Below are positions 1-64,000 of a stretch of 64,000 nucleotides of DNA, piece by piece (position 1 is the first letter of the stretch; every line of letters starts with the position of its first letter). The stretch lies in contig NZ_JAGMTU010000001.1 of assembly GCF_023703415.1 (NCBI RefSeq), forward strand, positions 1 through 64,000, written 5' to 3'. Below the pieces are notes generated by a model. It was not told the DNA's origin. It did not search any database and saw only the letters and a program-made list of their open reading frames with translations. This stretch comes from Microbacterium sp. USTB-Y (lineage in GTDB: Bacteria > Actinomycetota > Actinomycetes > Actinomycetales > Microbacteriaceae). A program made the translations under genes and the position numbers.

Positions 1-129
1 CCCCGAAGGACCCAGCATCGAGAAGAACTCCCCCTCCGCGATCTCCAGATCCACACCATCCACAGCAGTCACAGACCCGAACGCACGCGTGAGTCCGGTC
101 AATCTGATCGCAGGCCGTCTGTCACTCAT
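1..129 (-). CDS. ABC transporter ATP-binding protein, PotA-like (partial, N-terminus only)
   Basis: Only the first 43 residues lie in the window; the gene continues past base 1. The visible part has the usual start of an ABC ATPase: a first beta strand with RAFGSVTAVDGVDLEI, then the sequence leading into the Walker A loop, ending at LGPSG. This layout is typical of PotA/UgpC-type ATPases of spermidine/putrescine or related importers. The ATG at 129 is preferred because a GAGGGAG ribosome-binding site sits 6 bases upstream; the in-frame ATG at 135 directly abuts that site and is unlikely. It follows the aminotransferase by 35 bases and is probably the first gene of an ABC importer transcribed with the catabolic operon. 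Substrate is inferred, not shown. Confidence 0.75.
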   Translation of the reverse strand, partial: MSDRRPAIRLTGLTRAFGSVTAVDGVDLEIAEGEFFSMLGPSG

Positions 130-164
130 GAGCATCTCCCTCGATGTCTCGCTCACGGAGTCCG

Positions 165-1553
165 TCAGGACCCGGGTCCGTCGAGGCTGCGGATCCCGTC
201 GATGATCACCTGGATGCCGTCCCGGAAGAGGTCGGGCTCGATGACGATGGGCGGCAGCAGCCGGATGACGTTCTCGTGCACTCCGTTGGTGAGCGCGAGC
301 ACGCCGTGGGCGTGGCAGTAGCGCGTGACGGCCTTGGCCCGCTCGGACGAGGGAACCAGAGTGTCCTCGTCGCCGAACTCGATGCCGATCATGGCGCCGC
401 GGGTGCGCACGTCGATCACGCCGTTGCCCGCGCCCACGAGGGGACGCAGCATCTCGAGCGCGATCTCGCCGAGCGCGGTCGCCCGCTCCAGGACGCCGTC
501 CGAGTCGATCTGCTCGAAGACGGCGAGCGCCGCCTCGCACGAGAGCGGGTTGCCGATGTACGTCCCGCCGAGCCCGGCGGAGTGGATGGCGTTCATGACC
601 TCGGCGCGCCCGGTCACGGAGCTCAACGGCATGCCGTTGGCCAGCGCCTTCGCGGCGACGAGCAGATCGGGCACGACGCCCTCGTGCTCGATCGCCCAGA
701 TCCGCCCGGTGCGCCCCATCCCGCTCTGCACCTCGTCCGCGATCAGCAGGATGCCGAACTCGTCGGCGATCTCGCGCAGCCCGGCGAGGAAACCGGGCAG
801 CGGGATCAGGCACCCCGCCTCGCCGAGGATCGGTTCGATGATGATCGCGGCGAAGGCGGCGGCATCGTTCTCGACCAGAGCGGCGCGCACCTGCTCCAGG
901 AACGAGTCCACGGAGCCGGCATCGTCACGCGGCGATGTCGGCACGGGCGCGTGCACCACGTCCTCCGAGAACGGGCCGAATCCGGTCTTGTACGGGTGCG
1001 ACTTCGACGTCAGCGACATCGTCATGTGGGTGCGCCCGTGATACGCACCGGTGAACGCGAGCACCTTGCGCCGGCCGGTCACGTAGCGCGCGATCTTCAC
1101 GGCGTTCTCGTTGGCCTCGGCGCCGGTCGTGAACAGTGCGGAGCGCTTCTCGTGATCGCCGGGGGTGTGCTCGTTGAGCCATCGGCAGACCTCGACGTAA
1201 CTCTCGTACTCGGTGGTCATGAAGCACGTGTGCGTGAAACGGTCCAGCTGCGTCCGTATGCGCTCGCGCACCCGCGCGTTCGAGGCGCCGAGAGCCGTCG
1301 GCCCCAGCCCCGACGCGAGGTCGACGATCCGATTGCCGTCGAGATCGAGGAGGATCCCCCCGTCGGCGCGCTCGATGAACACCGGCAGCTGCGCCCCGAT
1401 CCCGTTCGAGACCTGAGCCCGGCGCTCCTCCATCAGCGCGCGCGAACGCGGGCCGGGGATCTCTGTGGCGAGGTGCCGCGTCTGCGGAACGCGCTGAAGC
1501 GCCGTGGATCCGGCCGGCGTGTATCCGGCGTGAATGGTGTCCGTCGTGGTCAT
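165..1553 (-). CDS. Class III PLP-dependent aminotransferase (GABA/omega-amine type)
   Basis: The 462-residue protein belongs to the class III (GabT/acetylornithine) aminotransferases, which move a terminal amino group from an amine or omega-amino acid to a 2-oxo acid in the cytosol. Visible landmarks are the FTTGAEANENAVKIAR cofactor-phosphate region near residue 145, the IADEVQSGMGRTG segment with the PLP-binding Asp at about 273, and the Schiff-base lysine in AKALANG at about 302. Length fits the family. The start overlaps the biotin carboxylase stop by 4 bases (ATGA), so the two are translationally coupled. The operon context (biotin carboxylase, carrier, carboxyltransferase, diaminopentanoate-dehydrogenase-like enzyme) suggests amine or amino-acid catabolism; the true substrate cannot be read from sequence. 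Confidence 0.88.
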   Translation of the reverse strand: MTTTDTIHAGYTPAGSTALQRVPQTRHLATEIPGPRSRALMEERRAQVSNGIGAQLPVFIERADGGILLDLDGNRIVDLASGLGPTALGASNARVRERIRTQLDRFTHTCFMTTEYESYVEVCRWLNEHTPGDHEKRSALFTTGAEANENAVKIARYVTGRRKVLAFTGAYHGRTHMTMSLTSKSHPYKTGFGPFSEDVVHAPVPTSPRDDAGSVDSFLEQVRAALVENDAAAFAAIIIEPILGEAGCLIPLPGFLAGLREIADEFGILLIADEVQSGMGRTGRIWAIEHEGVVPDLLVAAKALANGMPLSSVTGRAEVMNAIHSAGLGGTYIGNPLSCEAALAVFEQIDSDGVLERATALGEIALEMLRPLVGAGNGVIDVRTRGAMIGIEFGDEDTLVPSSERAKAVTRYCHAHGVLALTNGVHENVIRLLPPIVIEPDLFRDGIQVIIDGIRSLDGPGS

Positions 1554-2911
1554 GCCCGTCGCTCCTCCATGAACTCGGCGATGTAGCCGGTGTTGAACGC
1601 ACCGCTGCGGAACCTCGGGCTGTCCAGGACCTCCTCGTGGAATCGGGCGGTCGTGACGACCCCCTCGATCCGCATCTCCTGCAGGGCGCGCAGGGCCCTG
1701 GCGATCGCCTCGTCCCGATCCCGGCCCCAGCAGATGAGCTTGCCGACCATCGAGTCGTAGAACGGCGGGATGGTGGCACCGCTCTCCAGATGCGTGTCCA
1801 GCCGGACGCCGAAGCCGCCCGGGGCGCGGAACTCGCGGATGGTCCCGGGGCGAGGGGCGAAGCCGTTGTCCGCGTCCTCGGCGTTCACACGGCACTCGAT
1901 CGCGTGTCCTCGGATCTGCACATCGTCCTGAGCGATCTCCAGGGGCTGTCCCCCGGCGATGAGGAGCTGCAGCTTGATCAGGTCGATCCCGGTGATCATC
2001 TCCGTGACGGGGTGCTCGACCTGGATCCGGGTGTTCATCTCGATGAAGTAGTACTCGCCGGTGCCGTTGTCGTAGACGAACTCCACGGTGCCGGCGTTGA
2101 CGTAGCCGACCTCGCGGCACAGTGCGACGGCCGCCTGAGCGAGTCCTTGGCGGGTGGCGTCGTCGAGCACCGGCGACGGAGCCTCCTCGACGAGCTTCTG
2201 ATTGCGGCGCTGCGCGGTGCAGTCGCGTTCGCCGAGGTGCAGCGTGGTCGTGCCGTCCGAGATCACCTGGATCTCGATGTGCCGGATGTCGGTGAGGTAG
2301 CGCTCGATGTAGACCGACGGATCCCCGAAGGCGACCTCCGCCTCCGCCATGATCTCGGCGAGATCGCTCGCGAGGGTGTCCGCGGTCTGGACGACGCGGA
2401 GCCCGCGTCCGCCGCCGCCGGCCGCCGCCTTGATCAGCAGCGGGAAGCCGACCTGCTCGGCGACCGCGAAGGCCTCGTCCGGGTCGGCGATGGCGCCGTC
2501 GGAGCCGGGGACGGTCGGGACGCCGGCGCGGCGGGCGATCTTCTTGGCCTCGATCTTGTCGCCCATCCGGCGGATGACCTCCGCCGAGGGACCGACGAAG
2601 CCGACGCCCTCGGCCTCGCAGAGCGCGACGAAGTCGGAGTTCTCGGAGAGGAATCCGTAGCCGGGATGGATCGCGTCCGCACCGGTGAGCTGCGCGGCGG
2701 CGATGATCGCGGACGGATCGCGATAGCTGAGCTTCACGGACGCGGGTCCGATGCAGATCGCCTGGTCGGCGAGCCGGACGGGCAGCGAGTCGCGATCCGC
2801 CTCGGAATGCGCGAGGATGCTGCGGATCCCGAGCTCCTTGCAGGCGCGGATCACGCGCAGCGCGATCTCTCCGCGGTTCGCGATCAGGACGCTCGAAAGC
2901 TTCTGTGTCAT
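1550..2911 (-). CDS. Biotin carboxylase subunit (AccC type) of a multi-subunit carboxylase
   Basis: A 453-residue free-standing biotin carboxylase, which uses ATP and bicarbonate to carboxylate biotin on a carrier protein. It begins with VLIANRGEIALRVIRACKEL, has the glycine-rich ATP loop AAAGGGGRGLRVV near residue 165, and the active-site block FIEMNTRIQVEHPVTEMITGIDLI near residue 290. Length equals E. coli AccC. It has no carrier domain of its own; the carrier is the next gene upstream. GGAG lies 8 bases before the ATG. Because the partner carboxyltransferase is of the HMGL/pyruvate-carboxylase type rather than the AccAD crotonase type, this subunit is probably not the fatty-acid enzyme; a separate AccA3-type protein is encoded at 25104-26873. 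Confidence 0.9.
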   Translation of the reverse strand: MTQKLSSVLIANRGEIALRVIRACKELGIRSILAHSEADRDSLPVRLADQAICIGPASVKLSYRDPSAIIAAAQLTGADAIHPGYGFLSENSDFVALCEAEGVGFVGPSAEVIRRMGDKIEAKKIARRAGVPTVPGSDGAIADPDEAFAVAEQVGFPLLIKAAAGGGGRGLRVVQTADTLASDLAEIMAEAEVAFGDPSVYIERYLTDIRHIEIQVISDGTTTLHLGERDCTAQRRNQKLVEEAPSPVLDDATRQGLAQAAVALCREVGYVNAGTVEFVYDNGTGEYYFIEMNTRIQVEHPVTEMITGIDLIKLQLLIAGGQPLEIAQDDVQIRGHAIECRVNAEDADNGFAPRPGTIREFRAPGGFGVRLDTHLESGATIPPFYDSMVGKLICWGRDRDEAIARALRALQEMRIEGVVTTARFHEEVLDSPRFRSGAFNTGYIAEFMEERRA

Positions 2912-2981
2912 GGGGTCACTCCCTCGTGCGGTTCGGGCCCGGGCGGCCTCGACGGGCCGCCCGGGTGCGGTCGGAGCCTGT

Positions 2982-3539
2982 TCAGGCGCTCTTGCGGATC
3001 ACGATCAGCGGCTGCCCGTACTCGACGAGCGACTCGTTCTCCACGAGCACGCGGACGACCGTTCCGGCGACGCCGGCCTCGATGTTGTTCATGAGCTTCA
3101 TCACCTCGACGATGCCCAGCACCGTGTCGGGCTGGACGGCGTCCCCCGCCGTGACGAACGCCGGCGCCCCGGGCTGCGGCGCGGCGTAGAACATGCCGAG
3201 CATGGGCGCGGTGACGACCACCTCGTCGGCCGCGAGCGCCGCCGGTTCGGCTGCTGCGGGCGTCGCGGCCGCCGGCTCAGCGGCCGGCGCGGGTGCTGCC
3301 GCAGCAGCCACGGCGGGCGCCACCGGGACGGGAGCAGCGGTCGCAGCGGGTGCTGCCGGCGCCGCGGGAGCAGCGACCGGGGCGGGTGCTGCCGGTGCGA
3401 GGACGCTCGCGCCGTTGTTGCGCGAGACGTGCAGCTCCACATCGCCGAACGTGAGCGACAGTTCGCGGACGTCCTCCGCGACGTTCACCCAGTCGAGGAT
3501 CGCCTTGAGCTCTTTCAGGTCGGGCGAGTTATCGGCCAT
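2982..3539 (-). CDS. Biotin carboxyl carrier protein (BCCP)
   Basis: This 185-residue protein has an AccB-like N-terminus (residues 1-40), a long Ala/Pro-rich flexible linker (about 45-110), and a C-terminal biotinyl domain with the biotin-attachment lysine in VEVMKLMNNI. The motif has VMK where most carriers have AMK, which is common in bacterial AccB. It shuttles carboxyl groups between the biotin carboxylase encoded downstream and the carboxyltransferase encoded upstream, with which its start overlaps by 11 bases. GGAG lies 10 bases before the ATG. The low-complexity linker is encoded by repetitive gccg/gcgg triplets, a place where length may vary between strains. BirA at 16931-17698 would attach the biotin. 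Confidence 0.92.
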   Translation of the reverse strand: MADNSPDLKELKAILDWVNVAEDVRELSLTFGDVELHVSRNNGASVLAPAAPAPVAAPAAPAAPAATAAPVPVAPAVAAAAAPAPAAEPAAATPAAAEPAALAADEVVVTAPMLGMFYAAPQPGAPAFVTAGDAVQPDTVLGIVEVMKLMNNIEAGVAGTVVRVLVENESLVEYGQPLIVIRKSA

Positions 3540-5070
3540 CTTCGTTGTCTCCTTTGTCCAGGGCGATCCGCAGATCGCCGCTCTTGAGCACCTGGCGTCC
3601 CGTCGAGGTGCTGTCGTACAGCGCGGTGATGAGGTCGAGCGTCGGCATCCGCTTCTCCGACGGCGCGCCGCCGGACGCGACCACGCGTTTCATGTCGTCC
3701 ACCTGCGTTCCGGCGAACTGCGCGCGCAGCAGCCAGGTGTCGATGTCCTCGTCCGGGTAGCGCTCCTGCAGCGACGGCATCATCGGCGGGATCGGCGCCG
3801 GCTCCTCCGCGATGTTGGATGCGCCGTTCGCCAGGATCTTCTCGAGCGCCTCCGGATCGAGGGGCGCGAGCGGCTTGCCGTAGTAGCCGAGGGCGTACTT
3901 CTTCACCTCGTTCGGCACGACCTTGTAGCGTTCCCCGCTCATCACGTTCATCACGGCCTGCGTGCCCACGTGCTGGGCGAACGGCGTGATCATGATCGGG
4001 TAGGCCAGCTCGGCCCGCACCCGCGCGACCTCGAGCATCAGCTCGTCGAAACGGTCGGCGAGACCCGCCGCCTCGAGCTGCGACTGGAAGTTCGAGAGCA
4101 TTCCGCCCGGAGTCTGATGCATGTAGTGCATGCCGGTGTACTCGGCCGGCGCGCCGATCGGCTTGCCCTCTTCCTCGGCGATCCGGGTCAGCGTCCTGCT
4201 GATCCCAGCGATGCGCTCGTCATCGACGTTCACGGTGTAGCCGAGCGCGCGCAGATCGCGCACGGTGCCCTGGGTGGAGGGCTGCGCGTTGCCGGTCGCG
4301 AGCGGGTAGATCGAGGTGTGCAGCGAGTCCGCACCCAGTTCGACCGCCTCGAGGCAGACGAGGGGCGCGAGGCCGGTGAGGCTGTGGGTGTGCACCTCGA
4401 GGGGGCGGTCCCCGATCACCGCCTTCAGCGCGGGGACGAGCGTGCGGATCCGGTCCGGCGTCAGCAGCCCTCCCGCGTCCTTGAGCATGATGCGATCGAC
4501 ATCGGCCTTCTCGATCAGCTCCTGCGCCTTGGCGACGAACAGCTCGTCCGTGTGCACGGGCGACTCGCAGAACGACACCGCACCGAAGGTCTCGGCGCCG
4601 AGGCTCTTGGCGCGCAGGAGGGAGGCCGCGATGTTGTCGACGTCGTTGAGCCCGTCGAACGCGCCGATCTCGCGGAAGCCGTTCGCGACGAGGCGGTCGA
4701 CCCAGGCGGCGATCACGTCGTCCGGGAGGAAGTCGAAAGTGGCGAGGTTCTTCGACCGGATCAGTGCGCGGAACGTCGTGTTCGGCGCGTGCTTGTGCAT
4801 GAGCCGGACGCGCTCCCAGGGATCCTCCTTGAGGTAGCGGACCGAGACGTCGAACTGGATCGGTGCGACCAGATCCACGTGCTCGAAGCCCGCCGCGTCG
4901 AACTCCTCGATCATCTCGAGCATGTGCGCGGTGCGCATGCGCGTCGCCCACAGGCTCTGGTGGCCATCGCGCAGCGTGGTGTCGATGATCTTCACCTCGC
5001 GCCTGCTCCCCGGGGGCCTTCCGCCCCTGCTCATCAGCTCGGCGATGTTGACCGGTGTACTCTGGGTCAT
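3529..5070 (-). CDS. HMGL-type carboxyltransferase (pyruvate carboxylase B / oxaloacetate decarboxylase alpha-like)
   Basis: The 513-residue protein has an HMGL-like TIM barrel followed by a conserved carboxylase (PYC/OADA) domain. Metal-site features are visible: DTTLRDGHQS at 30-39, the carbamylated-lysine candidate in IMLKDAGG (Lys197), and the HTH pair at 227-229. Three stretches that are strongly conserved in pyruvate carboxylases differ: GGATFDV reads VAPIQFDV (68-75), HTHDTSG reads HTHSLTG, and SGMTSQPS reads ATGNAQPS (258-265). That comparison is from memory of the family. There is no attached biotinyl domain. The differences suggest a carboxyl donor or acceptor other than pyruvate. 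The ATG at 5070 was chosen over an upstream start because GGAGAGGAG precedes it by 7 bases. Confidence 0.85.
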   Translation of the reverse strand: MTQSTPVNIAELMSRGGRPPGSRREVKIIDTTLRDGHQSLWATRMRTAHMLEMIEEFDAAGFEHVDLVAPIQFDVSVRYLKEDPWERVRLMHKHAPNTTFRALIRSKNLATFDFLPDDVIAAWVDRLVANGFREIGAFDGLNDVDNIAASLLRAKSLGAETFGAVSFCESPVHTDELFVAKAQELIEKADVDRIMLKDAGGLLTPDRIRTLVPALKAVIGDRPLEVHTHSLTGLAPLVCLEAVELGADSLHTSIYPLATGNAQPSTQGTVRDLRALGYTVNVDDERIAGISRTLTRIAEEEGKPIGAPAEYTGMHYMHQTPGGMLSNFQSQLEAAGLADRFDELMLEVARVRAELAYPIMITPFAQHVGTQAVMNVMSGERYKVVPNEVKKYALGYYGKPLAPLDPEALEKILANGASNIAEEPAPIPPMMPSLQERYPDEDIDTWLLRAQFAGTQVDDMKRVVASGGAPSEKRMPTLDLITALYDSTSTGRQVLKSGDLRIALDKGDNEDGR

Positions 5071-5101
5071 CCGCTCGCTCCTCTCCACTCGTGCTGTTCG
5101 G

Positions 5102-6163
5102 TCATCGCGCCGCGGCGGGCGCGGGAATGCTGTGGTCCGCGGCGTTCGCACGGGCCGCGAACCTCCTCACCGGGATGTCCGCCATGGTCAGCAGGCCGGG
5201 CGCGGCGCCGGGGACTCGGGGGATCGCATTGGCGGCGACCGCCACGGTCGAGGCGTAGCTGTCGATCTGTCCGGCGGTGAACTCGAGCGTCTGCCCGGCG
5301 CTCTCGATGCGCCACGCACCGCCCTCCGGGAACGGATCCCCGTCGCGGAAGATCCCGAAGTCGATGACCGCCTCGATCACGGTCTCGCCGTCGATCACGC
5401 CGCGAGCGGCGTGCCGGATCACGGCGACCGTGCCCGCCTCCAGGGTCACGTGCGTCGCCTCGCGCGCGCTCTCGGCGAGGAGCACGGGCGCGGGGTCGTC
5501 GACGACGATCTCGTCCAGCTCCCAGCCGAGCCCGTCGGCGAGCGCCGCAACCGACTCGCGGAAGCCGACGTGTCCGATCACGTGACCTGCGTCGCGTTCC
5601 GCGGCGAACTGCTCGGCGGTGAGGCCGAACCCGAACTTGGAGAGGATGCCGCCGTATCCGGACATCTCGGCCGTGCGTCGCATCGCCACCCGGGCCACGT
5701 CCAGGGTGAGGCTGCTCAGCAGCAGTGGGAGCGTGTCCAGGAGGATGCCGGGGTTGCAGCCGGTTCCGAGGACCGTGAGACCGGCGTCCCGCGCACGCTC
5801 GTCGATCCGGCGGGCGACGGGCTCGTGGTCGAAGAACCCGAACCCGAGCTCCTCGCAGATGCTGACGACGTTCATCCCGCGATCCAGGAGGGCGTTGATG
5901 AGGGGCTCGACCTGATCGATGAACGAGGTGGTCGCCACGAACGCGATGTCCGCATCCGCGGCATCCGCGATCGCCGCCGTGATGCGCGCCTCCGGGACGG
6001 CACCGGGGATGATCGCGTCGAGACGCGTGCCCGCGAGGCCCGGCGCCGGATCGATCGCCCCGACGACCTCGCAGCGGGATCCCGCTGCGAGGCGGACGCC
6101 CACGGCGCGGCCGACCGCGCCCAGACCGACGAGCAGGACCTTCGGGGTGTCTTCGGCGTACAC
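5102..6163 (-). CDS. NAD(P)-binding dehydrogenase, 2,4-diaminopentanoate dehydrogenase-like
   Basis: The 353-residue protein starts with a Rossmann fold (VLLVGLGAVGRAVG, residues about 9-22) of the dihydrodipicolinate reductase/homoserine dehydrogenase type. It continues with a central motif TVLGTGCNPGILLDTLPLLL that resembles Ord, the 2,4-diaminopentanoate dehydrogenase of clostridial ornithine fermentation, which oxidatively deaminates an amino group. It is the first gene of the operon: GTG start at 6163 with AAGGAG 5 bases upstream, and 31 bases between its stop and the carboxyltransferase start. The other Ord-pathway genes (aminomutase, OrtAB thiolase) are absent here, so the substrate is probably different. 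Family assignment is moderately sure; the reaction is inferred. Confidence 0.75.
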   Translation of the reverse strand: MYAEDTPKVLLVGLGAVGRAVGVRLAAGSRCEVVGAIDPAPGLAGTRLDAIIPGAVPEARITAAIADAADADIAFVATTSFIDQVEPLINALLDRGMNVVSICEELGFGFFDHEPVARRIDERARDAGLTVLGTGCNPGILLDTLPLLLSSLTLDVARVAMRRTAEMSGYGGILSKFGFGLTAEQFAAERDAGHVIGHVGFRESVAALADGLGWELDEIVVDDPAPVLLAESAREATHVTLEAGTVAVIRHAARGVIDGETVIEAVIDFGIFRDGDPFPEGGAWRIESAGQTLEFTAGQIDSYASTVAVAANAIPRVPGAAPGLLTMADIPVRRFAARANAADHSIPAPAAAR

Positions 6164-6450
6164 GGATGCTCCTTCGCAGAGGGTTCGGGAAGACGGCGCG
6201 GAGCAGCGCTGTCAGGCCGCTTCGGGGCGTTCGGGACTGGGCCGGCCTCAGGTCGGCCGACGAGGATCCGCACTCAGCAGTGAGTCGAATCTTTCTTGAC
6301 TAAATGCTACGAGAGTTGTCAGAAAATTCTTCAGAAGCAGCAATATCACGTGGATTCTTTGTGTCTTGCTCCCGGTGTCGAAGATTCTTCGCTTCGGGCA
6401 CCGCACCGGACGCGCACGCCGAATTATCTTCGGCGATCAGTGCAGACGAC
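6164..6450 (-). promoter_or_regulatory. AT-rich regulatory region of the biotin-carboxylase/aminotransferase operon
   Basis: This stretch between the permease terminator and the first gene of the operon is clearly richer in A and T than its surroundings (about 6285-6395). It holds two 11-bp dyads that differ at one base, GAAAATTCTTC at 6322-6332 and GAAGATTCTTC at 6380-6390, 58 bp apart, plus a shorter CTTCAGAAG dyad at 6329-6337. These look like a pair of operator sites. No convincing -35/-10 pair could be chosen by eye, so the start of transcription is not placed. No gene is seen between 6164 and 6492. Confidence 0.45.
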
Positions 6451-6492
6451 GCTGCTCGCCCACCATCACGGGCGGCTCCGGCCCGCAACGCA

Positions 6493-6534
6493 GCGAGCGC
6501 CGGGGCATCCCTGTTCGGATGCCCCGGCGCTCGC
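6493..6534 (-). terminator. Terminator hairpin after the APC permease
   Basis: A perfect 18-bp inverted repeat (6493-6510 with 6517-6534, loop of 6) starts 13 bases after the permease stop codon. It lacks a long T run but is strong and GC-rich, as is usual in this group. Confidence 0.75.
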
Positions 6535-6547
6535 CGTTCGGCCGTAC

Positions 6548-7978
6548 TCAGCCGATGCCGCTGAGCGAGTCGGTCTCGGTGTTGCCGATCCGGCTCAGGA
6601 CCTCGGGACGGGTCCTGCGGACGTGGATGAACCAGCCGATGCCGACGAGCATCGTCGCCGCGAAGAGGTACGGAAGCAGGTTCAGCGGGAACGCCGGCAC
6701 CGGCCAGACGTTGGCGAAGAAGATGTAGGTCATGGCCAGCACGGAGATCGTCGCGCACACCGTGACGAGCGTGCGCGGCATCCCCATCTTCCGCACGTAC
6801 ACCGCACAGGCGAAGGCCACGAGCGCATAGGCGACCATGTAGCCGTACACGCCGTAGGTGTCGAGCCACACCACGATCTCCATCGGGTGCCCTCCCGCGA
6901 GGAGCAGGATGATGTTGACGACGACCGAGAGGGCTCCGCCGAAGATCAGCACCCGGTGCGGGGTGAGATGCTTCCTGTGCGTGCGGCCCAGGCTCTCGTG
7001 CACCACGCCCTCCTTCCCCATCACGTAGACGATCCGTCCGAGCACGTTCAGCGCGGCGATGCACACTGCGGAGAACGAGGCCGCGACGCCGAACAGCAGG
7101 AACATCGTGTACCAGCCGGGCATCCCGATCTTGTCGGCGATGTCCTGCAGCGGGTTCGCCGACGTCGCGAGCTTGTCTCCGAGGACGGCGATCTGCGTGT
7201 ATGCGCCGAAGAGGTAGATCAGGCCGATTCCGACGACGCTCCACATGATCACGCGGGGAATGGTCTTGTACGGGTTCTTGGCCTCACGCCCGAGCGCGTC
7301 GGCCGACGAGAATCCCGCGAAGCCGAGGACGCCCAGCACCATACCCGCGGCGACCCCCTGCGGCGGTGCGCCGTCGAACGTGAACTGGTTCGGATCCCAT
7401 GCAGCAGGGCCGCTCACGACGAGCGACGTGATGAACAGCGTCAGGATGATGAGGACCGACGCGATCTCGAGCACGAACGAGACGCGTGCGGAGATCTGGA
7501 TCCCCTGGATGGTGAAGAAGGTCGTGACGACGCCGAGCACCACGGTCAGCACGATGAAGCCGATCACCCCGGCGGTCGGGATGCCGAACGCGTGCAACAG
7601 GTCGGAGGCGTAGGACACCCCGCCGCTGAGCGAACCCGCGGTGACGCCCCAGCAGCCGATGATCAGCGCCAGCCCGGCGATGTACGCGGCCGTCGGTCCG
7701 AGGGACTTCGACACATAGGTGTAGATCGAGCCGGCCGACGCGTTCTTGCGCGCGAAGACCGCGACGCACCAGCCGACGCTGAGGATCACGATCGTCGCGA
7801 GCAGGAGCGACAGCAGGGTGCCGTTGCCCGCGCTGACGAAGATCGCGGCGGCCGTGAAGGCGAGGACCGCGCTCGGGGCGATGTTGGCGATGGCCTGGGC
7901 GCCGAGTTCGGCTCCCCCCATCACGCCGCGACGCAGCCCGGCGTCGACGTGCGTGGATTGCTTCTCTGTCAGGGTCAT
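6548..7978 (-). CDS. APC-family amino acid/amine permease
   Basis: A 476-residue integral membrane protein of the amino acid-polyamine-organocation superfamily, with about 12 hydrophobic segments. The first membrane segment carries the unwound-helix signature seen in this family (AQAIANIAPSAVLAFTAAAIF, broken here around residues 28-48), and NASAGSIYTYVSKSLGP follows near residue 80. It would import an amino acid or amine by proton symport. GGAG lies 8 bases before the ATG. It follows the alcohol dehydrogenase gene by 61 bases in the same direction and is closed by a strong terminator, so the two probably form one transcript separate from the carboxylase operon. Its substrate is likely the compound degraded by the neighbouring enzymes. 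Confidence 0.88.
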   Translation of the reverse strand: MTLTEKQSTHVDAGLRRGVMGGAELGAQAIANIAPSAVLAFTAAAIFVSAGNGTLLSLLLATIVILSVGWCVAVFARKNASAGSIYTYVSKSLGPTAAYIAGLALIIGCWGVTAGSLSGGVSYASDLLHAFGIPTAGVIGFIVLTVVLGVVTTFFTIQGIQISARVSFVLEIASVLIILTLFITSLVVSGPAAWDPNQFTFDGAPPQGVAAGMVLGVLGFAGFSSADALGREAKNPYKTIPRVIMWSVVGIGLIYLFGAYTQIAVLGDKLATSANPLQDIADKIGMPGWYTMFLLFGVAASFSAVCIAALNVLGRIVYVMGKEGVVHESLGRTHRKHLTPHRVLIFGGALSVVVNIILLLAGGHPMEIVVWLDTYGVYGYMVAYALVAFACAVYVRKMGMPRTLVTVCATISVLAMTYIFFANVWPVPAFPLNLLPYLFAATMLVGIGWFIHVRRTRPEVLSRIGNTETDSLSGIG

Positions 7979-8039
7979 CGTGCGCTCTCCTTCGAGCAGA
8001 TCGGGTGTGTCGGGTACACGCTGATCGCGTCGGGTGCGA

Positions 8040-9152
8040 TCAGGGGATGAGCAGCGTGCGCAGCACGCCGCCCGCTTCGAGGTCGTCCAGGGCTTCGGCG
8101 GCCTCGCTCAGGGGCCGGCGGCCCGAGATGAGCGGGTCGAGCTTGAGCTGGCCGTCCATGTAGCGGTCGACCAGCGCGGGGATGTCGATGGACGGGCGCA
8201 CCGAGCCGTAGTTCGAGCCGAGGATGCGCTGGTCGGCCTCGGCGAGCGCCAGCGGCTCGAACGACGCCGTGGCACCCGTGGGGGGCAACCCCACGATCAC
8301 GGCGGCCCCGCCAAGACCGAGCATGCGGATCGCCTGCTCGGTCGTGAAGGTGCGCCCGATCGCGTCGAAGGCGTAGTCGACGCCGTCCGGGATCAGCGCG
8401 AACAGCTGCTCGACGGAGTCGCCCTTCGAGGCGTCGATGCGGTCGGTCGCACCGAACTGCAGGGCCATCGCGGTCTTCTCCGGCACGACGTCGATCGCGA
8501 TGATGCGCTCGGCACCGGCGAGCTTCGCGCCCTGCACCACGTTCAGGCCGACCCCGCCGCAGCCGATCACGGCGACGGTGGATCCGGGCTCCACAGCGGC
8601 GGTGTTGGTCACGGCGCCGACTCCCGTGGCGACCGCGCAGCCCACCACGGAGATCACGTCGAGCGGCGCATCGTCGCGCACCTTGATCGCGCCGGAGGCG
8701 GGCACGACGACCTCTTCGGCGAACGAGGAGACGCCGAGGTAGTGGTGCAGCGTCTCCCTCTCGCCGTGCTCGTCGGTCCGGCTCATCCGCGACGTGCCGT
8801 CGAAGAGCACGCCGTTCGGGGCGACCAGGGTCGCGACCTTCTGGCAGCGCGCCTCGTGCCCCTGCAGGCAGTAGCGGCACTCGCCGCACGGCGGCACCCA
8901 GCTGAGCACGACGTGGTCGCCGACGGCGAGCGAGGTCACGCCCTCGCCCAGCTCCACGACCGTGCCGGAGCCTTCGTGGCCCATCACCATCGGCACCGCG
9001 GCGTCCCAGTCGCCCTGACGCACGTGCAGGTCGGAATGGCACACGCCGGCGGCGGCGATCTTGACGCGCACCTCTCCCGCCTTGGGGGCCGCGAGCTCCA
9101 CATCGGTGAGCACGACCGGGGTCTGCGTGTCACGGAACACGACTGCCTTCAT
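8040..9152 (-). CDS. Zinc-dependent alcohol dehydrogenase (class III-like MDR family)
   Basis: The 370-residue protein is a medium-chain zinc dehydrogenase that interconverts alcohols and aldehydes with NAD(P). Catalytic zinc ligands are visible in GVCHSDLH and GHEGSG near residues 38-65 and in VVGCAVATGVG near 170; the structural zinc lobe has the cysteine cluster PCGECRYC plus a fourth Cys; the nucleotide loop is GCGGVGLNVVQGAKLAG. The third catalytic ligand being Cys and the overall layout resemble class III/mycothiol-dependent enzymes. GGAG lies 8 bases before the ATG. It starts next to, and divergent from, the PucR regulator gene, so it is likely under its control. Together with the aldehyde dehydrogenase at 10865 it would process an alcohol/aldehyde intermediate. 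Confidence 0.85.
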   Translation of the reverse strand: MKAVVFRDTQTPVVLTDVELAAPKAGEVRVKIAAAGVCHSDLHVRQGDWDAAVPMVMGHEGSGTVVELGEGVTSLAVGDHVVLSWVPPCGECRYCLQGHEARCQKVATLVAPNGVLFDGTSRMSRTDEHGERETLHHYLGVSSFAEEVVVPASGAIKVRDDAPLDVISVVGCAVATGVGAVTNTAAVEPGSTVAVIGCGGVGLNVVQGAKLAGAERIIAIDVVPEKTAMALQFGATDRIDASKGDSVEQLFALIPDGVDYAFDAIGRTFTTEQAIRMLGLGGAAVIVGLPPTGATASFEPLALAEADQRILGSNYGSVRPSIDIPALVDRYMDGQLKLDPLISGRRPLSEAAEALDDLEAGGVLRTLLIP

Positions 9153-9236
9153 GGCTTCTTCTCCTTTGAATGCCGCACACGAGAGCCGCGCGCATCAGAA
9201 CTACGGCGATGCTAGAGAGCCGCGTGCCGCTCTGTC

Positions 9237-9286
9237 ACTGTGCCAATCGTCGATATCTCGATTCGCTCACGGACACTTGGTACAGT
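9237..9286. promoter_or_regulatory. Candidate operator between pucR-type regulator and alcohol dehydrogenase
   Basis: Half-sites ACTGTGCCAA (9237-9246) and TTGGTACAGT (9277-9286) form an inverted repeat with one mismatch and a 30-base spacer, so the centres are 40 bp apart (about four helical turns). The right half-site ends 7 bases before the regulator's start codon. The divergent placement suggests autoregulation together with control of the alcohol dehydrogenase-permease transcript. Confidence 0.5.
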
Positions 9287-9292
9287 CACGTC

Positions 9293-10771
9293 ATGGCGCT
9301 CGACATCCAGACCGTCGCTCGTGCGGTGCGCGGGACCCTCATCGTCGGGCAGTTGCCGGGGCACATTCCGATCGACGGCCTGGCCCGACTGAGCGAGTAC
9401 GTGGTCGTCGCGAATCGGAACTTCGCGACGCTGCTGACCGGCGGGACGGACGAGCTGCACGATCGCCTCGCCCCCGGCTCGCCGACATCGGAGACCACCG
9501 TGCGCGGTGTGTTCGTCACCGACGACGACAGTGCACGGCTGCGCGCCGCGCTCACGGAGAACCGCATGACGGCGATCCTGGGCGCGCAGCTCCCCGGCGA
9601 GCCCGAGACCGCTGCGGGGACGGTGCCTCCCGCCGCGCTTCACGCCCAGCTGTCCGCGATCCTCTCCGAGGACCAGGCCGCTTCCGACCGGCTGGTGACG
9701 GCCGGCACCAAGGTGCTCACCCAGGTCGCCCGACGCGGTGGCGCCCCCGCGGTGATCGCCGAGCTCGCGCATCGCATCGACGGATGGGCGGTCCTCCTCG
9801 ACGCGCACGGCCAGATGATCACGAGCGCAGGAGCGGGCCGTCTGCACATCGACGATGCGACGGCGGTCGCCCTCGGCCGCCCGGTGCGCGTGCGGCATCC
9901 GGGGCTGCAGGTGCACCAGGTCGGATCCGACCGGGATCTCACCGGCTACCTCGTCATCGCCTCCCGTTCCAGCGTGACCAGCCGCAATCGCGATCTCGCA
10001 TCGCAGTCGGCGGCGCTCTTCGACCTGGTGCTGCGCACGCGCGACCCTTCGCTGACGGAGCGGCTGGGGCGCGAGGCGCTGATGGGAGTGCTGCTCGCGG
10101 GCGGGAGCGAGGCCGGGCGACTGCTGCGCCGGTGGGGCGTGCACGAGGCGGGCCTCACCGCCTTCCACCTGGGGACCCGGACCCGCACGATCGATCTCGA
10201 GCGTCTCACCGTGCGCTGGCTCGACGAACTGGGCGCCGAGCACATCTTCGTCGGCGGCGGCGGCCGGGTTCGCGGGTTCGTCCCGGATGCCCTGGCGGAC
10301 GAGCTCGCGGCCCGCGTCCAGGCGTTCACCCCGCTCGGAAGCGGCCGCGCGCACCTGGGGCTCGGGCTCCCCGCGTCGGTCGAGCTCCTCCGGCGCAGCG
10401 CGCTGCAGGCGAAGCAGGCCCTCGACACGGCGATCGAGGACGGACAGACGGTCCTGCGCTATTCGGAGCTGCCCACGGTCGAGCTCGTGCTGGACGCGAT
10501 GGGCGACGAGTCCTCGGCACAGCTGGCGGCCGTGCTCGACGGGCTCCGCGAACCTGACGGCGACCATGGAGTCCTGACCGACACGCTGCGCGTCTTCCTC
10601 GCAGAGCACGGCGCGCAACGCGCCACCGCGTCACGGCTCGGCATCCATCGCCAGACGCTGACCTCGCGCGTGCGGAGGATCGAGGAGCTGACCGGGCTGT
10701 CCCTGGACCGCGCCGACGACCGCGCGGCAGCCTGGCTCGCGCTGCGCGCACTCGGGCTCTCCACGCCGTGA
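9293..10771 (+). CDS. PucR-family transcriptional regulator
   Basis: The 492-residue protein has an N-terminal PucR-type sensor domain (about 1-130), a GAF/GGDEF-like middle region and a C-terminal HTH_30 DNA-binding domain at about 425-490 (FLAEHGAQRATASRLGIHRQ followed by a recognition helix and RRIEELTG). PucR proteins commonly control catabolic genes next to them in response to a metabolite. The ATG at 9293 is chosen because the conserved domain begins there; an upstream in-frame ATG at 9170 would run through the divergent promoter. No clear ribosome-binding site is present. It is divergent from the alcohol dehydrogenase and convergent with the aldehyde dehydrogenase, and is the best candidate regulator for the left-hand catabolic locus. 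Confidence 0.88.
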   Translation: MALDIQTVARAVRGTLIVGQLPGHIPIDGLARLSEYVVVANRNFATLLTGGTDELHDRLAPGSPTSETTVRGVFVTDDDSARLRAALTENRMTAILGAQLPGEPETAAGTVPPAALHAQLSAILSEDQAASDRLVTAGTKVLTQVARRGGAPAVIAELAHRIDGWAVLLDAHGQMITSAGAGRLHIDDATAVALGRPVRVRHPGLQVHQVGSDRDLTGYLVIASRSSVTSRNRDLASQSAALFDLVLRTRDPSLTERLGREALMGVLLAGGSEAGRLLRRWGVHEAGLTAFHLGTRTRTIDLERLTVRWLDELGAEHIFVGGGGRVRGFVPDALADELAARVQAFTPLGSGRAHLGLGLPASVELLRRSALQAKQALDTAIEDGQTVLRYSELPTVELVLDAMGDESSAQLAAVLDGLREPDGDHGVLTDTLRVFLAEHGAQRATASRLGIHRQTLTSRVRRIEELTGLSLDRADDRAAAWLALRALGLSTP

Positions 10772-10813
10772 ACCGGGGACCGGCGGACCCCAGCGGGCCC
10801 CGATGCGTGCGGG

Positions 10814-10837
10814 GCGCACCAGGGCCCGCCGGTGCGC
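10814..10837. terminator. Small hairpin between convergent genes
   Basis: GCGCACC (10814-10820) pairs with GGTGCGC (10831-10837) around a 10-base loop between the ends of the PucR regulator and aldehyde dehydrogenase genes. It may serve both transcripts; no T tract is present. Confidence 0.35.
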
Positions 10838-10864
10838 GAGCGGCCGTGGAGCCGGGAGGGACGG

Positions 10865-12241
10865 CTACTCGGCGACGAAGTAGAGCCGCTTGTTCGCGAA
10901 CTCGCCGATGCCGACCGGCCCCATCTCTCGTCCGAAACCGGAGCGCTTGACCCCGCCGAACGGGATGTCGGCCCCCTCCGCCGCGATGATGTTGACGTGG
11001 GCCATGCCGACCTCGAGTTTCGAGGCCACGCGGGCGGCACGGGCCTCGTCGGTCGAGAACACCGAGCCGCCCAGGCCGAGCGCACAGTCGTTCGCGAGGT
11101 CCAGTGCCTCCTCGTCGCTGTGCACCCGGTACACGGTGGCCACCGGCCCGAAGACCTCCTCGCGGTAGGAGTCGGAGTCACGCGGCACATCGACGAGCAC
11201 CGCGGGCGAGTAGTACGCGCCGGGACCATCCGACAGCACGCCGCCGGCGAGCAGGCGGGCACCCTCGGAAATCGCCTTCTTCACCTGGGCGTCCACCGTC
11301 TCTGCTGCGGCCCGGGTGGACAGCGGCGTGTACTCCCCCGCCCCCAGGTCCAGCTGGTCACCGGGCTTCAGGCCTTCGGCGAGCGAGATCAGCTCGGCGA
11401 CGAACTCGTCGTAGATGTCGTCCATGACGATGAGCCGCTTGTTCGAGTTGCAGACCTGACCACCGTTGTAGATGCGGTTCTCCCACGCCGTCCGGGCGAT
11501 CCCCGGCACATCGTCGGAATCGAGCACGACCATCGGGTCGATGCCGCCGAGCTCGAGCACGCACTTCTTCAGGTTCGCGCCCGCCTGGGCGCCGATGATC
11601 GCCCCCGCTCCTTCGGAACCGGTCAGGGAAACGCCCTGCACACGGGGATCCGCGATGATCGTCGCGATCTGCTCGTGCGAGGCGAACAGCGCCTGATACC
11701 CCCCGATCGGCACTCCCGCGGCCTCCATGATCTCCTGGATCAGCAGGTTGGACCGGGTGCAGATGTCCGCGTGCTTGAGCAGGATGGTATTGCCGAGTAC
11801 CAGGTTCGGCGCTGCGAAGCGGGCCACCTGGTAGTAGGGGAAGTTCCACGGCATGACGCCGAGCAGCGCGCCGATCGGCAGATGCTCGATGACGGCCTTG
11901 CCGGGAACCGAGCTCGGGATCTCGTAATCGGTGATGAGCCCGGGCCCGTGCACCCCGTAGTAGTCGATGATCGATGCGGCGAAGTCGACCTCCTCGAGCG
12001 CCAGGTCCGTCGACTTGCCCATCTCGAGCGAGATCGCACGCGCCAGCTCCTCCCGCCGCTCGGTGAAGATCTCCGCGATGCGCCGCACGATCCCCGCGCG
12101 GTCCTGGACGCTGCGATCACGCCATTCTCGATAGGCCGCGTCGGCAGCGGCGAGCTGCTGCTCGATCTGCCCATCGCTCGCCGACTCGAACGACTCGATG
12201 ATCTCGCCCGTCGCGGGGTTCTGAACTCGGTACTTCGCCAT
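10865..12241 (-). CDS. NAD(P)-dependent aldehyde dehydrogenase (succinate-semialdehyde dehydrogenase type)
   Basis: The 458-residue protein is an aldehyde dehydrogenase oxidising an aldehyde to the acid. The catalytic glutamate lies in LELGGIDP (most relatives have GGSDP) and the nucleophilic cysteine in GGQVCNSNK. Length and opening match the short succinate-semialdehyde dehydrogenases (GabD2-like). The ATG at 12241 is chosen over a further upstream start because GGAG precedes it by 8 bases and the family begins at this point. It is a single-gene transcript, preceded by a 34-bp dyad. With the class III aminotransferase it would complete an amine to aldehyde to acid sequence. Specificity is inferred from length and context. 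Confidence 0.87.
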   Translation of the reverse strand: MAKYRVQNPATGEIIESFESASDGQIEQQLAAADAAYREWRDRSVQDRAGIVRRIAEIFTERREELARAISLEMGKSTDLALEEVDFAASIIDYYGVHGPGLITDYEIPSSVPGKAVIEHLPIGALLGVMPWNFPYYQVARFAAPNLVLGNTILLKHADICTRSNLLIQEIMEAAGVPIGGYQALFASHEQIATIIADPRVQGVSLTGSEGAGAIIGAQAGANLKKCVLELGGIDPMVVLDSDDVPGIARTAWENRIYNGGQVCNSNKRLIVMDDIYDEFVAELISLAEGLKPGDQLDLGAGEYTPLSTRAAAETVDAQVKKAISEGARLLAGGVLSDGPGAYYSPAVLVDVPRDSDSYREEVFGPVATVYRVHSDEEALDLANDCALGLGGSVFSTDEARAARVASKLEVGMAHVNIIAAEGADIPFGGVKRSGFGREMGPVGIGEFANKRLYFVAE

Positions 12242-12336
12242 GGTTCTGCTCCTGTCTTCCTCGGGTCCGCTCTCGGGCCGGCTCGGGGCCCGGCGCAGAC
12301 TCCGCGCCGAGGGACGCACGATCGTCGACATCGACT

Positions 12337-12370
12337 CTTCGCTATGCGGAATCTGCTTCGCATCACGAAG
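12337..12370 (-). promoter_or_regulatory. Nested 34-bp dyad upstream of the aldehyde dehydrogenase
   Basis: Outer arms CTTCG/CGAAG and inner arms ATGCG/CGCAT share one centre, with 2-base gaps between inner and outer arms. The element lies about 96 bases upstream of the aldehyde dehydrogenase start and looks like an operator for a dimeric regulator. Confidence 0.5.
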
Positions 12371-12666
12371 TCTAGGCGATGTGCACCGACAGAGGAAGCG
12401 CTACTCGATGCGGAGGGTGGTGGCGCGGATCACGGCCGCCAGGTCCGCGGAGCGGCGGGTGCGGCCCGGCGGGGCACGCGTCGCTTCGGCCGATCAGCCT
12501 GTCCCCGGACAGGCGGTCGCGCGCCTGACGGCCGCCGCCGCGCCCGACGCGCCATACCCTGACCCGACCTCGGCGGGATCCGGAAGATCAGCCGCGCGTA
12601 CTCCAGGGGCGCGGCGAGGCAGGAGCACAGCCCCCGGACCGCCCGTCCGATGACCCGCGAACCGTG
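12371..12666 (-). other. Gene-free stretch with a possible decayed coding remnant
   Basis: No intact gene is present. Read on the minus strand, two short segments have the high third-position GC expected of coding sequence but lie in different frames: one around 12560-12660 (contains APLEYARLIFRIPP) and one ending at a TAG at 12401-12403 (contains RSADLAAVIRATTLRIE). Stop codons and frame changes separate them. This may be a frameshifted pseudogene, or chance in GC-rich DNA. A tight 7-bp dyad (CCTGTCC/GGACAGG) lies at 12498-12513. Confidence 0.25.
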
Positions 12667-12706
12667 AGCCCGTCGCCGTCGATACCCGCATCGACGGCGA
12701 CGGGCT
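12667..12706. terminator. Strong hairpin, 17-bp stem
   Basis: A perfect 17-bp inverted repeat (12667-12683 with 12690-12706) with a 6-base loop. It lies 89 bases beyond the tetR stop codon on the minus strand and is the likely terminator of that gene. Confidence 0.6.
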
Positions 12707-12720
12707 GCAGTCCCCAGCGC

Positions 12721-12736
12721 GTAGACGATCGTCTAC
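12721..12736. promoter_or_regulatory. Perfect 16-bp palindrome, TetR-type operator candidate
   Basis: GTAGACGATCGTCTAC is a perfect palindrome of the size and shape bound by TetR-family repressors. It lies 59 bases past the 3' end of the tetR-type gene (stop at 12795), not at that gene's promoter, and no intact gene is downstream in either direction within reach. Confidence 0.5.
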
Positions 12737-12794
12737 ACTTCCCCGCGAGCGAGGCTAGCACGACGGCGCGCACGGATCGAGCGGGGACGCAGGC

Positions 12795-13424
12795 TCAGGC
12801 TCCGAGACGCCGGATCACATCCGCCACGACCTCGCCGGAATCCGGGATCCCGATCCCGGTGAGCGCGGCCTGCACGAAGAGAAGTTCGCGTTGAGGTCCG
12901 AAATCCTCGGTGAACCGTGCCGAGGAGAGGAACCCCGTCAGCAGCACGACGAGGAACTGCACCGCCTCCTCGACGGGACAGACGAGGGGGCACCCCTCCT
13001 CCCGAACCGCTGCGGTCAGGGGGGCGCGCAGCACGTCCGCGACCATGCGACGCAGCGGCAGGACCCGGCGAGCATCGATCGCCGGGTCCTGCGCGAGAAG
13101 GACCGCCGCCGCGAACACGGGGTCGGTGCGCCAGGCCGCGGAGATCCCGCCGATCGCGAAGATGCAGGCGCGGATGGAACTCGCGGGGAACGCGTCCTGC
13201 GCGGCGCGCAGGATTCCGGGTCCCCGGCGCACGGCTTCGGCGATGATCGCCTCGACGAGATCGTCCTTCGTCGGGAAGTGGCGACTGAACGCGCCCTTCG
13301 TGAGTCCGATCCGCTCCGCCGTCCGGGACAGCGACGCCGCGGTGTAGCCGCGTGCGACGATCTCCTCGGCTGCGGCGACCAGGAGCTTCGCCCGTGTCGC
13401 GTCCGCCGCCGCTCCCGGGTTCAT
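12795..13424 (-). CDS. TetR-family transcriptional regulator
   Basis: A 209-residue regulator. The N-terminal TetR helix-turn-helix spans about residues 10-57 (AAEEIVARGYTAASLSRTAE, then GLTKGAFSRHFPTKDDLVEA). The C-terminal half is a helical ligand-binding domain rich in hydrophobic residues and carries a CPLVCP segment near residue 155. The start at 13424 is chosen because the conserved DNA-binding domain begins just inside it; the ribosome-binding site is weak. It is a single-gene unit between the XRE-cupin gene and the gene-free region. A palindromic operator candidate lies just past its 3' end rather than at its promoter. Its target is unknown. Confidence 0.85.
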   Translation of the reverse strand: MNPGAAADATRAKLLVAAAEEIVARGYTAASLSRTAERIGLTKGAFSRHFPTKDDLVEAIIAEAVRRGPGILRAAQDAFPASSIRACIFAIGGISAAWRTDPVFAAAVLLAQDPAIDARRVLPLRRMVADVLRAPLTAAVREEGCPLVCPVEEAVQFLVVLLTGFLSSARFTEDFGPQRELLFVQAALTGIGIPDSGEVVADVIRRLGA

Positions 13425-13464
13425 GGCCTCAGGATACCGAGCGAGGCGCGAGCCGCCGAGGGGA

Positions 13465-14025
13465 TCATGCGGGATCGGCGACGTGCGTGTGCATCCGGAC
13501 GCCTTCGTCGTTGAAGATGCTGATGATCTGGGCCGGACGCCCGCCTGCCGCGGACATCGCATGCGGCGTGCGGGTGTCGAACTCGGCAGCCTCCCCGCGA
13601 CCGAGGATGAGATCCTGCGCGCCGAGCCGGAGACGCAGCCGTCCCGAGATCACGGAGAACCACTCGTAGCCGTCGTGCACGCGCAGCGCAGGGAGCCGGC
13701 CCGTCGGCGGGTAGGTGATCCGGTAGGTGTGCACGGGAGACCCCTCCGGTGAGAGCGGGACGATGACGAGTCCGTCGCGGCGGATCTCCGAGCGGCGGAT
13801 GCGAGGGTCCGGGGTCTCATCGGGCAGGAGGACGTCGAGCCGGATGCCCAGGCGCCGGGTCAGCGGCAGCAGCAGCTCCAGACTCGCCTGGCGTTTTCCC
13901 GACTCCAGGCGGGACAGCGTGCTGGCCGACATCTCGGCCTTCTCCGCCAGCTCGTCGAGCGTCCAGCCGCGGGCACGGCGAGCCGCCCGCAGCCGCGGTC
14001 CCACCTGCGCGAGCTCGTCGTCCAT
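13465..14025 (-). CDS. XRE-family regulator with C-terminal cupin domain
   Basis: The 186-residue protein has an N-terminal HTH_3 domain (about 8-65, with LDELAEKAEMSASTLSRLES) and a cupin ligand-binding domain (about 100-175, with YEWFSVISGRLRLRLG). This architecture is shared with many small-molecule-responsive repressors. AGGGA precedes the ATG. The gene is divergent from the thioredoxin-reductase-like oxidoreductase, with 69 bases between start codons, and probably controls it. Two CCATGG sites in that gap may be the operator. Confidence 0.9.
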   Translation of the reverse strand: MDDELAQVGPRLRAARRARGWTLDELAEKAEMSASTLSRLESGKRQASLELLLPLTRRLGIRLDVLLPDETPDPRIRRSEIRRDGLVIVPLSPEGSPVHTYRITYPPTGRLPALRVHDGYEWFSVISGRLRLRLGAQDLILGRGEAAEFDTRTPHAMSAAGGRPAQIISIFNDEGVRMHTHVADPA

Positions 14026-14079
14026 GGCGTTCCCTCTCTTGCTGAATCTGCAAAGTCACTTGCGCTTCTGTGATCCTAC

Positions 14080-14098
14080 CCATGGACTGGACCCATGG
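14080..14098. promoter_or_regulatory. Candidate operator for the XRE-cupin regulator
   Basis: Two CCATGG hexamers (14080-14085 and 14093-14098) are 7 bases apart; each is palindromic, and the second contains the ATG of the oxidoreductase gene. Binding here would block transcription or translation start. Confidence 0.35.
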
Positions 14099-15066
14099 AA
14101 GCACTGAACTCCCCCTCCTCGTGCTGGGATGCGATCGTCATCGGCGGCGGAGCGGCCGGCCTCTCCGCCGCCCTCCTGCTCGGACGGGCGAGACGCCGCA
14201 CGCTGGTCGTCGATGCCGGCGAGCCCCGCAACCGCTTTGCGGCGCACATGCACGGCGTCCTCGGCAACGAGGGGACTCCCCCGCTGGATCTCGTGCGGCG
14301 CGGCAGGGCGGAGGCCGGGGCCTACGGCGTCGCGTTCCGCGAGGCCGCGGTGGCGATGGTGAGCGAGGACGGAGACCGCCTCGCGGTCGTCCTCGACGAC
14401 GGCAACGAGGAGAGCACCCGCGCGATCGTGGTCGCCAGCGGGATCAGCGACGACCTCGCCGCGATCCCCGGGCTCGCAGAGCGCTGGGGCACGAGCGTGC
14501 TGCACTGCCCGTACTGCCACGGCTGGGAGGTGCGCGACCGTCGTCTTGCCGTGCTCGCCAGCTCGCCCGCGTCCCTGCATCAGGCGAAGATGGTGCGGCA
14601 ATGGAGCGACCAGGTCGTCCTCTTCTCGGCCGGGCTCGGCGCGCTCGACACCGAGGAGGAGCGCCTGCTGCGCTCCCGCGGCGTGGAGATCGTCTCGTCG
14701 CCGGCGGTCGAGGTGATCGGCGACGGGACCGCGGTCTCGGCGATCCGCACCGCCGACGGCGTGGAGCACTCCGTCGACGCGGTGTTCACCGGCGGCCGGC
14801 CGGTGCCGCACGACGGATTCCTGGGCGACCTCGGGCTCGCCCGCGTGGAGTTCCCGTCGGGGCTCGGATCCTTCCTCGAGGTGGACGCGACCGGGAGGAC
14901 GTCGCACGCGCGCATCTGGGCGGCGGGCAATGTCGTGAACCCCATGGCGACGGTCCCGATGGCGATCGGCGCGGGCGCGATGGCCGGGGCCGCAGTCAAC
15001 GGGGCGCTCGTCGAGGAGGACTTCCGGCTCGCGGACGAGGCCCGGCTCAGCCCAGCTGCTCGGTGA
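14095..15066 (+). CDS. Thioredoxin-reductase-like FAD/NAD(P) oxidoreductase
   Basis: The 323-residue protein has an FAD-binding Rossmann motif near the start (AIVIGGGAAGLSAALLLGRA), an ATG-like FAD motif at AAGNVVNPMA near residue 280, and a redox-active CxxC pair in LHCPYCHGWE near residue 140. This is the layout of the small thioredoxin-reductase-like enzymes found next to XRE-cupin regulators in actinobacteria. The NADPH domain glycine motif is weak (VLASSPASLHQAK instead of GxGxxA), so NADPH use is uncertain. Its role is probably thiol or small-molecule redox. Its 3' end overlaps the convergent ABC-F gene by 20 bases. Confidence 0.82.
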   Translation: MEALNSPSSCWDAIVIGGGAAGLSAALLLGRARRRTLVVDAGEPRNRFAAHMHGVLGNEGTPPLDLVRRGRAEAGAYGVAFREAAVAMVSEDGDRLAVVLDDGNEESTRAIVVASGISDDLAAIPGLAERWGTSVLHCPYCHGWEVRDRRLAVLASSPASLHQAKMVRQWSDQVVLFSAGLGALDTEEERLLRSRGVEIVSSPAVEVIGDGTAVSAIRTADGVEHSVDAVFTGGRPVPHDGFLGDLGLARVEFPSGLGSFLEVDATGRTSHARIWAAGNVVNPMATVPMAIGAGAMAGAAVNGALVEEDFRLADEARLSPAAR

Positions 15067-16870
15067 GCTCGAACCAGCGCAGCTCGAGTTCCTCGACCTC
15101 CGCCTCCTGCGCCGAGATCTCCTTCATCTTCTCGCCGAGGCCCGCATAGTCGGACTGGTCGTGGTCGGCGAGGGCGTGCTTGGCCGTGTCGATCTGCGCC
15201 GCCAGCTTCTGCATGCGACGTTCGAGCGCGGTGACCTCCTTCTCCGCGGCACGGCGATCGGCGCCGCTCAGCGCCGGCTCGGCAGTCGGAGCGGAGACGG
15301 ATCCGGATCCCGCTCCCGTCTCCTTCGGGTGGCTCTGCTCGAGCGCCCGCAGCCGCAGGTACTCGTCCACGCCGCCGGGCAGGTGCCGCAGGCGACGGTC
15401 CAGGATCGCGTACTGCTGATCGGTGACGCGCTCCAGGAAGTACCGGTCGTGGCTCACCACGAGGAGCGTCCCCGGCCAGGAGTCGAGGAGGTCCTCGATC
15501 GCGGCGAGCATGTCGGTGTCCATGTCGTTCGTGGGCTCGTCGAGGATCATCACGTTGGGCTGATCCAGCAGCACGAGCAGGAGCTGCAGGCGGCGCTGCT
15601 GGCCTCCGGAGAGGTCCTTGACCGGGGTGGACAGCTGCGCCGAGGAGAATCCGAGGCGCTCCAGCAGCTGTCCCGGGGTGAGCTCTGCGGCCTTGGACCC
15701 GGTGCCGAACGTGTACGTCGTGCGCAGGCGCCCGATCACGACCCGCACGGGTTCGTCCCAGACGTCCTGCAGCTCGTCGAGCCGCTGGGTCAGCGTGCGC
15801 ACCTGCACGGTCTTGCCGTGCTTGACCCTGCCGCTCGTCGGCGCCAGGCTGCCTGCGACGAGGCTCAGCAGCGTCGACTTGCCGGCGCCGTTGACGCCGA
15901 GGATGCCGGTGCGCTCGCCCGGCGCGATCCGCCATTCCACGTCGCGCAGCACCTCGCGCTCCGGGGCGGATCCGCTCGCCGGGAAGGTCACGCCCGCGTC
16001 GATGAGGTCGACGACGTCCTTGCCGAGCCGCGAGACGGCGAGCGACTGCAGCGCGATGCGGTCGCGGATCTCGGGCACGTCGGAGATGAGCTCGTTCGCG
16101 GCGTCGATGCGGAACTTGGGCTTGGAGGTGCGGGCGGGAGCGCCGCGGCGCAGCCAGGCGAGCTCCTTGCGGGCGAGGTTCTGGCGCTTCGCCTCGCTCG
16201 CCGCCGCCATCCGGTCGCGCTCGACGCGCTGCAGGATGTAGGCGGCGTACCCGCCCTCGAAGGGCTCGACGATCCGGTCGTGCACCTCCCAGGTCTCTGT
16301 GCACACCTCGTCCAGGAACCAGCGGTCGTGCGTGACGACCATGAGCGCGCCCTGACTCGCCGGCCAGCGCCGCTTCAGGTGCTCGGCGAGCCAGCCGATC
16401 GCCTCGACGTCGAGGTGGTTGGTGGGCTCGTCCAGCGCGATGATGTCCCAGTCGCCGGCGAGCAGCTTCGCGAGCGCCACGCGGCGGCGCTGCCCCCCGG
16501 ACAGGTCGGCGACGGAGGCGTTCCAGTCGAGGTCGCTCACGAGGCCGTCGATCACGTCGCGAACCTTCGGATCCCCCGCCCACTCGTGCTCGGGGGTGTC
16601 GCCGACGATCGCCGCGCCGACTGTGAGCGCGTCGTCGAGCACGTCGGCCTGGTCGAGCACCCCGATCGTGGTGCCGCCGCGGACGGTCACCCGCCCCGCA
16701 TCGGGGTCCAGCCGCCCCGCGAGCATCGCGAGGAGGCTCGACTTGCCGTCGCCGTTGCGACCGACGATGCCGATCCGGTCGCCCTCCTCGATGCCGAGGG
16801 TCACGGAGTCGAAGACGATGCGGGTGGGGAACTCGAGGTGGAGGCCTTCGGCCCCGAGAAGATGTGCCAT
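15047..16870 (-). CDS. ABC-F family ATPase (Uup-like)
   Basis: The 607-residue soluble protein has two ABC ATPase domains and no membrane segment: Walker A motifs GRNGDGKSS near residue 37 and GVNGAGKST near 330, signature LSGGQRRRVALAKLL and LSGGQQRRLQLLLVLL, and Walker B followed by DEPTNHLD and DEPTNDMD. An Ala/Glu-rich coiled-coil C-terminus (about 540-607) is typical of Uup. ABC-F proteins act on ribosomes rather than in transport. The first Walker A has Asp where Gly or Ser is usual (NGDGKS), which is common in actinobacterial members. GGAA precedes the start. Confidence 0.92.
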   Translation of the reverse strand: MAHLLGAEGLHLEFPTRIVFDSVTLGIEEGDRIGIVGRNGDGKSSLLAMLAGRLDPDAGRVTVRGGTTIGVLDQADVLDDALTVGAAIVGDTPEHEWAGDPKVRDVIDGLVSDLDWNASVADLSGGQRRRVALAKLLAGDWDIIALDEPTNHLDVEAIGWLAEHLKRRWPASQGALMVVTHDRWFLDEVCTETWEVHDRIVEPFEGGYAAYILQRVERDRMAAASEAKRQNLARKELAWLRRGAPARTSKPKFRIDAANELISDVPEIRDRIALQSLAVSRLGKDVVDLIDAGVTFPASGSAPEREVLRDVEWRIAPGERTGILGVNGAGKSTLLSLVAGSLAPTSGRVKHGKTVQVRTLTQRLDELQDVWDEPVRVVIGRLRTTYTFGTGSKAAELTPGQLLERLGFSSAQLSTPVKDLSGGQQRRLQLLLVLLDQPNVMILDEPTNDMDTDMLAAIEDLLDSWPGTLLVVSHDRYFLERVTDQQYAILDRRLRHLPGGVDEYLRLRALEQSHPKETGAGSGSVSAPTAEPALSGADRRAAEKEVTALERRMQKLAAQIDTAKHALADHDQSDYAGLGEKMKEISAQEAEVEELELRWFELTEQLG

Positions 16871-16930
16871 GTCGGCTTCCAGGGTAGTCGGGCCGCCCCG
16901 GAAGCCGCCGAGCCGGCGGGCGCGCTCTGC

Positions 16931-17698
16931 TCAGGCGAGGCGCAGGTGCACGATGTCACCCGCGGCGATGCGGTGCTCCGTTCCGTCCGCGGACACGATC
17001 AGGCAGCCGTCCGCGCCGAGCCCGGTCGCCTCGCCGATCAGTTCGGCGCCCCCGGGAAGCATCACCCGGACGGTGCGGCCGAGCGTGTCGCAGCGCGCGG
17101 CGACGGCGTCGCGCAGACCGCTCGCGACGGCGGAGCCGTGCTCCGAGAGCGCTTCGATCCATCCGTCCAGCCGCGCCAGATAGCCGGCGACGAGCAGATC
17201 GACGTCGACGTCCGCTCCCTCGACCGCGAACGAGGTGGCGGTCTCCACGGGGAGCTGCTCGGCCGTCATCGCCGTGTTCACGCCGGAACCGACGATCACG
17301 ACGTCGGCCCCGGTGGCCTCCGCGAGGATGCCGCAGATCTTGCGATCGCCCACCAGGACGTCGTTCGGCCACTTCACGCCCACGCTCCGTTCGGGCAGCT
17401 GCGCGGCGATCGCATCGGCCATGGCGAGACCCGCCGCGAGCGGGATCCAGCCGCGCTCCGCGAGGGGGACCCGCGGCACCCGCAGCAGCACCGACAGCGC
17501 CAGCGCGGATCCCGCCGGTGCCGTCCAGACCCGGTCGAGCCGCCCGCGCCCGGCGACCTGGTCCTCGGTGAGGATCGCCGACAGGTGCGGCCACCCCTCC
17601 GCGTCGCCCGCGTGCGCACGCAGGTCGGCGTTCGTGGACCCGGTGGACGCGACGACGTCGAGCCGCGCCGCGGCGGCCGTGCTGTGCGGGAAGCTCAT
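16931..17698 (-). CDS. birA: Biotin--[acetyl-CoA-carboxylase] ligase
   Basis: The 255-residue ligase activates biotin with ATP and attaches it to carrier lysines. Motifs are [13 protein letters not shown] near residue 17, the biotinyl-AMP loop [10 protein letters not shown] near 50, and [20 protein letters not shown] near 107. It lacks the N-terminal DNA-binding domain of E. coli BirA, so it is a group I ligase without repressor function. It is leaderless: a TAGGGT box lies 6 bases before the ATG. It should serve both carrier proteins encoded in this window, the BCCP at 2982-3539 and the AccA3-type subunit at 25104-26873. Confidence 0.95.
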
Positions 17699-17704
17699 GC
17701 GGTC

Positions 17705-17710
17705 ACCCTA
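17705..17710 (-). promoter_or_regulatory. -10 box of leaderless birA
   Basis: TAGGGT on the minus strand, 6 bases before the birA ATG. Confidence 0.6.
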
Positions 17711-17719
17711 CCGAGCGCT

Positions 17720-17785
17720 CGATACTCGAGTCGTCTCCCTGAGCACGGCCTATCGGTCGTGCTCAGGGAGACGACTCGAGTATCG
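17720..17785. repeat. 28-bp perfect inverted repeat between birA and accD
   Basis: Arms 17720-17747 and 17758-17785 are exact reverse complements with a 10-base loop. Each arm contains ACTCGAGT. The element lies upstream of the start boxes of both divergent leaderless genes, so it should not be part of either mRNA. Confidence 0.9.
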
Positions 17786-17854
17786 GAGGGTCCGTACAGA
17801 GGATCCCGCCCCGGAGTTGTGCCTCTCATCCAACGGGCGCCGAGGCCCCGGCGC

Positions 17855-17860
17855 TAATGT
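17855..17860 (+). promoter_or_regulatory. -10 box of leaderless accD
   Basis: TAATGT lies 7 bases before the GTG start of accD; no ribosome-binding site is present. Confidence 0.6.
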
Positions 17861-17867
17861 GGGAACC

Positions 17868-19457
17868 GTGACGGACACGCCTGACCTCTACACGACCGCC
17901 GGCAAGATCGCCGACCTCCGCCGCCGCTACGACGAGGCCGTCGTCTCGGCCGAGGCGAAGGCCAAGGAGAAGCAGCACGCCAAGGGCAAGATGACCGCCC
18001 GCGAGCGCATCGAGCTGCTGGTGGATCCGGGCAGCTTCGTCGAGTTCGACGAGTACGTGCGTCACCGCACCACCGCCTTCGGGATGGACAAGAACCGCCC
18101 CTACGGCGACTCGGTCGTCACGGGCGTCGGCACCATCAACGGCCGCACGGTCGCCGTGTACTCGCAGGACTTCACGACGTTCGGAGGCTCGCTCGGCGAG
18201 GTCTCCGGCGACAAGATCATCAAGATCATGGAGTTCGCCCTGCGCAGCGGCGTGCCCATCATCGGAATCCTCGACTCGGGCGGCGCCCGCATCCAGGAGG
18301 GCGTGCTCGCGCTCAGCAAGTACGGCGAGATCTTCCGCGCGAACACCCGCTCGTCGGGCGTCATCCCGCAGATCTCGATCATCATGGGGCCGGCTGCCGG
18401 CGGTGCCGTGTACGGCCCGGCGCTCACCGACTTCGTGATCATGGTCGACAAGACCAGCCAGATGTTCGTGACCGGCCCCGACGTCATCAAGACCGTCACC
18501 GGCGAGGACGTGGGGATGGAGGAGCTCGGCGGCGCCTACACGCACAACACCCGCTCGGGCGTCGCGCACTACCTCGCCGAGGACGAGGACGACGCGATCG
18601 ACTATGCCCGCACCCTGCTCGGCTTCCTGCCGGACAACAACATGGCGGAGCTGCCCACCTACTCCAGCGACTTCGAGTTCGAGACCACGGACGCCGACCG
18701 CACGCTGAACACCCTCATCCCGGACTCGGCGAACCAGCCCTATGACATCCACACCGTCATCGAGCGCGTCGTCGACGGCGCGGAGTTCCTCGAGGTGCAG
18801 CCGCTGTTCGCGCCCAACATCGTGATCGGCTTCGGCCGGGTCGAGGGACGCTCGGTCGGCATCATCGCCAACCAGCCGTCGCAGATGGCGGGAACGCTGA
18901 ACATCGAGGCCGGCGAGAAGGCCAGCCGCTTCGTCCGCTTCTGCGACGCGTTCTCCATCCCGATCGTCACGCTGGTCGACGTGCCCGGCTACCTCCCCGG
19001 CACCGACCAGGAGTGGACGGGCGTGATCCGCCGTGGCGCGAAGCTCATCTACGCCTACGCCGAGGCCACGGTGCCGCTGGTGACCGTGATCCTGCGCAAG
19101 GCCTACGGCGGCGCGTACATCGTCATGGGATCCAAGCAGCTCGGCGCCGACGTGAACCTCGCCTGGCCCACCGCGGAGATCGCCGTCATGGGCGGCCAGG
19201 GCGCGGTGAACATCCTCTACCGCGGCGAGATCAAGCGCGCCGAGGAGGCCGGCGAGGACGTCGCCGCCGTGCGCACGCGCCTCGCGAACGAGTACACCTA
19301 CAACGTCACCAGCCCGTTCCTGGCCGCCGAGCGCGGCGAGATCGACGGGATCATCGAGCCGGCGAACACCCGCGTCTCCATCGCGAAGGCGCTGCGCGCC
19401 CTGCGCGGAAAGCGCGCCGAGCTGCCCCCGAAGAAGCACGGGAACATCCCGCTGTGA
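17868..19457 (+). CDS. Acyl-CoA carboxylase beta subunit (carboxyltransferase, AccD5/PccB type)
   Basis: A 529-residue carboxyltransferase that transfers CO2 from carboxybiotin to acetyl- or propionyl-CoA. It has the two crotonase-fold halves of the family: [13 protein letters not shown] with the first oxyanion-hole glycines near residue 140, [16 protein letters not shown] near 175, and [19 protein letters not shown] with [18 protein letters not shown] near 390-425 for the second. It works with the AccA3-type subunit at 25104-26873 and the epsilon subunit overlapping its 3' end. The GTG at 17868 is chosen because a start box precedes it closely and the upstream frame is birA antisense. Whether acetyl- or propionyl-CoA is preferred cannot be told by eye. 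Confidence 0.93.
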
Positions 19458-19678
19458 GCGGCGAGGACGCGGCCGACGCGGTCGAGATCCAGGTGCTCCG
19501 CGGCTCCGCCACCGAGGAGGAGCTCGCGGCGCTCATCGCCGTGCTCTCCGAGGCCTTCGTGGCCGAGGAGGCCGATGCGGTGGCCGCCGAGAAGCCCGTC
19601 TCCGCCTGGGGGCGCACGCAGCGCGGTCTGCGCGCGCCGCTCCGGCGCGACATCCCCTGGGGACGCTTCGCGGGCTGA
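19454..19678 (+). CDS. Acyl-CoA carboxylase epsilon subunit
   Basis: A small 74-residue protein whose GTG overlaps the accD stop by 4 bases (GTGA). It shows the family pattern: an acidic N-terminus, [20 protein letters not shown], then a basic C-terminus with [20 protein letters not shown]. In Streptomyces and mycobacteria the epsilon subunit binds and activates the carboxyltransferase hexamer. Location, size and the Trp-containing tail support the call. Confidence 0.88.
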
Positions 19679-19707
19679 GCGGAGCCCGCGCGGAGGGGGT
19701 CCGCGCG

Positions 19708-19924
19708 CAGGATTTTCGCCTGCGTCTGGATTTGTCCCCCAAAATACCTACAGACATCCTGGGGACGACCCGGAAGACTCTTTCTTGCAACGCTTCGCGT
19801 TCGACCGGATCTCTGCCACAGGGTAGGTAGACGATCTCCGGTCTTTGCGGACGGTTTTCGGGTAACTGTTCCGCACTGGCGAGGGGTGTGCGGCTTCGCC
19901 GCCCCTCGCCCTTTCTTCTTCTCC
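19708..19924 (+). ncRNA. Candidate structured RNA or long 3' UTR between accE and a convergent gene
   Basis: The 306-bp gap 19679-19984 has no gene. From about 19708 to 19870 base composition drops well below the surrounding GC level. Short stems can be drawn (AACGC/GCGTT near 19796-19808; CCGGA/TCCGG around 19815-19846), and the stretch ends in a terminator with a T-rich tail on the plus strand. It may be a small RNA or the trailer of accDE. I do not match it to a known family such as 6C RNA, SRP RNA or tmRNA. Confidence 0.3.
19878..19924 (+). terminator. Rho-independent terminator on the plus strand
   Basis: GGCGAGGG (19878-19885) pairs with CCCTCGCC (19903-19910), with an inner GCGGC/GCCGC stem and TTC loop, followed by a T-rich run at 19911-19924. 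Confidence 0.8.
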
Positions 19925-19984
19925 GGCTCCCTCCGACGCACGCGCGCCCCTCTCGGGCTCTGCGCCCGCGGACCCCGGATCCGG

Positions 19985-20995
19985 TCAGTGCGCCGAGGAA
20001 TCCCGCGGGATCTCGCGCCAGAGCTCGACCGAGTCCTCATCGGACGACTCCCCCGCCGCCGTGCGCCCGACCACGGTGACCGCGATCCGGGCGTCCTTGG
20101 GCGCGCGGATGATGAGCCGCGCCGAGGACGCGTCGGAGAGCACCTCGGCCAGCTCCTCCCTGATGCGGCTCTTGTCCTGATCGTCGAGCCCGTCCAGACC
20201 GCCGTCGTCGAAGACCGTGACCGACGCGCCCCGTGCGCGCGCCGACTCGATCGCGGCGCGGGCGCGCTCGTTCAGCAGATCGCCGCCGCGGATCTCGTCG
20301 CGCAGCCGCCCCTCGGCCAGGTGCGCGATGCGCCGCTCCTCGTCGGAGAGCTCGCCGCGGGTCTCGATGACGCGCGCCAGCACCGGTCCCGCCACGGTGA
20401 GGGCGTACTGCACGCGCTCGCGGCGCTCGCGCTGCCGCACGATCTGCGTCGCCTGCCAGGCGGAGGCCGCCTGCTGGATCCCCGCGAGGCGATCGGTGTC
20501 GCGCACCGCTCGCCGCCAGAACGCGACGAGCAGCTGGGCGATCACCATCCACACGGTCGATCCGACCAGCCCCAGGCCGAGGGCGTCGAAGAACCCGATC
20601 CAGGCCGTCGAGGCGATCGTGAGCAACAGCAGCACCAGCCATCCGGCCAGGGGCCGGCGCCGCACGATGCAGACGACGCCGGTCAGGCCGACGGATCCGA
20701 TGTACCAGGTCGCGTAAGGCGCGCGCAGCGCGGCCGGATCCAGGCCGAGGTTGCTCAGCTGCGGGATCGCGATCGCGGACACCAGGGCCAGAGCGGCCGC
20801 CCACCGCGGCATCTGCGCCGAGCGCCCCGCGCCGACGAGGGCGATCACCGCGAAGGAGGCCAGGTAGATGGCGACCGCGAGCAGCACCAGCAGGGGGCGC
20901 GGCGGCGGCGCCGTCCACCACAGGGCGCGGGCGGCGAAGTAACAGGCGAACACGAGCGCGAGCCCGGTGGCGACGATGCGGACGGTGAGCCTCAT
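19985..20995 (-). CDS. Membrane protein paired with a two-component system (kinase-like without ATPase domain)
   Basis: The 336-residue protein has about six hydrophobic segments in the first 180 residues, then a charged helical region with RQRERRERVQYALTVAGPVL and a C-terminal domain containing RGGDLLNERARAAIESARAR followed by a GASVTVFDDGG segment. The soluble part resembles the region between the dimerisation helices and ATP domain of actinobacterial sensor kinases, but no HATPase motifs (N, G1, G2 boxes) are visible. The ATG at 20995 overlaps the kinase stop by 4 bases, so it is translationally coupled to it. It may be a signalling partner of that kinase. I do not recognise a named family. 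Confidence 0.7.
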   Translation of the reverse strand: MRLTVRIVATGLALVFACYFAARALWWTAPPPRPLLVLLAVAIYLASFAVIALVGAGRSAQMPRWAAALALVSAIAIPQLSNLGLDPAALRAPYATWYIGSVGLTGVVCIVRRRPLAGWLVLLLLTIASTAWIGFFDALGLGLVGSTVWMVIAQLLVAFWRRAVRDTDRLAGIQQAASAWQATQIVRQRERRERVQYALTVAGPVLARVIETRGELSDEERRIAHLAEGRLRDEIRGGDLLNERARAAIESARARGASVTVFDDGGLDGLDDQDKSRIREELAEVLSDASSARLIIRAPKDARIAVTVVGRTAAGESSDEDSVELWREIPRDSSAH

Positions 20996-22218
20996 GACTG
21001 CGACCACCCCAGCGTCACGACGGTGCCGCGGCGATCCGAGTCGATCGTGGCGACCCCGCCCACCGCCGCCATCCGCGCCACGATCGACGCGCGGATGCCG
21101 AGGCGATCCGCGCCGACCTGGGCCGGATCGAATCCGCCTCCGGTGTCGCTGACCTTGACGGTGAGCCCGGTGTCGCCGTGCCCCTCCACGACCACGGAGA
21201 GCCCGCGCCCGGCGGCGTGCGTGACGGCGTTGCCGATCGCCTGCCGTGCCGCGAGGGCCATCGCCCGCGCCACGCGATCGGGAACGGCGCCGTGCCCGAA
21301 CTGCTCGACGTCGATCGCGAGTCCCATCTGCACCACCGCGCGGCGGAGATCCTCGGCGAGCAGCTCGACCTGCACGGGCTCCTCGCTGCCCTCCTGCGCC
21401 GGCGCCTCCGCGTTCGCGAGGCGGGTGAGCGCCTCCCGCGCCATGTCGACCGCGAGCGCGCGCGCCCGTTCCGTCTCCGCGCGCTCCGCGGCGATCAGGG
21501 CCGCCAGCACGCTGTCGTGCATGAGAGCGGCCACGGCGACGCGCTCATGCTCGGTGGCCTCCGCCGCAGCGGCCTCGGTGTACAGCGCGACCGCGCGTCC
21601 GCGTGCATCGTCGACGCCGTTGGCGACCGAGCGGAACATCCAGCCGAGGGCGACCAGCACCGCACCCAGGATCAGCGTGAACGACACGTCGAACGCGGTG
21701 ACGATCCAGAAGTCGGGGGCGAAGTCGCCCTGGATCAGCCGCACGGTGCCGTAGAGCAGCGGCCCGATGAGCACCCAGGCCACCTGTACGCCGAGGGGGA
21801 ACGCGACGACGGCGGCCACCCCGGCGACGTTGACGAGGAAGAAGATCCAGGGCTGGTCCGACGGGTCCAGATCCTTGTGGGCCGCGACGAACGGCCAGAG
21901 CCCGAGGTCGATGATGTAGGCGACGAAGAAGACGCCCGCCGCGATGCGCACGGCGCGTCCGATCGCGCAGCAGAGCAGCATCACGATCCACGGCACGAAG
22001 ACGAGCGCCATCATGCCGATGTGCGGACCGTCGACGAGCCGCATCTTGATGATCGCGTTGACCAGCGCCTGGGTGCCGAGGGCGAGCGCGCCCACTCCGA
22101 CGACGATGACGATGATGCGCTCGATGCGCCGTCCGGCGAAGCGCTCCAGCTCCTGCCCGACCTCGCCCGGCGTCGGGATCTTCTCCCACGCCTCCCTGAG
22201 TCCCTGAGCGCCCGACAT
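20992..22218 (-). CDS. Sensor histidine kinase (NarX/LiaS-like class)
   Basis: The 408-residue protein has about six to seven membrane segments in residues 35-210, a dimerisation/phospho-acceptor region with LMHDSVLAALIAAERAE near 245-262 (candidate His in MHD), and a C-terminal ATPase domain with ARQAIGNAVTHA (N box), VSDTGGGFDP (G1) and LGIRASIVARMAAVGG (G2). It has no periplasmic sensor domain of any size, so it probably senses a signal in or at the membrane. The response regulator is encoded 43 bases upstream, and the coupled membrane protein follows. Confidence 0.88.
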   Translation of the reverse strand: MSGAQGLREAWEKIPTPGEVGQELERFAGRRIERIIVIVVGVGALALGTQALVNAIIKMRLVDGPHIGMMALVFVPWIVMLLCCAIGRAVRIAAGVFFVAYIIDLGLWPFVAAHKDLDPSDQPWIFFLVNVAGVAAVVAFPLGVQVAWVLIGPLLYGTVRLIQGDFAPDFWIVTAFDVSFTLILGAVLVALGWMFRSVANGVDDARGRAVALYTEAAAAEATEHERVAVAALMHDSVLAALIAAERAETERARALAVDMAREALTRLANAEAPAQEGSEEPVQVELLAEDLRRAVVQMGLAIDVEQFGHGAVPDRVARAMALAARQAIGNAVTHAAGRGLSVVVEGHGDTGLTVKVSDTGGGFDPAQVGADRLGIRASIVARMAAVGGVATIDSDRRGTVVTLGWSQS

Positions 22219-22261
22219 GCTCTAGCCCTCCCGCCGCGGCGCCCTCCGCGGGACGCCGGAG

Positions 22262-22927
22262 TCAGCCGACACTCTGCGAGTCCTCCTGAGCGGTCTCCAC
22301 GATGCCGTCCTCCATGGCGCGTCGCAGCAGGTCGACCTTGGTGGGCGCGGGGCGCCCCACCTCCACGTACTTCACCCGGATCCGGGTGATGTTCTCCTTG
22401 GCCGTCGAGTAGGCGACGCCGAGCCGCTCCGCCACGACCTTCAGCGGAAGGCCGGTCGCGTACAGGCGCAGCACCTCGCGCTCCCGCGTGGAGAGCTGCG
22501 CATCGGCGAACGCCGTGTCGCCGTCGACGGCGTTGGCCCACTCCACGTTGTTCAGCGCATCCCCGCGGGCGACCGTGCGCACGGCGGCGATCACGTCGTC
22601 CAGCGGAGAGGACTTGCTGATGACGCCGGCCGCCCCGGCGGCGAGGGCCTCGCGCACGGCGACCGGCCGATCGGCGACGCTGTGGATGACCACGCTGGAT
22701 CCGTCGATGACGAGTCGCGTGACGTTCTCGGTCACCGTCGTCCCGTCGCCGAGGGTGAGATCGAGCAGCACCACGTCGGCCGGCACCGTCAGGGTGCGTC
22801 CGCGCGCTTCGAGGTACTCGGCGACGCCGGCGCCCGAGAACACGACGTCGAAGTCGGCCCGCTCGAGCGCGGCGGCGAGTCCCAGACGAACGGACTCGTG
22901 GTCGTCGATCAGGGCTACGCTGCTCAC
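22262..22927 (-). CDS. NarL/LuxR-family response regulator
   Basis: The 221-residue regulator has a receiver domain with acidic residues in ALIDDHESVRLG, the phospho-acceptor Asp in DVVLLDLTLGDG near residue 56 and the conserved Lys in VISKSSPLDD near 105. A LuxR-type helix-turn-helix follows at about 145-200 (LSTREREVLRLYATGLPLKV). It is the first gene of a three-gene unit with the kinase and membrane protein. It is leaderless, with TAGGGT 6 bases before the GTG. Confidence 0.93.
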   Translation of the reverse strand: MSSVALIDDHESVRLGLAAALERADFDVVFSGAGVAEYLEARGRTLTVPADVVLLDLTLGDGTTVTENVTRLVIDGSSVVIHSVADRPVAVREALAAGAAGVISKSSPLDDVIAAVRTVARGDALNNVEWANAVDGDTAFADAQLSTREREVLRLYATGLPLKVVAERLGVAYSTAKENITRIRVKYVEVGRPAPTKVDLLRRAMEDGIVETAQEDSQSVG

Positions 22928-22933
22928 GGTCTC

Positions 22934-22939
22934 ACCCTA
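22934..22939 (-). promoter_or_regulatory. -10 box of the leaderless response regulator gene
   Basis: TAGGGT on the minus strand, 6 bases before the GTG start. Confidence 0.6.
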
Positions 22940-23000
22940 TCCCGTGCGGGCGCGCGGATCCGGCCACGCCGGAGCGCGGAACCGGCGGTGCCGGACCGGC

Positions 23001-24260
23001 CTATCGGGTGAGCAGCGCGACCGTCTCGAGGTGGTGCGAGTGCGGGAACAGATCGAAGGCCCGCATCCGGCGCGGTTCGAAGCCGAGCCCCCGGAACGTG
23101 GCGAGGTCGCGGGCGAGTGCGACCGGATCGCAGGCGACGTACACGATCGCGGCGGGGTCGAGCGCCGCGACGTCCTCGACCACGGCGCGCCCGGCCCCGG
23201 ACCGCGGCGGGTCCAGCACGACCGCACCGCCGGCGACGTCGCGCAGGCCGGGGTCGTCCGCCTTCAGGAACCGGTCGACGCGCGCGGTCACTGCCCGCAC
23301 GTCCAGGTCGCTCAGGTTCGCGGCCGCGTGCCGGGTGGCACGCGGGGAGGACTCGACGGTGGTGATGCGCCGCGCGCCGGCCCGCGCCAGCGTCGCCGAG
23401 AACAGCCCCACGCCGCCGTAGAGATCGAGGTGCGCGGCCTCGGCGTCGACCGCCCCTTCGAGCAGATCCGCGACCGCGCCGTCCAGCAGCCCTGCGGCGG
23501 CGGGGTGGATCTGCCAGAACCCGTCGGCATCGAGGGAGAACGAACGCCCGGCCGCCCGTTCGACGATCGTCTGCGGCGCGGCCCGTCGCGGACCGCGACG
23601 TCCGCTCCGGCCTCGCGCCTGGCGCTCCGACTCGGGCCGGAGCACCTGGCGCACTTCTCCGTCGGCGGGTTCGATGAGCTCGATCCGCCCCTCGGGCAGT
23701 CCACCGAGCCGGCGGGCCGCGGCGTCGATCGCGGGACGCGCGAGCACGTGCTCGGCGACGGGGACGACCCGGTGGCTGCGCGCCGCGAACGGCCCGATCC
23801 GCCCGGCATCGTCCACGTGCAGGGTGACGCGGGTGCGCCAGTTCTCGTCGACGCCGGTGGCCTCCACCTCGGCGGCCTCGAGCCCTCCGCCGGCGAAGCG
23901 GTCCAGCGCCTCCTGCAGCACCCGGCGCTTCAGGACGCGCTGGTGCCCGATCTCGATGTGCCCGAGATCGGCGCCGCCCGGCCGCTGCTCCGGGGCGCGC
24001 GTCACGTCGGCCTCCGGCCAGACGTGGGGTCGCCGGTGCGGGGACGCGTCGAGCACCTCGACCGTCTCGGCGCGCCAGAACGAGCGCGTGTCGGCCCCGT
24101 CGGCCGGTGCGGCGAGCCGCGCACGCACCCGCTCGCCCGGGATCGCGTCGGAGACGAACACGACGCGGCCCTCGTGCCGGGCGATGAACACCCCGCCGTG
24201 CGCGATCGCGGTCACGTCGAGGTCGAGAAGGGCGCCCTCGGACGCGTCGGAATCGCTCAC
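23001..24260 (-). CDS. TRAM-domain class I RNA 5-methyluridine methyltransferase (TrmA/RlmCD family)
   Basis: The 419-residue enzyme methylates C5 of uridine in tRNA or rRNA with SAM. An N-terminal TRAM domain (about 10-60, RHEGRVVFVSDAIPGERV) is followed by the SAM-binding motif LDLYGGVGLFSATLA near 295 and the catalytic cysteine in IVYVACDPVALARDLA near 375. DPPRSGAGRAV is the usual motif preceding it. The cysteine cluster for an iron-sulfur centre seen in E. coli RlmD is not evident. It starts with GTG and is divergent from maf. RNA target cannot be assigned. Confidence 0.9.
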   Translation of the reverse strand: MSDSDASEGALLDLDVTAIAHGGVFIARHEGRVVFVSDAIPGERVRARLAAPADGADTRSFWRAETVEVLDASPHRRPHVWPEADVTRAPEQRPGGADLGHIEIGHQRVLKRRVLQEALDRFAGGGLEAAEVEATGVDENWRTRVTLHVDDAGRIGPFAARSHRVVPVAEHVLARPAIDAAARRLGGLPEGRIELIEPADGEVRQVLRPESERQARGRSGRRGPRRAAPQTIVERAAGRSFSLDADGFWQIHPAAAGLLDGAVADLLEGAVDAEAAHLDLYGGVGLFSATLARAGARRITTVESSPRATRHAAANLSDLDVRAVTARVDRFLKADDPGLRDVAGGAVVLDPPRSGAGRAVVEDVAALDPAAIVYVACDPVALARDLATFRGLGFEPRRMRAFDLFPHSHHLETVALLTR

Positions 24261-24304
24261 CCCTCGATCATCCCAGACCTCGGGGTCCGTGGATCCCGAC
24301 CCGA

Positions 24305-24310
24305 TAGCGT
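24305..24310 (+). promoter_or_regulatory. -10 box of leaderless maf
   Basis: TAGCGT lies 6 bases before the ATG at 24317. Confidence 0.6.
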
Positions 24311-24316
24311 GGGTGC

Positions 24317-24976
24317 ATGCGCGTGTGCCTCGCCTCCACCTCGCCCGCCCGGCTCGCCCTGCTGTGGCAGAGCGGCATCGAGCCGATCTGCGTGAGCCCC
24401 GACGTCGACGAGGACGCGGTCGCCGCCGCGGAGGCCGAGCGCCTCGGCCGGCCGCTCGCGCCGGAGGAGGTCGTGCTGCTCCTCGGACGTGCGAAGGCGG
24501 CCGAGGTCGCCGGCCGCATCCACGAGCTGGATCCCGGTTTCGCGGGGATCGTGATCGGCGGCGACTCCATGTTCGAGATCGACGGCGCCGTGCACGGCAA
24601 GCCCCACGAGCCCGCGCGCGCGATCGCGCGCTGGCATGCGATGCGGGGCCGCACCGGCGTGCTGCACTCCGGGCACAGCGTGATCCTCGTGCGTCCCGAT
24701 GCCCCCGCCGAGGAGGTGCACGCGGTCGCGGAGGCCGCGGTCACCTTCGCCGCCGACGTGGACGACGCCGAGATCGAGGCCTACGTCGCCACGGGGGAAC
24801 CGCTGCTCGTCGCGGGAGCCTTCACGGTGGACAGCCTGGGCGGCGCGTTCATCGAGCGCGTCGAGGGCGACCCCTCCACGGTCGTCGGGATGTCGCTGTC
24901 GACCCTGCGTCGCCTCGCCGGCCGGCTCGGGATCCGCTGGACCGACCTCTGGAACGCCGTCCCTGGCGCCTCCTGA
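24317..24976 (+). CDS. maf: Maf-family nucleoside triphosphate pyrophosphatase
   Basis: The 219-residue house-cleaning enzyme hydrolyses non-canonical nucleoside triphosphates. It opens with LASTSPARLALLWQSGIEP, which fits the family pattern LASxSPxRxxLL; the metal and base-binding segment IGGDSMFEIDGAVHGKPHEP lies near residue 83; and the C-terminal part has AFTVDSLGGAFIERVEGD. It is leaderless and ends about 130 bases before the AccA3-type gene in the same direction. This Maf/AccA order is often seen in actinobacteria, where maf sits near the acyl-CoA carboxylase genes. Confidence 0.93.
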   Translation: MRVCLASTSPARLALLWQSGIEPICVSPDVDEDAVAAAEAERLGRPLAPEEVVLLLGRAKAAEVAGRIHELDPGFAGIVIGGDSMFEIDGAVHGKPHEPARAIARWHAMRGRTGVLHSGHSVILVRPDAPAEEVHAVAEAAVTFAADVDDAEIEAYVATGEPLLVAGAFTVDSLGGAFIERVEGDPSTVVGMSLSTLRRLAGRLGIRWTDLWNAVPGAS

Positions 24977-25090
24977 GCGCGACTCCCGCCGCGCGCCCGC
25001 CCGACGTCGGCCCGGCCCTTCGTAGGATCCAGGACGTGAATCCTCCGGATTCTTGTGGAGGGTCGTCAAAAATATCGGCGGCGCTGTCGA

Positions 25091-25096
25091 TAGGCT
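25091..25096 (+). promoter_or_regulatory. -10 box of the leaderless accA3-type gene
   Basis: TAGGCT lies 7 bases before the ATG at 25104. Confidence 0.6.
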
Positions 25097-25103
25097 GACA
25101 CTC

Positions 25104-26873
25104 ATGCCTGACATCGCCAAGGTGCTCGTCGCCAACCGCGGCGAGATCGCCGTCCGCATCATCCGCGCTGCGCGCGACTCCGGTCTCTCCTCCGTCGCCA
25201 TCTATGCGGACCAGGACCGTGACGCCATGCACACCCGTCTCGCCGACGAGGCCTACGCCCTCGACGGATCCACGAGTGCGGAGACCTATCTGCAGATCGA
25301 CAAGATCCTCTCGATCGCCCGGCGCGCGGGCGCGGACGCCGTGCATCCCGGTTACGGCTTCCTCGCCGAGAACGCCGAGTTCGCCCGTGCCGTCATCGGA
25401 GCGGGCATGGTCTGGATCGGCCCCTCCCCCGAGGCGATCGAGGCGCTCGGCGACAAGGTGACCGCCCGTCACGTCGCCGAGAAGGTCGGCGCCCCGCTCG
25501 CGCCGGGCACCCCCGGCCCCGTCGAGACGGCCGCCGAGGTGGTCGCCTTCGCCGAGCAGGTGGGCCTTCCGATCGCGATCAAGGCCGCATACGGCGGCGG
25601 CGGTCGCGGTCTCAAGGTCGCCCGCGAGCTCGACGAGGTCGCCGAGCTGTTCGAGTCCGCCACCCGCGAGGCCGTCGCCGCCTTCGGCCGCGGCGAATGC
25701 TTCGTGGAGAAGTACCTCGACAAGCCGCGCCACGTCGAGACCCAGTGTCTCGCCGATGCCGAGGGCAACGTCGTCGTCATCTCCACGCGCGACTGCTCGC
25801 TGCAGCGCCGTCACCAGAAGCTCGTCGAGGAGGCCCCCGCGCCGTTCCTCACCGACGAGCAGAACGCGCTCCTGTACTCCGCGTCCAAGGCGATCCTCAA
25901 GGAGGTCGGCTACGTCGGCGCGGGGACCTGCGAGTTCCTCATCGGCGCCGACGGCACCGTCTCGTTCCTCGAGGTGAACACCCGCCTGCAGGTCGAGCAC
26001 CCGGTCTCCGAGGAGGTCACCGGGATCGACCTCGTCCGCGAGCAGTTCCGCATCGCCGCCGGCGGCACCATCGACTACGACGACCCCGCCCCGCAGGGGC
26101 ACTCGATCGAGTTCCGGATCAACGGCGAGGACCCCGGCCGGGGCTTCCTGCCGCAGCCGGGTCCCGTGCACGTGTTCAAGACGTTCGGCGGCCCCGGCAT
26201 CCGCCTCGACTCCGGCGTCACCGCAGGCGATGTGGTCTCCGGCGCGTTCGACTCCCTGCTCGCGAAGATCATCGTGACCGGCAAGGACCGCGCCGAGGCG
26301 CTGGAGCGCTCGCGCCGCGCACTCGACGAGTTCGAGGTCTCCGGCCTGCCGACCGTCCTGCCGTTCCACCGCAAGGTCGTCAACGACCCCGCCTTCACGG
26401 CGGAGGACGGCACCTTCGGCGTGTACACGCGCTGGATCGAGACGGAGTTCGTCAACGACATCCCGGCGTGGGACGGCGAGCTCGAGGCCGCGGCCGAGCC
26501 GAAGGGCCGCCACACGGTCGTCGTCGAGGTCGCCGGCAAGCGCCTCGAGGTGAGCCTGCCCGACCGCGTCGCCGCGTCCGTCGTGGGCACGGGCGGACGC
26601 CCCGCGGCGGTGCCGCCGTCGCGTCGCAGCCACGCCAAGACGGTGAACGCCGGCGCCTCCGGCGATGCCGTGAAGTCGCCGATGCAGGCCACGGTCGTCA
26701 AGGTCGCGGTCGAGGAGGGGCAGCAGGTCGTCAAGGGCGATCTCGTCGTGGTCCTCGAGGCGATGAAGATGGAGCAGCCGCTGCAGGCGCACAAGGACGG
26801 CGTGATCGGCAACATCAACGCCGACGCCGGCGCGACCGTGTCGGCCGGCCACCAGCTCCTCACGATCAGCTGA
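25104..26873 (+). CDS. Acyl-CoA carboxylase alpha subunit (biotin carboxylase plus carrier, AccA3 type)
   Basis: The 589-residue protein fuses a biotin carboxylase (about 1-450: [20 protein letters not shown], the ATP loop [13 protein letters not shown] near 170, [20 protein letters not shown] near 290) to a C-terminal biotinyl domain (about 515-589) with the acceptor lysine in [10 protein letters not shown]. It supplies carboxybiotin to the beta subunit at 17868 for malonyl-CoA or methylmalonyl-CoA synthesis, hence fatty acid supply. The start at 25104 is chosen by the adjacent start box and family N-terminus; an upstream in-frame ATG at 25053 adds 17 unrelated residues. Confidence 0.95.
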
Positions 26874-26910
26874 CCGGATCCGCAGGCCCGAAGGCCGCAG
26901 GACCGCGATA

Positions 26911-26950
26911 CGACGAAGCGGCGCTCCCGGAAGGGGGCGCCGCTTCGTCG
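26911..26950. terminator. Bidirectional terminator between convergent accA3-type and lpdA genes
   Basis: An 18-base arm at 26911-26928 pairs with 26933-26950 (14 perfect pairs from the base, then a near match) around a GGAA loop. It sits between two convergent stop codons. Confidence 0.85.
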
Positions 26951-26958
26951 TGTCCGCG

Positions 26959-28398
26959 TCAGTTGGCGATGTACACCTGGTGCATCGCGCGGGTCGCGTC
27001 GGTGATGCTGCTCGTGATCGACGGGTAGGCCGCGAACACGCGGGACACCTGGTCGACGTTGAGGCGGCGCTCCACGGCGATCGCGAGCGGGTAGATCAGC
27101 TCCGAGGCGCGCGGGGCCACGATCACGGCGCCGATGACCGTGCCGGATCCCTTGCGGGCGATGATCTTCACGAAGCCGTCGCGGATCCCCTGCATCTTCG
27201 CGCGCGGGTTGGCGGCGAGCGGCAGCTTGTAGGCGATGCCGTCGGCCACGCCGTCCTCGATGTCCTTCTCGGAGAAGCCGATGGTCGCGATCTCGGGCGC
27301 GGTGAAGATGTTGGCGGTGATCTTCAGCTTCTCGAGCGGGATCACGATGTCGCCCAGGGCGTGGAAAACGGCTGTGCGGCCCTGCATCGAGGCGACGGAG
27401 GCGAGCGGGAAGAAGTTCGTGCAGTCGCCGACCGCGTAGATGTTGGAGACCGAGGTGCGAGCGACCCGGTTGACGCGGATGTGCCCCGAGGCGGTCAGCT
27501 CGACGCCGACGTCCTCCAGGCCGATCCCCGCGGTGTTCGGGATGGATCCGACCGCCATCAGGCAGTGGCTGCCCTCGACCGTGCGCCCGTCCGAGAGCGT
27601 CACCATGACGCCGTCCGCCGTGCGCTCGACCTTGTCGGCGCGGGACTTGGACAGCACCCGCATCCCGCCGCGCTTGAAGACCTTCTCCAGCACGTGCGCC
27701 GCGTCCTGGTCCTCGCCGGGGAGCACCTGGTCGCGGCTGGAGATCAGGGTGACCTTGGCGCCCAGGTTCATGTACGCCGACGCGAACTCGGCGCCGGTGA
27801 CGCCGGAGCCGACCACGATGAGGTGCTCGGGCAGCGTCTTCATGTCGTACAGCTGCGTCCAGGTGAGGATCCGCTCGCCGTCCGGCTTGGCGGAGTCGAG
27901 CTCGCGCGGGGACGCCCCGACGGCGACGATGAGGGTGTCGGCCTCGACCCGGTCGAAGTCGGTGCCGTCCACGGACGTGGACACGACGATCGCGTTCGGA
28001 CCGTCCAGGCGGCCGTGGCCGGAGAGGATCGTCACCCCCGCGTCGAGCAGGGTGGTGCGCATGTCCTCGGACTGCTGGCCCGCGAGCGCCATCAGCCGCT
28101 TGTTCACGGCGGCGAGGTTGATCGCGACCTGCGGCTTGAGCGGCTTGCCCTCGGCGCCCTTCGCGTAGAACTGCACGCCGAGGTCGCTGGCCTCGCTGAT
28201 CGCCACCGCGGCGTCGGCCGTGGCGATCAGGCTCTTCGAGGGCACCACGTCGGTGAGCACGGCGGATCCGCCCACGCCGACCCGTTCGACGAGCGTCACC
28301 TCCGCCCCGAGCTGTGCGGCGGCGAGCGCCGCCTCGTATCCGCCGGGACCGCCGCCGAGCACGGCGACACGCTGAGAGCGCTCGAACATCAAGGTCAT
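26959..28398 (-). CDS. lpdA: NAD(P)H-quinone dehydrogenase, LpdA/flavoprotein disulfide reductase family
   Basis: The 479-residue flavoprotein has the FAD-binding motif VAVLGGGPGGYEAALAAAQL at its start, an NAD(P) motif VVGSGVTGAEFASAYMNLG near residue 180, FAD motif YAVGDCTNFFPLASVA near 310 and a dimerisation domain. The redox-active CxxxxC of dihydrolipoamide dehydrogenase is absent; the equivalent region reads GVGGSAVLTDVVPSKSLI. That loss is characteristic of mycobacterial LpdA (Rv3303c), a quinone reductase. Two starts are possible: ATG 28398, or ATG 28407, which adds three residues and abuts a GGAAG; the inner one is given with moderate certainty. Confidence 0.88.
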   Translation of the reverse strand: MTLMFERSQRVAVLGGGPGGYEAALAAAQLGAEVTLVERVGVGGSAVLTDVVPSKSLIATADAAVAISEASDLGVQFYAKGAEGKPLKPQVAINLAAVNKRLMALAGQQSEDMRTTLLDAGVTILSGHGRLDGPNAIVVSTSVDGTDFDRVEADTLIVAVGASPRELDSAKPDGERILTWTQLYDMKTLPEHLIVVGSGVTGAEFASAYMNLGAKVTLISSRDQVLPGEDQDAAHVLEKVFKRGGMRVLSKSRADKVERTADGVMVTLSDGRTVEGSHCLMAVGSIPNTAGIGLEDVGVELTASGHIRVNRVARTSVSNIYAVGDCTNFFPLASVASMQGRTAVFHALGDIVIPLEKLKITANIFTAPEIATIGFSEKDIEDGVADGIAYKLPLAANPRAKMQGIRDGFVKIIARKGSGTVIGAVIVAPRASELIYPLAIAVERRLNVDQVSRVFAAYPSITSSITDATRAMHQVYIAN

Positions 28399-28489
28399 GG
28401 GATCCATTCTTCCGCATCCGCACCGCGGGGACGATCCGAGCCCGCGCTGCTCTTCCGCGCCCTCCTCCCCCGCCGCGAGCGCGGGGCCG

Positions 28490-28495
28490 TATCCT
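28490..28495 (+). promoter_or_regulatory. -10 box of the leaderless purine nucleoside phosphorylase gene
   Basis: TATCCT lies 7 bases before the ATG at 28503. Confidence 0.55.
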
Positions 28496-28502
28496 CGTTC
28501 TC

Positions 28503-29333
28503 ATGGCTGATCAGACCAACCCCCTCGACGACCCGAGCGCCGACCCCTTCGCGATCGCTGCGGAGGCGGCGTCCGACATCCATCGCCTGACCGGCGTCGA
28601 GCACCACGACATCGCCGTCACGCTCGGCTCGGGCTGGAGCAAGGCCGCCGAGCTCATCGGAGAGACCGTCGCCACGATCCCCGCCACCGAGGTCACGGGC
28701 TTCTCCAAGCCCGCCCTCGAGGGCCACGTCGGGACGCTGCGCAGCATCGTCACCCCGGACGGGAAGCACGTGCTCGTCATCGGCGCCCGCACGCACTACT
28801 ACGAGCGGCACGGCGTCCGCCGCGTCGTGCACAGCGTGCGCACCGCGGCAGCCGCCGGGGCGAAGACGATGGTGCTCACGAACGGCGCGGGCGGGATCAA
28901 GGAGACCTGGAAGGCCGGCACTCCGGTCCTCATCAGCGACCACATCAACCTCACGGCCGACTCCCCGCTCGAGGGCGCCACCTTCGTGGACCTCACCGAC
29001 CTGTACTCCCGCCGCCTGCGGGACCTGGCCCGCACCATCGACCCCACGCTCGACGAGGGCGTGTACTGCCAGTTCACCGGCCCGCACTACGAGACGCCCG
29101 CCGAGGTCCAGATGGCGAAGCACCTGGGGGGCCACATCGTCGGCATGTCCACGGCGCTCGAGGCGATCGCCGCCCGTCAGGCCGGCATGGAGGTCCTCGG
29201 CTTCTCCCTCATCACGAACCTCGCCGCCGGCATCCAGAAGACGCCGCTCAGCCACGCCGAGGTCATCGAGGCGGGACGCGAGGCCGAGCCGGTGATCTCC
29301 GGCCTGCTGGCCCGCGTGATCGGGGCGCTGTGA
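28503..29333 (+). CDS. Purine-nucleoside phosphorylase (trimeric type)
   Basis: The 276-residue enzyme splits inosine or guanosine with phosphate into base and ribose-1-phosphate. Visible motifs are the phosphate-binding VTLGSGWSKAAELIG near residue 38, RTHYYERHG near 98, the purine-site LTNGAGGIKETW near 125, and GPHYETPAEVQM with VGMSTALEAIAARQAGM near 185-220. The last has MSTALE where most have MSTVPE. Size and motifs fit the trimeric class. Its stop overlaps the next gene's GTG, a phosphosugar mutase that would handle the ribose-1-phosphate product. Confidence 0.93.
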   Translation: MADQTNPLDDPSADPFAIAAEAASDIHRLTGVEHHDIAVTLGSGWSKAAELIGETVATIPATEVTGFSKPALEGHVGTLRSIVTPDGKHVLVIGARTHYYERHGVRRVVHSVRTAAAAGAKTMVLTNGAGGIKETWKAGTPVLISDHINLTADSPLEGATFVDLTDLYSRRLRDLARTIDPTLDEGVYCQFTGPHYETPAEVQMAKHLGGHIVGMSTALEAIAARQAGMEVLGFSLITNLAAGIQKTPLSHAEVIEAGREAEPVISGLLARVIGAL

Positions 29334-31024
29334 GCGGCCAGGAGGCGGCCCTGCTCGCGCAGGCGCGGGCCTGGCTGCGGCAGGATCCGGACCCGGAGAC
29401 CCGCGACGAGCTCGCCGGCCTCATCACCCGGGCCGGATCCGGGGACGAGGCGGCCCTCGCCGACCTCGACGACCGCTTCTCCACCCGTCTCGCGTTCGGC
29501 ACCGCCGGCCTGCGCGGCGAGATCGCGGCGGGATCCAACCGGATGAACCGCGTGCTCGTGGCGCAGGCGGCGGCCGGATTCGCCGCCTACCTGCACGAGA
29601 AGGCCACCCCCGGCACGGCGCCGACCGTCGTCATCGGCTACGACGGCCGCAAGAACTCCCGCGTGTTCGCGAAGGACTCGGCGGAGATCTTCGCCGGCGC
29701 GGGGCTGCGGGCCGTCCTGCTGCCGCGCCTGCTGCCGACGCCCGTGCTCGCCTTCGCGGTGCGCCACCTCGGGGCCGACGCGGGCGTCATGGTGACCGCG
29801 AGCCACAACCCGCCCAACGACAACGGCTACAAGGTGTACCTCGGCGGCGCGGACCAGGGGTCGCAGATCGTGTCCCCGGCCGACGCCGAGATCGCCGCGC
29901 ACATCCAGCGGGTGGCGGACCGCGGGGACGCCCTCGCGATCCCGCGCTCGGAGTCCTACGAGACCGCGGGCGAGGACGTCGTGGACGCGTATGTCGCCGC
30001 GACCGCCGCCGTGGCGCCCGCCCCGGTCGGGACCGCGGGCCTGCGCTGGGTCTACACCGCCATGCACGGCGTCGGGTGGGAGACGTTCTCCCGCATCATC
30101 GGCGAGGCCGGCTACCCCGCGCCCTGGACCGTGAGCGAGCAGCGGGACCCGGATCCGACGTTCCGCACGGTCTCGTTCCCCAATCCGGAGGAGCCGGGCG
30201 CGATGGACCTCGCCTTCGCGAAGGCGCGCACGCTGGGCGCCGAGCTCGTGATCGCGAACGATCCCGACGCCGACCGGCTCGCCGTGGGGATCCCCGACGA
30301 GACGGCCGAAGGAGGCTGGCGCCGGCTCACCGGCAATGAGGTCGGCCTGCTGCTCGGGTGGCGCGCCGCACGCGCCGCGACCGCGGACGGCCCCGCCGCC
30401 CCCGGCACCTCGCTCGCCTGCTCGCTCGTGTCCTCCCCCGCCCTCGGCGCGGTCGCGGAGCGCTACGGACTGGACTTCCACGAGACCCTGACCGGCTTCA
30501 AGTGGATCTCGCGCGCTCCCGGCATCGCCTTCGGCTACGAGGAGGCCCTGGGCTACCTCGTTAACCCGGACACGGTACGCGACAAGGACGGCATCTCCGC
30601 CGCGGTGGCACTGCTGGGCCTCGCCGCGCAGGCGCGGGCCCGCGAGGCGACGCTGGCCGACCTGCTCGAGGAGATCGCCGCGGAGGTCGGGCACTTCGCG
30701 AGCGGACAGGTGTCGATCCGCGTCGAGGACGTCGCCGTGATCGGCCGGATCATGGCCGCGCTGCGGCAGGATCCCCCCATGGCGTTCGGCGAGATCGCGA
30801 TCTCTTCGTCCGAGGATCTGCTCGTCGCGACCTCGGGCGCCCCGGCCGGGGACGTGCTGCGCTACCGCCTCTCCGACGGGTCCCGCGTGATCGTGCGCCC
30901 GAGCGGCACCGAGCCCAAGCTCAAGGTCTACATCGACGCGCAGGCCGACTCCGGCGCGGCCGCACGCGATGCCGTCGCGGCGCTCGACGCCGCGATCAGG
31001 GACCTGCTGGCCCGGCTCGGCTGA
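29330..31024 (+). CDS. Phospho-sugar mutase (PGM2/phosphopentomutase-like)
   Basis: The 564-residue enzyme belongs to the alpha-D-phosphohexomutase superfamily. It has the phosphoserine loop VMVTASHNPPNDNGYKVYLG near residue 155, the metal-binding loop ANDPDADRLAVGIPD near 310, the sugar-binding loop GYEEALGYLVN near 405 (usual GEESG-like position) and the phosphate-binding loop RPSGTEPKLKVYID near 525. The length and context match the PGM2 group, which includes phosphopentomutases. It is coupled to purine nucleoside phosphorylase by a GTGA overlap, so interconversion of ribose-1- and ribose-5-phosphate is the most likely role. Confidence 0.88.
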   Translation: MSGQEAALLAQARAWLRQDPDPETRDELAGLITRAGSGDEAALADLDDRFSTRLAFGTAGLRGEIAAGSNRMNRVLVAQAAAGFAAYLHEKATPGTAPTVVIGYDGRKNSRVFAKDSAEIFAGAGLRAVLLPRLLPTPVLAFAVRHLGADAGVMVTASHNPPNDNGYKVYLGGADQGSQIVSPADAEIAAHIQRVADRGDALAIPRSESYETAGEDVVDAYVAATAAVAPAPVGTAGLRWVYTAMHGVGWETFSRIIGEAGYPAPWTVSEQRDPDPTFRTVSFPNPEEPGAMDLAFAKARTLGAELVIANDPDADRLAVGIPDETAEGGWRRLTGNEVGLLLGWRAARAATADGPAAPGTSLACSLVSSPALGAVAERYGLDFHETLTGFKWISRAPGIAFGYEEALGYLVNPDTVRDKDGISAAVALLGLAAQARAREATLADLLEEIAAEVGHFASGQVSIRVEDVAVIGRIMAALRQDPPMAFGEIAISSSEDLLVATSGAPAGDVLRYRLSDGSRVIVRPSGTEPKLKVYIDAQADSGAAARDAVAALDAAIRDLLARLG

Positions 31025-31026
31025 CG

Positions 31027-31281
31027 ATGGCGAGCCGTACGGTCGTGATCCGCGCAGCGGGCGGCGCGCATGCGCGTCCCGTCGCGGAGCTCGTACGGCT
31101 CGCCCTCGCCCACGAGGGAGCCGTCGAGCTCACGACGTCCACGGGCCGCACCGTCGATCTCCGCAGCGTCCTCGCGGTGATGGATCTGGCCCTCGGCGCG
31201 GGCGACGAGGTGGTGCTCACGGCGCAGGGCGCGGACGCGGAGGGGCTGCTGGACGCGCTCGCGCGGGTGCTGCAGGCCTGA
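31027..31281 (+). CDS. HPr-family phosphocarrier protein (paralog 1)
   Basis: The 84-residue protein has the HPr fold. The phospho-His lies in GAHARPVAEL near residue 15, and the regulatory-serine region reads VDLRSVLAVMDLALG. The usual GLHARP is GAHARP here. It begins 2 bases after the mutase stop and ends 7 bases before the convergent MtlR-type gene's stop. A second, more typical HPr is encoded at 33690-33971 in the PTS operon. This copy may be a specialised carrier or have a regulatory role towards MtlR. Confidence 0.85.
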   Translation: MASRTVVIRAAGGAHARPVAELVRLALAHEGAVELTTSTGRTVDLRSVLAVMDLALGAGDEVVLTAQGADAEGLLDALARVLQA

Positions 31282-31288
31282 CCGCGCG

Positions 31289-33223
31289 TCAGCCGTCGAT
31301 GACGGCGACGAGCTCGTCCAGGAAGCCGGCGAACGTCGCGCTCCTGCGGACGATGCGCTGCACGCTGTCGCCCTCGCCGAACACCTCCACGAGCTGCTCG
31401 AAGACGGTCTGGAACGCGTCCCGGTCCTGCTCGCTGAAGGCGGCGAGCGCGACCACCCGCACGCGACCCGTCCCCCAGGCCACCGAGCCCGCCGCGACCC
31501 CCACGGCGATCGCCGTGCGCTGCGCCGTCATCTGCAGCGCATGCGGCACCGCGAGCGCGTCGCTGAACGCCGTCGAGGAGAGCCGCTCGCGCTGGATCGT
31601 GTTCTCGATGTAGTCCTCGCCGATCAGGCCCGCCTGGAGCAGACGCCCGCCGAGGAGGCGGATGATCTCCTCCTCCCCCGCATCGGGCAGCGGGGATACG
31701 AAGGCGTCCGCGGACAGGTAACGGGAGAGCTCCTCGCGCAGCCGGGTGAGCCGGCGGGCGCGCCGCAGCCGGGCCGCCGCCTGCTGCACCCGCTCGACGT
31801 CGGCCTCGGTGAGGAACGGCTGGATGAGCACGACCCGCTCTGCGGCCCCCGGCAGAGGGACCGTGCTGAGCACGAGGTCGGTGTCGATCTCGTCCTCGCC
31901 CGGATCCATCGCGGTGATGACGCGCACGACCTCGATGCCCTGCCCGAGCGAGTGGTCCACGCGGGAGCGGAGCACCTCGTGCAGCTCGTAGTAGCCGGGG
32001 CACACGATCGTCGCGGTGAGCAGGGTCTCGGCGCGGCGACTGCGCTCGAGCCGTCCCCCGATGTGCATCGCGACGTAGGCGATCTCGTCGTCGTCGGCGC
32101 GCAGGCCCAGTCGCTCCTGCAGGCCGCTCACCACCGACACCGCGACCTCGAAGAGCATCGGATATGCCGACTTCAGCGAGCGCGTGAGCGGATTGCGGGT
32201 GCGGGACTCCTCCTGCACGCGCCGCAGCAGATTCTGCACGTGCAGCGCGAGCCGGAGCACGAAGGCGTCGTCGTCCAGGTCCACCTGATAGTCCGTCGAC
32301 GCCTGCCGGACGACCCCGCGCACCGCGGCCTCGACGACGGGATCGAGCCCGGCCCGCGCCAGCGTCGCGGGATCCGTGCCGCCCGGCGTCACGATCCGCG
32401 TCAGCACCAGCCGGGCGAGATGCGCCAGGTCGCCCGCGCCGAGCTCGACCCCGAGCTGGGTGCGGGCGAGACGGCCGATCACCCCGGCGACCGGATCCTC
32501 GACGGGCTCCGCGCCCGCGTCGCCGCCGTCCAGCTCCCGCCCCGCCGCCACCCGATCGGCGGCGATCGCGATGTGCAGGAGGACGTCGGCGATCGCGAGC
32601 TCGTTGACGTAGTAGCCGAGGTCGCTCAGCGCCGCGACGAGCGCCGTGCGGAACGGCCCGACCGCCTCGGCCGGGATCGTCCCGCCGCCGAGGGCCAGCC
32701 GGAACGGATCCACCGGGAACTCCGCCGCGTCCATCTCGTCGTGCGCGAGCCGGCTCAGCAGCCGGCGCTGCTCCCGTTCGCCGCCGCGCAGGCGCACGAT
32801 GTCGCGGTCGCGCTCCAGCACGAGCCCGCCGTCCGCGGACGCACCGTCCAGCAGCGAACGCACCTTCGCGAGATCCGCCTCGAGGGTCGCCTCGCTCACG
32901 TGCAGGCGCTCCGCGGTGTCGAAGACGTCGATGCCGTCCGCCTCGTCCAGGAGTGAGCGGACCAGGACGTGCAGGCGCGCCCGCGGCGTCGCGTCATCCC
33001 CCGAGCGCGCGGCGAGGGCGGCGCGCGCGGACGCTCCGGCACGGTAGCCCGAGGCGCCGGACAGCACGGCGTCTCCTCCGGGCACCCGCGCGTTGAGCGC
33101 CGTGACGTAGGCACGGACGCTGCGCGGGGTCACCCCGAGCAGATCCGCCAAACGCGGGCCCGCGATCCACGCGTCCTCACGCAGCAGCGCGCTCAGCAGC
33201 CGGTCCTGCCGTCGAGTCGACAC
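31289..33223 (-). CDS. MtlR/BglG-type transcriptional activator with PRD, EIIB and EIIA domains
   Basis: The 644-residue regulator shows in order: a winged helix at about 5-60 (PRLADLLGVTPRSVRAYVTA), a second DNA-binding segment near 80-150, two PTS regulation domains at about 175-290 and 300-400 with conserved histidines, an EIIB-like domain with TIVCPGYYELHEVLRSRV near 405-490, and an EIIA domain at about 500-644 with the phospho-His in ALAVPHALQM. This layout matches MtlR-type activators, controlled by phosphorylation from HPr and sugar-specific EII. GTG start. It is divergent from the PTS operon that ends in mannitol genes and probably activates it. Confidence 0.9.
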   Translation of the reverse strand: MSTRRQDRLLSALLREDAWIAGPRLADLLGVTPRSVRAYVTALNARVPGGDAVLSGASGYRAGASARAALAARSGDDATPRARLHVLVRSLLDEADGIDVFDTAERLHVSEATLEADLAKVRSLLDGASADGGLVLERDRDIVRLRGGEREQRRLLSRLAHDEMDAAEFPVDPFRLALGGGTIPAEAVGPFRTALVAALSDLGYYVNELAIADVLLHIAIAADRVAAGRELDGGDAGAEPVEDPVAGVIGRLARTQLGVELGAGDLAHLARLVLTRIVTPGGTDPATLARAGLDPVVEAAVRGVVRQASTDYQVDLDDDAFVLRLALHVQNLLRRVQEESRTRNPLTRSLKSAYPMLFEVAVSVVSGLQERLGLRADDDEIAYVAMHIGGRLERSRRAETLLTATIVCPGYYELHEVLRSRVDHSLGQGIEVVRVITAMDPGEDEIDTDLVLSTVPLPGAAERVVLIQPFLTEADVERVQQAAARLRRARRLTRLREELSRYLSADAFVSPLPDAGEEEIIRLLGGRLLQAGLIGEDYIENTIQRERLSSTAFSDALAVPHALQMTAQRTAIAVGVAAGSVAWGTGRVRVVALAAFSEQDRDAFQTVFEQLVEVFGEGDSVQRIVRRSATFAGFLDELVAVIDG

Positions 33224-33292
33224 CCTTGTCCCTTCGCCTTCCCCGCGCTCCGCACGGCCCTCTTCATGATGTCAGGATCCGCGACGCCGAGG

Positions 33293-33321
33293 GGCGGAAC
33301 CGTCGTTCCGCCGGGGCGGAA
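33293..33321. promoter_or_regulatory. Repeated GGCGGAA sites upstream of the PTS operon
   Basis: GGCGGAA (33293-33299), its inverse TTCCGCC (33306-33312) and another GGCGGAA (33315-33321) lie in the 158-bp divergent gap between the MtlR-type gene and the IIB gene. They are a candidate MtlR binding region. Confidence 0.4.
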
Positions 33322-33381
33322 GAGATCCTGGTGGCCCCGGTCCCCCCTCCCTCCGAAGAATGGCCGGGAAGGGATGAATCG

Positions 33382-33693
33382 ATGAGGATCCAGGTGATCT
33401 GCGGCGCCGGTGCCTCCAGCACCTTCGTCGCCGGACGGCTGCGCAGAGCAGCACAGGCGGACGGCCACGACTGGGAGGTCGCGGCCGCTTCGGTGGACCG
33501 CATCGACCCCTTCGCCGATGTGCTCCTCGTGGGCCCGCACATCGCCGGACGACGCGAGGAGATCGGCGCGCGCGCACCGCGCGCCCGCATCGCGGTACTC
33601 CCGGAGGAGGCCTTCGCCGACCTCCGGGGCACACGCACGCTCGCCCTCGTCGTCGCCCTCCTCGACGAGAACGCATCGAAAGGAACGTCATGA
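33382..33693 (+). CDS. PTS lactose/cellobiose-type IIB-like protein (orphan)
   Basis: The 103-residue protein begins with a IIB phosphorylation loop, IQVICGAGASSTFVAGRL, with the phospho-cysteine at residue 8, followed by a small alpha/beta fold (DVLLVGPHIAGRREEI near 50-65). This is the lactose/cellobiose class of IIB. No matching IIA or IIC lies nearby; mannitol MtlA carries its own IIB of a different class. GGAAGGGA precedes the ATG. Its stop overlaps the HPr start (ATGA). It may phosphorylate a transporter encoded elsewhere or act as a sensor in the PTS operon. Confidence 0.75.
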   Translation: MRIQVICGAGASSTFVAGRLRRAAQADGHDWEVAAASVDRIDPFADVLLVGPHIAGRREEIGARAPRARIAVLPEEAFADLRGTRTLALVVALLDENASKGTS

Positions 33694-33971
33694 CCGCGCT
33701 CACCCGCACCGTCCGCATCGGCTCCTCGCACGGGCTGCACGCCCGCCCCGCGAAGCTCTTCGCGCAGGCCGCCAAGGAGACCGGGATCCCCGTGACGATC
33801 GCGAAGGACTCGGGCAAGGCCGTGAACGCCGCGAGCATCCTCGGCGTCATCGCGCTCGGCCTCGAGCAGGGCGACTACGCGACCCTCACCGCCGAGGGCG
33901 ACACCGCCGAGGCGGCCCTCGACCTGCTCTCCGACCTGCTCTCGACCGACCACGACGAGGGCGCCGCCTGA
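33690..33971 (+). CDS. ptsH: Phosphocarrier protein HPr (paralog 2)
   Basis: The 93-residue HPr has the phospho-His in SHGLHARPAKLF near residue 17 and the Ser-46 region reads NAASILGVIALGLEQGD. It passes phosphate from Enzyme I to sugar-specific IIA domains. AAAGGA precedes the ATG, which overlaps the IIB stop by 4 bases; its own stop overlaps the Enzyme I start by one base. The chain suggests it is the general HPr of the cell, made with Enzyme I. Confidence 0.93.
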   Translation: MTALTRTVRIGSSHGLHARPAKLFAQAAKETGIPVTIAKDSGKAVNAASILGVIALGLEQGDYATLTAEGDTAEAALDLLSDLLSTDHDEGAA

Positions 33972-35623
33972 TGGCCGCGCTCAGAGGCGTCGGGATCGGC
34001 CAGGGCGTCGCGACCGGGCCCGTCCAGCGAATGTCGGAGGCGCTCCCGGCGCCGGAGCAGGCGCCGAGCACGGCGGGCGCCGCTGCCGAACGGGTGCGCG
34101 TGCAGGAGGCGATCTCGCACGTGGCCGCCGATCTCACCCGGCGCGCCGGGGCCGTGGACGGTGCCGCGGCGGAGGTGCTCGAGGCGCAGGCCATGATCGC
34201 CGAGGACCCGACGCTCGCCGACGAGGTCGAGGAGCGGATCGCCGCGGGTTCCACCGCCGAGTGGGCCGTGCACGACGCCTTCGCCGGCTTCCGCGCCTCC
34301 CTCGAGGCGGTCGGCGGCTACCTCGGCGAGCGCGCCGCCGACCTCGACGACATCGCGCAGCGCGTGCTCGCGCGGCTCCGCGGCGTCCCCGCCCCCGGCG
34401 TCCCCGACCCGGGCCACCCGTTCGTGCTCGTCGCGCGCGACCTCGCGCCGGCGGACACCGCGCTGCTGGACCTCGACAAGGTGCTCGCGCTCGTGACGAC
34501 CGACGGCGGGCCGACCTCGCACACCGCGATCCTGGCGCGAGAGAAGGGCATCATCGCGCTCGTCGGAGTCGGGGACGCGACGGTCCTCACCGACGGGGAG
34601 ACCGTGATCGTCGACGCCGCGAGCGGCACGGTGACGACGGAGCCGACCGCGGAGGAGCTCGAGAGGGCCGCCGCGCGCGCCGCCGAACGCCGCGCCGCCG
34701 ACGACGCCCCGCCGAGCCCCGGCGCGCTGGCGGACGGTACGCCGGTCGCCCTGCTCGCGAACCTCGGCAAGCCCGGCGACGCCGCCGACGCGGTCGCCCG
34801 CGGCGCCGAGGGCGTCGGCCTGTTCCGCACCGAGTTCCTGTTCCTGTCCGCGACGCACGCGCCGACCGTCTCCCAGCAGCGCGAGGCGTATCGGGAGCTG
34901 CTCTCCGCGTTCGCCGGCAGGAAGGTCGTCGTCCGCGTGCTCGACGCCGGCGCCGACAAGCCCCTCCCGTTCCTCAACGACGCGCACGAGGAGAACCCCG
35001 CGCTCGGGCTGCGCGGCCTGCGCGCGCTCCGGGCCAGCGAGGACATCCTGCGCGAGCAGCTCACCGCGCTCGCCGAGGCGGATGCGGAGACGGAGGCGGA
35101 CCTGTGGGTCATGGCCCCCATGGTCGCCACGGTCGAGGAGACCGCGTACTTCACCGCCCTCGCCCGGGAGCACGGGCTGCGCACGGCCGGCATCATGGTC
35201 GAGGTCCCCGCGTCGGCGCTCCTCGCCGAGCGCCTGCTCGCGCACGCCGACTTCGCGTCGATCGGGACGAACGACCTCACCCAGTACACGATGGCCGCGG
35301 ACCGCCTGCTCGGATCCGTCGCGTCCTTCCAGGATCCCTGGCACCCGGCGGTCCTGCGCCTGGTCGCCGAGGTGGCGCGGGCCGGCGGCGCGCTCGGCAA
35401 GCCCGTGGGCGTATGCGGAGAGGCCGCCGCCGACCCGCTGCTGGCCGTCGTGCTCGCCGGGCTCGGCGTCGGCTCGCTCTCGATGGCGCCCGCCGCGCTG
35501 GCGGATGTGCGCCACGCCCTCGCCGCGCACACCCTCGACGACGCCCGGCGCATCGCCGCCGCCGCGCTCGACGCGGACGACGCCGCGGCGGCGCGCGCGG
35601 CCGCCCTGGATGCCGCCGGATAG
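33971..35623 (+). CDS. ptsI: Phosphoenolpyruvate-protein phosphotransferase (Enzyme I)
   Basis: The 550-residue Enzyme I takes phosphate from PEP and passes it to HPr. It has the N-terminal HPr-binding helical region (about 30-140), the active-site histidine in TTDGGPTSHTAILAREKG near residue 187, the PEP-binding barrel with GVGLFRTEFLF near 280, DAGADKPLPFL near 325, and the substrate motif GTNDLTQYTMAADR near 435, then VGVCGEAAADP near 478 (active Cys). Length is slightly under E. coli PtsI (575). It is followed by a 77-base gap before mtlA. Confidence 0.95.
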   Translation: MAALRGVGIGQGVATGPVQRMSEALPAPEQAPSTAGAAAERVRVQEAISHVAADLTRRAGAVDGAAAEVLEAQAMIAEDPTLADEVEERIAAGSTAEWAVHDAFAGFRASLEAVGGYLGERAADLDDIAQRVLARLRGVPAPGVPDPGHPFVLVARDLAPADTALLDLDKVLALVTTDGGPTSHTAILAREKGIIALVGVGDATVLTDGETVIVDAASGTVTTEPTAEELERAAARAAERRAADDAPPSPGALADGTPVALLANLGKPGDAADAVARGAEGVGLFRTEFLFLSATHAPTVSQQREAYRELLSAFAGRKVVVRVLDAGADKPLPFLNDAHEENPALGLRGLRALRASEDILREQLTALAEADAETEADLWVMAPMVATVEETAYFTALAREHGLRTAGIMVEVPASALLAERLLAHADFASIGTNDLTQYTMAADRLLGSVASFQDPWHPAVLRLVAEVARAGGALGKPVGVCGEAAADPLLAVVLAGLGVGSLSMAPAALADVRHALAAHTLDDARRIAAAALDADDAAAARAAALDAAG

Positions 35624-35700
35624 TCCCGCCCCTCAACTCCGCACCCGAAAGAGCCGCCCCGGCGGCCGCACCGCACACCGAAAATCAGGAGAGAACCACC

Positions 35701-37311
35701 ATGACGACGACGTCAGCAACCCCCTCCGGGGTGAACAGGGCCCGAGTCGGGGTCCAGCGCTTCGGAACCTTCCTCTCGGGCATGATCATGCCCAACATCG
35801 CCGCCTTCATCGCCTGGGGCTTCATCACGATGCTCTTCATCGCGGTGGGCTGGCTCGGCCAGTGGCATCCGGTCGCCGACCTGCTCGGCGGCTTCGGCAA
35901 CGCCGACGCGGTCGGCTGGCAGGGCGCGATGACCGCGCTCGCGAAGGCCCCGGACGGCACCACCTTCCTGCAGTACGTCGGCCTCGTAGGGCCCATGGTG
36001 ACGTACCTGCTCCCGCTGCTCATCGCCAACACCGGCGGTCGCATGGTGTACGGCGAGCGCGGTGGCGTGGTCGCCAGCATCGCGACGATGGGCGTCATCG
36101 TGGGCACCGACATCCCGATGTTCCTGGGCGCGATGATCATGGGCCCGCTCGCGGGTCTGCTCACCAAGTGGATGGACCGGATCTGGGACGGGAAGATCAG
36201 GCCCGGCTTCGAGATGCTCGTGAACAACTTCTCGGCCGGCATCCTCGGCATGCTGCTCGCGATCGTCGGATTCTTCGGATTCGGCCCCGTGATGCTCGGG
36301 ATCAGCGCCGTGCTCGGCACCGTGGTCGCCTGGCTCGTGTCGATCCACCTGCTCCCCATCGTCTCCATCATCGTCGAGCCGGCCAAGGTGCTCTTCCTGA
36401 ACAACGCGATCAACCACGGCGTGTTCACCCCGCTCGGCATCGAGCAGGCGACGAACGTCGGCAAGTCGATCCTGTTCCTCATCGAGGCGAACCCCGGACC
36501 CGGTCTCGGCCTGCTGCTCGCCTTCACCTTCTTCGGCATCGGCGAGGCGAAGGCCTCCGCGCCGGGAGCCATCATCATCCACTTCTTCGGCGGCATCCAC
36601 GAGATCTACTTCCCCTACGCCCTGAGCAAGCCGATGACGGTCCTCGCTCTCATCGCGGGCGGCGCGACCGGCGTCACGACGAACATGATCCTCGGCGGGG
36701 GCCTGGCCTTCCCGGCCGCGCCCGGCAGCATCATCGCCGTCACCGCCGCCGCCCTCAGCCCCGCGGCCGGAGGCATCGGCAACCTGCTGATCGTGTACCT
36801 GTCCGTGCTGCTCGCCGCGACCGTCACGTTCCTCATCGCCGGTGTGATCCTGCGCGCCTCGCGCAAGCGCGACCTCGCCGCCGAGGCCGACACGTTCGGC
36901 GCGGCGATCGCGCAGACCGAGGCCAACAAGGGCAAGTCCTCCGCCGCGATGGACGCGCTGCGCGCGTCGACCGCCGGCGCCGCCTCCGCCGCGGCGCCCG
37001 TCGCGACCGACCGGCGCATCTCGCGCATCGTCTTCGCGTGCGACGCCGGGATGGGCTCCTCCGCGATGGGGGCGAGCGTGCTGCGGAACAAGATCAAGAA
37101 GGCCGGCGTCGAGGGGATCGAGGTCACCAACCGCGCGATCGCGAACCTCGACGGCACGGAGGACCTGATCGTCACGCAGCAGCAGCTCACCGACCGCGCG
37201 AAGGCGCGCAACGGCGACGCGATCCACGTGTCGGTGGACAACTTCATGAACGCCCCCCAGTACGACGAGGTCGTCGAGATGGTCCGCCGTCAGAGCGACG
37301 GCGACGCCTGA
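35701..37311 (+). CDS. mtlA: PTS mannitol transporter subunit IICB
   Basis: The 536-residue protein has a membrane IIC domain (about 15-380, with the NNAINHGVFTPLG and GGIHEIYFPYAL substrate-site motifs) and a IIB domain at about 435-536 with the phospho-cysteine in IVFACDAGMGSSAMGASVLR. It imports mannitol as mannitol-1-phosphate. The IIA domain that is fused in E. coli MtlA is absent and is supplied by the next gene. GGAGAG precedes the ATG. An Ala-rich linker joins IIC and IIB (about 400-430). Confidence 0.95.
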   Translation: MTTTSATPSGVNRARVGVQRFGTFLSGMIMPNIAAFIAWGFITMLFIAVGWLGQWHPVADLLGGFGNADAVGWQGAMTALAKAPDGTTFLQYVGLVGPMVTYLLPLLIANTGGRMVYGERGGVVASIATMGVIVGTDIPMFLGAMIMGPLAGLLTKWMDRIWDGKIRPGFEMLVNNFSAGILGMLLAIVGFFGFGPVMLGISAVLGTVVAWLVSIHLLPIVSIIVEPAKVLFLNNAINHGVFTPLGIEQATNVGKSILFLIEANPGPGLGLLLAFTFFGIGEAKASAPGAIIIHFFGGIHEIYFPYALSKPMTVLALIAGGATGVTTNMILGGGLAFPAAPGSIIAVTAAALSPAAGGIGNLLIVYLSVLLAATVTFLIAGVILRASRKRDLAAEADTFGAAIAQTEANKGKSSAAMDALRASTAGAASAAAPVATDRRISRIVFACDAGMGSSAMGASVLRNKIKKAGVEGIEVTNRAIANLDGTEDLIVTQQQLTDRAKARNGDAIHVSVDNFMNAPQYDEVVEMVRRQSDGDA

Positions 37312-37335
37312 GCCGAACCACGAGAGGAATCCGAG

Positions 37336-37767
37336 ATGAGCATCCTGACCCCGGACCGCGTCCGCATCCATGCCGGCTCCGTCACGCAGGACGAGGCGCT
37401 GCAGGAGGCGGCGGGCCTCCTCGTCGAGGCCGGCGCGGTGACCCCCGCCTACCTCGACGCGATGCGCCGGCGCGAGCAGACCGTGTCCACCTTCATGGGC
37501 AACGGCCTGGCGATCCCGCACGGCACGAACGAGGCGAAGGACGAGATCCTCGCCTCCGCCCTGTGCGTGATCCGCTACGACGGCGGCGTCGACTGGGCGG
37601 GCGACCCCGTCACGTTCGTGATCGGCATCGCCGGCAGGGGCGACGAGCACCTGGAGATCCTGTCGCAGATCGCGATCACGTTCTCCGAGGAGGACGACGT
37701 CGCCCGCCTCTCCGCCGCGGCCACCGCGGAGGAGCTGTACGCGCTGCTCTCGGCGGTGAACGACTGA
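37336..37767 (+). CDS. mtlF: PTS mannitol-type IIA component
   Basis: The 143-residue fructose/mannitol-class IIA has the phospho-histidine in NGLAIPHGTNEAKDEI near residue 62 and the family tail GIAGRGDEHLEILSQIAITF. It passes phosphate from HPr to the IIB domain of MtlA. GAGAGGA precedes the ATG, 24 bases after mtlA. Its TGA shares a base with the mtlD ATG. Confidence 0.93.
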   Translation: MSILTPDRVRIHAGSVTQDEALQEAAGLLVEAGAVTPAYLDAMRRREQTVSTFMGNGLAIPHGTNEAKDEILASALCVIRYDGGVDWAGDPVTFVIGIAGRGDEHLEILSQIAITFSEEDDVARLSAAATAEELYALLSAVND

Positions 37768-38918
37768 TGCCCATCGCGGTGCACTTCGGCGCGGGCAACA
37801 TCGGACGCGGGTTCGTCGGCCTCCTGCTGCACGAGGCCGGCTACGACCTGGTGTTCTCCGATGTCGCCTCCGACCTCGTCGACGCCATCAACGCGGCGCC
37901 GGAGTACACCGTGCACGAGGCGGGGCCCGGCGGCCGCGAGCACGTGGTGACGGGATTCCGGGCGGTCGACAGCCGCCGCGACCCCGAGGCGGCGGCCGAT
38001 GCGGTCGCCTCGGCCGCCGTCGTCACCACGGCGGTCGGGCCGACCGTGCTCCGTTTCGTGGCTCCCGTGATCGTCGCGGGCCTCGAGCGCCGCGATCCGG
38101 ACGCGCCCCCCGTCGCGATCATGGCGTGCGAGAACGCGATCGGCGCGACCGACCTGCTGCGGGACGAGATCGCCGCCGCCGCGGGCGACCGCGCCGCGCA
38201 GCTGCTCGCGAGGGCCGTGTTCGCCAACACCGCGGTCGATCGCATCGTCCCCGCGCCGCAGGCCTCCGCGGGCATCGACGTGACCGTGGAGCCGTACTGC
38301 GAGTGGGTGATCGAGGCCGCCCCGTTCGGAGGCACTCCCCCGCGGATCCCGGGTGCCCGTTTCGTCGATGCGCTGGCGCCGTACATCGAGCGCAAGCTGT
38401 TCACGGTCAACACGGGTCACGCCGCCGCCGCCTACCTCGGCGCCGCGGCGGGGCACGCGACGATCGCGGAGTCGCTCGACGACCCGGCCATCGAGGCCGC
38501 GGTGAGCGCCGCCCTCGCCGAGACCGCTGCGGTGCTGGTCGTACGCCACGGCCTGGATCCGCAGGACCTCGCCGACTACCGCGCGAAGATCCTCGACCGG
38601 TTCCGCAACCCCGCGCTGCCCGACACCGTGCAGCGCGTGGGACGGCAGCCGCTGCGCAAGCTGTCGCGCCACGAGCGCTTCGTAGAACCCGCCGCGGAGG
38701 CCGCCGAGAGGGGACTCGGCACCGCCGCGCTGGTGGGGGCGATGGGCGCCGCGCTGGCGTTCGCGGATCCGGCCGATGAGGAGGCCGTGCGGTTGCAGGG
38801 GATGCTGCGCACGCTCTCCGCGGCGGAGCTGGTCACCGAGGTCACCGGCCTCGACCCGGACCACCCGCTGTTCCCGGCCGTGCGCGAGGCCGTCACGGCC
38901 CGCCAGGCCGCGCTCTGA
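37767..38918 (+). CDS. mtlD: Mannitol-1-phosphate 5-dehydrogenase
   Basis: The 383-residue enzyme oxidises mannitol-1-phosphate to fructose-6-phosphate with NAD+. It starts with VHFGAGNIGRGFVGLLLHEA, has the central MACENAIGATDLLRDEI near residue 120, and the catalytic block ERKLFTVNTGHAAAAYLG near 210 with the active-site Lys and His typical of the long-chain mannitol dehydrogenases. Length equals E. coli MtlD (382). It is the last gene of the PTS operon and is coupled to mtlF through an overlapping stop/start. Confidence 0.95.
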   Translation: MPIAVHFGAGNIGRGFVGLLLHEAGYDLVFSDVASDLVDAINAAPEYTVHEAGPGGREHVVTGFRAVDSRRDPEAAADAVASAAVVTTAVGPTVLRFVAPVIVAGLERRDPDAPPVAIMACENAIGATDLLRDEIAAAAGDRAAQLLARAVFANTAVDRIVPAPQASAGIDVTVEPYCEWVIEAAPFGGTPPRIPGARFVDALAPYIERKLFTVNTGHAAAAYLGAAAGHATIAESLDDPAIEAAVSAALAETAAVLVVRHGLDPQDLADYRAKILDRFRNPALPDTVQRVGRQPLRKLSRHERFVEPAAEAAERGLGTAALVGAMGAALAFADPADEEAVRLQGMLRTLSAAELVTEVTGLDPDHPLFPAVREAVTARQAAL

Positions 38919-38925
38919 GCCCCGT

Positions 38926-38964
38926 CGAGCGTATCGGGACGCCCCACGCGTCCCGATACGCTCG
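38926..38964 (+). terminator. Terminator of the mannitol operon
   Basis: A perfect 16-bp stem (38926-38941 with 38949-38964) with a 7-base loop begins 7 bases after the mtlD stop. Confidence 0.8.
38957..38962 (+). promoter_or_regulatory. -10 box of a leaderless acetyltransferase, inside the terminator arm
   Basis: TACGCT lies in the right arm of the mannitol-operon terminator, 6 bases before the ATG at 38969. Confidence 0.45.
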
Positions 38965-38968
38965 GTTC

Positions 38969-39556
38969 ATGGACTTCCTCGCCCCCGTCACCCTCGAGAA
39001 CGACTTCGTGCGGCTGGAACCGCTCGCGCCCGAGCACGCCGAGGATCTCGCCGCCGCGACCGCCGGCCTCGAAGACCGCTGGTACACGTCGGTGCCCGCG
39101 GCCGCGGGGGTTCCCGCCGAGATCGCGCGGCGGCGGGGGCTGCATGCCGAGGGATCCATGAACCCCTTCGCCGTCGTCCGTCTCGACACGGGGCGCGCGG
39201 TGGGGATGACGACGTTCTGCGACATCGACCAGCCCAACCGCACCGTCGAGATCGGCTACACCTGGCTGTCGCCCGAGGTGCACGGGACCGCGGTGAACCC
39301 GTCCGCCAAGCGGCTCCTGCTCGCCCACGCCTTCGAGACGTGCGACGCGATCCGCGTGCAGTTCTGCACGCACTTTCACAACCGGCAGTCCCGTGCCGCG
39401 ATCGAACGGCTCGGCGCACGGCTCGACGGGATCCTGCGCAACGATCGCATCGGCGCCGACGGCGCCTACCGCGACACCGTCGTGTACTCGATCCTCCCGC
39501 ACGAGTGGCCCGCGGTCCGCAACGGCCTGGACGCACGCCTCGACCGCCGCCGCTGA
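38969..39556 (+). CDS. GNAT-family N-acetyltransferase (RimJ/RimL type)
   Basis: The 195-residue protein has the GNAT layout of RimJ/RimL-like enzymes: FVRLEPLAPEHAEDLAAA at the N-terminus, the central strand VEIGYTWLSPEVHGTAVN with the acetyl-CoA region just after (NPSAKRLLLAHAFE), and NRQSRAAIERLGARLDGIL near 140, which fits the NxxSxxxxxKxGF-like motif. These enzymes acetylate protein N-termini, aminoglycosides or small amines; the substrate is unknown. It is a single gene with its own leaderless promoter between the mannitol operon and the monooxygenase operon. Confidence 0.85.
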   Translation: MDFLAPVTLENDFVRLEPLAPEHAEDLAAATAGLEDRWYTSVPAAAGVPAEIARRRGLHAEGSMNPFAVVRLDTGRAVGMTTFCDIDQPNRTVEIGYTWLSPEVHGTAVNPSAKRLLLAHAFETCDAIRVQFCTHFHNRQSRAAIERLGARLDGILRNDRIGADGAYRDTVVYSILPHEWPAVRNGLDARLDRRR

Positions 39557-39599
39557 CGTGCGCCCCTGCGTGGCCCTCGCCGCCGCCCGTGCCTGCGGA

Positions 39600-39605
39600 T
39601 AGGAT
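39600..39605 (+). promoter_or_regulatory. Candidate -10 box of the monooxygenase operon
   Basis: TAGGAT lies 48 bases before the ATG at 39654; GAGGAG is the ribosome-binding site in between. Confidence 0.45.
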
Positions 39606-39653
39606 CGGGGCACCGCGCGCGGCGAGCCCCGACCGCGATCTGATGAGGAGAGC

Positions 39654-40979
39654 ATGACGACGAGGTCATTTGCCGTGATCGGCGCGGGCCCCTCCGGTCT
39701 CGCCGTCATGCGCGCACTGCAGAAGGCCCGTGTCGAGGCCACCGGGTACGAGGCCTCGCACGAGGTCGGCGGGCTCTGGGACATCACGAACCCGCGCAGC
39801 ACGATGTACGCGTCCGCCCACCTCATCTCGTCCCGCACCACCACCGAGTTCGCCGAGTTCCCGATGGACAGCGACGTGGATTATCCCGGGCACCGCGTGC
39901 TCAAGCGCTACTTCGACGACTACGCCGACGCCTTCGGGCTGCGCGAGCGGTTCCGCTTCGGCACCCGCGTGGATCGCCTGGAGCCCGACGGCGAGGGCTG
40001 GATCCTGCGCGCGACCGCACGCGGCGCGGACGGGACCGAGACCTCCGTCGAGGAGCGCTACGACGGCGTCATCCTCGCGAACGGCACGCTCGCGGAGCCG
40101 AACGTGCCGACGTTCCCCGGCGACTTCGACGGGGAGATCCTGCACACCAGCGCGTACAAGGATCCGGCGCAGCTCGCGGGCCGGCGGGTGCTCATCATCG
40201 GCGCGGGCAACTCGGGCTGCGACATCGCCGTCGACGCCGTCCACCACGCCGCGAGCATCGAGATGAGCGTGCGCCGCGGCTACTACTTCGTGCCGCGCTA
40301 CCTGTTCGGCCGGCCCAGCGACACCCTGAACCAGGGCCGCCCGCTGCCCGCCAGGATCAAGCAGGCGATCGACTCGCGGGTGCTGCGGGCGTTCACCGGC
40401 GACCCGGTGCGGTTCGGCTTCCCGAAGCCCGACTACCGCATCTACGAGGCGCACCCGATCGTCAACACGCTCGTGCTCAACCACCTCGGCCAGGGCGACC
40501 TGCGCATCCGCGCGGACGTCGATCGCTTCGACGGACCGGGCGTGCGGTTCCGTGATGGATCCCGCGGCGACTACGACCTGATCCTGCTCGCCACCGGCTA
40601 CACGCTCGACTACCCCTTCGTCGACCGCGAGCATCTGAACTGGACCGGCTCGTCGCCGCGACTCTTCCTGAACGTCTTCCCGCCGTCCTTCAACGGCCTG
40701 TACATGATGGGGATGATCGAGGCGAGCGGCATCGGCTGGCAGGGCCGCTACGAGCAGGCCGAGCTGATCGCGGCGTATCTCGCGGCGCAGGAGGCGGAGC
40801 CCGCGCGCGCGAGACGGTTCCGCGAGCGCGTCTCCCGGCAGTCCTGGCCCGACCTCACCGGCGGGTACCGCTACCTCGGTCTCGCCCGCATGTCGTACTA
40901 CGTCAACAAGGACGCGTACCGGCGTGCGGTGCGGCTCGAGAAGGAGGGCATCGCGGCGCCCGTGAGCGGAGCCTCATGA
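39654..40979 (+). CDS. Flavin-containing monooxygenase
   Basis: The 441-residue flavoprotein has FAD motif AVIGAGPSGLAVMRALQKA, NADPH motif LIIGAGNSGCDIAVDAV near residue 180, and the FMO/BVMO fingerprint FDGEILHTSAYKDP near 158. It adds one oxygen atom to a substrate (N or S oxygenation, or Baeyer-Villiger type on a ketone). GAGGAG precedes the ATG. Its stop overlaps the symporter start by 4 bases, and that in turn overlaps the dehydrogenase, so the three form one coupled operon. The substrate is unknown but is probably what the symporter imports. Confidence 0.9.
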   Translation: MTTRSFAVIGAGPSGLAVMRALQKARVEATGYEASHEVGGLWDITNPRSTMYASAHLISSRTTTEFAEFPMDSDVDYPGHRVLKRYFDDYADAFGLRERFRFGTRVDRLEPDGEGWILRATARGADGTETSVEERYDGVILANGTLAEPNVPTFPGDFDGEILHTSAYKDPAQLAGRRVLIIGAGNSGCDIAVDAVHHAASIEMSVRRGYYFVPRYLFGRPSDTLNQGRPLPARIKQAIDSRVLRAFTGDPVRFGFPKPDYRIYEAHPIVNTLVLNHLGQGDLRIRADVDRFDGPGVRFRDGSRGDYDLILLATGYTLDYPFVDREHLNWTGSSPRLFLNVFPPSFNGLYMMGMIEASGIGWQGRYEQAELIAAYLAAQEAEPARARRFRERVSRQSWPDLTGGYRYLGLARMSYYVNKDAYRRAVRLEKEGIAAPVSGAS

Positions 40980-41929
40980 ACGTCGACGACGTCGTCGTGC
41001 ACTTCGCGCCGGGGATGCTCACGATCCTCAACGCCGTGCTGGGCCTCATCATGCTCGGGATCGCCCTGGACACCGCGCCGAAGGACTTCCGCGTCGTCCT
41101 GACGCACCCCAAGCCCTTCGTCGTCGCGATCCTCGCGCAGGTGCTCGTGCTGCCCGCGGTCACGTTCGGGCTGACCCTGATCCTGCCGGTGACGCCGTCG
41201 ATGGCCCTCGGCATGATCCTCGTGGCCTGCTGCCCGCCCGGCAACATCTCGCAGGTGCTCACGCACCGTGCCGGGGGCAACACCGCGCTCTCGGTGTCGA
41301 TGACGGCGGTGGGCAACCTCCTCTACATCGTCGTGATGCCGCTGAGCATCGCCTTCTGGGGCTCGGTGCATCCCACCGCGCACCGGCTGCTGCACGCCGT
41401 CGCGCTCAACCCGTGGCAGATGCTCTGGGAGATCCTGCTCATCATCGGCCTGCCGTTCGCCGTCGGCCTGCTGCTGCGCGCCCGGCTGCCGCGTCTCGCC
41501 GCCCGCGTGCAGCCGTTCGTGCGCTGGTTCAGCCTGCTCGCCCTCGTCGGCTTCATCGTGGGCGCACTCGCCGGCAACTGGGCGGTGTTCGTCAGCGTCA
41601 TCGGATCGGTCCTGCTCGTCGTGGCGATCCACGACGCGGTCGCCCTCGCGATCGGGTACGGCACCGCCGTCGTCGGCGGGCTCGGCACCCGCGAGCGCAA
41701 GGCGATGACCTTCGAGGTCGGCATCCGCAACGCCGGCCTCGGCCTCGGCCTGGTCTTCACGTTCTTCGGCGGCCTCGGCGGCATGGCCGTCGTCGCGGGC
41801 TGGTGGGGCGTGTGGGACATCGTCGCCGGGCTCTGTGTCGCTACGCTCTGGGGCATGCACACCTCGCGCCGCACCGGTTCGCGCACGTCCGACGCCTCCC
41901 GTCACGCGCGATCGGGCCAGGCCCGATGA
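40976..41929 (+). CDS. Bile acid:sodium symporter (BASS)-family transporter
   Basis: The 317-residue membrane protein has about nine to ten hydrophobic segments. Family signatures are visible: the crossover helix with GMILVACCPPGNISQVLTH near residue 80 (PGG-N-S type sodium-site region) and EVGIRNAGLGLGLVF near 245. Members import bile acids, pantoate, 2-oxo acids or steroid-like acids with sodium. It is embedded between a flavin monooxygenase and a short-chain dehydrogenase with ATGA overlaps on both sides. The last 25 residues are basic and probably cytosolic. Confidence 0.9.
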   Translation: MNVDDVVVHFAPGMLTILNAVLGLIMLGIALDTAPKDFRVVLTHPKPFVVAILAQVLVLPAVTFGLTLILPVTPSMALGMILVACCPPGNISQVLTHRAGGNTALSVSMTAVGNLLYIVVMPLSIAFWGSVHPTAHRLLHAVALNPWQMLWEILLIIGLPFAVGLLLRARLPRLAARVQPFVRWFSLLALVGFIVGALAGNWAVFVSVIGSVLLVVAIHDAVALAIGYGTAVVGGLGTRERKAMTFEVGIRNAGLGLGLVFTFFGGLGGMAVVAGWWGVWDIVAGLCVATLWGMHTSRRTGSRTSDASRHARSGQAR

Positions 41930-42879
41930 AGCGGGTGCTGGTCACGGGCGGCGCGGGCTTCCTCGGCAGCAGGGTCACCGCTCTGCTGTCGGATCACCCC
42001 GACGTCGATGTGGTCCTCTGCGGCGATCTGCGCGAGTCAGACGTTCCCGGCGTGGTGTCGGTGCCCGTGGACGTCACGGATCCGCTCGGCCTGCCCGACG
42101 TGCTCCGACGACACCGCATCGACACCGTCGTGCACCTGGCGGCGATCGTCAATCCCGGCCGCGACGTGCAGGGCGAGTTCCGCGTCGATGTGCAGGGCTC
42201 CTCCCACGTGCTGGCCGCGTGCGTCGAGGCCGGGGTGCGACGCCTGGTGGTCTCGAGCTCGGGCGCCGCTTACGGGTACCACCCGGACAACCCGGAGTGG
42301 ATCGTCGAGACGGATCCGTTGCGGGGCAACGACGAGTTCCCGTACTCCCGCCACAAGAGGATGGTCGAGGAGATGCTCGCGGCGGCGCGCAGCACCCACC
42401 CCGCCCTCGAGCAGGTGGTCTTCCGGATCGGCACGATCCTCGGCCCCACCGTGCACAACCAGATCACCGCGCTCTGGGACGGCAAGCGGATCCTGCACAT
42501 CGCCGGATCCGACTCCCCCTTCGTGTTCGTCTGGGTCGACGACGTGGCGGCCGCGATGGTGCGTGCGGCGCTCGGCGAGGGCCCCGCGGGGATCTACAAC
42601 GTCGCCGGAGACGGCGCCCTGACCGTGCCGGAGATCGCGCGACGGCTGCACAAGCCGCTGCTGACGATCCCGGCGCCGCTGCTGACGATCGCCCTCGCGG
42701 TCGGCAGCGCGCTGCGGCTCACGGAGCACGGCCCCGAGAAGGTCCGCTTCCTCCGCTACCGGCCCGTGCTGCGCAACGACCGGCTCAAGGAGCGGTTCGG
42801 CTATGTCCCGCGGCTCACCTCGGCGCAGGCGTTCGAGGAGTACCTCCGGACCCATCCGGACGTCGTCGGCTCGGATTGA
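41926..42879 (+). CDS. NAD-dependent epimerase/dehydratase (extended SDR)
   Basis: The 317-residue protein is an extended short-chain dehydrogenase: VLVTGGAGFLGSRVTALLS at the start, catalytic Ser in VVSSSGAAYGYH near residue 108 and YSRHK (Tyr and Lys) near 142. The C-terminal part has FVWVDDVAAAMVRAAL and a substrate-binding subdomain. It is third in the monooxygenase-symporter-dehydrogenase operon. An extended SDR with a monooxygenase suggests oxidation or reduction of a ring or side-chain alcohol/ketone rather than sugar-nucleotide work, but this is inference. Confidence 0.87.
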   Translation: MKRVLVTGGAGFLGSRVTALLSDHPDVDVVLCGDLRESDVPGVVSVPVDVTDPLGLPDVLRRHRIDTVVHLAAIVNPGRDVQGEFRVDVQGSSHVLAACVEAGVRRLVVSSSGAAYGYHPDNPEWIVETDPLRGNDEFPYSRHKRMVEEMLAAARSTHPALEQVVFRIGTILGPTVHNQITALWDGKRILHIAGSDSPFVFVWVDDVAAAMVRAALGEGPAGIYNVAGDGALTVPEIARRLHKPLLTIPAPLLTIALAVGSALRLTEHGPEKVRFLRYRPVLRNDRLKERFGYVPRLTSAQAFEEYLRTHPDVVGSD

Positions 42880-42894
42880 GCGGACAGGATCGGC

Positions 42895-43332
42895 TCAGCT
42901 GGCGCGCAGGTCCTGGGCGAACATGACGATGATGCCGCTCGGCCCGCGCACGTACGAGAGCTTGTAGACGTCCTCGTAGTTCGCGACGCCGCGCAGCGGG
43001 AAGCAGTCGTGACGCGCGGCGATCGCGAGCGCGTCGTCGATGTCGTCGACGGCGAAGGCGACCCGGTGCATGCCGATCTCGTGCGGGAGCGTCGGCGAGG
43101 TCTCGATCGCGTCGGGATGGATGTACTCGAAGAGTTCCAGCCTCCCCTGTCCGTCGGGGGTCTGCAGCATCGCGATGCGGGCGTGATTGCCGTCGAGTCC
43201 GACCGCGGTGTCCGCCCATTCGCCCGAGACCGTGTCCCGGCCGAGCACCGTGAGCCCGAGGTCCGTGAAGAAGGAGATGGTCGCGTCGAGGTCGCGGACG
43301 GCGATGCCCACGTTTTCCATGCGGATGGCCAT
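42895..43332 (-). CDS. VOC-superfamily (glyoxalase-like) protein
   Basis: The 145-residue protein has the paired beta-alpha-beta modules of the vicinal oxygen chelate fold: MENVGIAVRDLDATISFFTD with a metal-ligand position near residue 8, LELFEYIHP near 65, MHRVAFAVDDIDDALAIAAR near 90 and IIVMFAQDL at the end. It may be a glyoxalase, dioxygenase-like enzyme or binding protein. Leaderless start with TAGAGT 6 bases before the ATG. It is convergent with the SDR gene, 15 bases apart. Confidence 0.85.
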   Translation of the reverse strand: MAIRMENVGIAVRDLDATISFFTDLGLTVLGRDTVSGEWADTAVGLDGNHARIAMLQTPDGQGRLELFEYIHPDAIETSPTLPHEIGMHRVAFAVDDIDDALAIAARHDCFPLRGVANYEDVYKLSYVRGPSGIIVMFAQDLRAS

Positions 43333-43338
43333 GTTCGC

Positions 43339-43344
43339 ACTCTA
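43339..43344 (-). promoter_or_regulatory. -10 box of the leaderless VOC gene
   Basis: TAGAGT on the minus strand, 6 bases before the ATG. Confidence 0.55.
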
Positions 43345-43381
43345 CGCCGCCCGTCCCCGGGCGCCCAGCGGCGCGACGGCG

Positions 43382-43702
43382 TCAGTGCGTCCCGGCCTGC
43401 ACCAGGATCACGCCGCCGACGATGACGGCGAGCCCGATCGCGGTCATGAGCGAGATGCGGTCGTGGAACAGCACGCGCCCGAGCACCGCGGTGGCGGCGA
43501 CGCCGAGAGCGGCCCAGACCGCGTAGGCGATGCCGACCGGCATCCCGAGCGCCAGCACGGCTCCCAGCAGCACGTAGGAGGCCAGGTACCCGAGGACGAT
43601 CGCGGGGATGTGCCGGCGGCGCCGGAAGCCCTCCGAGGCGCGCAGGCTCAGCGTCGCCGTCACCTCCGACGCGATCGCGCCGATCAGCAGCAGCCAGGTC
43701 AT
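43382..43702 (-). CDS. Small multidrug resistance (SMR) protein, subunit 2
   Basis: The 106-residue protein has four membrane helices, with the essential membrane glutamate in LIGAIASEVTATLSLRAS (Glu13) and the motif GMPVGIAYAVWAALGV near residue 53. SMR proteins exchange protons for cationic drugs, guanidinium-type compounds or polyamines. It is paired with the upstream SMR gene through a 4-base overlap, as in heterodimeric EbrAB-type pumps. Confidence 0.93.
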   Translation of the reverse strand: MTWLLLIGAIASEVTATLSLRASEGFRRRRHIPAIVLGYLASYVLLGAVLALGMPVGIAYAVWAALGVAATAVLGRVLFHDRISLMTAIGLAVIVGGVILVQAGTH

Positions 43703-44127
43703 CCGGCACTCCCCCGCTCGCCCCGGACGTGCCGCGTCCCGAGCTCGGCGAGCAGCACCCCGGCGATGATCACGCCGAGCCCCAGGAGCGAGAGCGGGCT
43801 CAGCGCCTCCGCGAACAGCGCCGCCGCCGCGAGCGCGGTGAGCGCAACCCCGATGGCCGACCAGATCCCGTACGCGACGCCCACCGGCATCCCGCGGGTG
43901 AGCACGATCCCGAGCAGCCAGAACGACCCGCCGTAGCCGATCACGACCACGCAGAGCCACCACCAGGATCCGCCCGTCGACACCGCGCGCAGGCTCAGCG
44001 TCGCGCTGACCTCCAGCACGATGGCGAGCAACAGGGGCGGCCACGCGCCGCGCCGGCGCGTCGCCGCGCCGGAGTCAGCCGGCATCCACGCCGTCCCCGT
44101 GCCGCTTCCCGACTGCGGGGGCGTCAC
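43699..44127 (-). CDS. Small multidrug resistance (SMR) protein, subunit 1
   Basis: The 142-residue protein is a four-helix SMR subunit with the glutamate in LLAIVLEVSATLSLRA and RGMPVGVAYGIWSAIGVALT further on. It has an unusual N-terminal extension of about 28 polar residues and a charged C-terminal tail. Its ATG overlaps the adenosine deaminase stop by 4 bases, so it is part of the nucleoside operon or its end; an internal ATG at residue 15 is possible. It likely forms a heterodimer with the next SMR subunit. Confidence 0.88.
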   Translation of the reverse strand: MTPPQSGSGTGTAWMPADSGAATRRRGAWPPLLLAIVLEVSATLSLRAVSTGGSWWWLCVVVIGYGGSFWLLGIVLTRGMPVGVAYGIWSAIGVALTALAAAALFAEALSPLSLLGLGVIIAGVLLAELGTRHVRGERGSAG

Positions 44128-45239
44128 TCATCGAAGCCCTCGGCGATCAGCTCGACGAGTTCCTCCCGCTCCTCGACCGGCAGGAACGCGCCGGCCGCAG
44201 CGTTGAACTGGAAGGACTCCAGATCCTCGAGGTCGTAGCCGAACGCGTCCACGAGCAGCGCCATCTCGCGCGTCAGCGAGGTGGCGCTCATCGTGCGGTT
44301 GTCCACGTTCACGGTCACCGCGAAGCCGAGCTGGTAGAGCAGGTCGAACGGATGGTCGGCGAACTCGGTGCCCCAGGCGGCGATCGCTCCGGTCTGCAGG
44401 TTCGACGACGGCGACAGCTCGAGCGGGATCTCCCGGTCGCGCACCCAGCGGGCGAGATCGCCGAAGCGCACCTGCACCTCCTCGCCGTCGCGGTTCACGA
44501 TCTCCAGGTCCTCCGCGATGCGCACCCCGTGGCCGAGCCGGAGGGCGCGGCCGTCGACGAGGGCGGAGCGGATCGAGTCCGGCCCCGCCGCCTCGCCCGC
44601 GTGCACGGTGGCGGGGAACATCTGACGGGCGAGGTAGTCGAAGGTCTCCCGGTAGCGCGACGACGGGAAGCCCGCCTCGGGACCGGCGGTGTCGAAGCCG
44701 ACCACTCCGCGGTCGCGATGGGCGACGGCGAGCTCGGCGATCTCGCGGACGCGGTCGGTCTGGCGCATCGCCGAGAGCAGCTGCCCGACCCGGATGCTCT
44801 TGCCCCGGCCCTCCGCGGCGTCCTCCGCCTCGTCGATGCCGTCCTGCACGGCCTCGACCGCCTGCTGCAGGCTCAGCCCGCCCGTGAGGTGCAGCTCGGG
44901 CGCCCAGCGCACCTCGCCGTACACGACGCCGTCGTGCACCAGGTCCTCGACGAATTCGCGCGCGATGCGCCGGAGGTTCTCCGCGCTCTGCATGACCGAG
45001 AGGGAGACGTCGAAGGTCTTCAGGTAGTCGACCAGGGATCCGGCCGACGCCTGGGTGCGGAACCACATCGCGAGCCCGGTCGGGTCGGTGTGCGGCAGCT
45101 CGATGCCCGCCGCATCGGCGAGCTCGATGATCGTGGCCGGACGCACCCCGCCGTCGAGGTGATCGTGCAGCGAGACCTTGGGGAGGCTCCGGAGGGACAG
45201 GCCCTCGACCTCCAGGTCGCCGTTCGCGTCGATGGGCAT
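44124..45239 (-). CDS. add: Adenosine deaminase
   Basis: The 371-residue zinc enzyme converts (deoxy)adenosine to (deoxy)inosine. Metal and catalytic motifs are KVSLHDHLDGG near residue 24, VHAGEAAGPDS near 213, LGHGVRIAED near 235, and NVDNRTMS near 305 (zinc Asp retained; the following Asp of TDDP is Asn, as in many actinobacterial enzymes). GGAAGGA precedes the ATG. It follows thymidine phosphorylase by 98 bases. Its product inosine is the substrate of the phosphorylase at 28503. Confidence 0.93.
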   Translation of the reverse strand: MPIDANGDLEVEGLSLRSLPKVSLHDHLDGGVRPATIIELADAAGIELPHTDPTGLAMWFRTQASAGSLVDYLKTFDVSLSVMQSAENLRRIAREFVEDLVHDGVVYGEVRWAPELHLTGGLSLQQAVEAVQDGIDEAEDAAEGRGKSIRVGQLLSAMRQTDRVREIAELAVAHRDRGVVGFDTAGPEAGFPSSRYRETFDYLARQMFPATVHAGEAAGPDSIRSALVDGRALRLGHGVRIAEDLEIVNRDGEEVQVRFGDLARWVRDREIPLELSPSSNLQTGAIAAWGTEFADHPFDLLYQLGFAVTVNVDNRTMSATSLTREMALLVDAFGYDLEDLESFQFNAAAGAFLPVEEREELVELIAEGFDE

Positions 45240-45303
45240 GACAGATCCTTCCTCAGCGGTCGATCGATGGAATCGTCAGAGATGTTCCGAGAGGAACCGG
45301 ACA

Positions 45304-45329
45304 CGGGCGCCGCGCGGACGCCGCGCCCG
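45304..45329 (-). terminator. Hairpin between thymidine phosphorylase and adenosine deaminase
   Basis: CGGGCGC (45304-45310) pairs with GCGCCCG (45323-45329), 9 bases past the thymidine phosphorylase stop. It may be a partial terminator inside the cluster. Confidence 0.35.
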
Positions 45330-45337
45330 GATTCAGC

Positions 45338-46630
45338 CTAGGCGGTGATGCGCTCGCGCACGAGGGGCGCGCGCTCGATCCGCGTCGCGCCGATCTCCCA
45401 TGCCCCGTCCACGGCCTCCAGCGCCCGGTCGAAGCGCGCCGCGTCGTCGGCGGACAGCGTGAACACGGGATCCCCCGCGCGCACGGCGTCGCCGGGCTTC
45501 ACGTGCAGGTCGATGCCCGCGGCGAACACCACCGCGTCCTCGGCGCGGGCGCGGCCCGCTCCCAGACGCCAGGCGCCGATGCCGAAGGGCAGTGCGTCCA
45601 TGCGCGTGATGAAGCCGTCGGAGGCCGCCGTGACGGTGTGCGTCTCGCGGGCGACGGGGAGCGCCGCATCCGGGTCGCCGTCCTGCGCGCGGATCATCGC
45701 CTTCCACGAGTCCATCGCGCGCCCGTCGTCGAGCGCCTTCTCCACGTCCGCATCCGGCTGGCCGCTGAGCGCCAGCATCTCGCGGGCGAGGGCCAGCGTG
45801 AGCTCGCGCACGTCGGCGGGGCCGCCGCCGGCGAGCACCTCGACCGACTCGCGCACCTCGTTCGCGTTCCCGATCGCGAGCCCCAGGGGCACGTTCATGT
45901 CGGTGAGCAGGGCGGTCGTGGACACGCCGGAGTCGGTGCCGAGCGCGACCATGGTGCGGGCGAGCTCGCGGGCGCGGTCGATGTCCTGCATGAAGGCACC
46001 GGATCCGAACTTCACGTCCAGCACGAGCGCGTCGGTGCCCTCGGCGATCTTCTTCGACATGATGCTCGACGCGATCAGCGGGATCGCCTCGACCGTGCCG
46101 GTGACGTCGCGCAGCGCGTAGAGCTTCTTGTCGGCGGGGGCCAGGCCGGAGCCGGCCGCGCAGATCACCGCGCCCACGTCGCCCTGCAGCTGCGCGAACA
46201 TCTCCTCGTTGCTCAGCGCGGCGCGCCAGCCGGGGATCGACTCGAGCTTGTCGAGGGTGCCGCCGGTGTGGCCGAGACCGCGGCCGCTCAGCTGAGGAAC
46301 CGCGACGCCGAAGCTCGCGACGAGCGGAGCCAGCGGCAGGGTGATCTTGTCGCCGACCCCGCCGGTGGAGTGCTTGTCGACGGTCCTCTTGCCGAGGGCC
46401 GCGAAGCTCATCCGCTCCCCCGATGCGATCATCGCGTCGGTGAGCACGCGGATCTCGTCGCGCTCCATGCCGCGCTGGAAGATCGCCATCGCGAAGGAGG
46501 CCATCTGCGGATCCGTGACGTAGCCGCGGGTGTAGGCGTCCACCATCCAGCGCAGCGCCGGCTCGGGGACGACCCCGCCGTCGCGCTTGGCGCGGATCAC
46601 GTCCACCGCGTCGAACGGTTCCACACTCAT
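45338..46630 (-). CDS. deoA: Thymidine phosphorylase
   Basis: The 430-residue enzyme phosphorolyses thymidine or deoxyuridine to base and deoxyribose-1-phosphate. It shows the family signature SGRGLGHTGGTLDKLESIPG near residue 115, the phosphate site DKHSTGGVGDKITLPLAPLV near 83 and the helical N-terminal domain. The start at 46630 is set by GGAG 8 bases upstream and the family N-terminus, and overlaps the cytidine deaminase stop by 4 bases. Confidence 0.95.
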   Translation of the reverse strand: MSVEPFDAVDVIRAKRDGGVVPEPALRWMVDAYTRGYVTDPQMASFAMAIFQRGMERDEIRVLTDAMIASGERMSFAALGKRTVDKHSTGGVGDKITLPLAPLVASFGVAVPQLSGRGLGHTGGTLDKLESIPGWRAALSNEEMFAQLQGDVGAVICAAGSGLAPADKKLYALRDVTGTVEAIPLIASSIMSKKIAEGTDALVLDVKFGSGAFMQDIDRARELARTMVALGTDSGVSTTALLTDMNVPLGLAIGNANEVRESVEVLAGGGPADVRELTLALAREMLALSGQPDADVEKALDDGRAMDSWKAMIRAQDGDPDAALPVARETHTVTAASDGFITRMDALPFGIGAWRLGAGRARAEDAVVFAAGIDLHVKPGDAVRAGDPVFTLSADDAARFDRALEAVDGAWEIGATRIERAPLVRERITA

Positions 46631-47022
46631 CGCACGTTCTCCAGATCCCTCGGCCCGAACGCGTCGGGCAGCACTTCGTCGATCGTCCTGATCCCGGACA
46701 CGGTCTCCAGCAGCATGCCGGGCGCGGAGTGCTCGAAGAGCAGCTGCCGGCAGCGGCCGCACGGCATGATCGTCTCCCCCTCGCCGTTCACGCAGAGGAA
46801 GGCGACCAGGCGCCCGCCGCCGGACATGAAGAGGTCGCCCACCATCGCGCACTCGGCGCACAGCGTCACGCCGTAGGACGCGTTCTCGACGTTGCAGCCG
46901 GAAACGATCCGGCCGTCGTCGACGAGCGCGGCGGCGCCGACACGGTAGTGCGAGTACGGCGCATACGCCTTCTGCTGAGCCTCGTCGGCGACGCGACGCA
47001 GCTCATCCCAGTCGATGTCCAC
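46627..47022 (-). CDS. cdd: Cytidine deaminase
   Basis: The 131-residue zinc enzyme converts (deoxy)cytidine to (deoxy)uridine. Zinc site and catalytic residues are seen in TLCAECAMV (the usual CAE triad) and PCGRCRQLL, with SGCNVENASYGV before them. It is of the small homotetrameric class. GTG start with AGGAGG upstream, where the ribosome-binding site overlaps the permease stop codon, 10 bases away. Confidence 0.95.
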   Translation of the reverse strand: MDIDWDELRRVADEAQQKAYAPYSHYRVGAAALVDDGRIVSGCNVENASYGVTLCAECAMVGDLFMSGGGRLVAFLCVNGEGETIMPCGRCRQLLFEHSAPGMLLETVSGIRTIDEVLPDAFGPRDLENVR

Positions 47023-47032
47023 TCCAGCCCTC

Positions 47033-48319
47033 CTAGGACTTGATGTAGGGCTTGCCGTCGGCCGCCGGCGCCTTGATCTGTCCGACGAAGCCCACGACCG
47101 CGAGGATCGTCACGACGTACGGCAGCATCAGCATGAACTCGCCGGGGATCGGCGTGCGCAGCACGACGAGCAGGTTCTGCAGGTTCGTCGCGAAGCCGAA
47201 CAGCAGGGCGGCGAGCGCCGCGCGCACCGGGTCCCAGCGCCCGAAGATCACCGCGGCCAGCGCGATGAAGCCGAGGCCCGCCGTCATGTCCTTGGTGAAC
47301 TGCGGCACCGAGACCAGCGTGAAGTAGGCGCCGCCGATGCCGGCGATCGCGCCCGCGAGCTGCAGGTTCCAGAACCGCGTCGGGTTGACCTTGATGCCGA
47401 CCGTGTCGGCGGCGTGCGGGTGCTCGCCGACGGCGCGGACGCGGAGTCCCCAGCGGGTGCGGTACATCGCCCAGGCGACGAGCGCGACCACCACGTACAT
47501 CAGGTAGACGAGGAAGGTCTGGTTGAACAGCGCCGGGCCGATCACCGGGATGTCCCCGAGGATCGGGATCTTGATGAGCGTGAACCGGGTGGGGCTGTTC
47601 AGGGCCTGGGCGTTCGGGGCGAGCACGCCCTGGTACAGGAAGCCGGTCAGGCCCGAGGCGAACACGTTCAGCACGACGCCGACGATGACCTGGTCGACCA
47701 GGTACTTGATCGCGAAGGCGCCGAGCACGAGCGAGATGAGGATGCCTCCGAACATCGCGCCGATCAGGCCCACGAACGGGTTGTGCGTGAGGGATCCGAG
47801 GATCGTCGCGGTGAACGCGCCGAGCAGGAACTGGCCCTCGATCGCGACGTTGACGACGCCGGCGCGCTCCCCGATGACGCCGGCGAGGGCGCCGAACACG
47901 AGAGGGACCGCGAGCGAGATCGATCCGCCGAGCAAGCCCGTCAGCGTGATCGCCCCGGCGGCTCCGGCGCCGGCCCAGGTGAGGAACGCGGTCATCGCGA
48001 GCACCGCGTACACGATCGGCAGCCACAGCGGGATCCGGCGGTACTGCAGGGCGACGAGCAGCGCCAGAACGCCCAGCGCCGCGGCGAGGGCCCAGGTGAC
48101 CCAGAGCACGGGACCCGCGGGGATCCCGATGTCGCCCAGATGGATCGCGGCGCTCGCCTCGGAGAGGCGGAACGTCGTGGTCCCGTAACGCGGCGCGAGC
48201 AGGAAGAGCAGGCCGAGGAGGACGACGATCGCCAGCAGGGTGATCGGCACCTTCAGCGAGCGGACCTTGACGACGGTCGGCGCCTCGATCGCCGGGGCGG
48301 AGGTGAGGGAGGTGCTCAT
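47033..48319 (-). CDS. Nucleoside ABC transporter permease 2 (BmpC-like)
   Basis: The 428-residue permease has an N-terminal cytosolic segment and about ten membrane helices. ERAGVVNVAIEGQFLLGAF near residue 150 and MYRTRWGLRVRAVGEHPHAA near 285 are the typical motifs of the BPD_transp_2 family, and VGIKVNPTRFWNLQLAGAIA follows the coupling region. It forms the channel with the upstream permease and is served by the two-domain ATPase and BMP lipoprotein. ATGA overlap with the upstream permease. Confidence 0.92.
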   Translation of the reverse strand: MSTSLTSAPAIEAPTVVKVRSLKVPITLLAIVVLLGLLFLLAPRYGTTTFRLSEASAAIHLGDIGIPAGPVLWVTWALAAALGVLALLVALQYRRIPLWLPIVYAVLAMTAFLTWAGAGAAGAITLTGLLGGSISLAVPLVFGALAGVIGERAGVVNVAIEGQFLLGAFTATILGSLTHNPFVGLIGAMFGGILISLVLGAFAIKYLVDQVIVGVVLNVFASGLTGFLYQGVLAPNAQALNSPTRFTLIKIPILGDIPVIGPALFNQTFLVYLMYVVVALVAWAMYRTRWGLRVRAVGEHPHAADTVGIKVNPTRFWNLQLAGAIAGIGGAYFTLVSVPQFTKDMTAGLGFIALAAVIFGRWDPVRAALAALLFGFATNLQNLLVVLRTPIPGEFMLMLPYVVTILAVVGFVGQIKAPAADGKPYIKS

Positions 48320-49623
48320 GCTGCCGCCGCCTTCGTGTCGGAGGAATCGGTGTTCTTGCCCGCCCGGCGCGCGATCCGCGCCTTGGAGCGCTGCGAGCGC
48401 TCGGAGTCGTCCTTGGGCAGGAAGAAGATGGTGCGGATCAGCGGGGGCGCCGCGATGAACAGCACGATGAGCGACTGCACCACGAGCACGATGTCGACCG
48501 GGATCGACTGGAGGGCCTGCATCGGGAACGACCCGGCCTTGAGGGCGCCGAACAGGAGTCCCGCCCAGAACGTGCCCCAGGCGCGGCTGCGACCGAGGAG
48601 CGCCACCGTGATGGCCGTGAACCCGATGCCGGCGTCGATGCCGCCGTCGAACCCGCTCGTGATCGTGCTCTGGATCTGGAACATTCCGGCCAGACCCGCG
48701 AGACCTCCGGCGAACAGCATCGCGTAGATGTAGACCCGCGGCACGCTGATCCCCGCAGCCCGTGCCGCGCTGGGGTTCTCCCCCACGGCGCGCATCCGGA
48801 ACCCGAGGCTGGAGCGCTCGACGAGCCACCAGACGAACAGCGTCGCGACGATCACGATCGGGAAGCTCCAGTCGATCAGGTCGAGACCCGGGAGCTTGGG
48901 AAGGACGGCGTTCGGCGGCGTCGGCCGCGAGATCGGCTGGATCTGGCCGGGGCGCTGCAGCAGCTGCGGCACCTGCACCATCCACGTCACGAGGTAGAAC
49001 GCGACGTAGTTGAGCATGATCGTGAGGATGACCTCGTGGGCGCCGGTCCGCGCCTTGAGCAGTCCGACCAGACCGCCCCAGAGCGCACCCGCGGCGATGC
49101 CGACGATGAGGGTGAGCGGGATCTGGATGATCGGGGGCAGGTTCAGCTGGAACGTGACCAGCGCCGCCGCCGCGCAGGCGATGAGCATCTGGCCGCGCGC
49201 GCCGATGTTGAACAGTCCCACGCGGAAGGCGACGGCGATGCCGAGACCGGCCGCGATGAGGGGGCCGGCGAACCCGATCGTGTTGCCCAGGGGCTTCACC
49301 GCGGACCAGAAGTCGGGGGCGCTGAAGTCGATGACGGATCCGTTGAACAGCGCCGCGTAGGCGCCGGAAACGACCGTCCACGCCGCACCCAGGGTGTCGC
49401 CGGGGCGCGCGAAGAAGTATCCCGCCGCGGCCTGCACATCGGGACTGGTGGCGGCGATCAGCACGCCACCCACGACGAGGGCCAGCACGATCGCGAGCAC
49501 GGTGGTGACCGCGCTTCCGCGCAGGATCTCCCGCAGCACCCGGTTCGAGACCGGGATCTCCTGGATGTTGCGGGTCATCGGCGGCTCCGGGGCCGGAGCC
49601 TGAGGTTCGGTCGCGGTGCTCAT
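48316..49623 (-). CDS. Nucleoside ABC transporter permease 1 (BmpB-like)
   Basis: The 435-residue permease is of the BPD_transp_2 family, with about nine to ten helices, RVGLFNIGARGQMLIACAAA near residue 135, and FRMRAVGENPSAARAAGISV near 275 for ATPase coupling. The last 40 residues are highly charged and basic. The start overlaps the ATPase stop by 4 bases. Confidence 0.92.
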   Translation of the reverse strand: MSTATEPQAPAPEPPMTRNIQEIPVSNRVLREILRGSAVTTVLAIVLALVVGGVLIAATSPDVQAAAGYFFARPGDTLGAAWTVVSGAYAALFNGSVIDFSAPDFWSAVKPLGNTIGFAGPLIAAGLGIAVAFRVGLFNIGARGQMLIACAAAALVTFQLNLPPIIQIPLTLIVGIAAGALWGGLVGLLKARTGAHEVILTIMLNYVAFYLVTWMVQVPQLLQRPGQIQPISRPTPPNAVLPKLPGLDLIDWSFPIVIVATLFVWWLVERSSLGFRMRAVGENPSAARAAGISVPRVYIYAMLFAGGLAGLAGMFQIQSTITSGFDGGIDAGIGFTAITVALLGRSRAWGTFWAGLLFGALKAGSFPMQALQSIPVDIVLVVQSLIVLFIAAPPLIRTIFFLPKDDSERSQRSKARIARRAGKNTDSSDTKAAAA

Positions 49624-51134
49624 GCGGCTGCCTCCGTCGGGTTCTCGCCGGCCATCATCAGGCCGAGCACGTCGCGGGGGGTGTTCCCCGGGACGATCCC
49701 GACGATGCGGCCGCGGTACATGACCGCGATGCGGTCGGCGAGGGCGGTGACCTCGTCCAGCTCGGTCGACACCACGATCACCGGGATCCCGGAGTCGCGC
49801 GTCGCGACGATGCGCTTGTGGATGAACTCGATGGATCCGACGTCCACGCCGCGGGTGGGCTGCGACGCGAGCAGCAGCTTGAGGTCGCGGTTGAGCTCGC
49901 GCGCGATCACCACCTTCTGCTGGTTTCCACCGGAGAGGGATCCCGCGGCCTGGCCCGGGCCCTGCGTGCGGATGTCGAACTCGGCGATGCGCTCCTTCGC
50001 GAACGTGTCGAGCACGCCCCGCAGGATGGTGCCGAACCGGCTGAACGCCGGGTCGTCCGAGCGGTCGAGGATGAGGTTCTCGGCGACCGAGAAGGCGCCG
50101 ACCAGGCCGTCCTCGTTGCGGTCCTCCGGCACGAAGCCGACGCCCGCGTCGAGCACCTGGTGCACGTTGCGCCCGATCAGCTCGACGCCGTTCAGCGAGA
50201 TGGAGCCGGTGCTGCGCGCCCCGAGCCCCATGATCGCCTCGGCCAGCTCGGTCTGCCCGTTGCCCTGCACGCCCGCGATCGCGAGCACCTCTCCGGGACG
50301 CACCTCGAAGCTGATGTCGTCCACCACGACGACGCCGTCCGGCGCGATGACGCGCAGATCCTTCACGCGCAGGCCGCCCTCGCCGATGGTGGGCGGGCCC
50401 TTGTGCACCGTGAGCTCGACCGCGCGGCCGACCATCATCGAGGCGAGCTCGGTGTTGGAGGACTTGGGGTCGGCCTCGCCGACGACCTTGCCGAGACGGA
50501 TCACCGTGATCTTGTCGGCGATCGCCCGCACCTCCCGCAGCTTGTGCGTGATGAACACGATCGCCGTGCCCTCGTCGCGCAGCTGCTTCATGATCTCCAT
50601 GAGCTCGTCGGTCTCCTGCGGGGTGAGCACCGCGGTGGGCTCGTCGAACACGAGGACCTTCGCGTCGCGGCTCAGCGCCTTGATGATCTCCACGCGCTGC
50701 TGGACGCCGACGGGGAGGTCGCCGACGATCGCGTCGGGGTCGACCTCGAACCCGAACCGCGAGGCGACCTCGCGGACGTGCTCGCGCGCGGCGGCGATGT
50801 CGAGCACGCCGAGCGCCTTGGACTGCTCGTGGCCGAGCATCACGTTCTCGGCGACCGTGAACACCGGGATCAGCATGAAGTGCTGGTGCACCATGCCGAT
50901 GCCGGCGGCCATCGCGTCGCCGGGGCCGCGGAAGTGCTGCGGCACCCCGTCGAGCAGGATCTCGCCCTCATCGGCCTGGTAGAGGCCGTAGAGCACGTTC
51001 ATCAGGGTCGACTTGCCGGCCCCGTTCTCGCCCAGCAGGGCGTGGATCTCGCCGGGTTCGACGACCACATCGATGTGGTCGTTGGCGACCAGGGATCCGA
51101 AGCGTTTGGTGATGCCGCGGAGCTCGAGCTTCAT
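49620..51134 (-). CDS. Nucleoside ABC transporter ATP-binding protein (two ATPase domains)
   Basis: The 504-residue ATPase carries two nucleotide-binding domains in one chain, as in RbsA/BmpD-type importers. The first has GENGAGKSTLMNVL (Walker A near residue 36), the degenerate signature LPVGVQQRVEIIKAL and VLVFDEPTAVL; the second has IAGVQGNGQTELAEAI (degenerate Walker A near 295) and the intact LSGGNQQKVVIAREL. Walker B of the second domain reads LLLASQPTRGVD with Ser/Gln instead of Asp-Glu, so only the first site is probably hydrolytic. It has its own start box (TAGGGT, 8 bases upstream). Confidence 0.93.
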   Translation of the reverse strand: MKLELRGITKRFGSLVANDHIDVVVEPGEIHALLGENGAGKSTLMNVLYGLYQADEGEILLDGVPQHFRGPGDAMAAGIGMVHQHFMLIPVFTVAENVMLGHEQSKALGVLDIAAAREHVREVASRFGFEVDPDAIVGDLPVGVQQRVEIIKALSRDAKVLVFDEPTAVLTPQETDELMEIMKQLRDEGTAIVFITHKLREVRAIADKITVIRLGKVVGEADPKSSNTELASMMVGRAVELTVHKGPPTIGEGGLRVKDLRVIAPDGVVVVDDISFEVRPGEVLAIAGVQGNGQTELAEAIMGLGARSTGSISLNGVELIGRNVHQVLDAGVGFVPEDRNEDGLVGAFSVAENLILDRSDDPAFSRFGTILRGVLDTFAKERIAEFDIRTQGPGQAAGSLSGGNQQKVVIARELNRDLKLLLASQPTRGVDVGSIEFIHKRIVATRDSGIPVIVVSTELDEVTALADRIAVMYRGRIVGIVPGNTPRDVLGLMMAGENPTEAAA

Positions 51135-51142
51135 AACTGTTG

Positions 51143-51148
51143 ACCCTA
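51143..51148 (-). promoter_or_regulatory. -10 box before the ABC ATPase gene
   Basis: TAGGGT on the minus strand, 8 bases before the ATG at 51134; it suggests a second promoter inside the nucleoside cluster. Confidence 0.45.
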
Positions 51149-51177
51149 TCCGGGAAGGGGTGACTCAAGAAGAAGAG

Positions 51178-51240
51178 CGCGGGACGCCCTGCCCGTCCGC
51201 TGAGCCCTGGGGCTCGGCGGACGGACCGGGACGTCCCGCG
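51178..51240 (-). terminator. Large hairpin between the BMP lipoprotein and ABC ATPase genes
   Basis: A core 15-base arm (51193-51207 with 51210-51224, one G-T pair) is enclosed by outer arms GCGGGACG (51179-51186) and CGTCCCGC (51232-51239). It starts 10 bases after the lipoprotein gene ends and probably stops most transcripts there, so the binding protein is made in excess. Confidence 0.7.
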
Positions 51241-51249
51241 TCGAAGGGA

Positions 51250-52368
51250 TTACTTCGGGGAGCTGGGCGAGTCGACCTTGATCTCGCCCTTGACGATCTT
51301 CTCCTGCAGCGCCTTCAGCTCGTCCGTCAGGCCCTTCGGGAGCTTGCTCTCGAAGTCGTGGAAGGACGACAGGCCCACGCCGTTGTTCTCCAGCGTGCCG
51401 ACGTACGGGGTCGCGTCGAACGAGCCCTTGGCCGTCTCGGTCACCGTCGTGTACACGGCGTCGTCGATGCGCTTCATGATCGAGACGAGGATCTGGTCGG
51501 CGACCGACGGGTCGGCCACGGCGAGGTCGGAGTCGACGCCGAGCATGACCGTCTTCTTGCCGCTGTCCTTGATCGCCGCGCTCGCGGAGAGGTAGATCGG
51601 ACCGCCGACGGGGAGGATCGGGTCGACGCCCTGGTCGAGAACCGAGTTCGCGGTCTGCTTGGCGACGTCGTTCGCCTGGAAGGCTCCGGTGAAGGATCCG
51701 TCCTGCTTGTCCTTGTCCCAGCCGACGACCGCGACGTTCGCGCCCTTGTCCTCGTTGTACTTCTTGACGCCGTCGACGTAGCCGTCCATGAAGATCGTCA
51801 CCGGCGGGATCTTCATGCCGCCGAAGGTGCCGACCTTGTTCGCGCCGGACTGCGCCGACCATGCGGCCGCGGCGTAGCCGCCGAGGTACGCGGCCTGAGC
51901 CGTGTCGAAGAGCAGGGGCTTGATGTTGGTCGAGGCCGGCTTGCCGGTGTTGTCCGGGTCCGCCATCGAGTCGATGATGCCGAAGTTGAGCTTCGGGTTG
52001 GCGATCGCGGCCTTCGCGATCGCGGCGTCGAGCTTGAAGCCGACGCCGATGATCAGCGTGCACTTGCCGCTGATGAGCGACGAGATGTTGTTCTCGTAGT
52101 CGTTGTCGGACTTGGACTCGACCGTGATCGGCTTGACGCCGAGGTCCTTGCCCGCCTTCTCGATGCCGTTCTTGGCGGACTCGTTGAAGGACTTGTCGTT
52201 GAAGCCGCCGCTGTCGGAGACGAGGCAGGGCTTGAAGTTCGCGTCCGCGGGCTTCGCCCCGCCGCTCGTGCTCGCAGGGGCAGGAGCGGAACCGCAACCT
52301 GCCAGGGCGACGATGACACCGGCCGCGACGGTCGCGCCGATCAGCTTCTTGGTGAGGGAGATGGTCAC
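51250..52368 (-). CDS. BMP-family substrate-binding lipoprotein (nucleoside-type)
   Basis: The 372-residue lipoprotein has a signal peptide ending in a lipobox (IVALAGC, lipid Cys at about 25), an Ala/Ser-rich linker, then the BMP/PnrA fold: PCLVSDSGGFNDKSFNESA near residue 48, ISGKCTLIIGVGFKLDAAI near 95 and the ribose-site region VGTFGGMKIPPVTIFMDGYV near 200. It captures nucleosides outside the membrane for the ABC importer. GTG start with GGAGG 5 bases upstream. It is the first gene of the nucleoside cluster. Confidence 0.93.
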   Translation of the reverse strand: MTISLTKKLIGATVAAGVIVALAGCGSAPAPASTSGGAKPADANFKPCLVSDSGGFNDKSFNESAKNGIEKAGKDLGVKPITVESKSDNDYENNISSLISGKCTLIIGVGFKLDAAIAKAAIANPKLNFGIIDSMADPDNTGKPASTNIKPLLFDTAQAAYLGGYAAAAWSAQSGANKVGTFGGMKIPPVTIFMDGYVDGVKKYNEDKGANVAVVGWDKDKQDGSFTGAFQANDVAKQTANSVLDQGVDPILPVGGPIYLSASAAIKDSGKKTVMLGVDSDLAVADPSVADQILVSIMKRIDDAVYTTVTETAKGSFDATPYVGTLENNGVGLSSFHDFESKLPKGLTDELKALQEKIVKGEIKVDSPSSPK

Positions 52369-52501
52369 TCGGGCCTCCAGAAAACGAGCCCGCGGCCATC
52401 GCGGGTCACTTGAAAGTTACCGACTATGACGAAGATCGGGCATCCTCGTCCGTGTCGCTGGAGTCAATGGTTACAAACATGAGATCACATGCGCTCGTCC
52501 G

Positions 52502-52515
52502 TGCTCATATGAGCA
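52502..52515. promoter_or_regulatory. 14-bp palindrome upstream of the nucleoside uptake cluster
   Basis: TGCTCATATGAGCA is a perfect palindrome 134 bp upstream of the lipoprotein start, in a 210-bp gap (52369-52578) that is more AT-rich than its surroundings. It is a candidate operator; no other feature is seen in the gap. Confidence 0.4.
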
Positions 52516-52578
52516 GTGCCATCGGGCGTTCCCCGCTTTCGTGCACCTCCGTGCGCATCTGCGGGCGACGACGGGGCG

Positions 52579-53694
52579 TCAGAGGACGTCGTCGCGGCCG
52601 TTGAGCTTGAGCGACTCCACGACGCCCTTCACCCGCTGCGCGTGCTCGGTCGTCGTCACGAGGAGCGCGTCCGGGGTGTCGACGACCACGATGTCCTGCA
52701 CGCCGACCAGGCTGATCACCCGCGAGGTCTGGCTGACCAGGATCCCGCTCGCGGCGTCCGAGAGCACGCGCGCAGACGGGCCCAGCACGGCGAGGTCGTT
52801 CTTGCGGCCGTTCAGGATGAGCTTCGTCAGCGACGCGAAGTCGCCCACGTCGTCCCAGTCGAAATGGCCCGGCACCACGGCGAGGCGCCCGCTCTCGGCC
52901 GCCGGCTCCGCGACGGCGTAGTCGATCGCGATCTTCGGGAGCGCGGGCCAGACCCGGTCCACGACCGGACCGCGGCGCTCCCGGTCGTCCCAGGCCTCGG
53001 CCAGCTCGAGCAGACCCGCGTGCAGCTCGGGCTGGTGGCGCTCGAGCTCGGCCAGGAGCACGTCGGCCCGGCTGATGAACATGCCCGCGTTCCAGAGGTA
53101 GCTGCGGTCGTCGTAGTAGGTCTTCGCGGTGGCGAGATCCGGCTTCTCCACGAAGCGCTCGACCAGGGAGGCCTCGCGCACCCCGTCCACCTCGAGCTCC
53201 TCGCCCTGCTTGATGTACCCGAACCCGACGGCCGGCTCGGTCGGCGTGATCCCGATCGTGACGATGTATCCCTGCCGGGCCACCTCGACGGCGTCGCGCA
53301 CGGCGAACTCGAACTTGCGGGTGCTGCGGATGACGTGGTCGGCGCTGAAGGAGCCGATGATCACGTCCGGATCGCGCCGGTGCAGGATCGCCGCGGCGAG
53401 CCCGATCGCGGCCGCCGACTCGCGCGGCTCCGACTCCAGGAACACGTTCCCGTCGTGTATTCCGGGAAGCTGCCCCTCGACCGCGGCGCGATGCGCCCGC
53501 CCCGTGACCACGGCGATCCGGTCCGGCCCGGTCAGCGGCTCGATCCGGTCCCAGGTGTCGCGCAGCAGGGACTGCCCGGATCCGGTGAGATCGTGCAGGA
53601 ACTTGGGCGCATCGGCGCGGGACAGCGGCCACAGTCGGCTCCCGATGCCTCCGGCGGGGATGACGGCGTAGAAGTCGGGGATCGGCTCGCGCAT
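52579..53694 (-). CDS. manC: Mannose-1-phosphate guanylyltransferase
   Basis: The 371-residue enzyme makes GDP-mannose from mannose-1-phosphate and GTP. It has the nucleotidyltransferase motif AVIPAGGIGSRLWPLSRADAP with FLHDLTGSG following, the FGYIKQGEEL region near residue 160 (usual YGYIxxG), and FVEKPDLATAKTYYDDRSYL near 190. The C-terminal isomerase domain of bifunctional ManC is absent. Leaderless start: TAGCCT lies 6 bases before the ATG. GDP-mannose supplies glycans and lipoglycans. Confidence 0.93.
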   Translation of the reverse strand: MREPIPDFYAVIPAGGIGSRLWPLSRADAPKFLHDLTGSGQSLLRDTWDRIEPLTGPDRIAVVTGRAHRAAVEGQLPGIHDGNVFLESEPRESAAAIGLAAAILHRRDPDVIIGSFSADHVIRSTRKFEFAVRDAVEVARQGYIVTIGITPTEPAVGFGYIKQGEELEVDGVREASLVERFVEKPDLATAKTYYDDRSYLWNAGMFISRADVLLAELERHQPELHAGLLELAEAWDDRERRGPVVDRVWPALPKIAIDYAVAEPAAESGRLAVVPGHFDWDDVGDFASLTKLILNGRKNDLAVLGPSARVLSDAASGILVSQTSRVISLVGVQDIVVVDTPDALLVTTTEHAQRVKGVVESLKLNGRDDVL

Positions 53695-53700
53695 GCGTTC

Positions 53701-53706
53701 AGGCTA
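53701..53706 (-). promoter_or_regulatory. -10 box of the leaderless guanylyltransferase gene
   Basis: TAGCCT on the minus strand, 6 bases before the ATG. Confidence 0.55.
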
Positions 53707-53826
53707 TCGGTGCCGTCCCCGGCGCATCTCGAGCGGCGCCGGGCGGACGCCGCGGGCCGGGCCGTGGCGGACGCGTCCCGCCGATCGCGAATCCGCATGG
53801 TCTCGATCGCCGATGCGCATCGTGCT

Positions 53827-53870
53827 AAGGGTGCCCTTCGTCGCTCCCAGCGAGCTGACAGGAATAGGAT
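53827..53870 (+). promoter_or_regulatory. Promoter region of the sdh operon with a short dyad
   Basis: AAGGGTGCCCTT (53827-53838) is a dyad 26 bases before a possible -10 box TAGGAT (53865-53870). Transcription from here would give a leader of about 50 bases to sdhC. The regulator is unknown. Confidence 0.4.
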
Positions 53871-53927
53871 GAGGGAGATCGGACGCCTGCGCGCCTCGAT
53901 CCGCCGCTTAGATCAGGGAGGACGACT

Positions 53928-54362
53928 GTGTCCGCGAGCACGCGCTTGACACCTTCGACTGCGGAAACCACGTCCAAGACACCGCGCGGCACCCTCTACC
54001 GGGGTCGCGAAGGCATGTGGTCGTGGGTTCTGCATCGCATCACCGGTATCGCCATCTTCTTCTTCCTCCTGGTGCACGTGCTCGACACGTCGCTCATCCG
54101 GGTCTCGCCGGAGGCGTACAACGCCGTCCTCGGCACGTACAAGAACCCGATCATGGGCCTCGGCGAGACGGTCCTCGTCGCGGCGATCGTGTTCCACGCG
54201 ATGAACGGACTGCGGATCATCCTCGTCGACGTGTGGTCGAAGGGCGCGCGCTACCAGCGGCAGATGTTCTGGTGCGTGATCGGGGTGTGGGCCGTGCTCA
54301 TGCTCGGCTTCGCGCCGCGCCACCTGATCAACGTGTTCTCGAACGTGGGAGGCGGGCACTGA
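53928..54362 (+). CDS. sdhC: Succinate dehydrogenase cytochrome b556 subunit
   Basis: The 144-residue membrane anchor has three helices. The motif MWSWVLHRITGIAIFFFLLV near residue 30 includes the quinone-site and heme-region Ser/Arg/His of SdhC, and LLVHVLDTSL follows with a heme-ligand candidate His. GTG start with GGGAGGA 5 bases upstream. First gene of sdhCDAB. Confidence 0.92.
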   Translation: MSASTRLTPSTAETTSKTPRGTLYRGREGMWSWVLHRITGIAIFFFLLVHVLDTSLIRVSPEAYNAVLGTYKNPIMGLGETVLVAAIVFHAMNGLRIILVDVWSKGARYQRQMFWCVIGVWAVLMLGFAPRHLINVFSNVGGGH

Positions 54363-54817
54363 TGGCCACCGACGTCTTCACCACGCAGCACCTCGCCGAG
54401 CCGCGCCGCAACAAGGGCGTGAACCTGGAGAAGTGGGGCTGGATCTACATGCGCGTGTCGGGCGTCGTGCTCGTCGTGCTGATCTTCGGCCACCTCTTCG
54501 TGAACCTCATGCTGGGCGAGGGCATCCACGCCCTCGACTTCGCCTTCGTCTCCGGCAAGTACGCCACCCCGTTCTGGCAGTGGTGGGACGTGCTGATGCT
54601 GTGGCTGGCCCTCATCCACGGCGCGAACGGCATGCGCACGGTCGTCAACGACTACGTCGGCCACGCCGGCGTCCGCAAGACGCTGCTCGTCGTGCTGGGA
54701 CTCGCCACCGCGCTGCTGATCCTCCTCGGCACCCTCGTGGTGTTCACCTTCGACCCCTGCAACGGCGTGTTCGAGAGCGGCGCCATGTGGGACACCTGCA
54801 AGGCGCTGGGCAAGTAG
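54362..54817 (+). CDS. sdhD: Succinate dehydrogenase membrane anchor subunit
   Basis: The 151-residue anchor has three helices, with IFGHLFVNLM (candidate heme His) near residue 45 and LALIHGANGMRTVVNDYVG near 82, the usual SdhD loop. Its ATG overlaps the sdhC stop by one base. A 156-bp gap follows before sdhA, unusually long within this operon. Confidence 0.92.
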   Translation: MATDVFTTQHLAEPRRNKGVNLEKWGWIYMRVSGVVLVVLIFGHLFVNLMLGEGIHALDFAFVSGKYATPFWQWWDVLMLWLALIHGANGMRTVVNDYVGHAGVRKTLLVVLGLATALLILLGTLVVFTFDPCNGVFESGAMWDTCKALGK

Positions 54818-54973
54818 CCGGCGGATCCGGACGATCAGTGGCAGAGACGACCACCCTCCGGCACCGGCGGTGAGATCGGGCTCCATCGGCCCCGGGATCA
54901 CACCTCCGGGACGAGCGGCGATCGGCCTCCGGCGACAGCGGCGAGATCATAGAGAGAGTTAGGGCAGATTCCA

Positions 54974-56800
54974 GTGACTACTGAGACCCAGGATTCCGTC
55001 GTCAAGAACGGCGTGCACCACCACCAGTTCGACATCGTGATCGTCGGCGCCGGCGGCGCCGGCATGCGCGCGGCCATCGAGGCGGGTCCGGGCGCGAAGA
55101 CCGCCGTGATCTCCAAGCTCTACCCGACGCGCTCCCACACCGGCGCGGCGCAGGGCGGCATGGCCGCGGCGCTCGCGAACGTCGAGGAGGACAGCTGGGA
55201 GTGGCACACCTTCGACACCGTCAAGGGCGGTGACTACCTCGTCGACCAGGACGCCGCGGAGATCCTGGCCAAGGAGGCCATCGACGCGGTCATCGACCTC
55301 GAGAACATGGGCCTGCCGTTCAACCGCACGCCCGAGGGCAAGATCGACCAGCGCCGTTTCGGCGGCCACACGGCCGAGCACGGCAAGACCCCGGTCCGCC
55401 GCGCCTGCTACGCCGCCGACCGCACCGGGCACATGATCCTGCAGACGCTGTTCCAGAACTGCGTGAAGCTCGGCATCAACTTCTTCAACGAGTTCTACGT
55501 GCTCGACCTCATCACCGTGAAGAACGACGAGGGCAAGACCGGGATCGCCGGCGTGGTGGCCTACGAGCTGGCCACCGGCGAGCTGCACGTGTTCCACGCC
55601 AAGGCCGTGATCTTCGCGACCGGCGGCTTCGGCAAGGTCTTCAAGACCACCTCGAACGCGCACACCCTCACGGGCGACGGCGTCGGCATCGTGTGGCGCA
55701 AGGGCCTGCCCCTGGAGGACCTCGAGTTCTTCCAGTTCCACCCGACCGGCCTCGCCGGCCTCGGCATCCTCCTCACCGAGGGCGCCCGCGGCGAGGGAGC
55801 GATCCTGCGCAACGCCTCGGGCGAGCGGTTCATGGAGCGCTACGCCCCCACCATCAAGGACCTCGCGCCCCGCGACATCGTCGCGCGATGCATGGTGCAG
55901 GAGGTCGCGGAGGGCCGCGGCGCCGGCCCGCACAAGGACTACGTGCTGCTGGACTGCACGCACCTCGGCGCCGAGGTGCTGGAGACCAAGCTGCCCGACA
56001 TCACCGAGTTCGCGCGCACCTACCTGGGCGTCGACCCGGTCGTCGAGCCGGTCCCCGTGATGCCGACCGCGCACTACGCGATGGGCGGCATCCCCACCAA
56101 CAACAGCGGCGAGGTGCTCGCCGACAACGACACGATCGTTCCCGGCCTGTACGCGGCGGGCGAGTGCGCGTGCGTCTCGGTGCACGGCGCCAACCGCCTC
56201 GGCACCAACTCGCTGCTGGACATCAACGTGTTCGGCAAGCGCTCGGGCCGCAACGCGGTCGAGTACGTCAAGACCGCCGAGTTCCTGCCCCTCCCCGAGG
56301 CGCCGGAGACCGCGGTCAAGGAGATGCTCGAGGGCCTGCGCAACAACACCGGCACCGAGCGCATCGCCGTCCTCCGCAAGAAGCTGCAGGAGGAGATGGA
56401 CAAGGGCGCGCAGGTGTTCCGCACGCACGACTCCCTCCAGCACGTGCTCGGCGTCATCGAGGAGCTGCGCGAGCGCTACAAGAACGTGCACGTCGACGAC
56501 AAGGGCAGCCGGTTCAACACCGACCTGCTCGAGGCCGTCGAGCTGGGCTTCCTGCTCGACATCGCCGAGGTCGTCGTCTACGCCGCGCAGAACCGCGAGG
56601 AGAGCCGCGGCGGCCACATGCGCGACGACTTCCCGAAGCGCGACGACGAGAAGTACATGAAGCACACGATGGCGTACCTCGTGGGCGACCCGCACTCGTC
56701 CGACGCCAGCGACCACATCAAGCTGGACTGGAAGCCCGTCGTGTTCACCAAGAACGAGCAGGGCGAGTTGAACTACCCGCCGATGGAGAGGAAGTACTGA
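54974..56800 (+). CDS. sdhA: Succinate dehydrogenase flavoprotein subunit
   Basis: The 608-residue catalytic subunit oxidises succinate to fumarate with covalent FAD. FAD motif [17 protein letters not shown], the FAD-linking His in [16 protein letters not shown] near residue 55, the substrate-site [11 protein letters not shown] near 130 and the catalytic Arg region [20 protein letters not shown] segment near 275 are present, as is [13 protein letters not shown] near 410. GTG start without a ribosome-binding site; TAGGGC lies 8 bases upstream (54960-54965), so a separate leaderless start is possible. Confidence 0.96.
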
Positions 56801-57573
56801 TGTCCGCTCAGGTCGTGGAGGAAGTCGTCGCCGAGTCCGTCGTCGAGGACACCGGCGTGCAGTCGTTCCTGGTCACGTTCAACATCCGCCGCTTCGACCC
56901 CGAGGTCGACAGCGAGCCGCACTGGGTCGACTACGACGTGGAGCTCTACTCCACGGACCGCGTGCTCGACGCCCTGCACAAGATCAAGTGGGAGGTCGAC
57001 GGATCCCTCACCTTCCGGCGCTCCTGCGCGCACGGGATCTGCGGATCCGACGCGATGCGCATCAACGGTCGCAACCGCCTCGCCTGCAAGACGCTGATCA
57101 AGGACCTGGACATCTCCAAGCCGATCTACGTCGAGGCGATCAAGGGCCTGCCGCTGGAGAAGGACCTCGTCGTCGACATGGATCCGTTCTTCGCGGCCTA
57201 CCGCGAGGTCAAGCCGTTCCTGCTCGCCAAGAGCGAGCCGGAGAAGGGCAAGGAGCGCGTGCAGTCGATCGCCGACCGCGCGGTCTTCGACGACACCACC
57301 AAGTGCATCCTGTGCGCCGCGTGCACCTCGTCCTGCCCCGTGTTCTGGACCGACGGCCAGTACTTCGGCCCCGCCGCGATCGTGAACGCGCACCGCTTCA
57401 TCTTCGACTCGCGCGACGACGGCGCCGACGTGCGCCTGGACATCCTCAACGACAAGGAGGGCGTGTGGCGCTGCCGCACGACCTTCAACTGCACCGAGGC
57501 GTGCCCCCGCGGCATCGAGGTCACGAAGGCGATCGCCGAGGTCAAGCAGGCGATCCTGCGCGGTCGCCCCTGA
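56800..57573 (+). CDS. sdhB: Succinate dehydrogenase iron-sulfur subunit
   Basis: The 257-residue subunit carries three iron-sulfur clusters. The 2Fe-2S cysteines are in SCAHGICGSDAM and NRLACKTL near residues 75-95; the 4Fe-4S and 3Fe-4S cysteines in CILCAACTSSCPVFW near 168 and CRTTFNCTEACPRGIEV near 225. Its ATG shares one base with the sdhA stop. It ends the operon before a strong terminator. Confidence 0.96.
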   Translation: MSAQVVEEVVAESVVEDTGVQSFLVTFNIRRFDPEVDSEPHWVDYDVELYSTDRVLDALHKIKWEVDGSLTFRRSCAHGICGSDAMRINGRNRLACKTLIKDLDISKPIYVEAIKGLPLEKDLVVDMDPFFAAYREVKPFLLAKSEPEKGKERVQSIADRAVFDDTTKCILCAACTSSCPVFWTDGQYFGPAAIVNAHRFIFDSRDDGADVRLDILNDKEGVWRCRTTFNCTEACPRGIEVTKAIAEVKQAILRGRP

Positions 57574-57585
57574 CCCGCTCCCCGT

Positions 57586-57625
57586 CGACGACGGCCGCCC
57601 CGCATCCGCGAGGCGGCCGTCGTCG
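57586..57625 (+). terminator. Terminator of the sdh operon
   Basis: A perfect 14-bp stem (57586-57599 with 57612-57625) with a 12-base loop begins 13 bases after the sdhB stop. Confidence 0.75.
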
Positions 57626-57713
57626 TCCCGGCGCGGGGATCCGCTCGCGGCGCGGGATGCACGCGCCGGATCCCGTCCGTCCGGGACGGACATCGCCCGC
57701 CGAACGCAATCGC

Positions 57714-57719
57714 TAGGGT
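57714..57719 (+). promoter_or_regulatory. -10 box of leaderless yihY-type gene
   Basis: TAGGGT lies 6 bases before the GTG at 57726. Confidence 0.6.
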
Positions 57720-57725
57720 GAGAGC

Positions 57726-58943
57726 GTGGTGGATTCCGGGCCCGACCTGCGTGCGCGCCTCGAGGCGCCGATCGGGCGCGCCGCCGCGATCACCCGGCGC
57801 ACGATGCGCGCCTTCCCCATCCGGGTGTGGCGGCATTTCCTGCAGAACAACGGCTTCCTGCTGGCCGCCAGTCTGAGCTATCAGTCGCTGTTCACCGTGT
57901 TCGCCGTCCTCTACACGGCCTTCGCGATCGTGGGGCTCTGGCTGGGCGCCAGCGACGCGGCCATCGCGCACATGATCGACCTGATCAACGGCGCGATCCC
58001 TCACCTCATCAGCGAGCACGGTCTCGCCACTCCCGAGGCCGTGGCCGACATCGCCACCAAGAACGCCAGCGTGCTGCTCGCGACAGGTGCGGTGGCCCTG
58101 CTCGTCGCACTGTGGACAGCGATCGGATTCGTCACCTTCGCCCGCCGGGCGGTGCGCGACATCTTCGGACTGCCGTTCGACCGGCGCAACTACGTGCTGC
58201 TCAAGGCGCGGGACCTGGTCGCGGCGCTGCTGTTCGGTCTGGCGCAGATCCTCGCCGCCGCGCTCGGCGCGATCGGCACCGGCGCGCTGCGACGCATCCT
58301 GCGGCTGGTCGGCGCCCAGGACGCGTCGATGTGGGTCAACGTGCTCAGTCAGGCCGGGTCGCTGCTCTTCTCCTTCGGCGTCAACGCCGCGGCGCTCGCC
58401 ATGCTGGTGCGCTTCCTCACCGGCACGAGACTGCCCTGGCGCACGATCTGGCCCGGGGCGCTCCTGGGCGGCGCGGCTCTCGCGATCCTCCAGGTCGGCG
58501 CCGGGCTGCTCTTCCTCTACTCCCCCACGAACCCGCTGCTGGCCACGTTCTCCGTCATCATCGGCTTCCTGCTGTGGTTCCGCCTCGTCGCGATCGTGAT
58601 CCTCGTCGCCGCCGCCTGGATCGCGGTGACCGCATCGGACCGGGATCAGGCGCTGGTGCCGGAGGACGAGTTCGCGCGTCGTCTCGGGGAGCTGGCGGAG
58701 GCTCAGGCCGACGCGGCGATCCGCGTGCGCGAGGCGACCGCGGTGCTGGGCGCCACGCCCTGGTACCGCCGGCGGCGCGCCGCCCGCGCGCTGCAGGACG
58801 CCGAGGACGACCTGGCGATCGCCGCCCGCCGTCGCGCCGAGGTCGAGGCCGAACGCGCCGCGAGCGCGGAGACCCCGATCGCGCGGCGGCTGCGCGCTCT
58901 GGCCGCGCCGGGCCCGGAAACCGATGTCGGAGACGCTCGTTAG
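57726..58943 (+). CDS. YihY/BrkB-family inner membrane protein
   Basis: The 405-residue protein has about six membrane helices in residues 45-305 and the family opening FLQNNGFLLAASLSYQSLFT near residue 38, followed by LVALWTAIGFVTFARRAVRD near 120 and the late segment IIGFLLWFRLVAIVILVAAA near 280. The C-terminal 100 residues are a charged helical cytosolic tail that ends with an Arg/Glu-rich stretch. Its function is not established in this family; it was once thought to be RNase BN. Confidence 0.88.
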   Translation: MVDSGPDLRARLEAPIGRAAAITRRTMRAFPIRVWRHFLQNNGFLLAASLSYQSLFTVFAVLYTAFAIVGLWLGASDAAIAHMIDLINGAIPHLISEHGLATPEAVADIATKNASVLLATGAVALLVALWTAIGFVTFARRAVRDIFGLPFDRRNYVLLKARDLVAALLFGLAQILAAALGAIGTGALRRILRLVGAQDASMWVNVLSQAGSLLFSFGVNAAALAMLVRFLTGTRLPWRTIWPGALLGGAALAILQVGAGLLFLYSPTNPLLATFSVIIGFLLWFRLVAIVILVAAAWIAVTASDRDQALVPEDEFARRLGELAEAQADAAIRVREATAVLGATPWYRRRRAARALQDAEDDLAIAARRRAEVEAERAASAETPIARRLRALAAPGPETDVGDAR

Positions 58944-58946
58944 GCT
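58941..58946 (+). promoter_or_regulatory. -10 box of leaderless exonuclease gene
   Basis: TAGGCT lies 6 bases before the ATG at 58953. Its first three bases (TAG) are the stop codon region of the preceding gene's end. Confidence 0.55.
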
Positions 58947-58952
58947 GGATCC

Positions 58953-59846
58953 ATGCCTCACCTGCGTATCGCCACGGTCAACGTCAACGGGATCCGCGCC
59001 GCGGTCCGCAACGGGATGCACGGCTGGCTCGACGATGCCGGAGTCGACGTCCTCACCCTTCAAGAGGTGCGCGCGCAGGACGCCCACCTCGAGGAGGCGT
59101 TCCCCGGCTGGTCGATCCTGCACGATGAGGCGACCGCGAAGGGACGCGCGGGCGTCGCCGTGCTGAGCCGTGAGCCCGCGGTCGCGTCCCGCACCGCACT
59201 CGGCCCCGATGACTTCGACTCGAAGGGCCGCTGGCTCGAGGCCGACTTCTCCCTCGGTGGCACCCCGCTCACGGTCGTCAGCGCCTACGTGCACAGCGGC
59301 GAGGCCGACACGCCCAAGCAGGACGAGAAGTGGAAGTTCCTCGATGCGATGACCCTCCGGATGCGCGAGCTCGGCGCCGACGGCGCGATGGCGCTGGTCA
59401 CCGGCGATCTCAACGTCGGCCATCGCCCGCTCGACATCCTGAACTGGAAGGGCAACGTCAAGAAGTCCGGCTTCCTGGCGCGGGAGCGCGCCTACTTCGA
59501 TCGGTTCCTCGGCGCCGCGGGCGAACCCGTCGTCGGCCAGGAGGGCATCGGCCGGGGCATGGTCGGCCAGCTCAGCGACACGCGCCCCTATGCGGCGGAG
59601 GGCGACGGCACGGGCCTCGGGTGGGTCGACGTCGGACGCGCGGCGGCCGGGGAGGTCGCCGGCCCCTACACCTGGTGGACCATGCGCGGCCAGGCGTTCG
59701 ACAACGACTCGGGCTGGCGGATCGACTACCACCTCGCCACGGCCCCGCTCGCCGAGCGGGCCACGAACTACCGCGTCGCCCGCGCCGCGACCTATGCCGA
59801 GCGCTGGAGCGACCACACCCCGGTGATCGTCGACTACACGCTCTGA
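58953..59846 (+). CDS. xth: Exodeoxyribonuclease III / AP endonuclease
   Basis: The 297-residue nuclease acts at abasic sites and 3' ends in DNA repair. Metal and catalytic residues are seen in IATVNVNGIRAAVRNGM (Asn), LTLQEVRAQD (Glu near residue 36), VTGDLNVGHRPLDI (Asp/Asn near 152) and the final WSDHTPVIVDY (Asp-His pair near 288). The opening differs from E. coli (FNINGLR) but agrees with actinobacterial members. Leaderless start. It ends 58 bases before trpS in the same direction. Confidence 0.93.
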   Translation: MPHLRIATVNVNGIRAAVRNGMHGWLDDAGVDVLTLQEVRAQDAHLEEAFPGWSILHDEATAKGRAGVAVLSREPAVASRTALGPDDFDSKGRWLEADFSLGGTPLTVVSAYVHSGEADTPKQDEKWKFLDAMTLRMRELGADGAMALVTGDLNVGHRPLDILNWKGNVKKSGFLARERAYFDRFLGAAGEPVVGQEGIGRGMVGQLSDTRPYAAEGDGTGLGWVDVGRAAAGEVAGPYTWWTMRGQAFDNDSGWRIDYHLATAPLAERATNYRVARAATYAERWSDHTPVIVDYTL

Positions 59847-59892
59847 TCGGCTCCCGCCGGCCGCTCGCGTCGGGGGCGGTGCTCCGCCCCCG

Positions 59893-59898
59893 TAGGAT
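59893..59898 (+). promoter_or_regulatory. -10 box of leaderless trpS
   Basis: TAGGAT lies 6 bases before the GTG at 59905. Confidence 0.6.
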
Positions 59899-59901
59899 TG
59901 A

Positions 59902-60909
<1,008 letters not shown>

Positions 60910-60955
60910 CACGCGGCGCCGCCGGTCTGAGTCGACGACGCGGGGCCGACGCGGC

Positions 60956-61104
60956 GCGGGTCGCGACTGCGGCGCGGGTCTGGGTCGACGACGCGGGCCC
61001 GACCCGGCGCGGGTCCGACGCGGCGGGGAACGATGCGGGTCGCGACCGCGGCGCGGGTCTGGGTCGACGACGCGGGCCCGACCCGGCGCGGGTCCGACGC
61101 GGCG
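60956..61104. repeat. 70-bp direct duplication
   Basis: 60956-61025 and 61035-61104 are the same 70-bp sequence with one difference (a T/C change near the start), separated by 9 bases. Together with the next repeat it fills the gene-free gap 60910-61231 after trpS; no coding sequence is supported there. Confidence 0.9.
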
Positions 61105-61172
61105 CGAGTCGCGACGGCGGCGCGAGTCGCGACGGCGGCGCGAGTCGCGACGGCGGCGCGGGTCGCGACCCG
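61101..61172. repeat. 18-bp tandem repeats
   Basis: GGCGCGAGTCGCGACGGC occurs three times without change (61101-61118, 61119-61136, 61137-61154), and a fourth, altered copy follows at 61155-61172. Each unit contains the palindrome GTCGCGAC. Confidence 0.9.
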
Positions 61173-61231
61173 AGAGCCATGGCGGGCCGACGTCGTGGTG
61201 CCCGATCCCGCGGGTTGCACCCCGCGCACCG

Positions 61232-61302
61232 ACACAACGCAGGAGAATCCGCTCCCCTCGGGCGTCCCCGGCCCTTTCGGTGCCGTTTCTCCTGCGTTCT
61301 GT
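61232..61302. repeat. 71-bp inverted-repeat element, copy 1
   Basis: The left arm ACACAACGCAGGAGAA (61232-61247) faces its reverse complement at 61287-61302 (one mismatch, at the fourth base from the end) across a 39-base core. It ends 9 bases past the stop codon of the DUF559-type gene. A second copy with the same arms, the same total length and a different core lies on the other side of that gene. Confidence 0.9.
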
Positions 61303-61311
61303 CTCTCCGCC

Positions 61312-62166
61312 TCAGCGGCGAAGGGCCAGAAGAGCCCGGACGGCATCTGTGAGCACACGCGGTGTGGTGAGGATCATGTTGGCGGTGGGACGAATGCTGA
61401 CATACCCGCGCGCAGCGAGTGCGAGGTCGCGAAATCGGTCCTGCTCCTGCTGGGTCCACCCGGAGTGATGCGCGCGGCTGTCGCATTCGATCACGATCCA
61501 GCCATCGACGACCAGGTCCACCCGCCCGACTCCCGCGATCGTCTTCTGCACCTCGACGGACCGGCCGAACTGCCGCACCAGCAGGCGCGCCAGTGTCTCC
61601 GGGCCGGATTCCGCACGCCCGTCCACGAGGCGTCGAAGACGTCGGAAGCGGCGAGGGACGCGTGCGAAGATCTCGTCGAGGTCGTCCTGGTCGATGATCC
61701 CGAGGTGCAAGGCGCTGTCGATGGATGCGACGACGTGCCGCGGCTCCTGGCAGCCGAAGGACTGCACGATCGCGCTGACGGGATCGACCGTGTGCGCGTC
61801 GCCGCGCACGTCGCGCCAATGAACGACAGCGCTCGCACCGTCGCTGCCCAGCCTCTTCGCACGTGACACGGGCGAGCGGAGCCGGGCATGCCGCGGGTCC
61901 ACCTGGACGTGCAGGCGGAATCTCTCGTGCACGTACACGCCCATCAGCTCGAGGGCGGAGACGCAATCGAGCCGCCCGCCGACCCGCTGTGCGCGGAACA
62001 CCGATTCCGGCACGTCAGCCGAGAGGTACACGTCGCGACGCGCATGCCTCAGCCAGCCCTCGCGCACCGCGTCCCGGATCTGGACGCGCGTCATCCCCGC
62101 TCCCCTGAGCTCCTGGAAGGAGACGGAGCGATCCAGCGGAATCCCAAACGCGTCGACGACAGCCAT
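61312..62166 (-). CDS. DUF559-type (Vsr/restriction-fold) endonuclease-domain protein with AbiEi-like N-terminus
   Basis: The 284-residue protein has an N-terminal winged-helix-like segment similar to AbiEi antitoxin domains (VSFQELRGAGMTRVQIRDAV, then REGWLRHARRDVYLSADV, residues 14-52). The C-terminal domain (about 190-284) has the pattern of DUF559/very-short-patch-repair-like nucleases: VGRVDLVVDGWIVIECDSRA (acidic pair and Asp), a following His pair, and the helix QQEQDRFRDLALAARGY. Members of this group are common, repeated and of unknown role in Microbacteriaceae. The start at 62166 is chosen because the domain begins there; the upstream frame reads into a repeat element. It is flanked on both sides by matching inverted-repeat elements. 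Confidence 0.72.
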   Translation of the reverse strand: MAVVDAFGIPLDRSVSFQELRGAGMTRVQIRDAVREGWLRHARRDVYLSADVPESVFRAQRVGGRLDCVSALELMGVYVHERFRLHVQVDPRHARLRSPVSRAKRLGSDGASAVVHWRDVRGDAHTVDPVSAIVQSFGCQEPRHVVASIDSALHLGIIDQDDLDEIFARVPRRFRRLRRLVDGRAESGPETLARLLVRQFGRSVEVQKTIAGVGRVDLVVDGWIVIECDSRAHHSGWTQQEQDRFRDLALAARGYVSIRPTANMILTTPRVLTDAVRALLALRR

Positions 62167-62196
62167 ACGGCGATCGTTCCCGCGGGCGCACCGCCT

Positions 62197-62210
62197 CGGA
62201 GGCGCCTCCG
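62197..62210. promoter_or_regulatory. 14-bp palindrome upstream of the DUF559-type gene
   Basis: CGGAGGCGCCTCCG is a perfect palindrome 31 bases upstream of the start codon; an operator candidate, possibly for the protein's own N-terminal domain. Confidence 0.35.
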
Positions 62211-62278
62211 CGTGATCGGTGCACAGATGCTCCGTTGCATGTCCTGTGCAGGAAGTCGTGGTCAGGTTTCCCGCGCGA

Positions 62279-62349
62279 ACACAACGCAGGAGAACAGGCC
62301 GCTGCCCGGGCTCATCGGGGATCTGGACCCTTCTTCTCCTGCGTTGTGT
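62279..62349. repeat. 71-bp inverted-repeat element, copy 2
   Basis: The arms ACACAACGCAGGAGAA (62279-62294) and its exact reverse complement (62334-62349) enclose a 39-base core. Arm sequence and spacing equal those of copy 1 at 61232; the cores share only short stretches such as CCGCT and CGGGC. It lies 112 bases upstream of the DUF559-type start codon. The gap 62167-62520 holds this element, the palindrome and the 19-bp repeats, and no gene. Confidence 0.92.
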
Positions 62350-62407
62350 AGGGGGCGGGGCGGCAGAGCCACCCGTGGAGAGCCGGCGCGGTGGGCAGCC
62401 CCCCGGC

Positions 62408-62520
62408 GTCGCCCTGGGCTGAGACCGTCGCCCTGGGCTGAGACCGTCGCCTAGGCTGAGACCGTCGCCCTGGGCTGAGACCGTCGCCCTGGGCTGAGAC
62501 CGTCGCCCTAGGCTGAGACG
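62408..62520 (+). repeat. Six 19-bp tandem repeats carrying the promoter of an acetyltransferase gene
   Basis: The unit GTCGCCCTGGGCTGAGACC is repeated six times without spacers: 62408, 62427, 62446 (18 bp), 62464, 62483 and 62502. In the third and sixth units CTGGGCT has become CTAGGCT, giving a TAGGCT -10 box; the sixth (62509-62514) lies 6 bases before the ATG at 62521, the normal leaderless distance here. The array directly abuts the start codon. Confidence 0.93.
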
Positions 62521-63090
62521 ATGGAACCGGTTGAGCTGCGCACACCCCGTCTGATCCTGCGCGCCCCGACGTCCGCCGACGTCGACGCGATCACCGAGGC
62601 GTGCCAGGATCCGGAGATCCCCCGCTGGACGACCGTCCCGAGTCCCTACGCCCGCACGGACGCCGCGGACTTCGTCCGGCTCATCGGCGAGTGGTGGGCG
62701 GACGGATCCCAGACCGTGTGGGCGATGTACGCGGACGAGCTCCTCGTCGGCGCGATCGGGCTGCACCACATCACCGATCACCCGACGGGCGGCGACGCCG
62801 AACTCGGTTACTGGGTCGCCGCGCCGGCCCGGGGGAACGGCTACATCACGGAGGCCGCCCGCGCCGTGATCGAGTGGGGCTTCGCCGAGCTCGGGCTCGC
62901 GCGTCTCACCTGGCGGGCCGTGGTGGGCAACGTCCCGTCGGCGCGGAGCGCCCGCGGGCTCGGCTTCCGGTTCGAGGGCACGCAGCGCCGATTGCTCACC
63001 AGCCCGCGTGGGCAGGACGACGGATGGCTCGCGGGGCTCCTGCGCACGGACGACCGCGCCCCGGTCGCCTGGCCGATCGACCTCGGCTGA
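62521..63090 (+). CDS. GNAT-family N-acetyltransferase
   Basis: The 189-residue protein follows the RimJ/RimL pattern: LRTPRLILRAPTSADVDAIT at the N-terminus, the acetyl-CoA segment YWVAAPARGNGYITEAARAV near residue 100, and VVGNVPSARSARGLGFRFEG near 140. It would acetylate an amine of a protein or small molecule. It is leaderless and its start codon follows directly on six 19-bp repeats that contain its -10 box, so its expression may depend on repeat number. The next gene starts 128 bases downstream. Confidence 0.87.
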   Translation: MEPVELRTPRLILRAPTSADVDAITEACQDPEIPRWTTVPSPYARTDAADFVRLIGEWWADGSQTVWAMYADELLVGAIGLHHITDHPTGGDAELGYWVAAPARGNGYITEAARAVIEWGFAELGLARLTWRAVVGNVPSARSARGLGFRFEGTQRRLLTSPRGQDDGWLAGLLRTDDRAPVAWPIDLG

Positions 63091-63140
63091 TTCCCCTCCT
63101 CGACGCCGATCGCGGCCCGCGCGCGCCTCGGCGGCGGCGC

Positions 63141-63182
63141 GAGTCCGGCGGCCCGAGCCCGGCGGCCCGAGTCCGGCGGCCC
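63141..63182. repeat. Three 14-bp tandem repeats
   Basis: GAGTCCGGCGGCCC (63141, 63169) and the variant GAGCCCGGCGGCCC (63155) lie in the 128-bp gap between the acetyltransferase and the glycosylase genes. Confidence 0.85.
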
Positions 63183-63218
63183 TGTCCCGATGTCGGGCAC
63201 GGGTGGCAGGATGAACCC

Positions 63219-64000
63219 ATGCCGGAGATGCCTGAGGTGCAGGGGCTGGTCGACTTCCTCGGCGAGCGCGCGGTCGGCCTGACGATCACGCGCGCGTCGG
63301 TATCGGCCATCTCGGCGCTCAAGACCTATGACCCGCCGGTCACCGCGCTGCCCGGATCCACGATCCGCGGCGCGACGAGGCGCGGGAAGTTCCTGGATCT
63401 GACGCTGCGGAGCGAAGCCGAGCCGCGCCTGCACCTCGTGTTCCACCTCGCGAAGGCCGGATGGCTGCGCTGGTACGACGCGCTTCCCACGACGCTGATC
63501 CGGCCGGGCAAGTCGCCGATCGCCCTGCGGATCGCGTTCGACGACGGCAGCGGATTCGACCTCACCGAGGCCGGCACCAAGAAGTCGCTGGCGGTGTACG
63601 TCGTCCGCGATCCCGACGACGTGCCGGGAATCGCGCGGCTCGGACCCGATCCCCTCGACCCCGCGTTCACCCGGGGGGCGTTCGCGGCGCTGCTCACGGG
63701 CCGGCGCACGCAGATCAAGGGGCTGCTGCGCGACCAGGCCGTCATCGGCGGGATCGGCAACGCCTACTCGGACGAGATCCTGCACGCGGCCCGGATGTCG
63801 CCCTACGCACCCGCCGGCGGACTCGACGAGGACGACGTGACCCGGCTGTACGACGCGATGCAGACCACCTTGCGCGAAGCGGTGGCGGCCGCGAGCGGCA
63901 AGCCCCCCGCCGACCTGAAGGACGCGAAGCGGCGCGGCATGCAGGTGCACGCCCGCCGCGGCGAGCCCTGCCCGGTCTGCGGCGACACCGTGCGCAGCGT
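63219..64000 (+). CDS. Fpg/Nei-family DNA glycosylase (partial, 3' end beyond window)
   Basis: About 260 residues are visible. The protein begins MPEMPEVQ, the family N-terminus with catalytic Pro2 and Glu3. The H2TH region has TQIKGLLRDQAVIGGIGNAY near residue 165 followed by SDEILHAARMSP, and the C-terminal zinc finger begins with RRGEPCPVCGDTV just before the window ends. It excises oxidised bases and cleaves the abasic site. The ATG at 63219 is preferred to the one at 63228 because it gives the required Pro-Glu start. CAGGAT lies 6 bases before it, so it may be leaderless. Which subfamily (Fpg or Nei) is not clear. Confidence 0.92.
   Translation, partial: MPEMPEVQGLVDFLGERAVGLTITRASVSAISALKTYDPPVTALPGSTIRGATRRGKFLDLTLRSEAEPRLHLVFHLAKAGWLRWYDALPTTLIRPGKSPIALRIAFDDGSGFDLTEAGTKKSLAVYVVRDPDDVPGIARLGPDPLDPAFTRGAFAALLTGRRTQIKGLLRDQAVIGGIGNAYSDEILHAARMSPYAPAGGLDEDDVTRLYDAMQTTLREAVAAASGKPPADLKDAKRRGMQVHARRGEPCPVCGDTVRS

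What the first reader, a model, noticed from the sequence alone, without database searches (positions are those of the whole stretch)
1..12370. Apparent novel amine/amino-acid degradation locus built around a free-standing biotin-dependent carboxyltransferase
One operon (6163 down to base 1) joins a 2,4-diaminopentanoate-dehydrogenase-like enzyme, an HMGL-type carboxyltransferase, separate BCCP and biotin carboxylase, a class III aminotransferase and a PotA-like ABC ATPase. Next to it are an APC permease, a zinc alcohol dehydrogenase, an aldehyde dehydrogenase and a PucR regulator. Each family is recognisable, but I know of no described pathway combining them. A working idea is that an imported amine is deaminated while the carboxyltransferase adds, removes or transfers a carboxyl group on a carbon skeleton. 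The start, order and products are inference.
Basis: partly seen in the sequence, partly recalled or inferred. Interest (0 to 1): 0.75.

Follow-up and report, generated by a model that had tools for sequence, protein, structure and literature searches.

The report
Amine-fed biotin ketone carboxylase cluster
This bacterial gene cluster, which likely continues past the window onto a second contig, is predicted to turn an imported amine into a ketone, add CO2 to the ketone with a biotin enzyme and then split the product into acetyl-CoA and a second CoA thioester, which would be a route of amine breakdown that our literature searches did not find described.

Summary
Base 1 is a contig end. The operon very likely continues on contig C4 of the same genome with the rest of a putrescine/spermidine-like ABC importer, 3-oxoacid CoA-transferase A and B, a 3-oxoadipyl-CoA-thiolase-like enzyme and a PcaR-family regulator. 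In Leucobacter edaphi the order AmDH-CT-BCCP-BC-aminotransferase-CoA-transferase A/B-thiolase is contiguous. The carboxylase is not ordinary pyruvate carboxylase: the genome has a separate full-length one, and this CT sits in an 87-row clade split from seven OadA/PC-type rows with 100/100 support. That clade holds CTs beside dikinase, phosphatase, CoA-transferase or thiolase genes, a setting like that of the published biotin-dependent ketone carboxylase HpeCBA. The 'Ord-like' protein belongs to the native amine dehydrogenases, which interconvert amines and ketones. I propose: amine to methyl ketone, to 3-oxo acid, to 3-oxoacyl-CoA, to acetyl-CoA plus acyl-CoA. My best substrate guess is 4-aminopentanoate via levulinate and 3-oxoadipate, held at about one in three. 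The carboxylation chemistry has a precedent; the amine-fed, kinase-free combination was not found in nine answered literature searches. No activity has been tested.

The parts
   Evidence: nearest solved structures 7xdu and 6g1h/6g1m; Glu104, Arg162, Arg163 and His198 invariant in the 17 aligned rows
3529..5070 (-). HMGL-type carboxyltransferase (CT), 513 aa, without a fused biotin domain
2982..3539 (-). biotin carboxyl carrier protein, 185 aa, biotin Lys148 in EVMKLMN
   Evidence: PF00364, 62 bits
1550..2911 (-). biotin carboxylase, 453 aa
   Evidence: accC TIGR00514 643 against 626.5
165..1553 (-). class III aminotransferase, GABA-transaminase-like (below the equivalog cut-offs), 462 aa
1..129 (-). 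N-terminal 43 codons of a PotA-like ABC ATPase, cut by the contig end
   Evidence: a TOBE_2 C-terminal piece lies at the end of contig C4
6548..7978 (-). APC-family amino acid/amine permease
   Evidence: also upstream of AmDH in L010 and L011
8040..9152 (-). zinc alcohol dehydrogenase
   Evidence: also in L010 and L011
9290..10771 (+). PucR-type regulator
   Evidence: also in L011
10865..12241 (-). aldehyde dehydrogenase, closest to succinic-semialdehyde dehydrogenase models (below cut-off)
   Evidence: also in L010
16931..17698 (-). biotin-protein ligase (BirA-like); not part of the operon but a likely source of biotinylated BCCP
   Evidence: PF03099, 53.6 bits

Best explanation
The operon is predicted to encode an amine breakdown route in which an imported amine would be oxidised to a methyl ketone, the ketone would be carboxylated by a biotin-dependent enzyme, and the resulting 3-oxo acid would likely be activated with CoA and cleaved to acetyl-CoA plus a second acyl-CoA. 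Steps: (1) uptake through the PotABCD/YdcS-like ABC importer and the APC permease (families shown, substrate inferred). (2) The amine dehydrogenase removes ammonia from R-CH(NH2)-CH3 to give R-CO-CH3 (family shown, reaction inferred); the aminotransferase, ADH, ALDH and flavin amine oxidase would trim other ends of the molecule (inferred). (3) BC charges BCCP with CO2 and CT transfers it to the methyl carbon, the same chemistry as pyruvate to oxaloacetate but on another ketone (inferred from clade, pocket changes and neighbours). (4) The CoA-transferase makes R-CO-CH2-CO-CoA (inferred). (5) The thiolase gives R-CO-CoA and acetyl-CoA (inferred). Leading substrate guess: 4-aminopentanoate to levulinate to 3-oxoadipate to succinyl-CoA and acetyl-CoA, because the thiolase is 3-oxoadipyl-CoA-thiolase-like and the linked regulator is of the PcaR family.
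For: Operon anatomy. Continuation on C4: CoA-transferase A (75% identity to L011) and thiolase (80%) lie 3.4-6.0 kb from the C4 end on the minus strand; the C4 end carries the last 95 codons of an ABC ATPase (TOBE_2, 45.8 against 21 bits), then YdcS/PotD-like, PotB-like and PotC-like genes, CoA-T A, CoA-T B, thiolase and an IclR-type gene, in the direction in which the window operon runs off C1. Same core contiguous in L011. Amine dehydrogenase: nearest solved structures 7xdu (E 4e-52) and 6g1h/6g1m (2e-43); [quoted passage not shown] it is the only PF19328 match of the genome. Ketone carboxylase: the own pyruvate carboxylase is a separate gene (1458 bits against a cut-off of 965; 29% identity to this CT); 87-row clade apart from seven OadA/PC-type rows at 100/100; zinc-site counterparts and Arg34, Gln38, Arg105 kept, while GGAT to APIQ (69-72), G to S (106) and Y to F (112) changed in 35-38 of the 38 near rows filled there. 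Neighbours: CoA-T A and B on the CT strand within 7 kb in 23 of 86 loci; in L041 and L042 a thiolase over the PcaF cut-off (680 and 658 against 597) and CoA-transferase genes (PF01144) near CT; dikinase, AMP-binding, thiolase and phosphatase genes beside related CTs; BioY biotin transporters in L014, L101 and L102. Precedent: HpeCBA carboxylates phospho-acetovanillone with ATP and HCO3- (PMC9618137). Own thiolase: best family 3-oxoadipyl-CoA thiolase 434 bits, best other specific model 348; regulator over the PcaR/PcaU cut-off, 331 against 285.
Against: No substrate has been tested. The C1-C4 join is inferred: no terminal overlap of 12 or more bases, and some 200-240 ATPase codons would be missing between the pieces, judging by PotA-type model lengths of 353-378. 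Own thiolase is below the PcaF cut-off (423 of 597), and in L010 the nearest thiolase is AtoB-like (402 bits against 269 for PcaF) with an AMP-binding ligase and no CoA-transferase found. Importer parts, aminotransferase, ADH and ALDH all score below the NCBIfam equivalog cut-offs. 61 of 86 loci show no CoA-T A/B pair in the DNA held (two of these have another CoA-transferase), and three Rhizobiales loci (L019, L020, L024) show neither CoA-T nor thiolase. Arg105, counterpart of a pyruvate-binding Arg (recalled), is kept, so pyruvate is not excluded by that residue. The six distant relatives used as context (L104-L107, L111, L112) differ at the active site: the Lys197 counterpart is Lys in 2, Glu in 3, Tyr in 1; Arg105 is Thr in 2; His229 is Asn in 1, so they are distant guides. 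HpeB, XccC and AcvE themselves were not in the tree. CoA-transferase A's nearest solved structures are succinyl-CoA:3-ketoacid (acetoacetate) types. The roles of aminotransferase, ADH, ALDH and amine oxidase have no direct support.
Confidence: 0.7

Rival explanations
1. The ketone is acetone or butanone made from isopropylamine or sec-butylamine; carboxylation gives acetoacetate or 3-oxopentanoate, then acetyl-CoA units. Same mechanism, simpler substrate.
For: Native amine dehydrogenases act on short methyl ketones (PMC11164908, passages). CoA-transferase A resembles succinyl-CoA:3-ketoacid (acetoacetate) enzymes of solved structure. L010 has an AtoB-like thiolase.
Against: The thiolase of the window genome and those of L011, L014, L018 and L048 are closest, among specific models, to 3-oxoadipyl-CoA thiolase and the linked regulator is PcaR-type. 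A GABA-transaminase-like enzyme, a semialdehyde-type ALDH and a putrescine-like importer are not needed for isopropylamine.
Confidence: 0.2
2. The amine dehydrogenase acts on 2,4-diaminopentanoate as in ornithine fermentation, and the carboxylase extends 2-amino-4-oxopentanoate before CoA activation and cleavage.
For: The only NCBIfam match is 2,4-diaminopentanoate dehydrogenase and AmDH4 is among the nearest solved relatives; Arg162/163 and His198 are kept.
Against: The equivalog score is 221 of 400 bits, while a match in Acetoanaerobium noterae scores 537. The fermentation pathway cleaves 2-amino-4-oxopentanoate directly with its own thiolase and needs no carboxylation (recalled). No ornithine aminomutase was noticed in the parts of the locus read; it was not searched for genome-wide.
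Confidence: 0.12
3. CT/BCCP/BC is a multi-subunit pyruvate carboxylase or oxaloacetate decarboxylase, an anaplerotic helper whose neighbours have an unrelated job.
For: Databases name its relatives pyruvate carboxylase subunit B or oxaloacetate decarboxylase alpha; it passes the NCBIfam domain model PRK09282 (415 against 402); Arg34, Gln38 and Arg105 are kept.
Against: Separate full-length pyruvate carboxylase in the genome; clade split 100/100 from OadA/PC-type rows; pocket positions invariant in the seven outgroup rows have changed; recurrent company of CoA-transferase and thiolase. No OadB or OadG gene was noticed among the neighbours scanned; this was not a dedicated search.
Confidence: 0.1

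Closest known systems
HpeCBA of the hydroxyphenylethanone (acetovanillone) pathway, Rhodococcus rhodochrous GD02, and the acv genes of Sphingobium SYK-6 (PMC9618137: abstract, passages and Discussion read; PMC13101465: passages read)
   Same: Three separate proteins (BCCP, CT, BC); for HpeCBA, ATP-dependent biotin carboxylation of a methyl ketone to a beta-keto acid, then CoA chemistry that cleaves it.
   Different: Works on phosphorylated aromatic ketones made by a dikinase and is followed by a phosphatase and a CoA ligase/hydrolase. No dikinase or phosphatase gene was noticed in the window operon; its ketone would come from an amine dehydrogenase, and it would use a CoA-transferase and thiolase.
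XccBCA, implicated in 4-hydroxyacetophenone breakdown in Aromatoleum aromaticum EbN1 (as told in PMC8461187, passages, and PMC9618137; original paper not read)
   Same: Three-component biotin-dependent carboxylase of a ketone.
   Different: Anaerobic, aromatic substrate, clustered with kinase genes.
Acetone carboxylase and acetophenone carboxylase (listing and abstract starts; otherwise recalled)
   Same: Carboxylate ketones at ATP cost to 3-oxo acids.
   Different: Biotin-independent, unrelated protein family.
2,4-diaminopentanoate dehydrogenase and the native amine dehydrogenases (PMC11164908, passages and section 7 read)
   Same: PF19328 domain, Glu, Arg and His kept, Asp at the aligned NAD-selecting position; amine/ketone interconversion.
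   Different: Below the equivalog cut-off; sits with a carboxylase, CoA-transferase and thiolase and not in an ornithine-fermentation cluster.
Levulinate (lva) pathway of Pseudomonas (PMC6692424, listing and abstract start only)
   Same: Would degrade levulinate, if the substrate guess is right.
   Different: lva begins by CoA ligation of levulinate; here carboxylation would come first and give 3-oxoadipate.

Membership tests
biotin-dependent ketone carboxylase (Hpe/Acv/Xcc kind) | separate BCCP, BC and HMGL-type CT encoded together | tested here: met
biotin-dependent ketone carboxylase (Hpe/Acv/Xcc kind) | CT groups with HpeB, XccC and AcvE rather than with pyruvate carboxylase and oxaloacetate decarboxylase | tested here: inconclusive
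   split from seven OadA/PC-type rows at 100/100, but HpeB, XccC and AcvE could not be fetched; only relatives chosen by gene context stand in for them
biotin-dependent ketone carboxylase (Hpe/Acv/Xcc kind) | ketone dikinase and phosphatase genes alongside (Hpe/Acv pathway) | tested here: not met
   none noticed among the operon and neighbouring genes scanned; not searched genome-wide; so not filed as a member of the Hpe pathway
biotin-dependent ketone carboxylase (Hpe/Acv/Xcc kind) | ATP- and HCO3-dependent carboxylation of a ketone | not testable with these tools
   needs an assay
2,4-diaminopentanoate dehydrogenase (NF040740) | equivalog score of 400 bits | tested here: not met
   221 bits
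native amine dehydrogenases (PF19328) | DAP_DH_C domain over cut-off | tested here: met
   112 against 23.3 bits
native amine dehydrogenases (PF19328) | catalytic Glu and substrate-pocket Arg/His kept | tested here: met
   Glu104, Arg162, Arg163, His198 invariant in 17 rows and aligned with AmDH4; which residue is P3, P9 or P15 of the paper is my inference
pyruvate carboxylase / oxaloacetate decarboxylase alpha | falls with PC/OadA in a tree and keeps their invariant pocket residues | tested here: not met
3-oxoadipyl-CoA thiolase PcaF (TIGR02430) | equivalog cut-off 597 bits | tested here: not met
   423 bits, though among specific models it is the best kind
PcaR/PcaU/PobR regulators (TIGR02431) | subfamily cut-off 284.75 bits | tested here: met
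   331 bits

The most novel reading that the evidence does not exclude
A biotin-dependent levulinate carboxylase: the operon takes a 4-aminopentanoate-type gamma-amine to levulinate and carboxylates its methyl group to 3-oxoadipate, a one-step entry of an aliphatic keto acid into the beta-ketoadipate pathway. The same CT/BCCP/BC enzyme beside PcaF and CoA-transferase genes in Vreelandella and beside CoA-transferase and thiolase genes in several actinobacterial genera would be a widespread, unrecognised keto-acid carboxylase, and a native amine dehydrogenase would gain a physiological pathway outside ornithine fermentation.
Probability: 0.33. Interest if true: 0.78.

Novelty: new variant of a known kind. 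Interest (0 to 1): 0.62.

Why it matters
Biotin-dependent carboxylation of ketones is shown with purified enzyme, in the papers seen, only for phosphorylated aromatic ketones. A large clade of proteins filed in databases as 'pyruvate carboxylase subunit B' may instead be ketone carboxylases tied to CoA-transferase and thiolase genes; that would correct many annotations, expose CO2-fixing enzymes on new ketone substrates, and give a native amine dehydrogenase a place in a catabolic pathway. For one group of that family (G1) a published context analysis found no clear evidence of function (PMC11164908); I did not assign the window protein to a group.

Tried and rejected
Ordinary pyruvate carboxylase or oxaloacetate decarboxylase: rejected on the separate gene, tree and pocket. 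2,4-Diaminopentanoate dehydrogenase by equivalog: not met. Hpe pathway membership: no dikinase or phosphatase noticed. Transcarboxylation (5S): weaker model score (291 against 415 bits), and a BC gene is present. Plasmid search for the amine dehydrogenase: no match. Looking for HpeB or XccC by name: the 120 rows listed of 2782 gave no such name; two more CT loci of Rhodococcus pyridinivorans P23 were read and have no kinase gene annotated beside them. Rarity searches: CT at E<=1e-60 in 0 of 34 same-genus genomes and, at 35-36% identity, in 2 of 23 other genomes of the order; AmDH in 0 of 395 other genomes of the order (E<=1e-50); CT in 0 of 395 (E<=1e-150) and in 1 of 393 other genomes of the class (45-46% identity, E<=1e-100). 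In some searches at most 3 to 5 candidates per genome were scored in the rows shown, so misses are possible; the collection does hold CTs in several Micrococcales genera. No structure prediction was run. The region C7:130000-146000 (L100) was fetched and not read.
Full report
OBSERVATION. On the minus strand, downstream of a Zn-ADH (9152-8040) and an APC permease (7978-6548), run: amine-dehydrogenase-like protein 6163-5102, CT 5070-3529, BCCP 3539-2982, BC 2911-1550, aminotransferase 1553-165 and the first 43 codons of an ABC ATPase (129-1). BCCP carries the motif EVMKLMN (Lys148). ALDH (12241-10865) lies on the same strand and PucR (9290-10771) on the other.

THE OPERON GOES ON. The window begins at base 1 of contig C1 of a 4.11-Mb, 20-contig genome. 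In L011 (Leucobacter edaphi) the genes after the aminotransferase are CoA-transferase A, CoA-transferase B and a thiolase. Searching the own genome with the L011 proteins found CoA-transferase A (75% identity) and thiolase (80%) on contig C4, 3.4-6.0 kb from its end (C4 is 467,220 bases). The C4 end reads, on the minus strand: the last 95 codons of an ABC ATPase (TOBE_2 domain), a YdcS/PotD-like binding protein, PotB-like and PotC-like permeases, CoA-transferase A, CoA-transferase B, thiolase and an IclR-type gene; the importer parts are below the equivalog cut-offs. The truncated ATPase pieces, their order and their direction fit one operon broken by the assembly; the ends do not overlap by 12 or more bases, so the join is inferred. 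Divergent from it lie an Lrp-type regulator and a flavin amine oxidase whose nearest solved relatives are a monoamine oxidase and putrescine oxidase; L010 has such an amine oxidase too.

CO-OCCURRENCE. Amine dehydrogenase, CT, BCCP, BC, aminotransferase, APC permease and ADH occur together in 2 of 80 (L010, L011). In the protein database, 8 of the 120 listed CT rows share the exact longest-contig length with one of the 120 listed amine dehydrogenase rows (P0001/P0126, P0007/P0133, P0008/P0136, P0009/P0143, P0011/P0135, P0012/P0145, P0021/P0123, P0072/P0148); P0012 is L011 itself. Shared contigs are inferred from these lengths and, for four pairs, equal organism names. On a tree of 67 CTs (48 of the 120 listed rows, 18 loci, the window) the paired rows fall in three places: a 15-row clade with the window, L010 and L011; P0021 in its sister group; and P0072 beside L023. 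The set is rare: AmDH in 0 of 395 other genomes sampled from the order, CT in 0 of 395 at E<=1e-150, with few candidates scored per genome.

NOT PYRUVATE CARBOXYLASE. The genome has a separate gene in an 1157-aa frame that passes both pyruvate carboxylase equivalog models (1458 against 965 and 1204 against 1114 bits over the 1006 aa held). In a maximum-likelihood tree of 94 CT domains, 87 rows including the window are split from seven rows (own pyruvate carboxylase, three plasmid-borne rows annotated oxaloacetate decarboxylase alpha, and L085, L087, L088) with 100/100 support and a branch of 1.19; window, L010 and L011 form a 100/100 clade. The own pyruvate carboxylase is a long branch (3.2). 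Zinc-site counterparts Asp35, Lys197, His227 and His229 and Arg34, Gln38 and Arg105 are kept in the near rows filled there (38 or 39 of 39), while positions invariant in the outgroup have changed: GGAT to APIQ (69-72; 35-38 of 38), Gly to Ser106 (38 of 38), Tyr to Phe112 (38 of 38). That these line the pyruvate and zinc sites is recalled from pyruvate carboxylase structures, not computed here. Six more distant relatives used as context (L104-L107, L111, L112) keep Arg34, Asp35, Gln38 and His227, but Lys197 is Lys in 2, Glu in 3 and Tyr in 1, Arg105 is Thr in 2, and His229 is Asn in 1.

NEIGHBOURS. Of 86 non-outgroup loci (77, 9 plasmid loci), 25 hold CoA-transferase A and B, 23 of them on the CT strand within 7 kb (8 of the 23 are Corynebacterium), and 25 a thiolase over 36% identity. 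61 of 86 show no A/B pair in the DNA held, some of it cut by contig ends. In L041 and L042 (Vreelandella), which are among the 61, thiolases over the PcaF cut-off (680 and 658 against 597) and CoA-transferase genes (PF01144; their PcaI/PcaJ label is by eye) lie near CT: in L042 on the same strand, the thiolase ending 129 bases upstream, and in L041 divergent. Only three outgroup loci had full flanks and none of them showed CoA-transferase; that control is weak. The own genome has CoA-transferase A relatives at three places in 4.1 Mb. Plasmid loci read with their annotation show CT beside 3-oxoacid CoA-transferase, thiolase and BioY (Cnuibacter), beside pyruvate-phosphate-dikinase, AMP-binding, thiolase and phosphatase genes (Rhodococcus), and beside a HAD hydrolase-like gene and acetoacetate-CoA ligase (Pseudomonas putida YC-AE1).

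PRECEDENT. PMC9618137 (abstract, passages and Discussion read) shows that HpeCBA, with separate BCCP, CT and BC, carboxylates phospho-acetovanillone and phospho-4-hydroxyacetophenone with ATP and bicarbonate, and relates it to XccBCA and the acv genes. PMC13101465 (passages) reports that among clusters of hpe homologues kinase and carboxylase genes occurred together in only 52 of 836 cases. PMC11164908 (passages and section 7; [quoted passage not shown] for its group G1 substrate and context are unknown. The window protein has Asp38, Glu104, Arg162/163 and His198. I did not assign it to a group of that paper.

SUBSTRATE. The own thiolase is closest, among specific models, to 3-oxoadipyl-CoA thiolase (434 bits; next 348) but below the cut-off; the linked IclR-type gene passes the PcaR/PcaU model (331 against 285); CoA-transferase subunits pass TIGR02429 and TIGR02428. 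Carboxylating the methyl group of levulinate gives 3-oxoadipate, which would explain thiolase and regulator. Against: in L010 the thiolase is AtoB-like, and CoA-transferase A's nearest solved structures are succinyl-CoA:3-ketoacid (acetoacetate) types. I hold levulinate at about 0.33.

LITERATURE. Nine answered searches, judged by their listings, showed no paper describing an amine dehydrogenase with a biotin-dependent ketone carboxylase or carboxylation of levulinate; most papers of subscription journals are not held.

VERDICT. New variant of a known kind: the carboxylase chemistry has a precedent, but amine-fed, kinase-free, CoA-transferase/thiolase-coupled use on a likely aliphatic ketone was not found in what was searched. 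Every enzymatic step is inferred.

Noticed in passing
window 16931-17698 (-): BirA-like biotin-protein ligase gene about 11 kb from the operon, next to frames that look by eye like acyl-CoA carboxylase genes (17235-19457 + and 25053-26873 +).
   Followed up: partly
L041 and L042 (Vreelandella): The same CT/BCCP/BC module sits near thiolases over the PcaF cut-off, CoA-transferase genes and TRAP-like transporter genes; in L041 frames further along look by eye like pca dioxygenase genes.
   Followed up: partly
L025 and L027-L039 (Corynebacterium): 14 Corynebacterium loci carry the module beside an MFS transporter gene on the other strand; 8 of 14 have CoA-transferase, thiolase and PcaR-like genes within 10 kb, 6 do not.
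   Followed up: no
L014, L019, L020, L041, L102: A cupin gene like the one annotated 2,4'-dihydroxyacetophenone dioxygenase family in L102 lies near the CT in five loci; BVMO-like flavin monooxygenase genes lie near it in L023, L026, L040 and L101.
   Followed up: no
L103 (Caballeronia sp. NK8 plasmid pNK84): The module lies with genes annotated acetoacetate decarboxylase and carbonic anhydrase; the first of these had no Pfam match at E 1e-5.
   Followed up: partly
L104 and L122 (Rhodococcus pyridinivorans P23 plasmid pA): Three different CT genes related to this one on one plasmid, each with other neighbours.
   Followed up: partly
L019 and L020 (Rhizobium): The module is next to sugar-kinase, transketolase-half, SDR and glycerol-dehydrogenase-like genes (by eye), with no CoA-transferase or thiolase found; its ketone may be a quite different one.
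   Followed up: no
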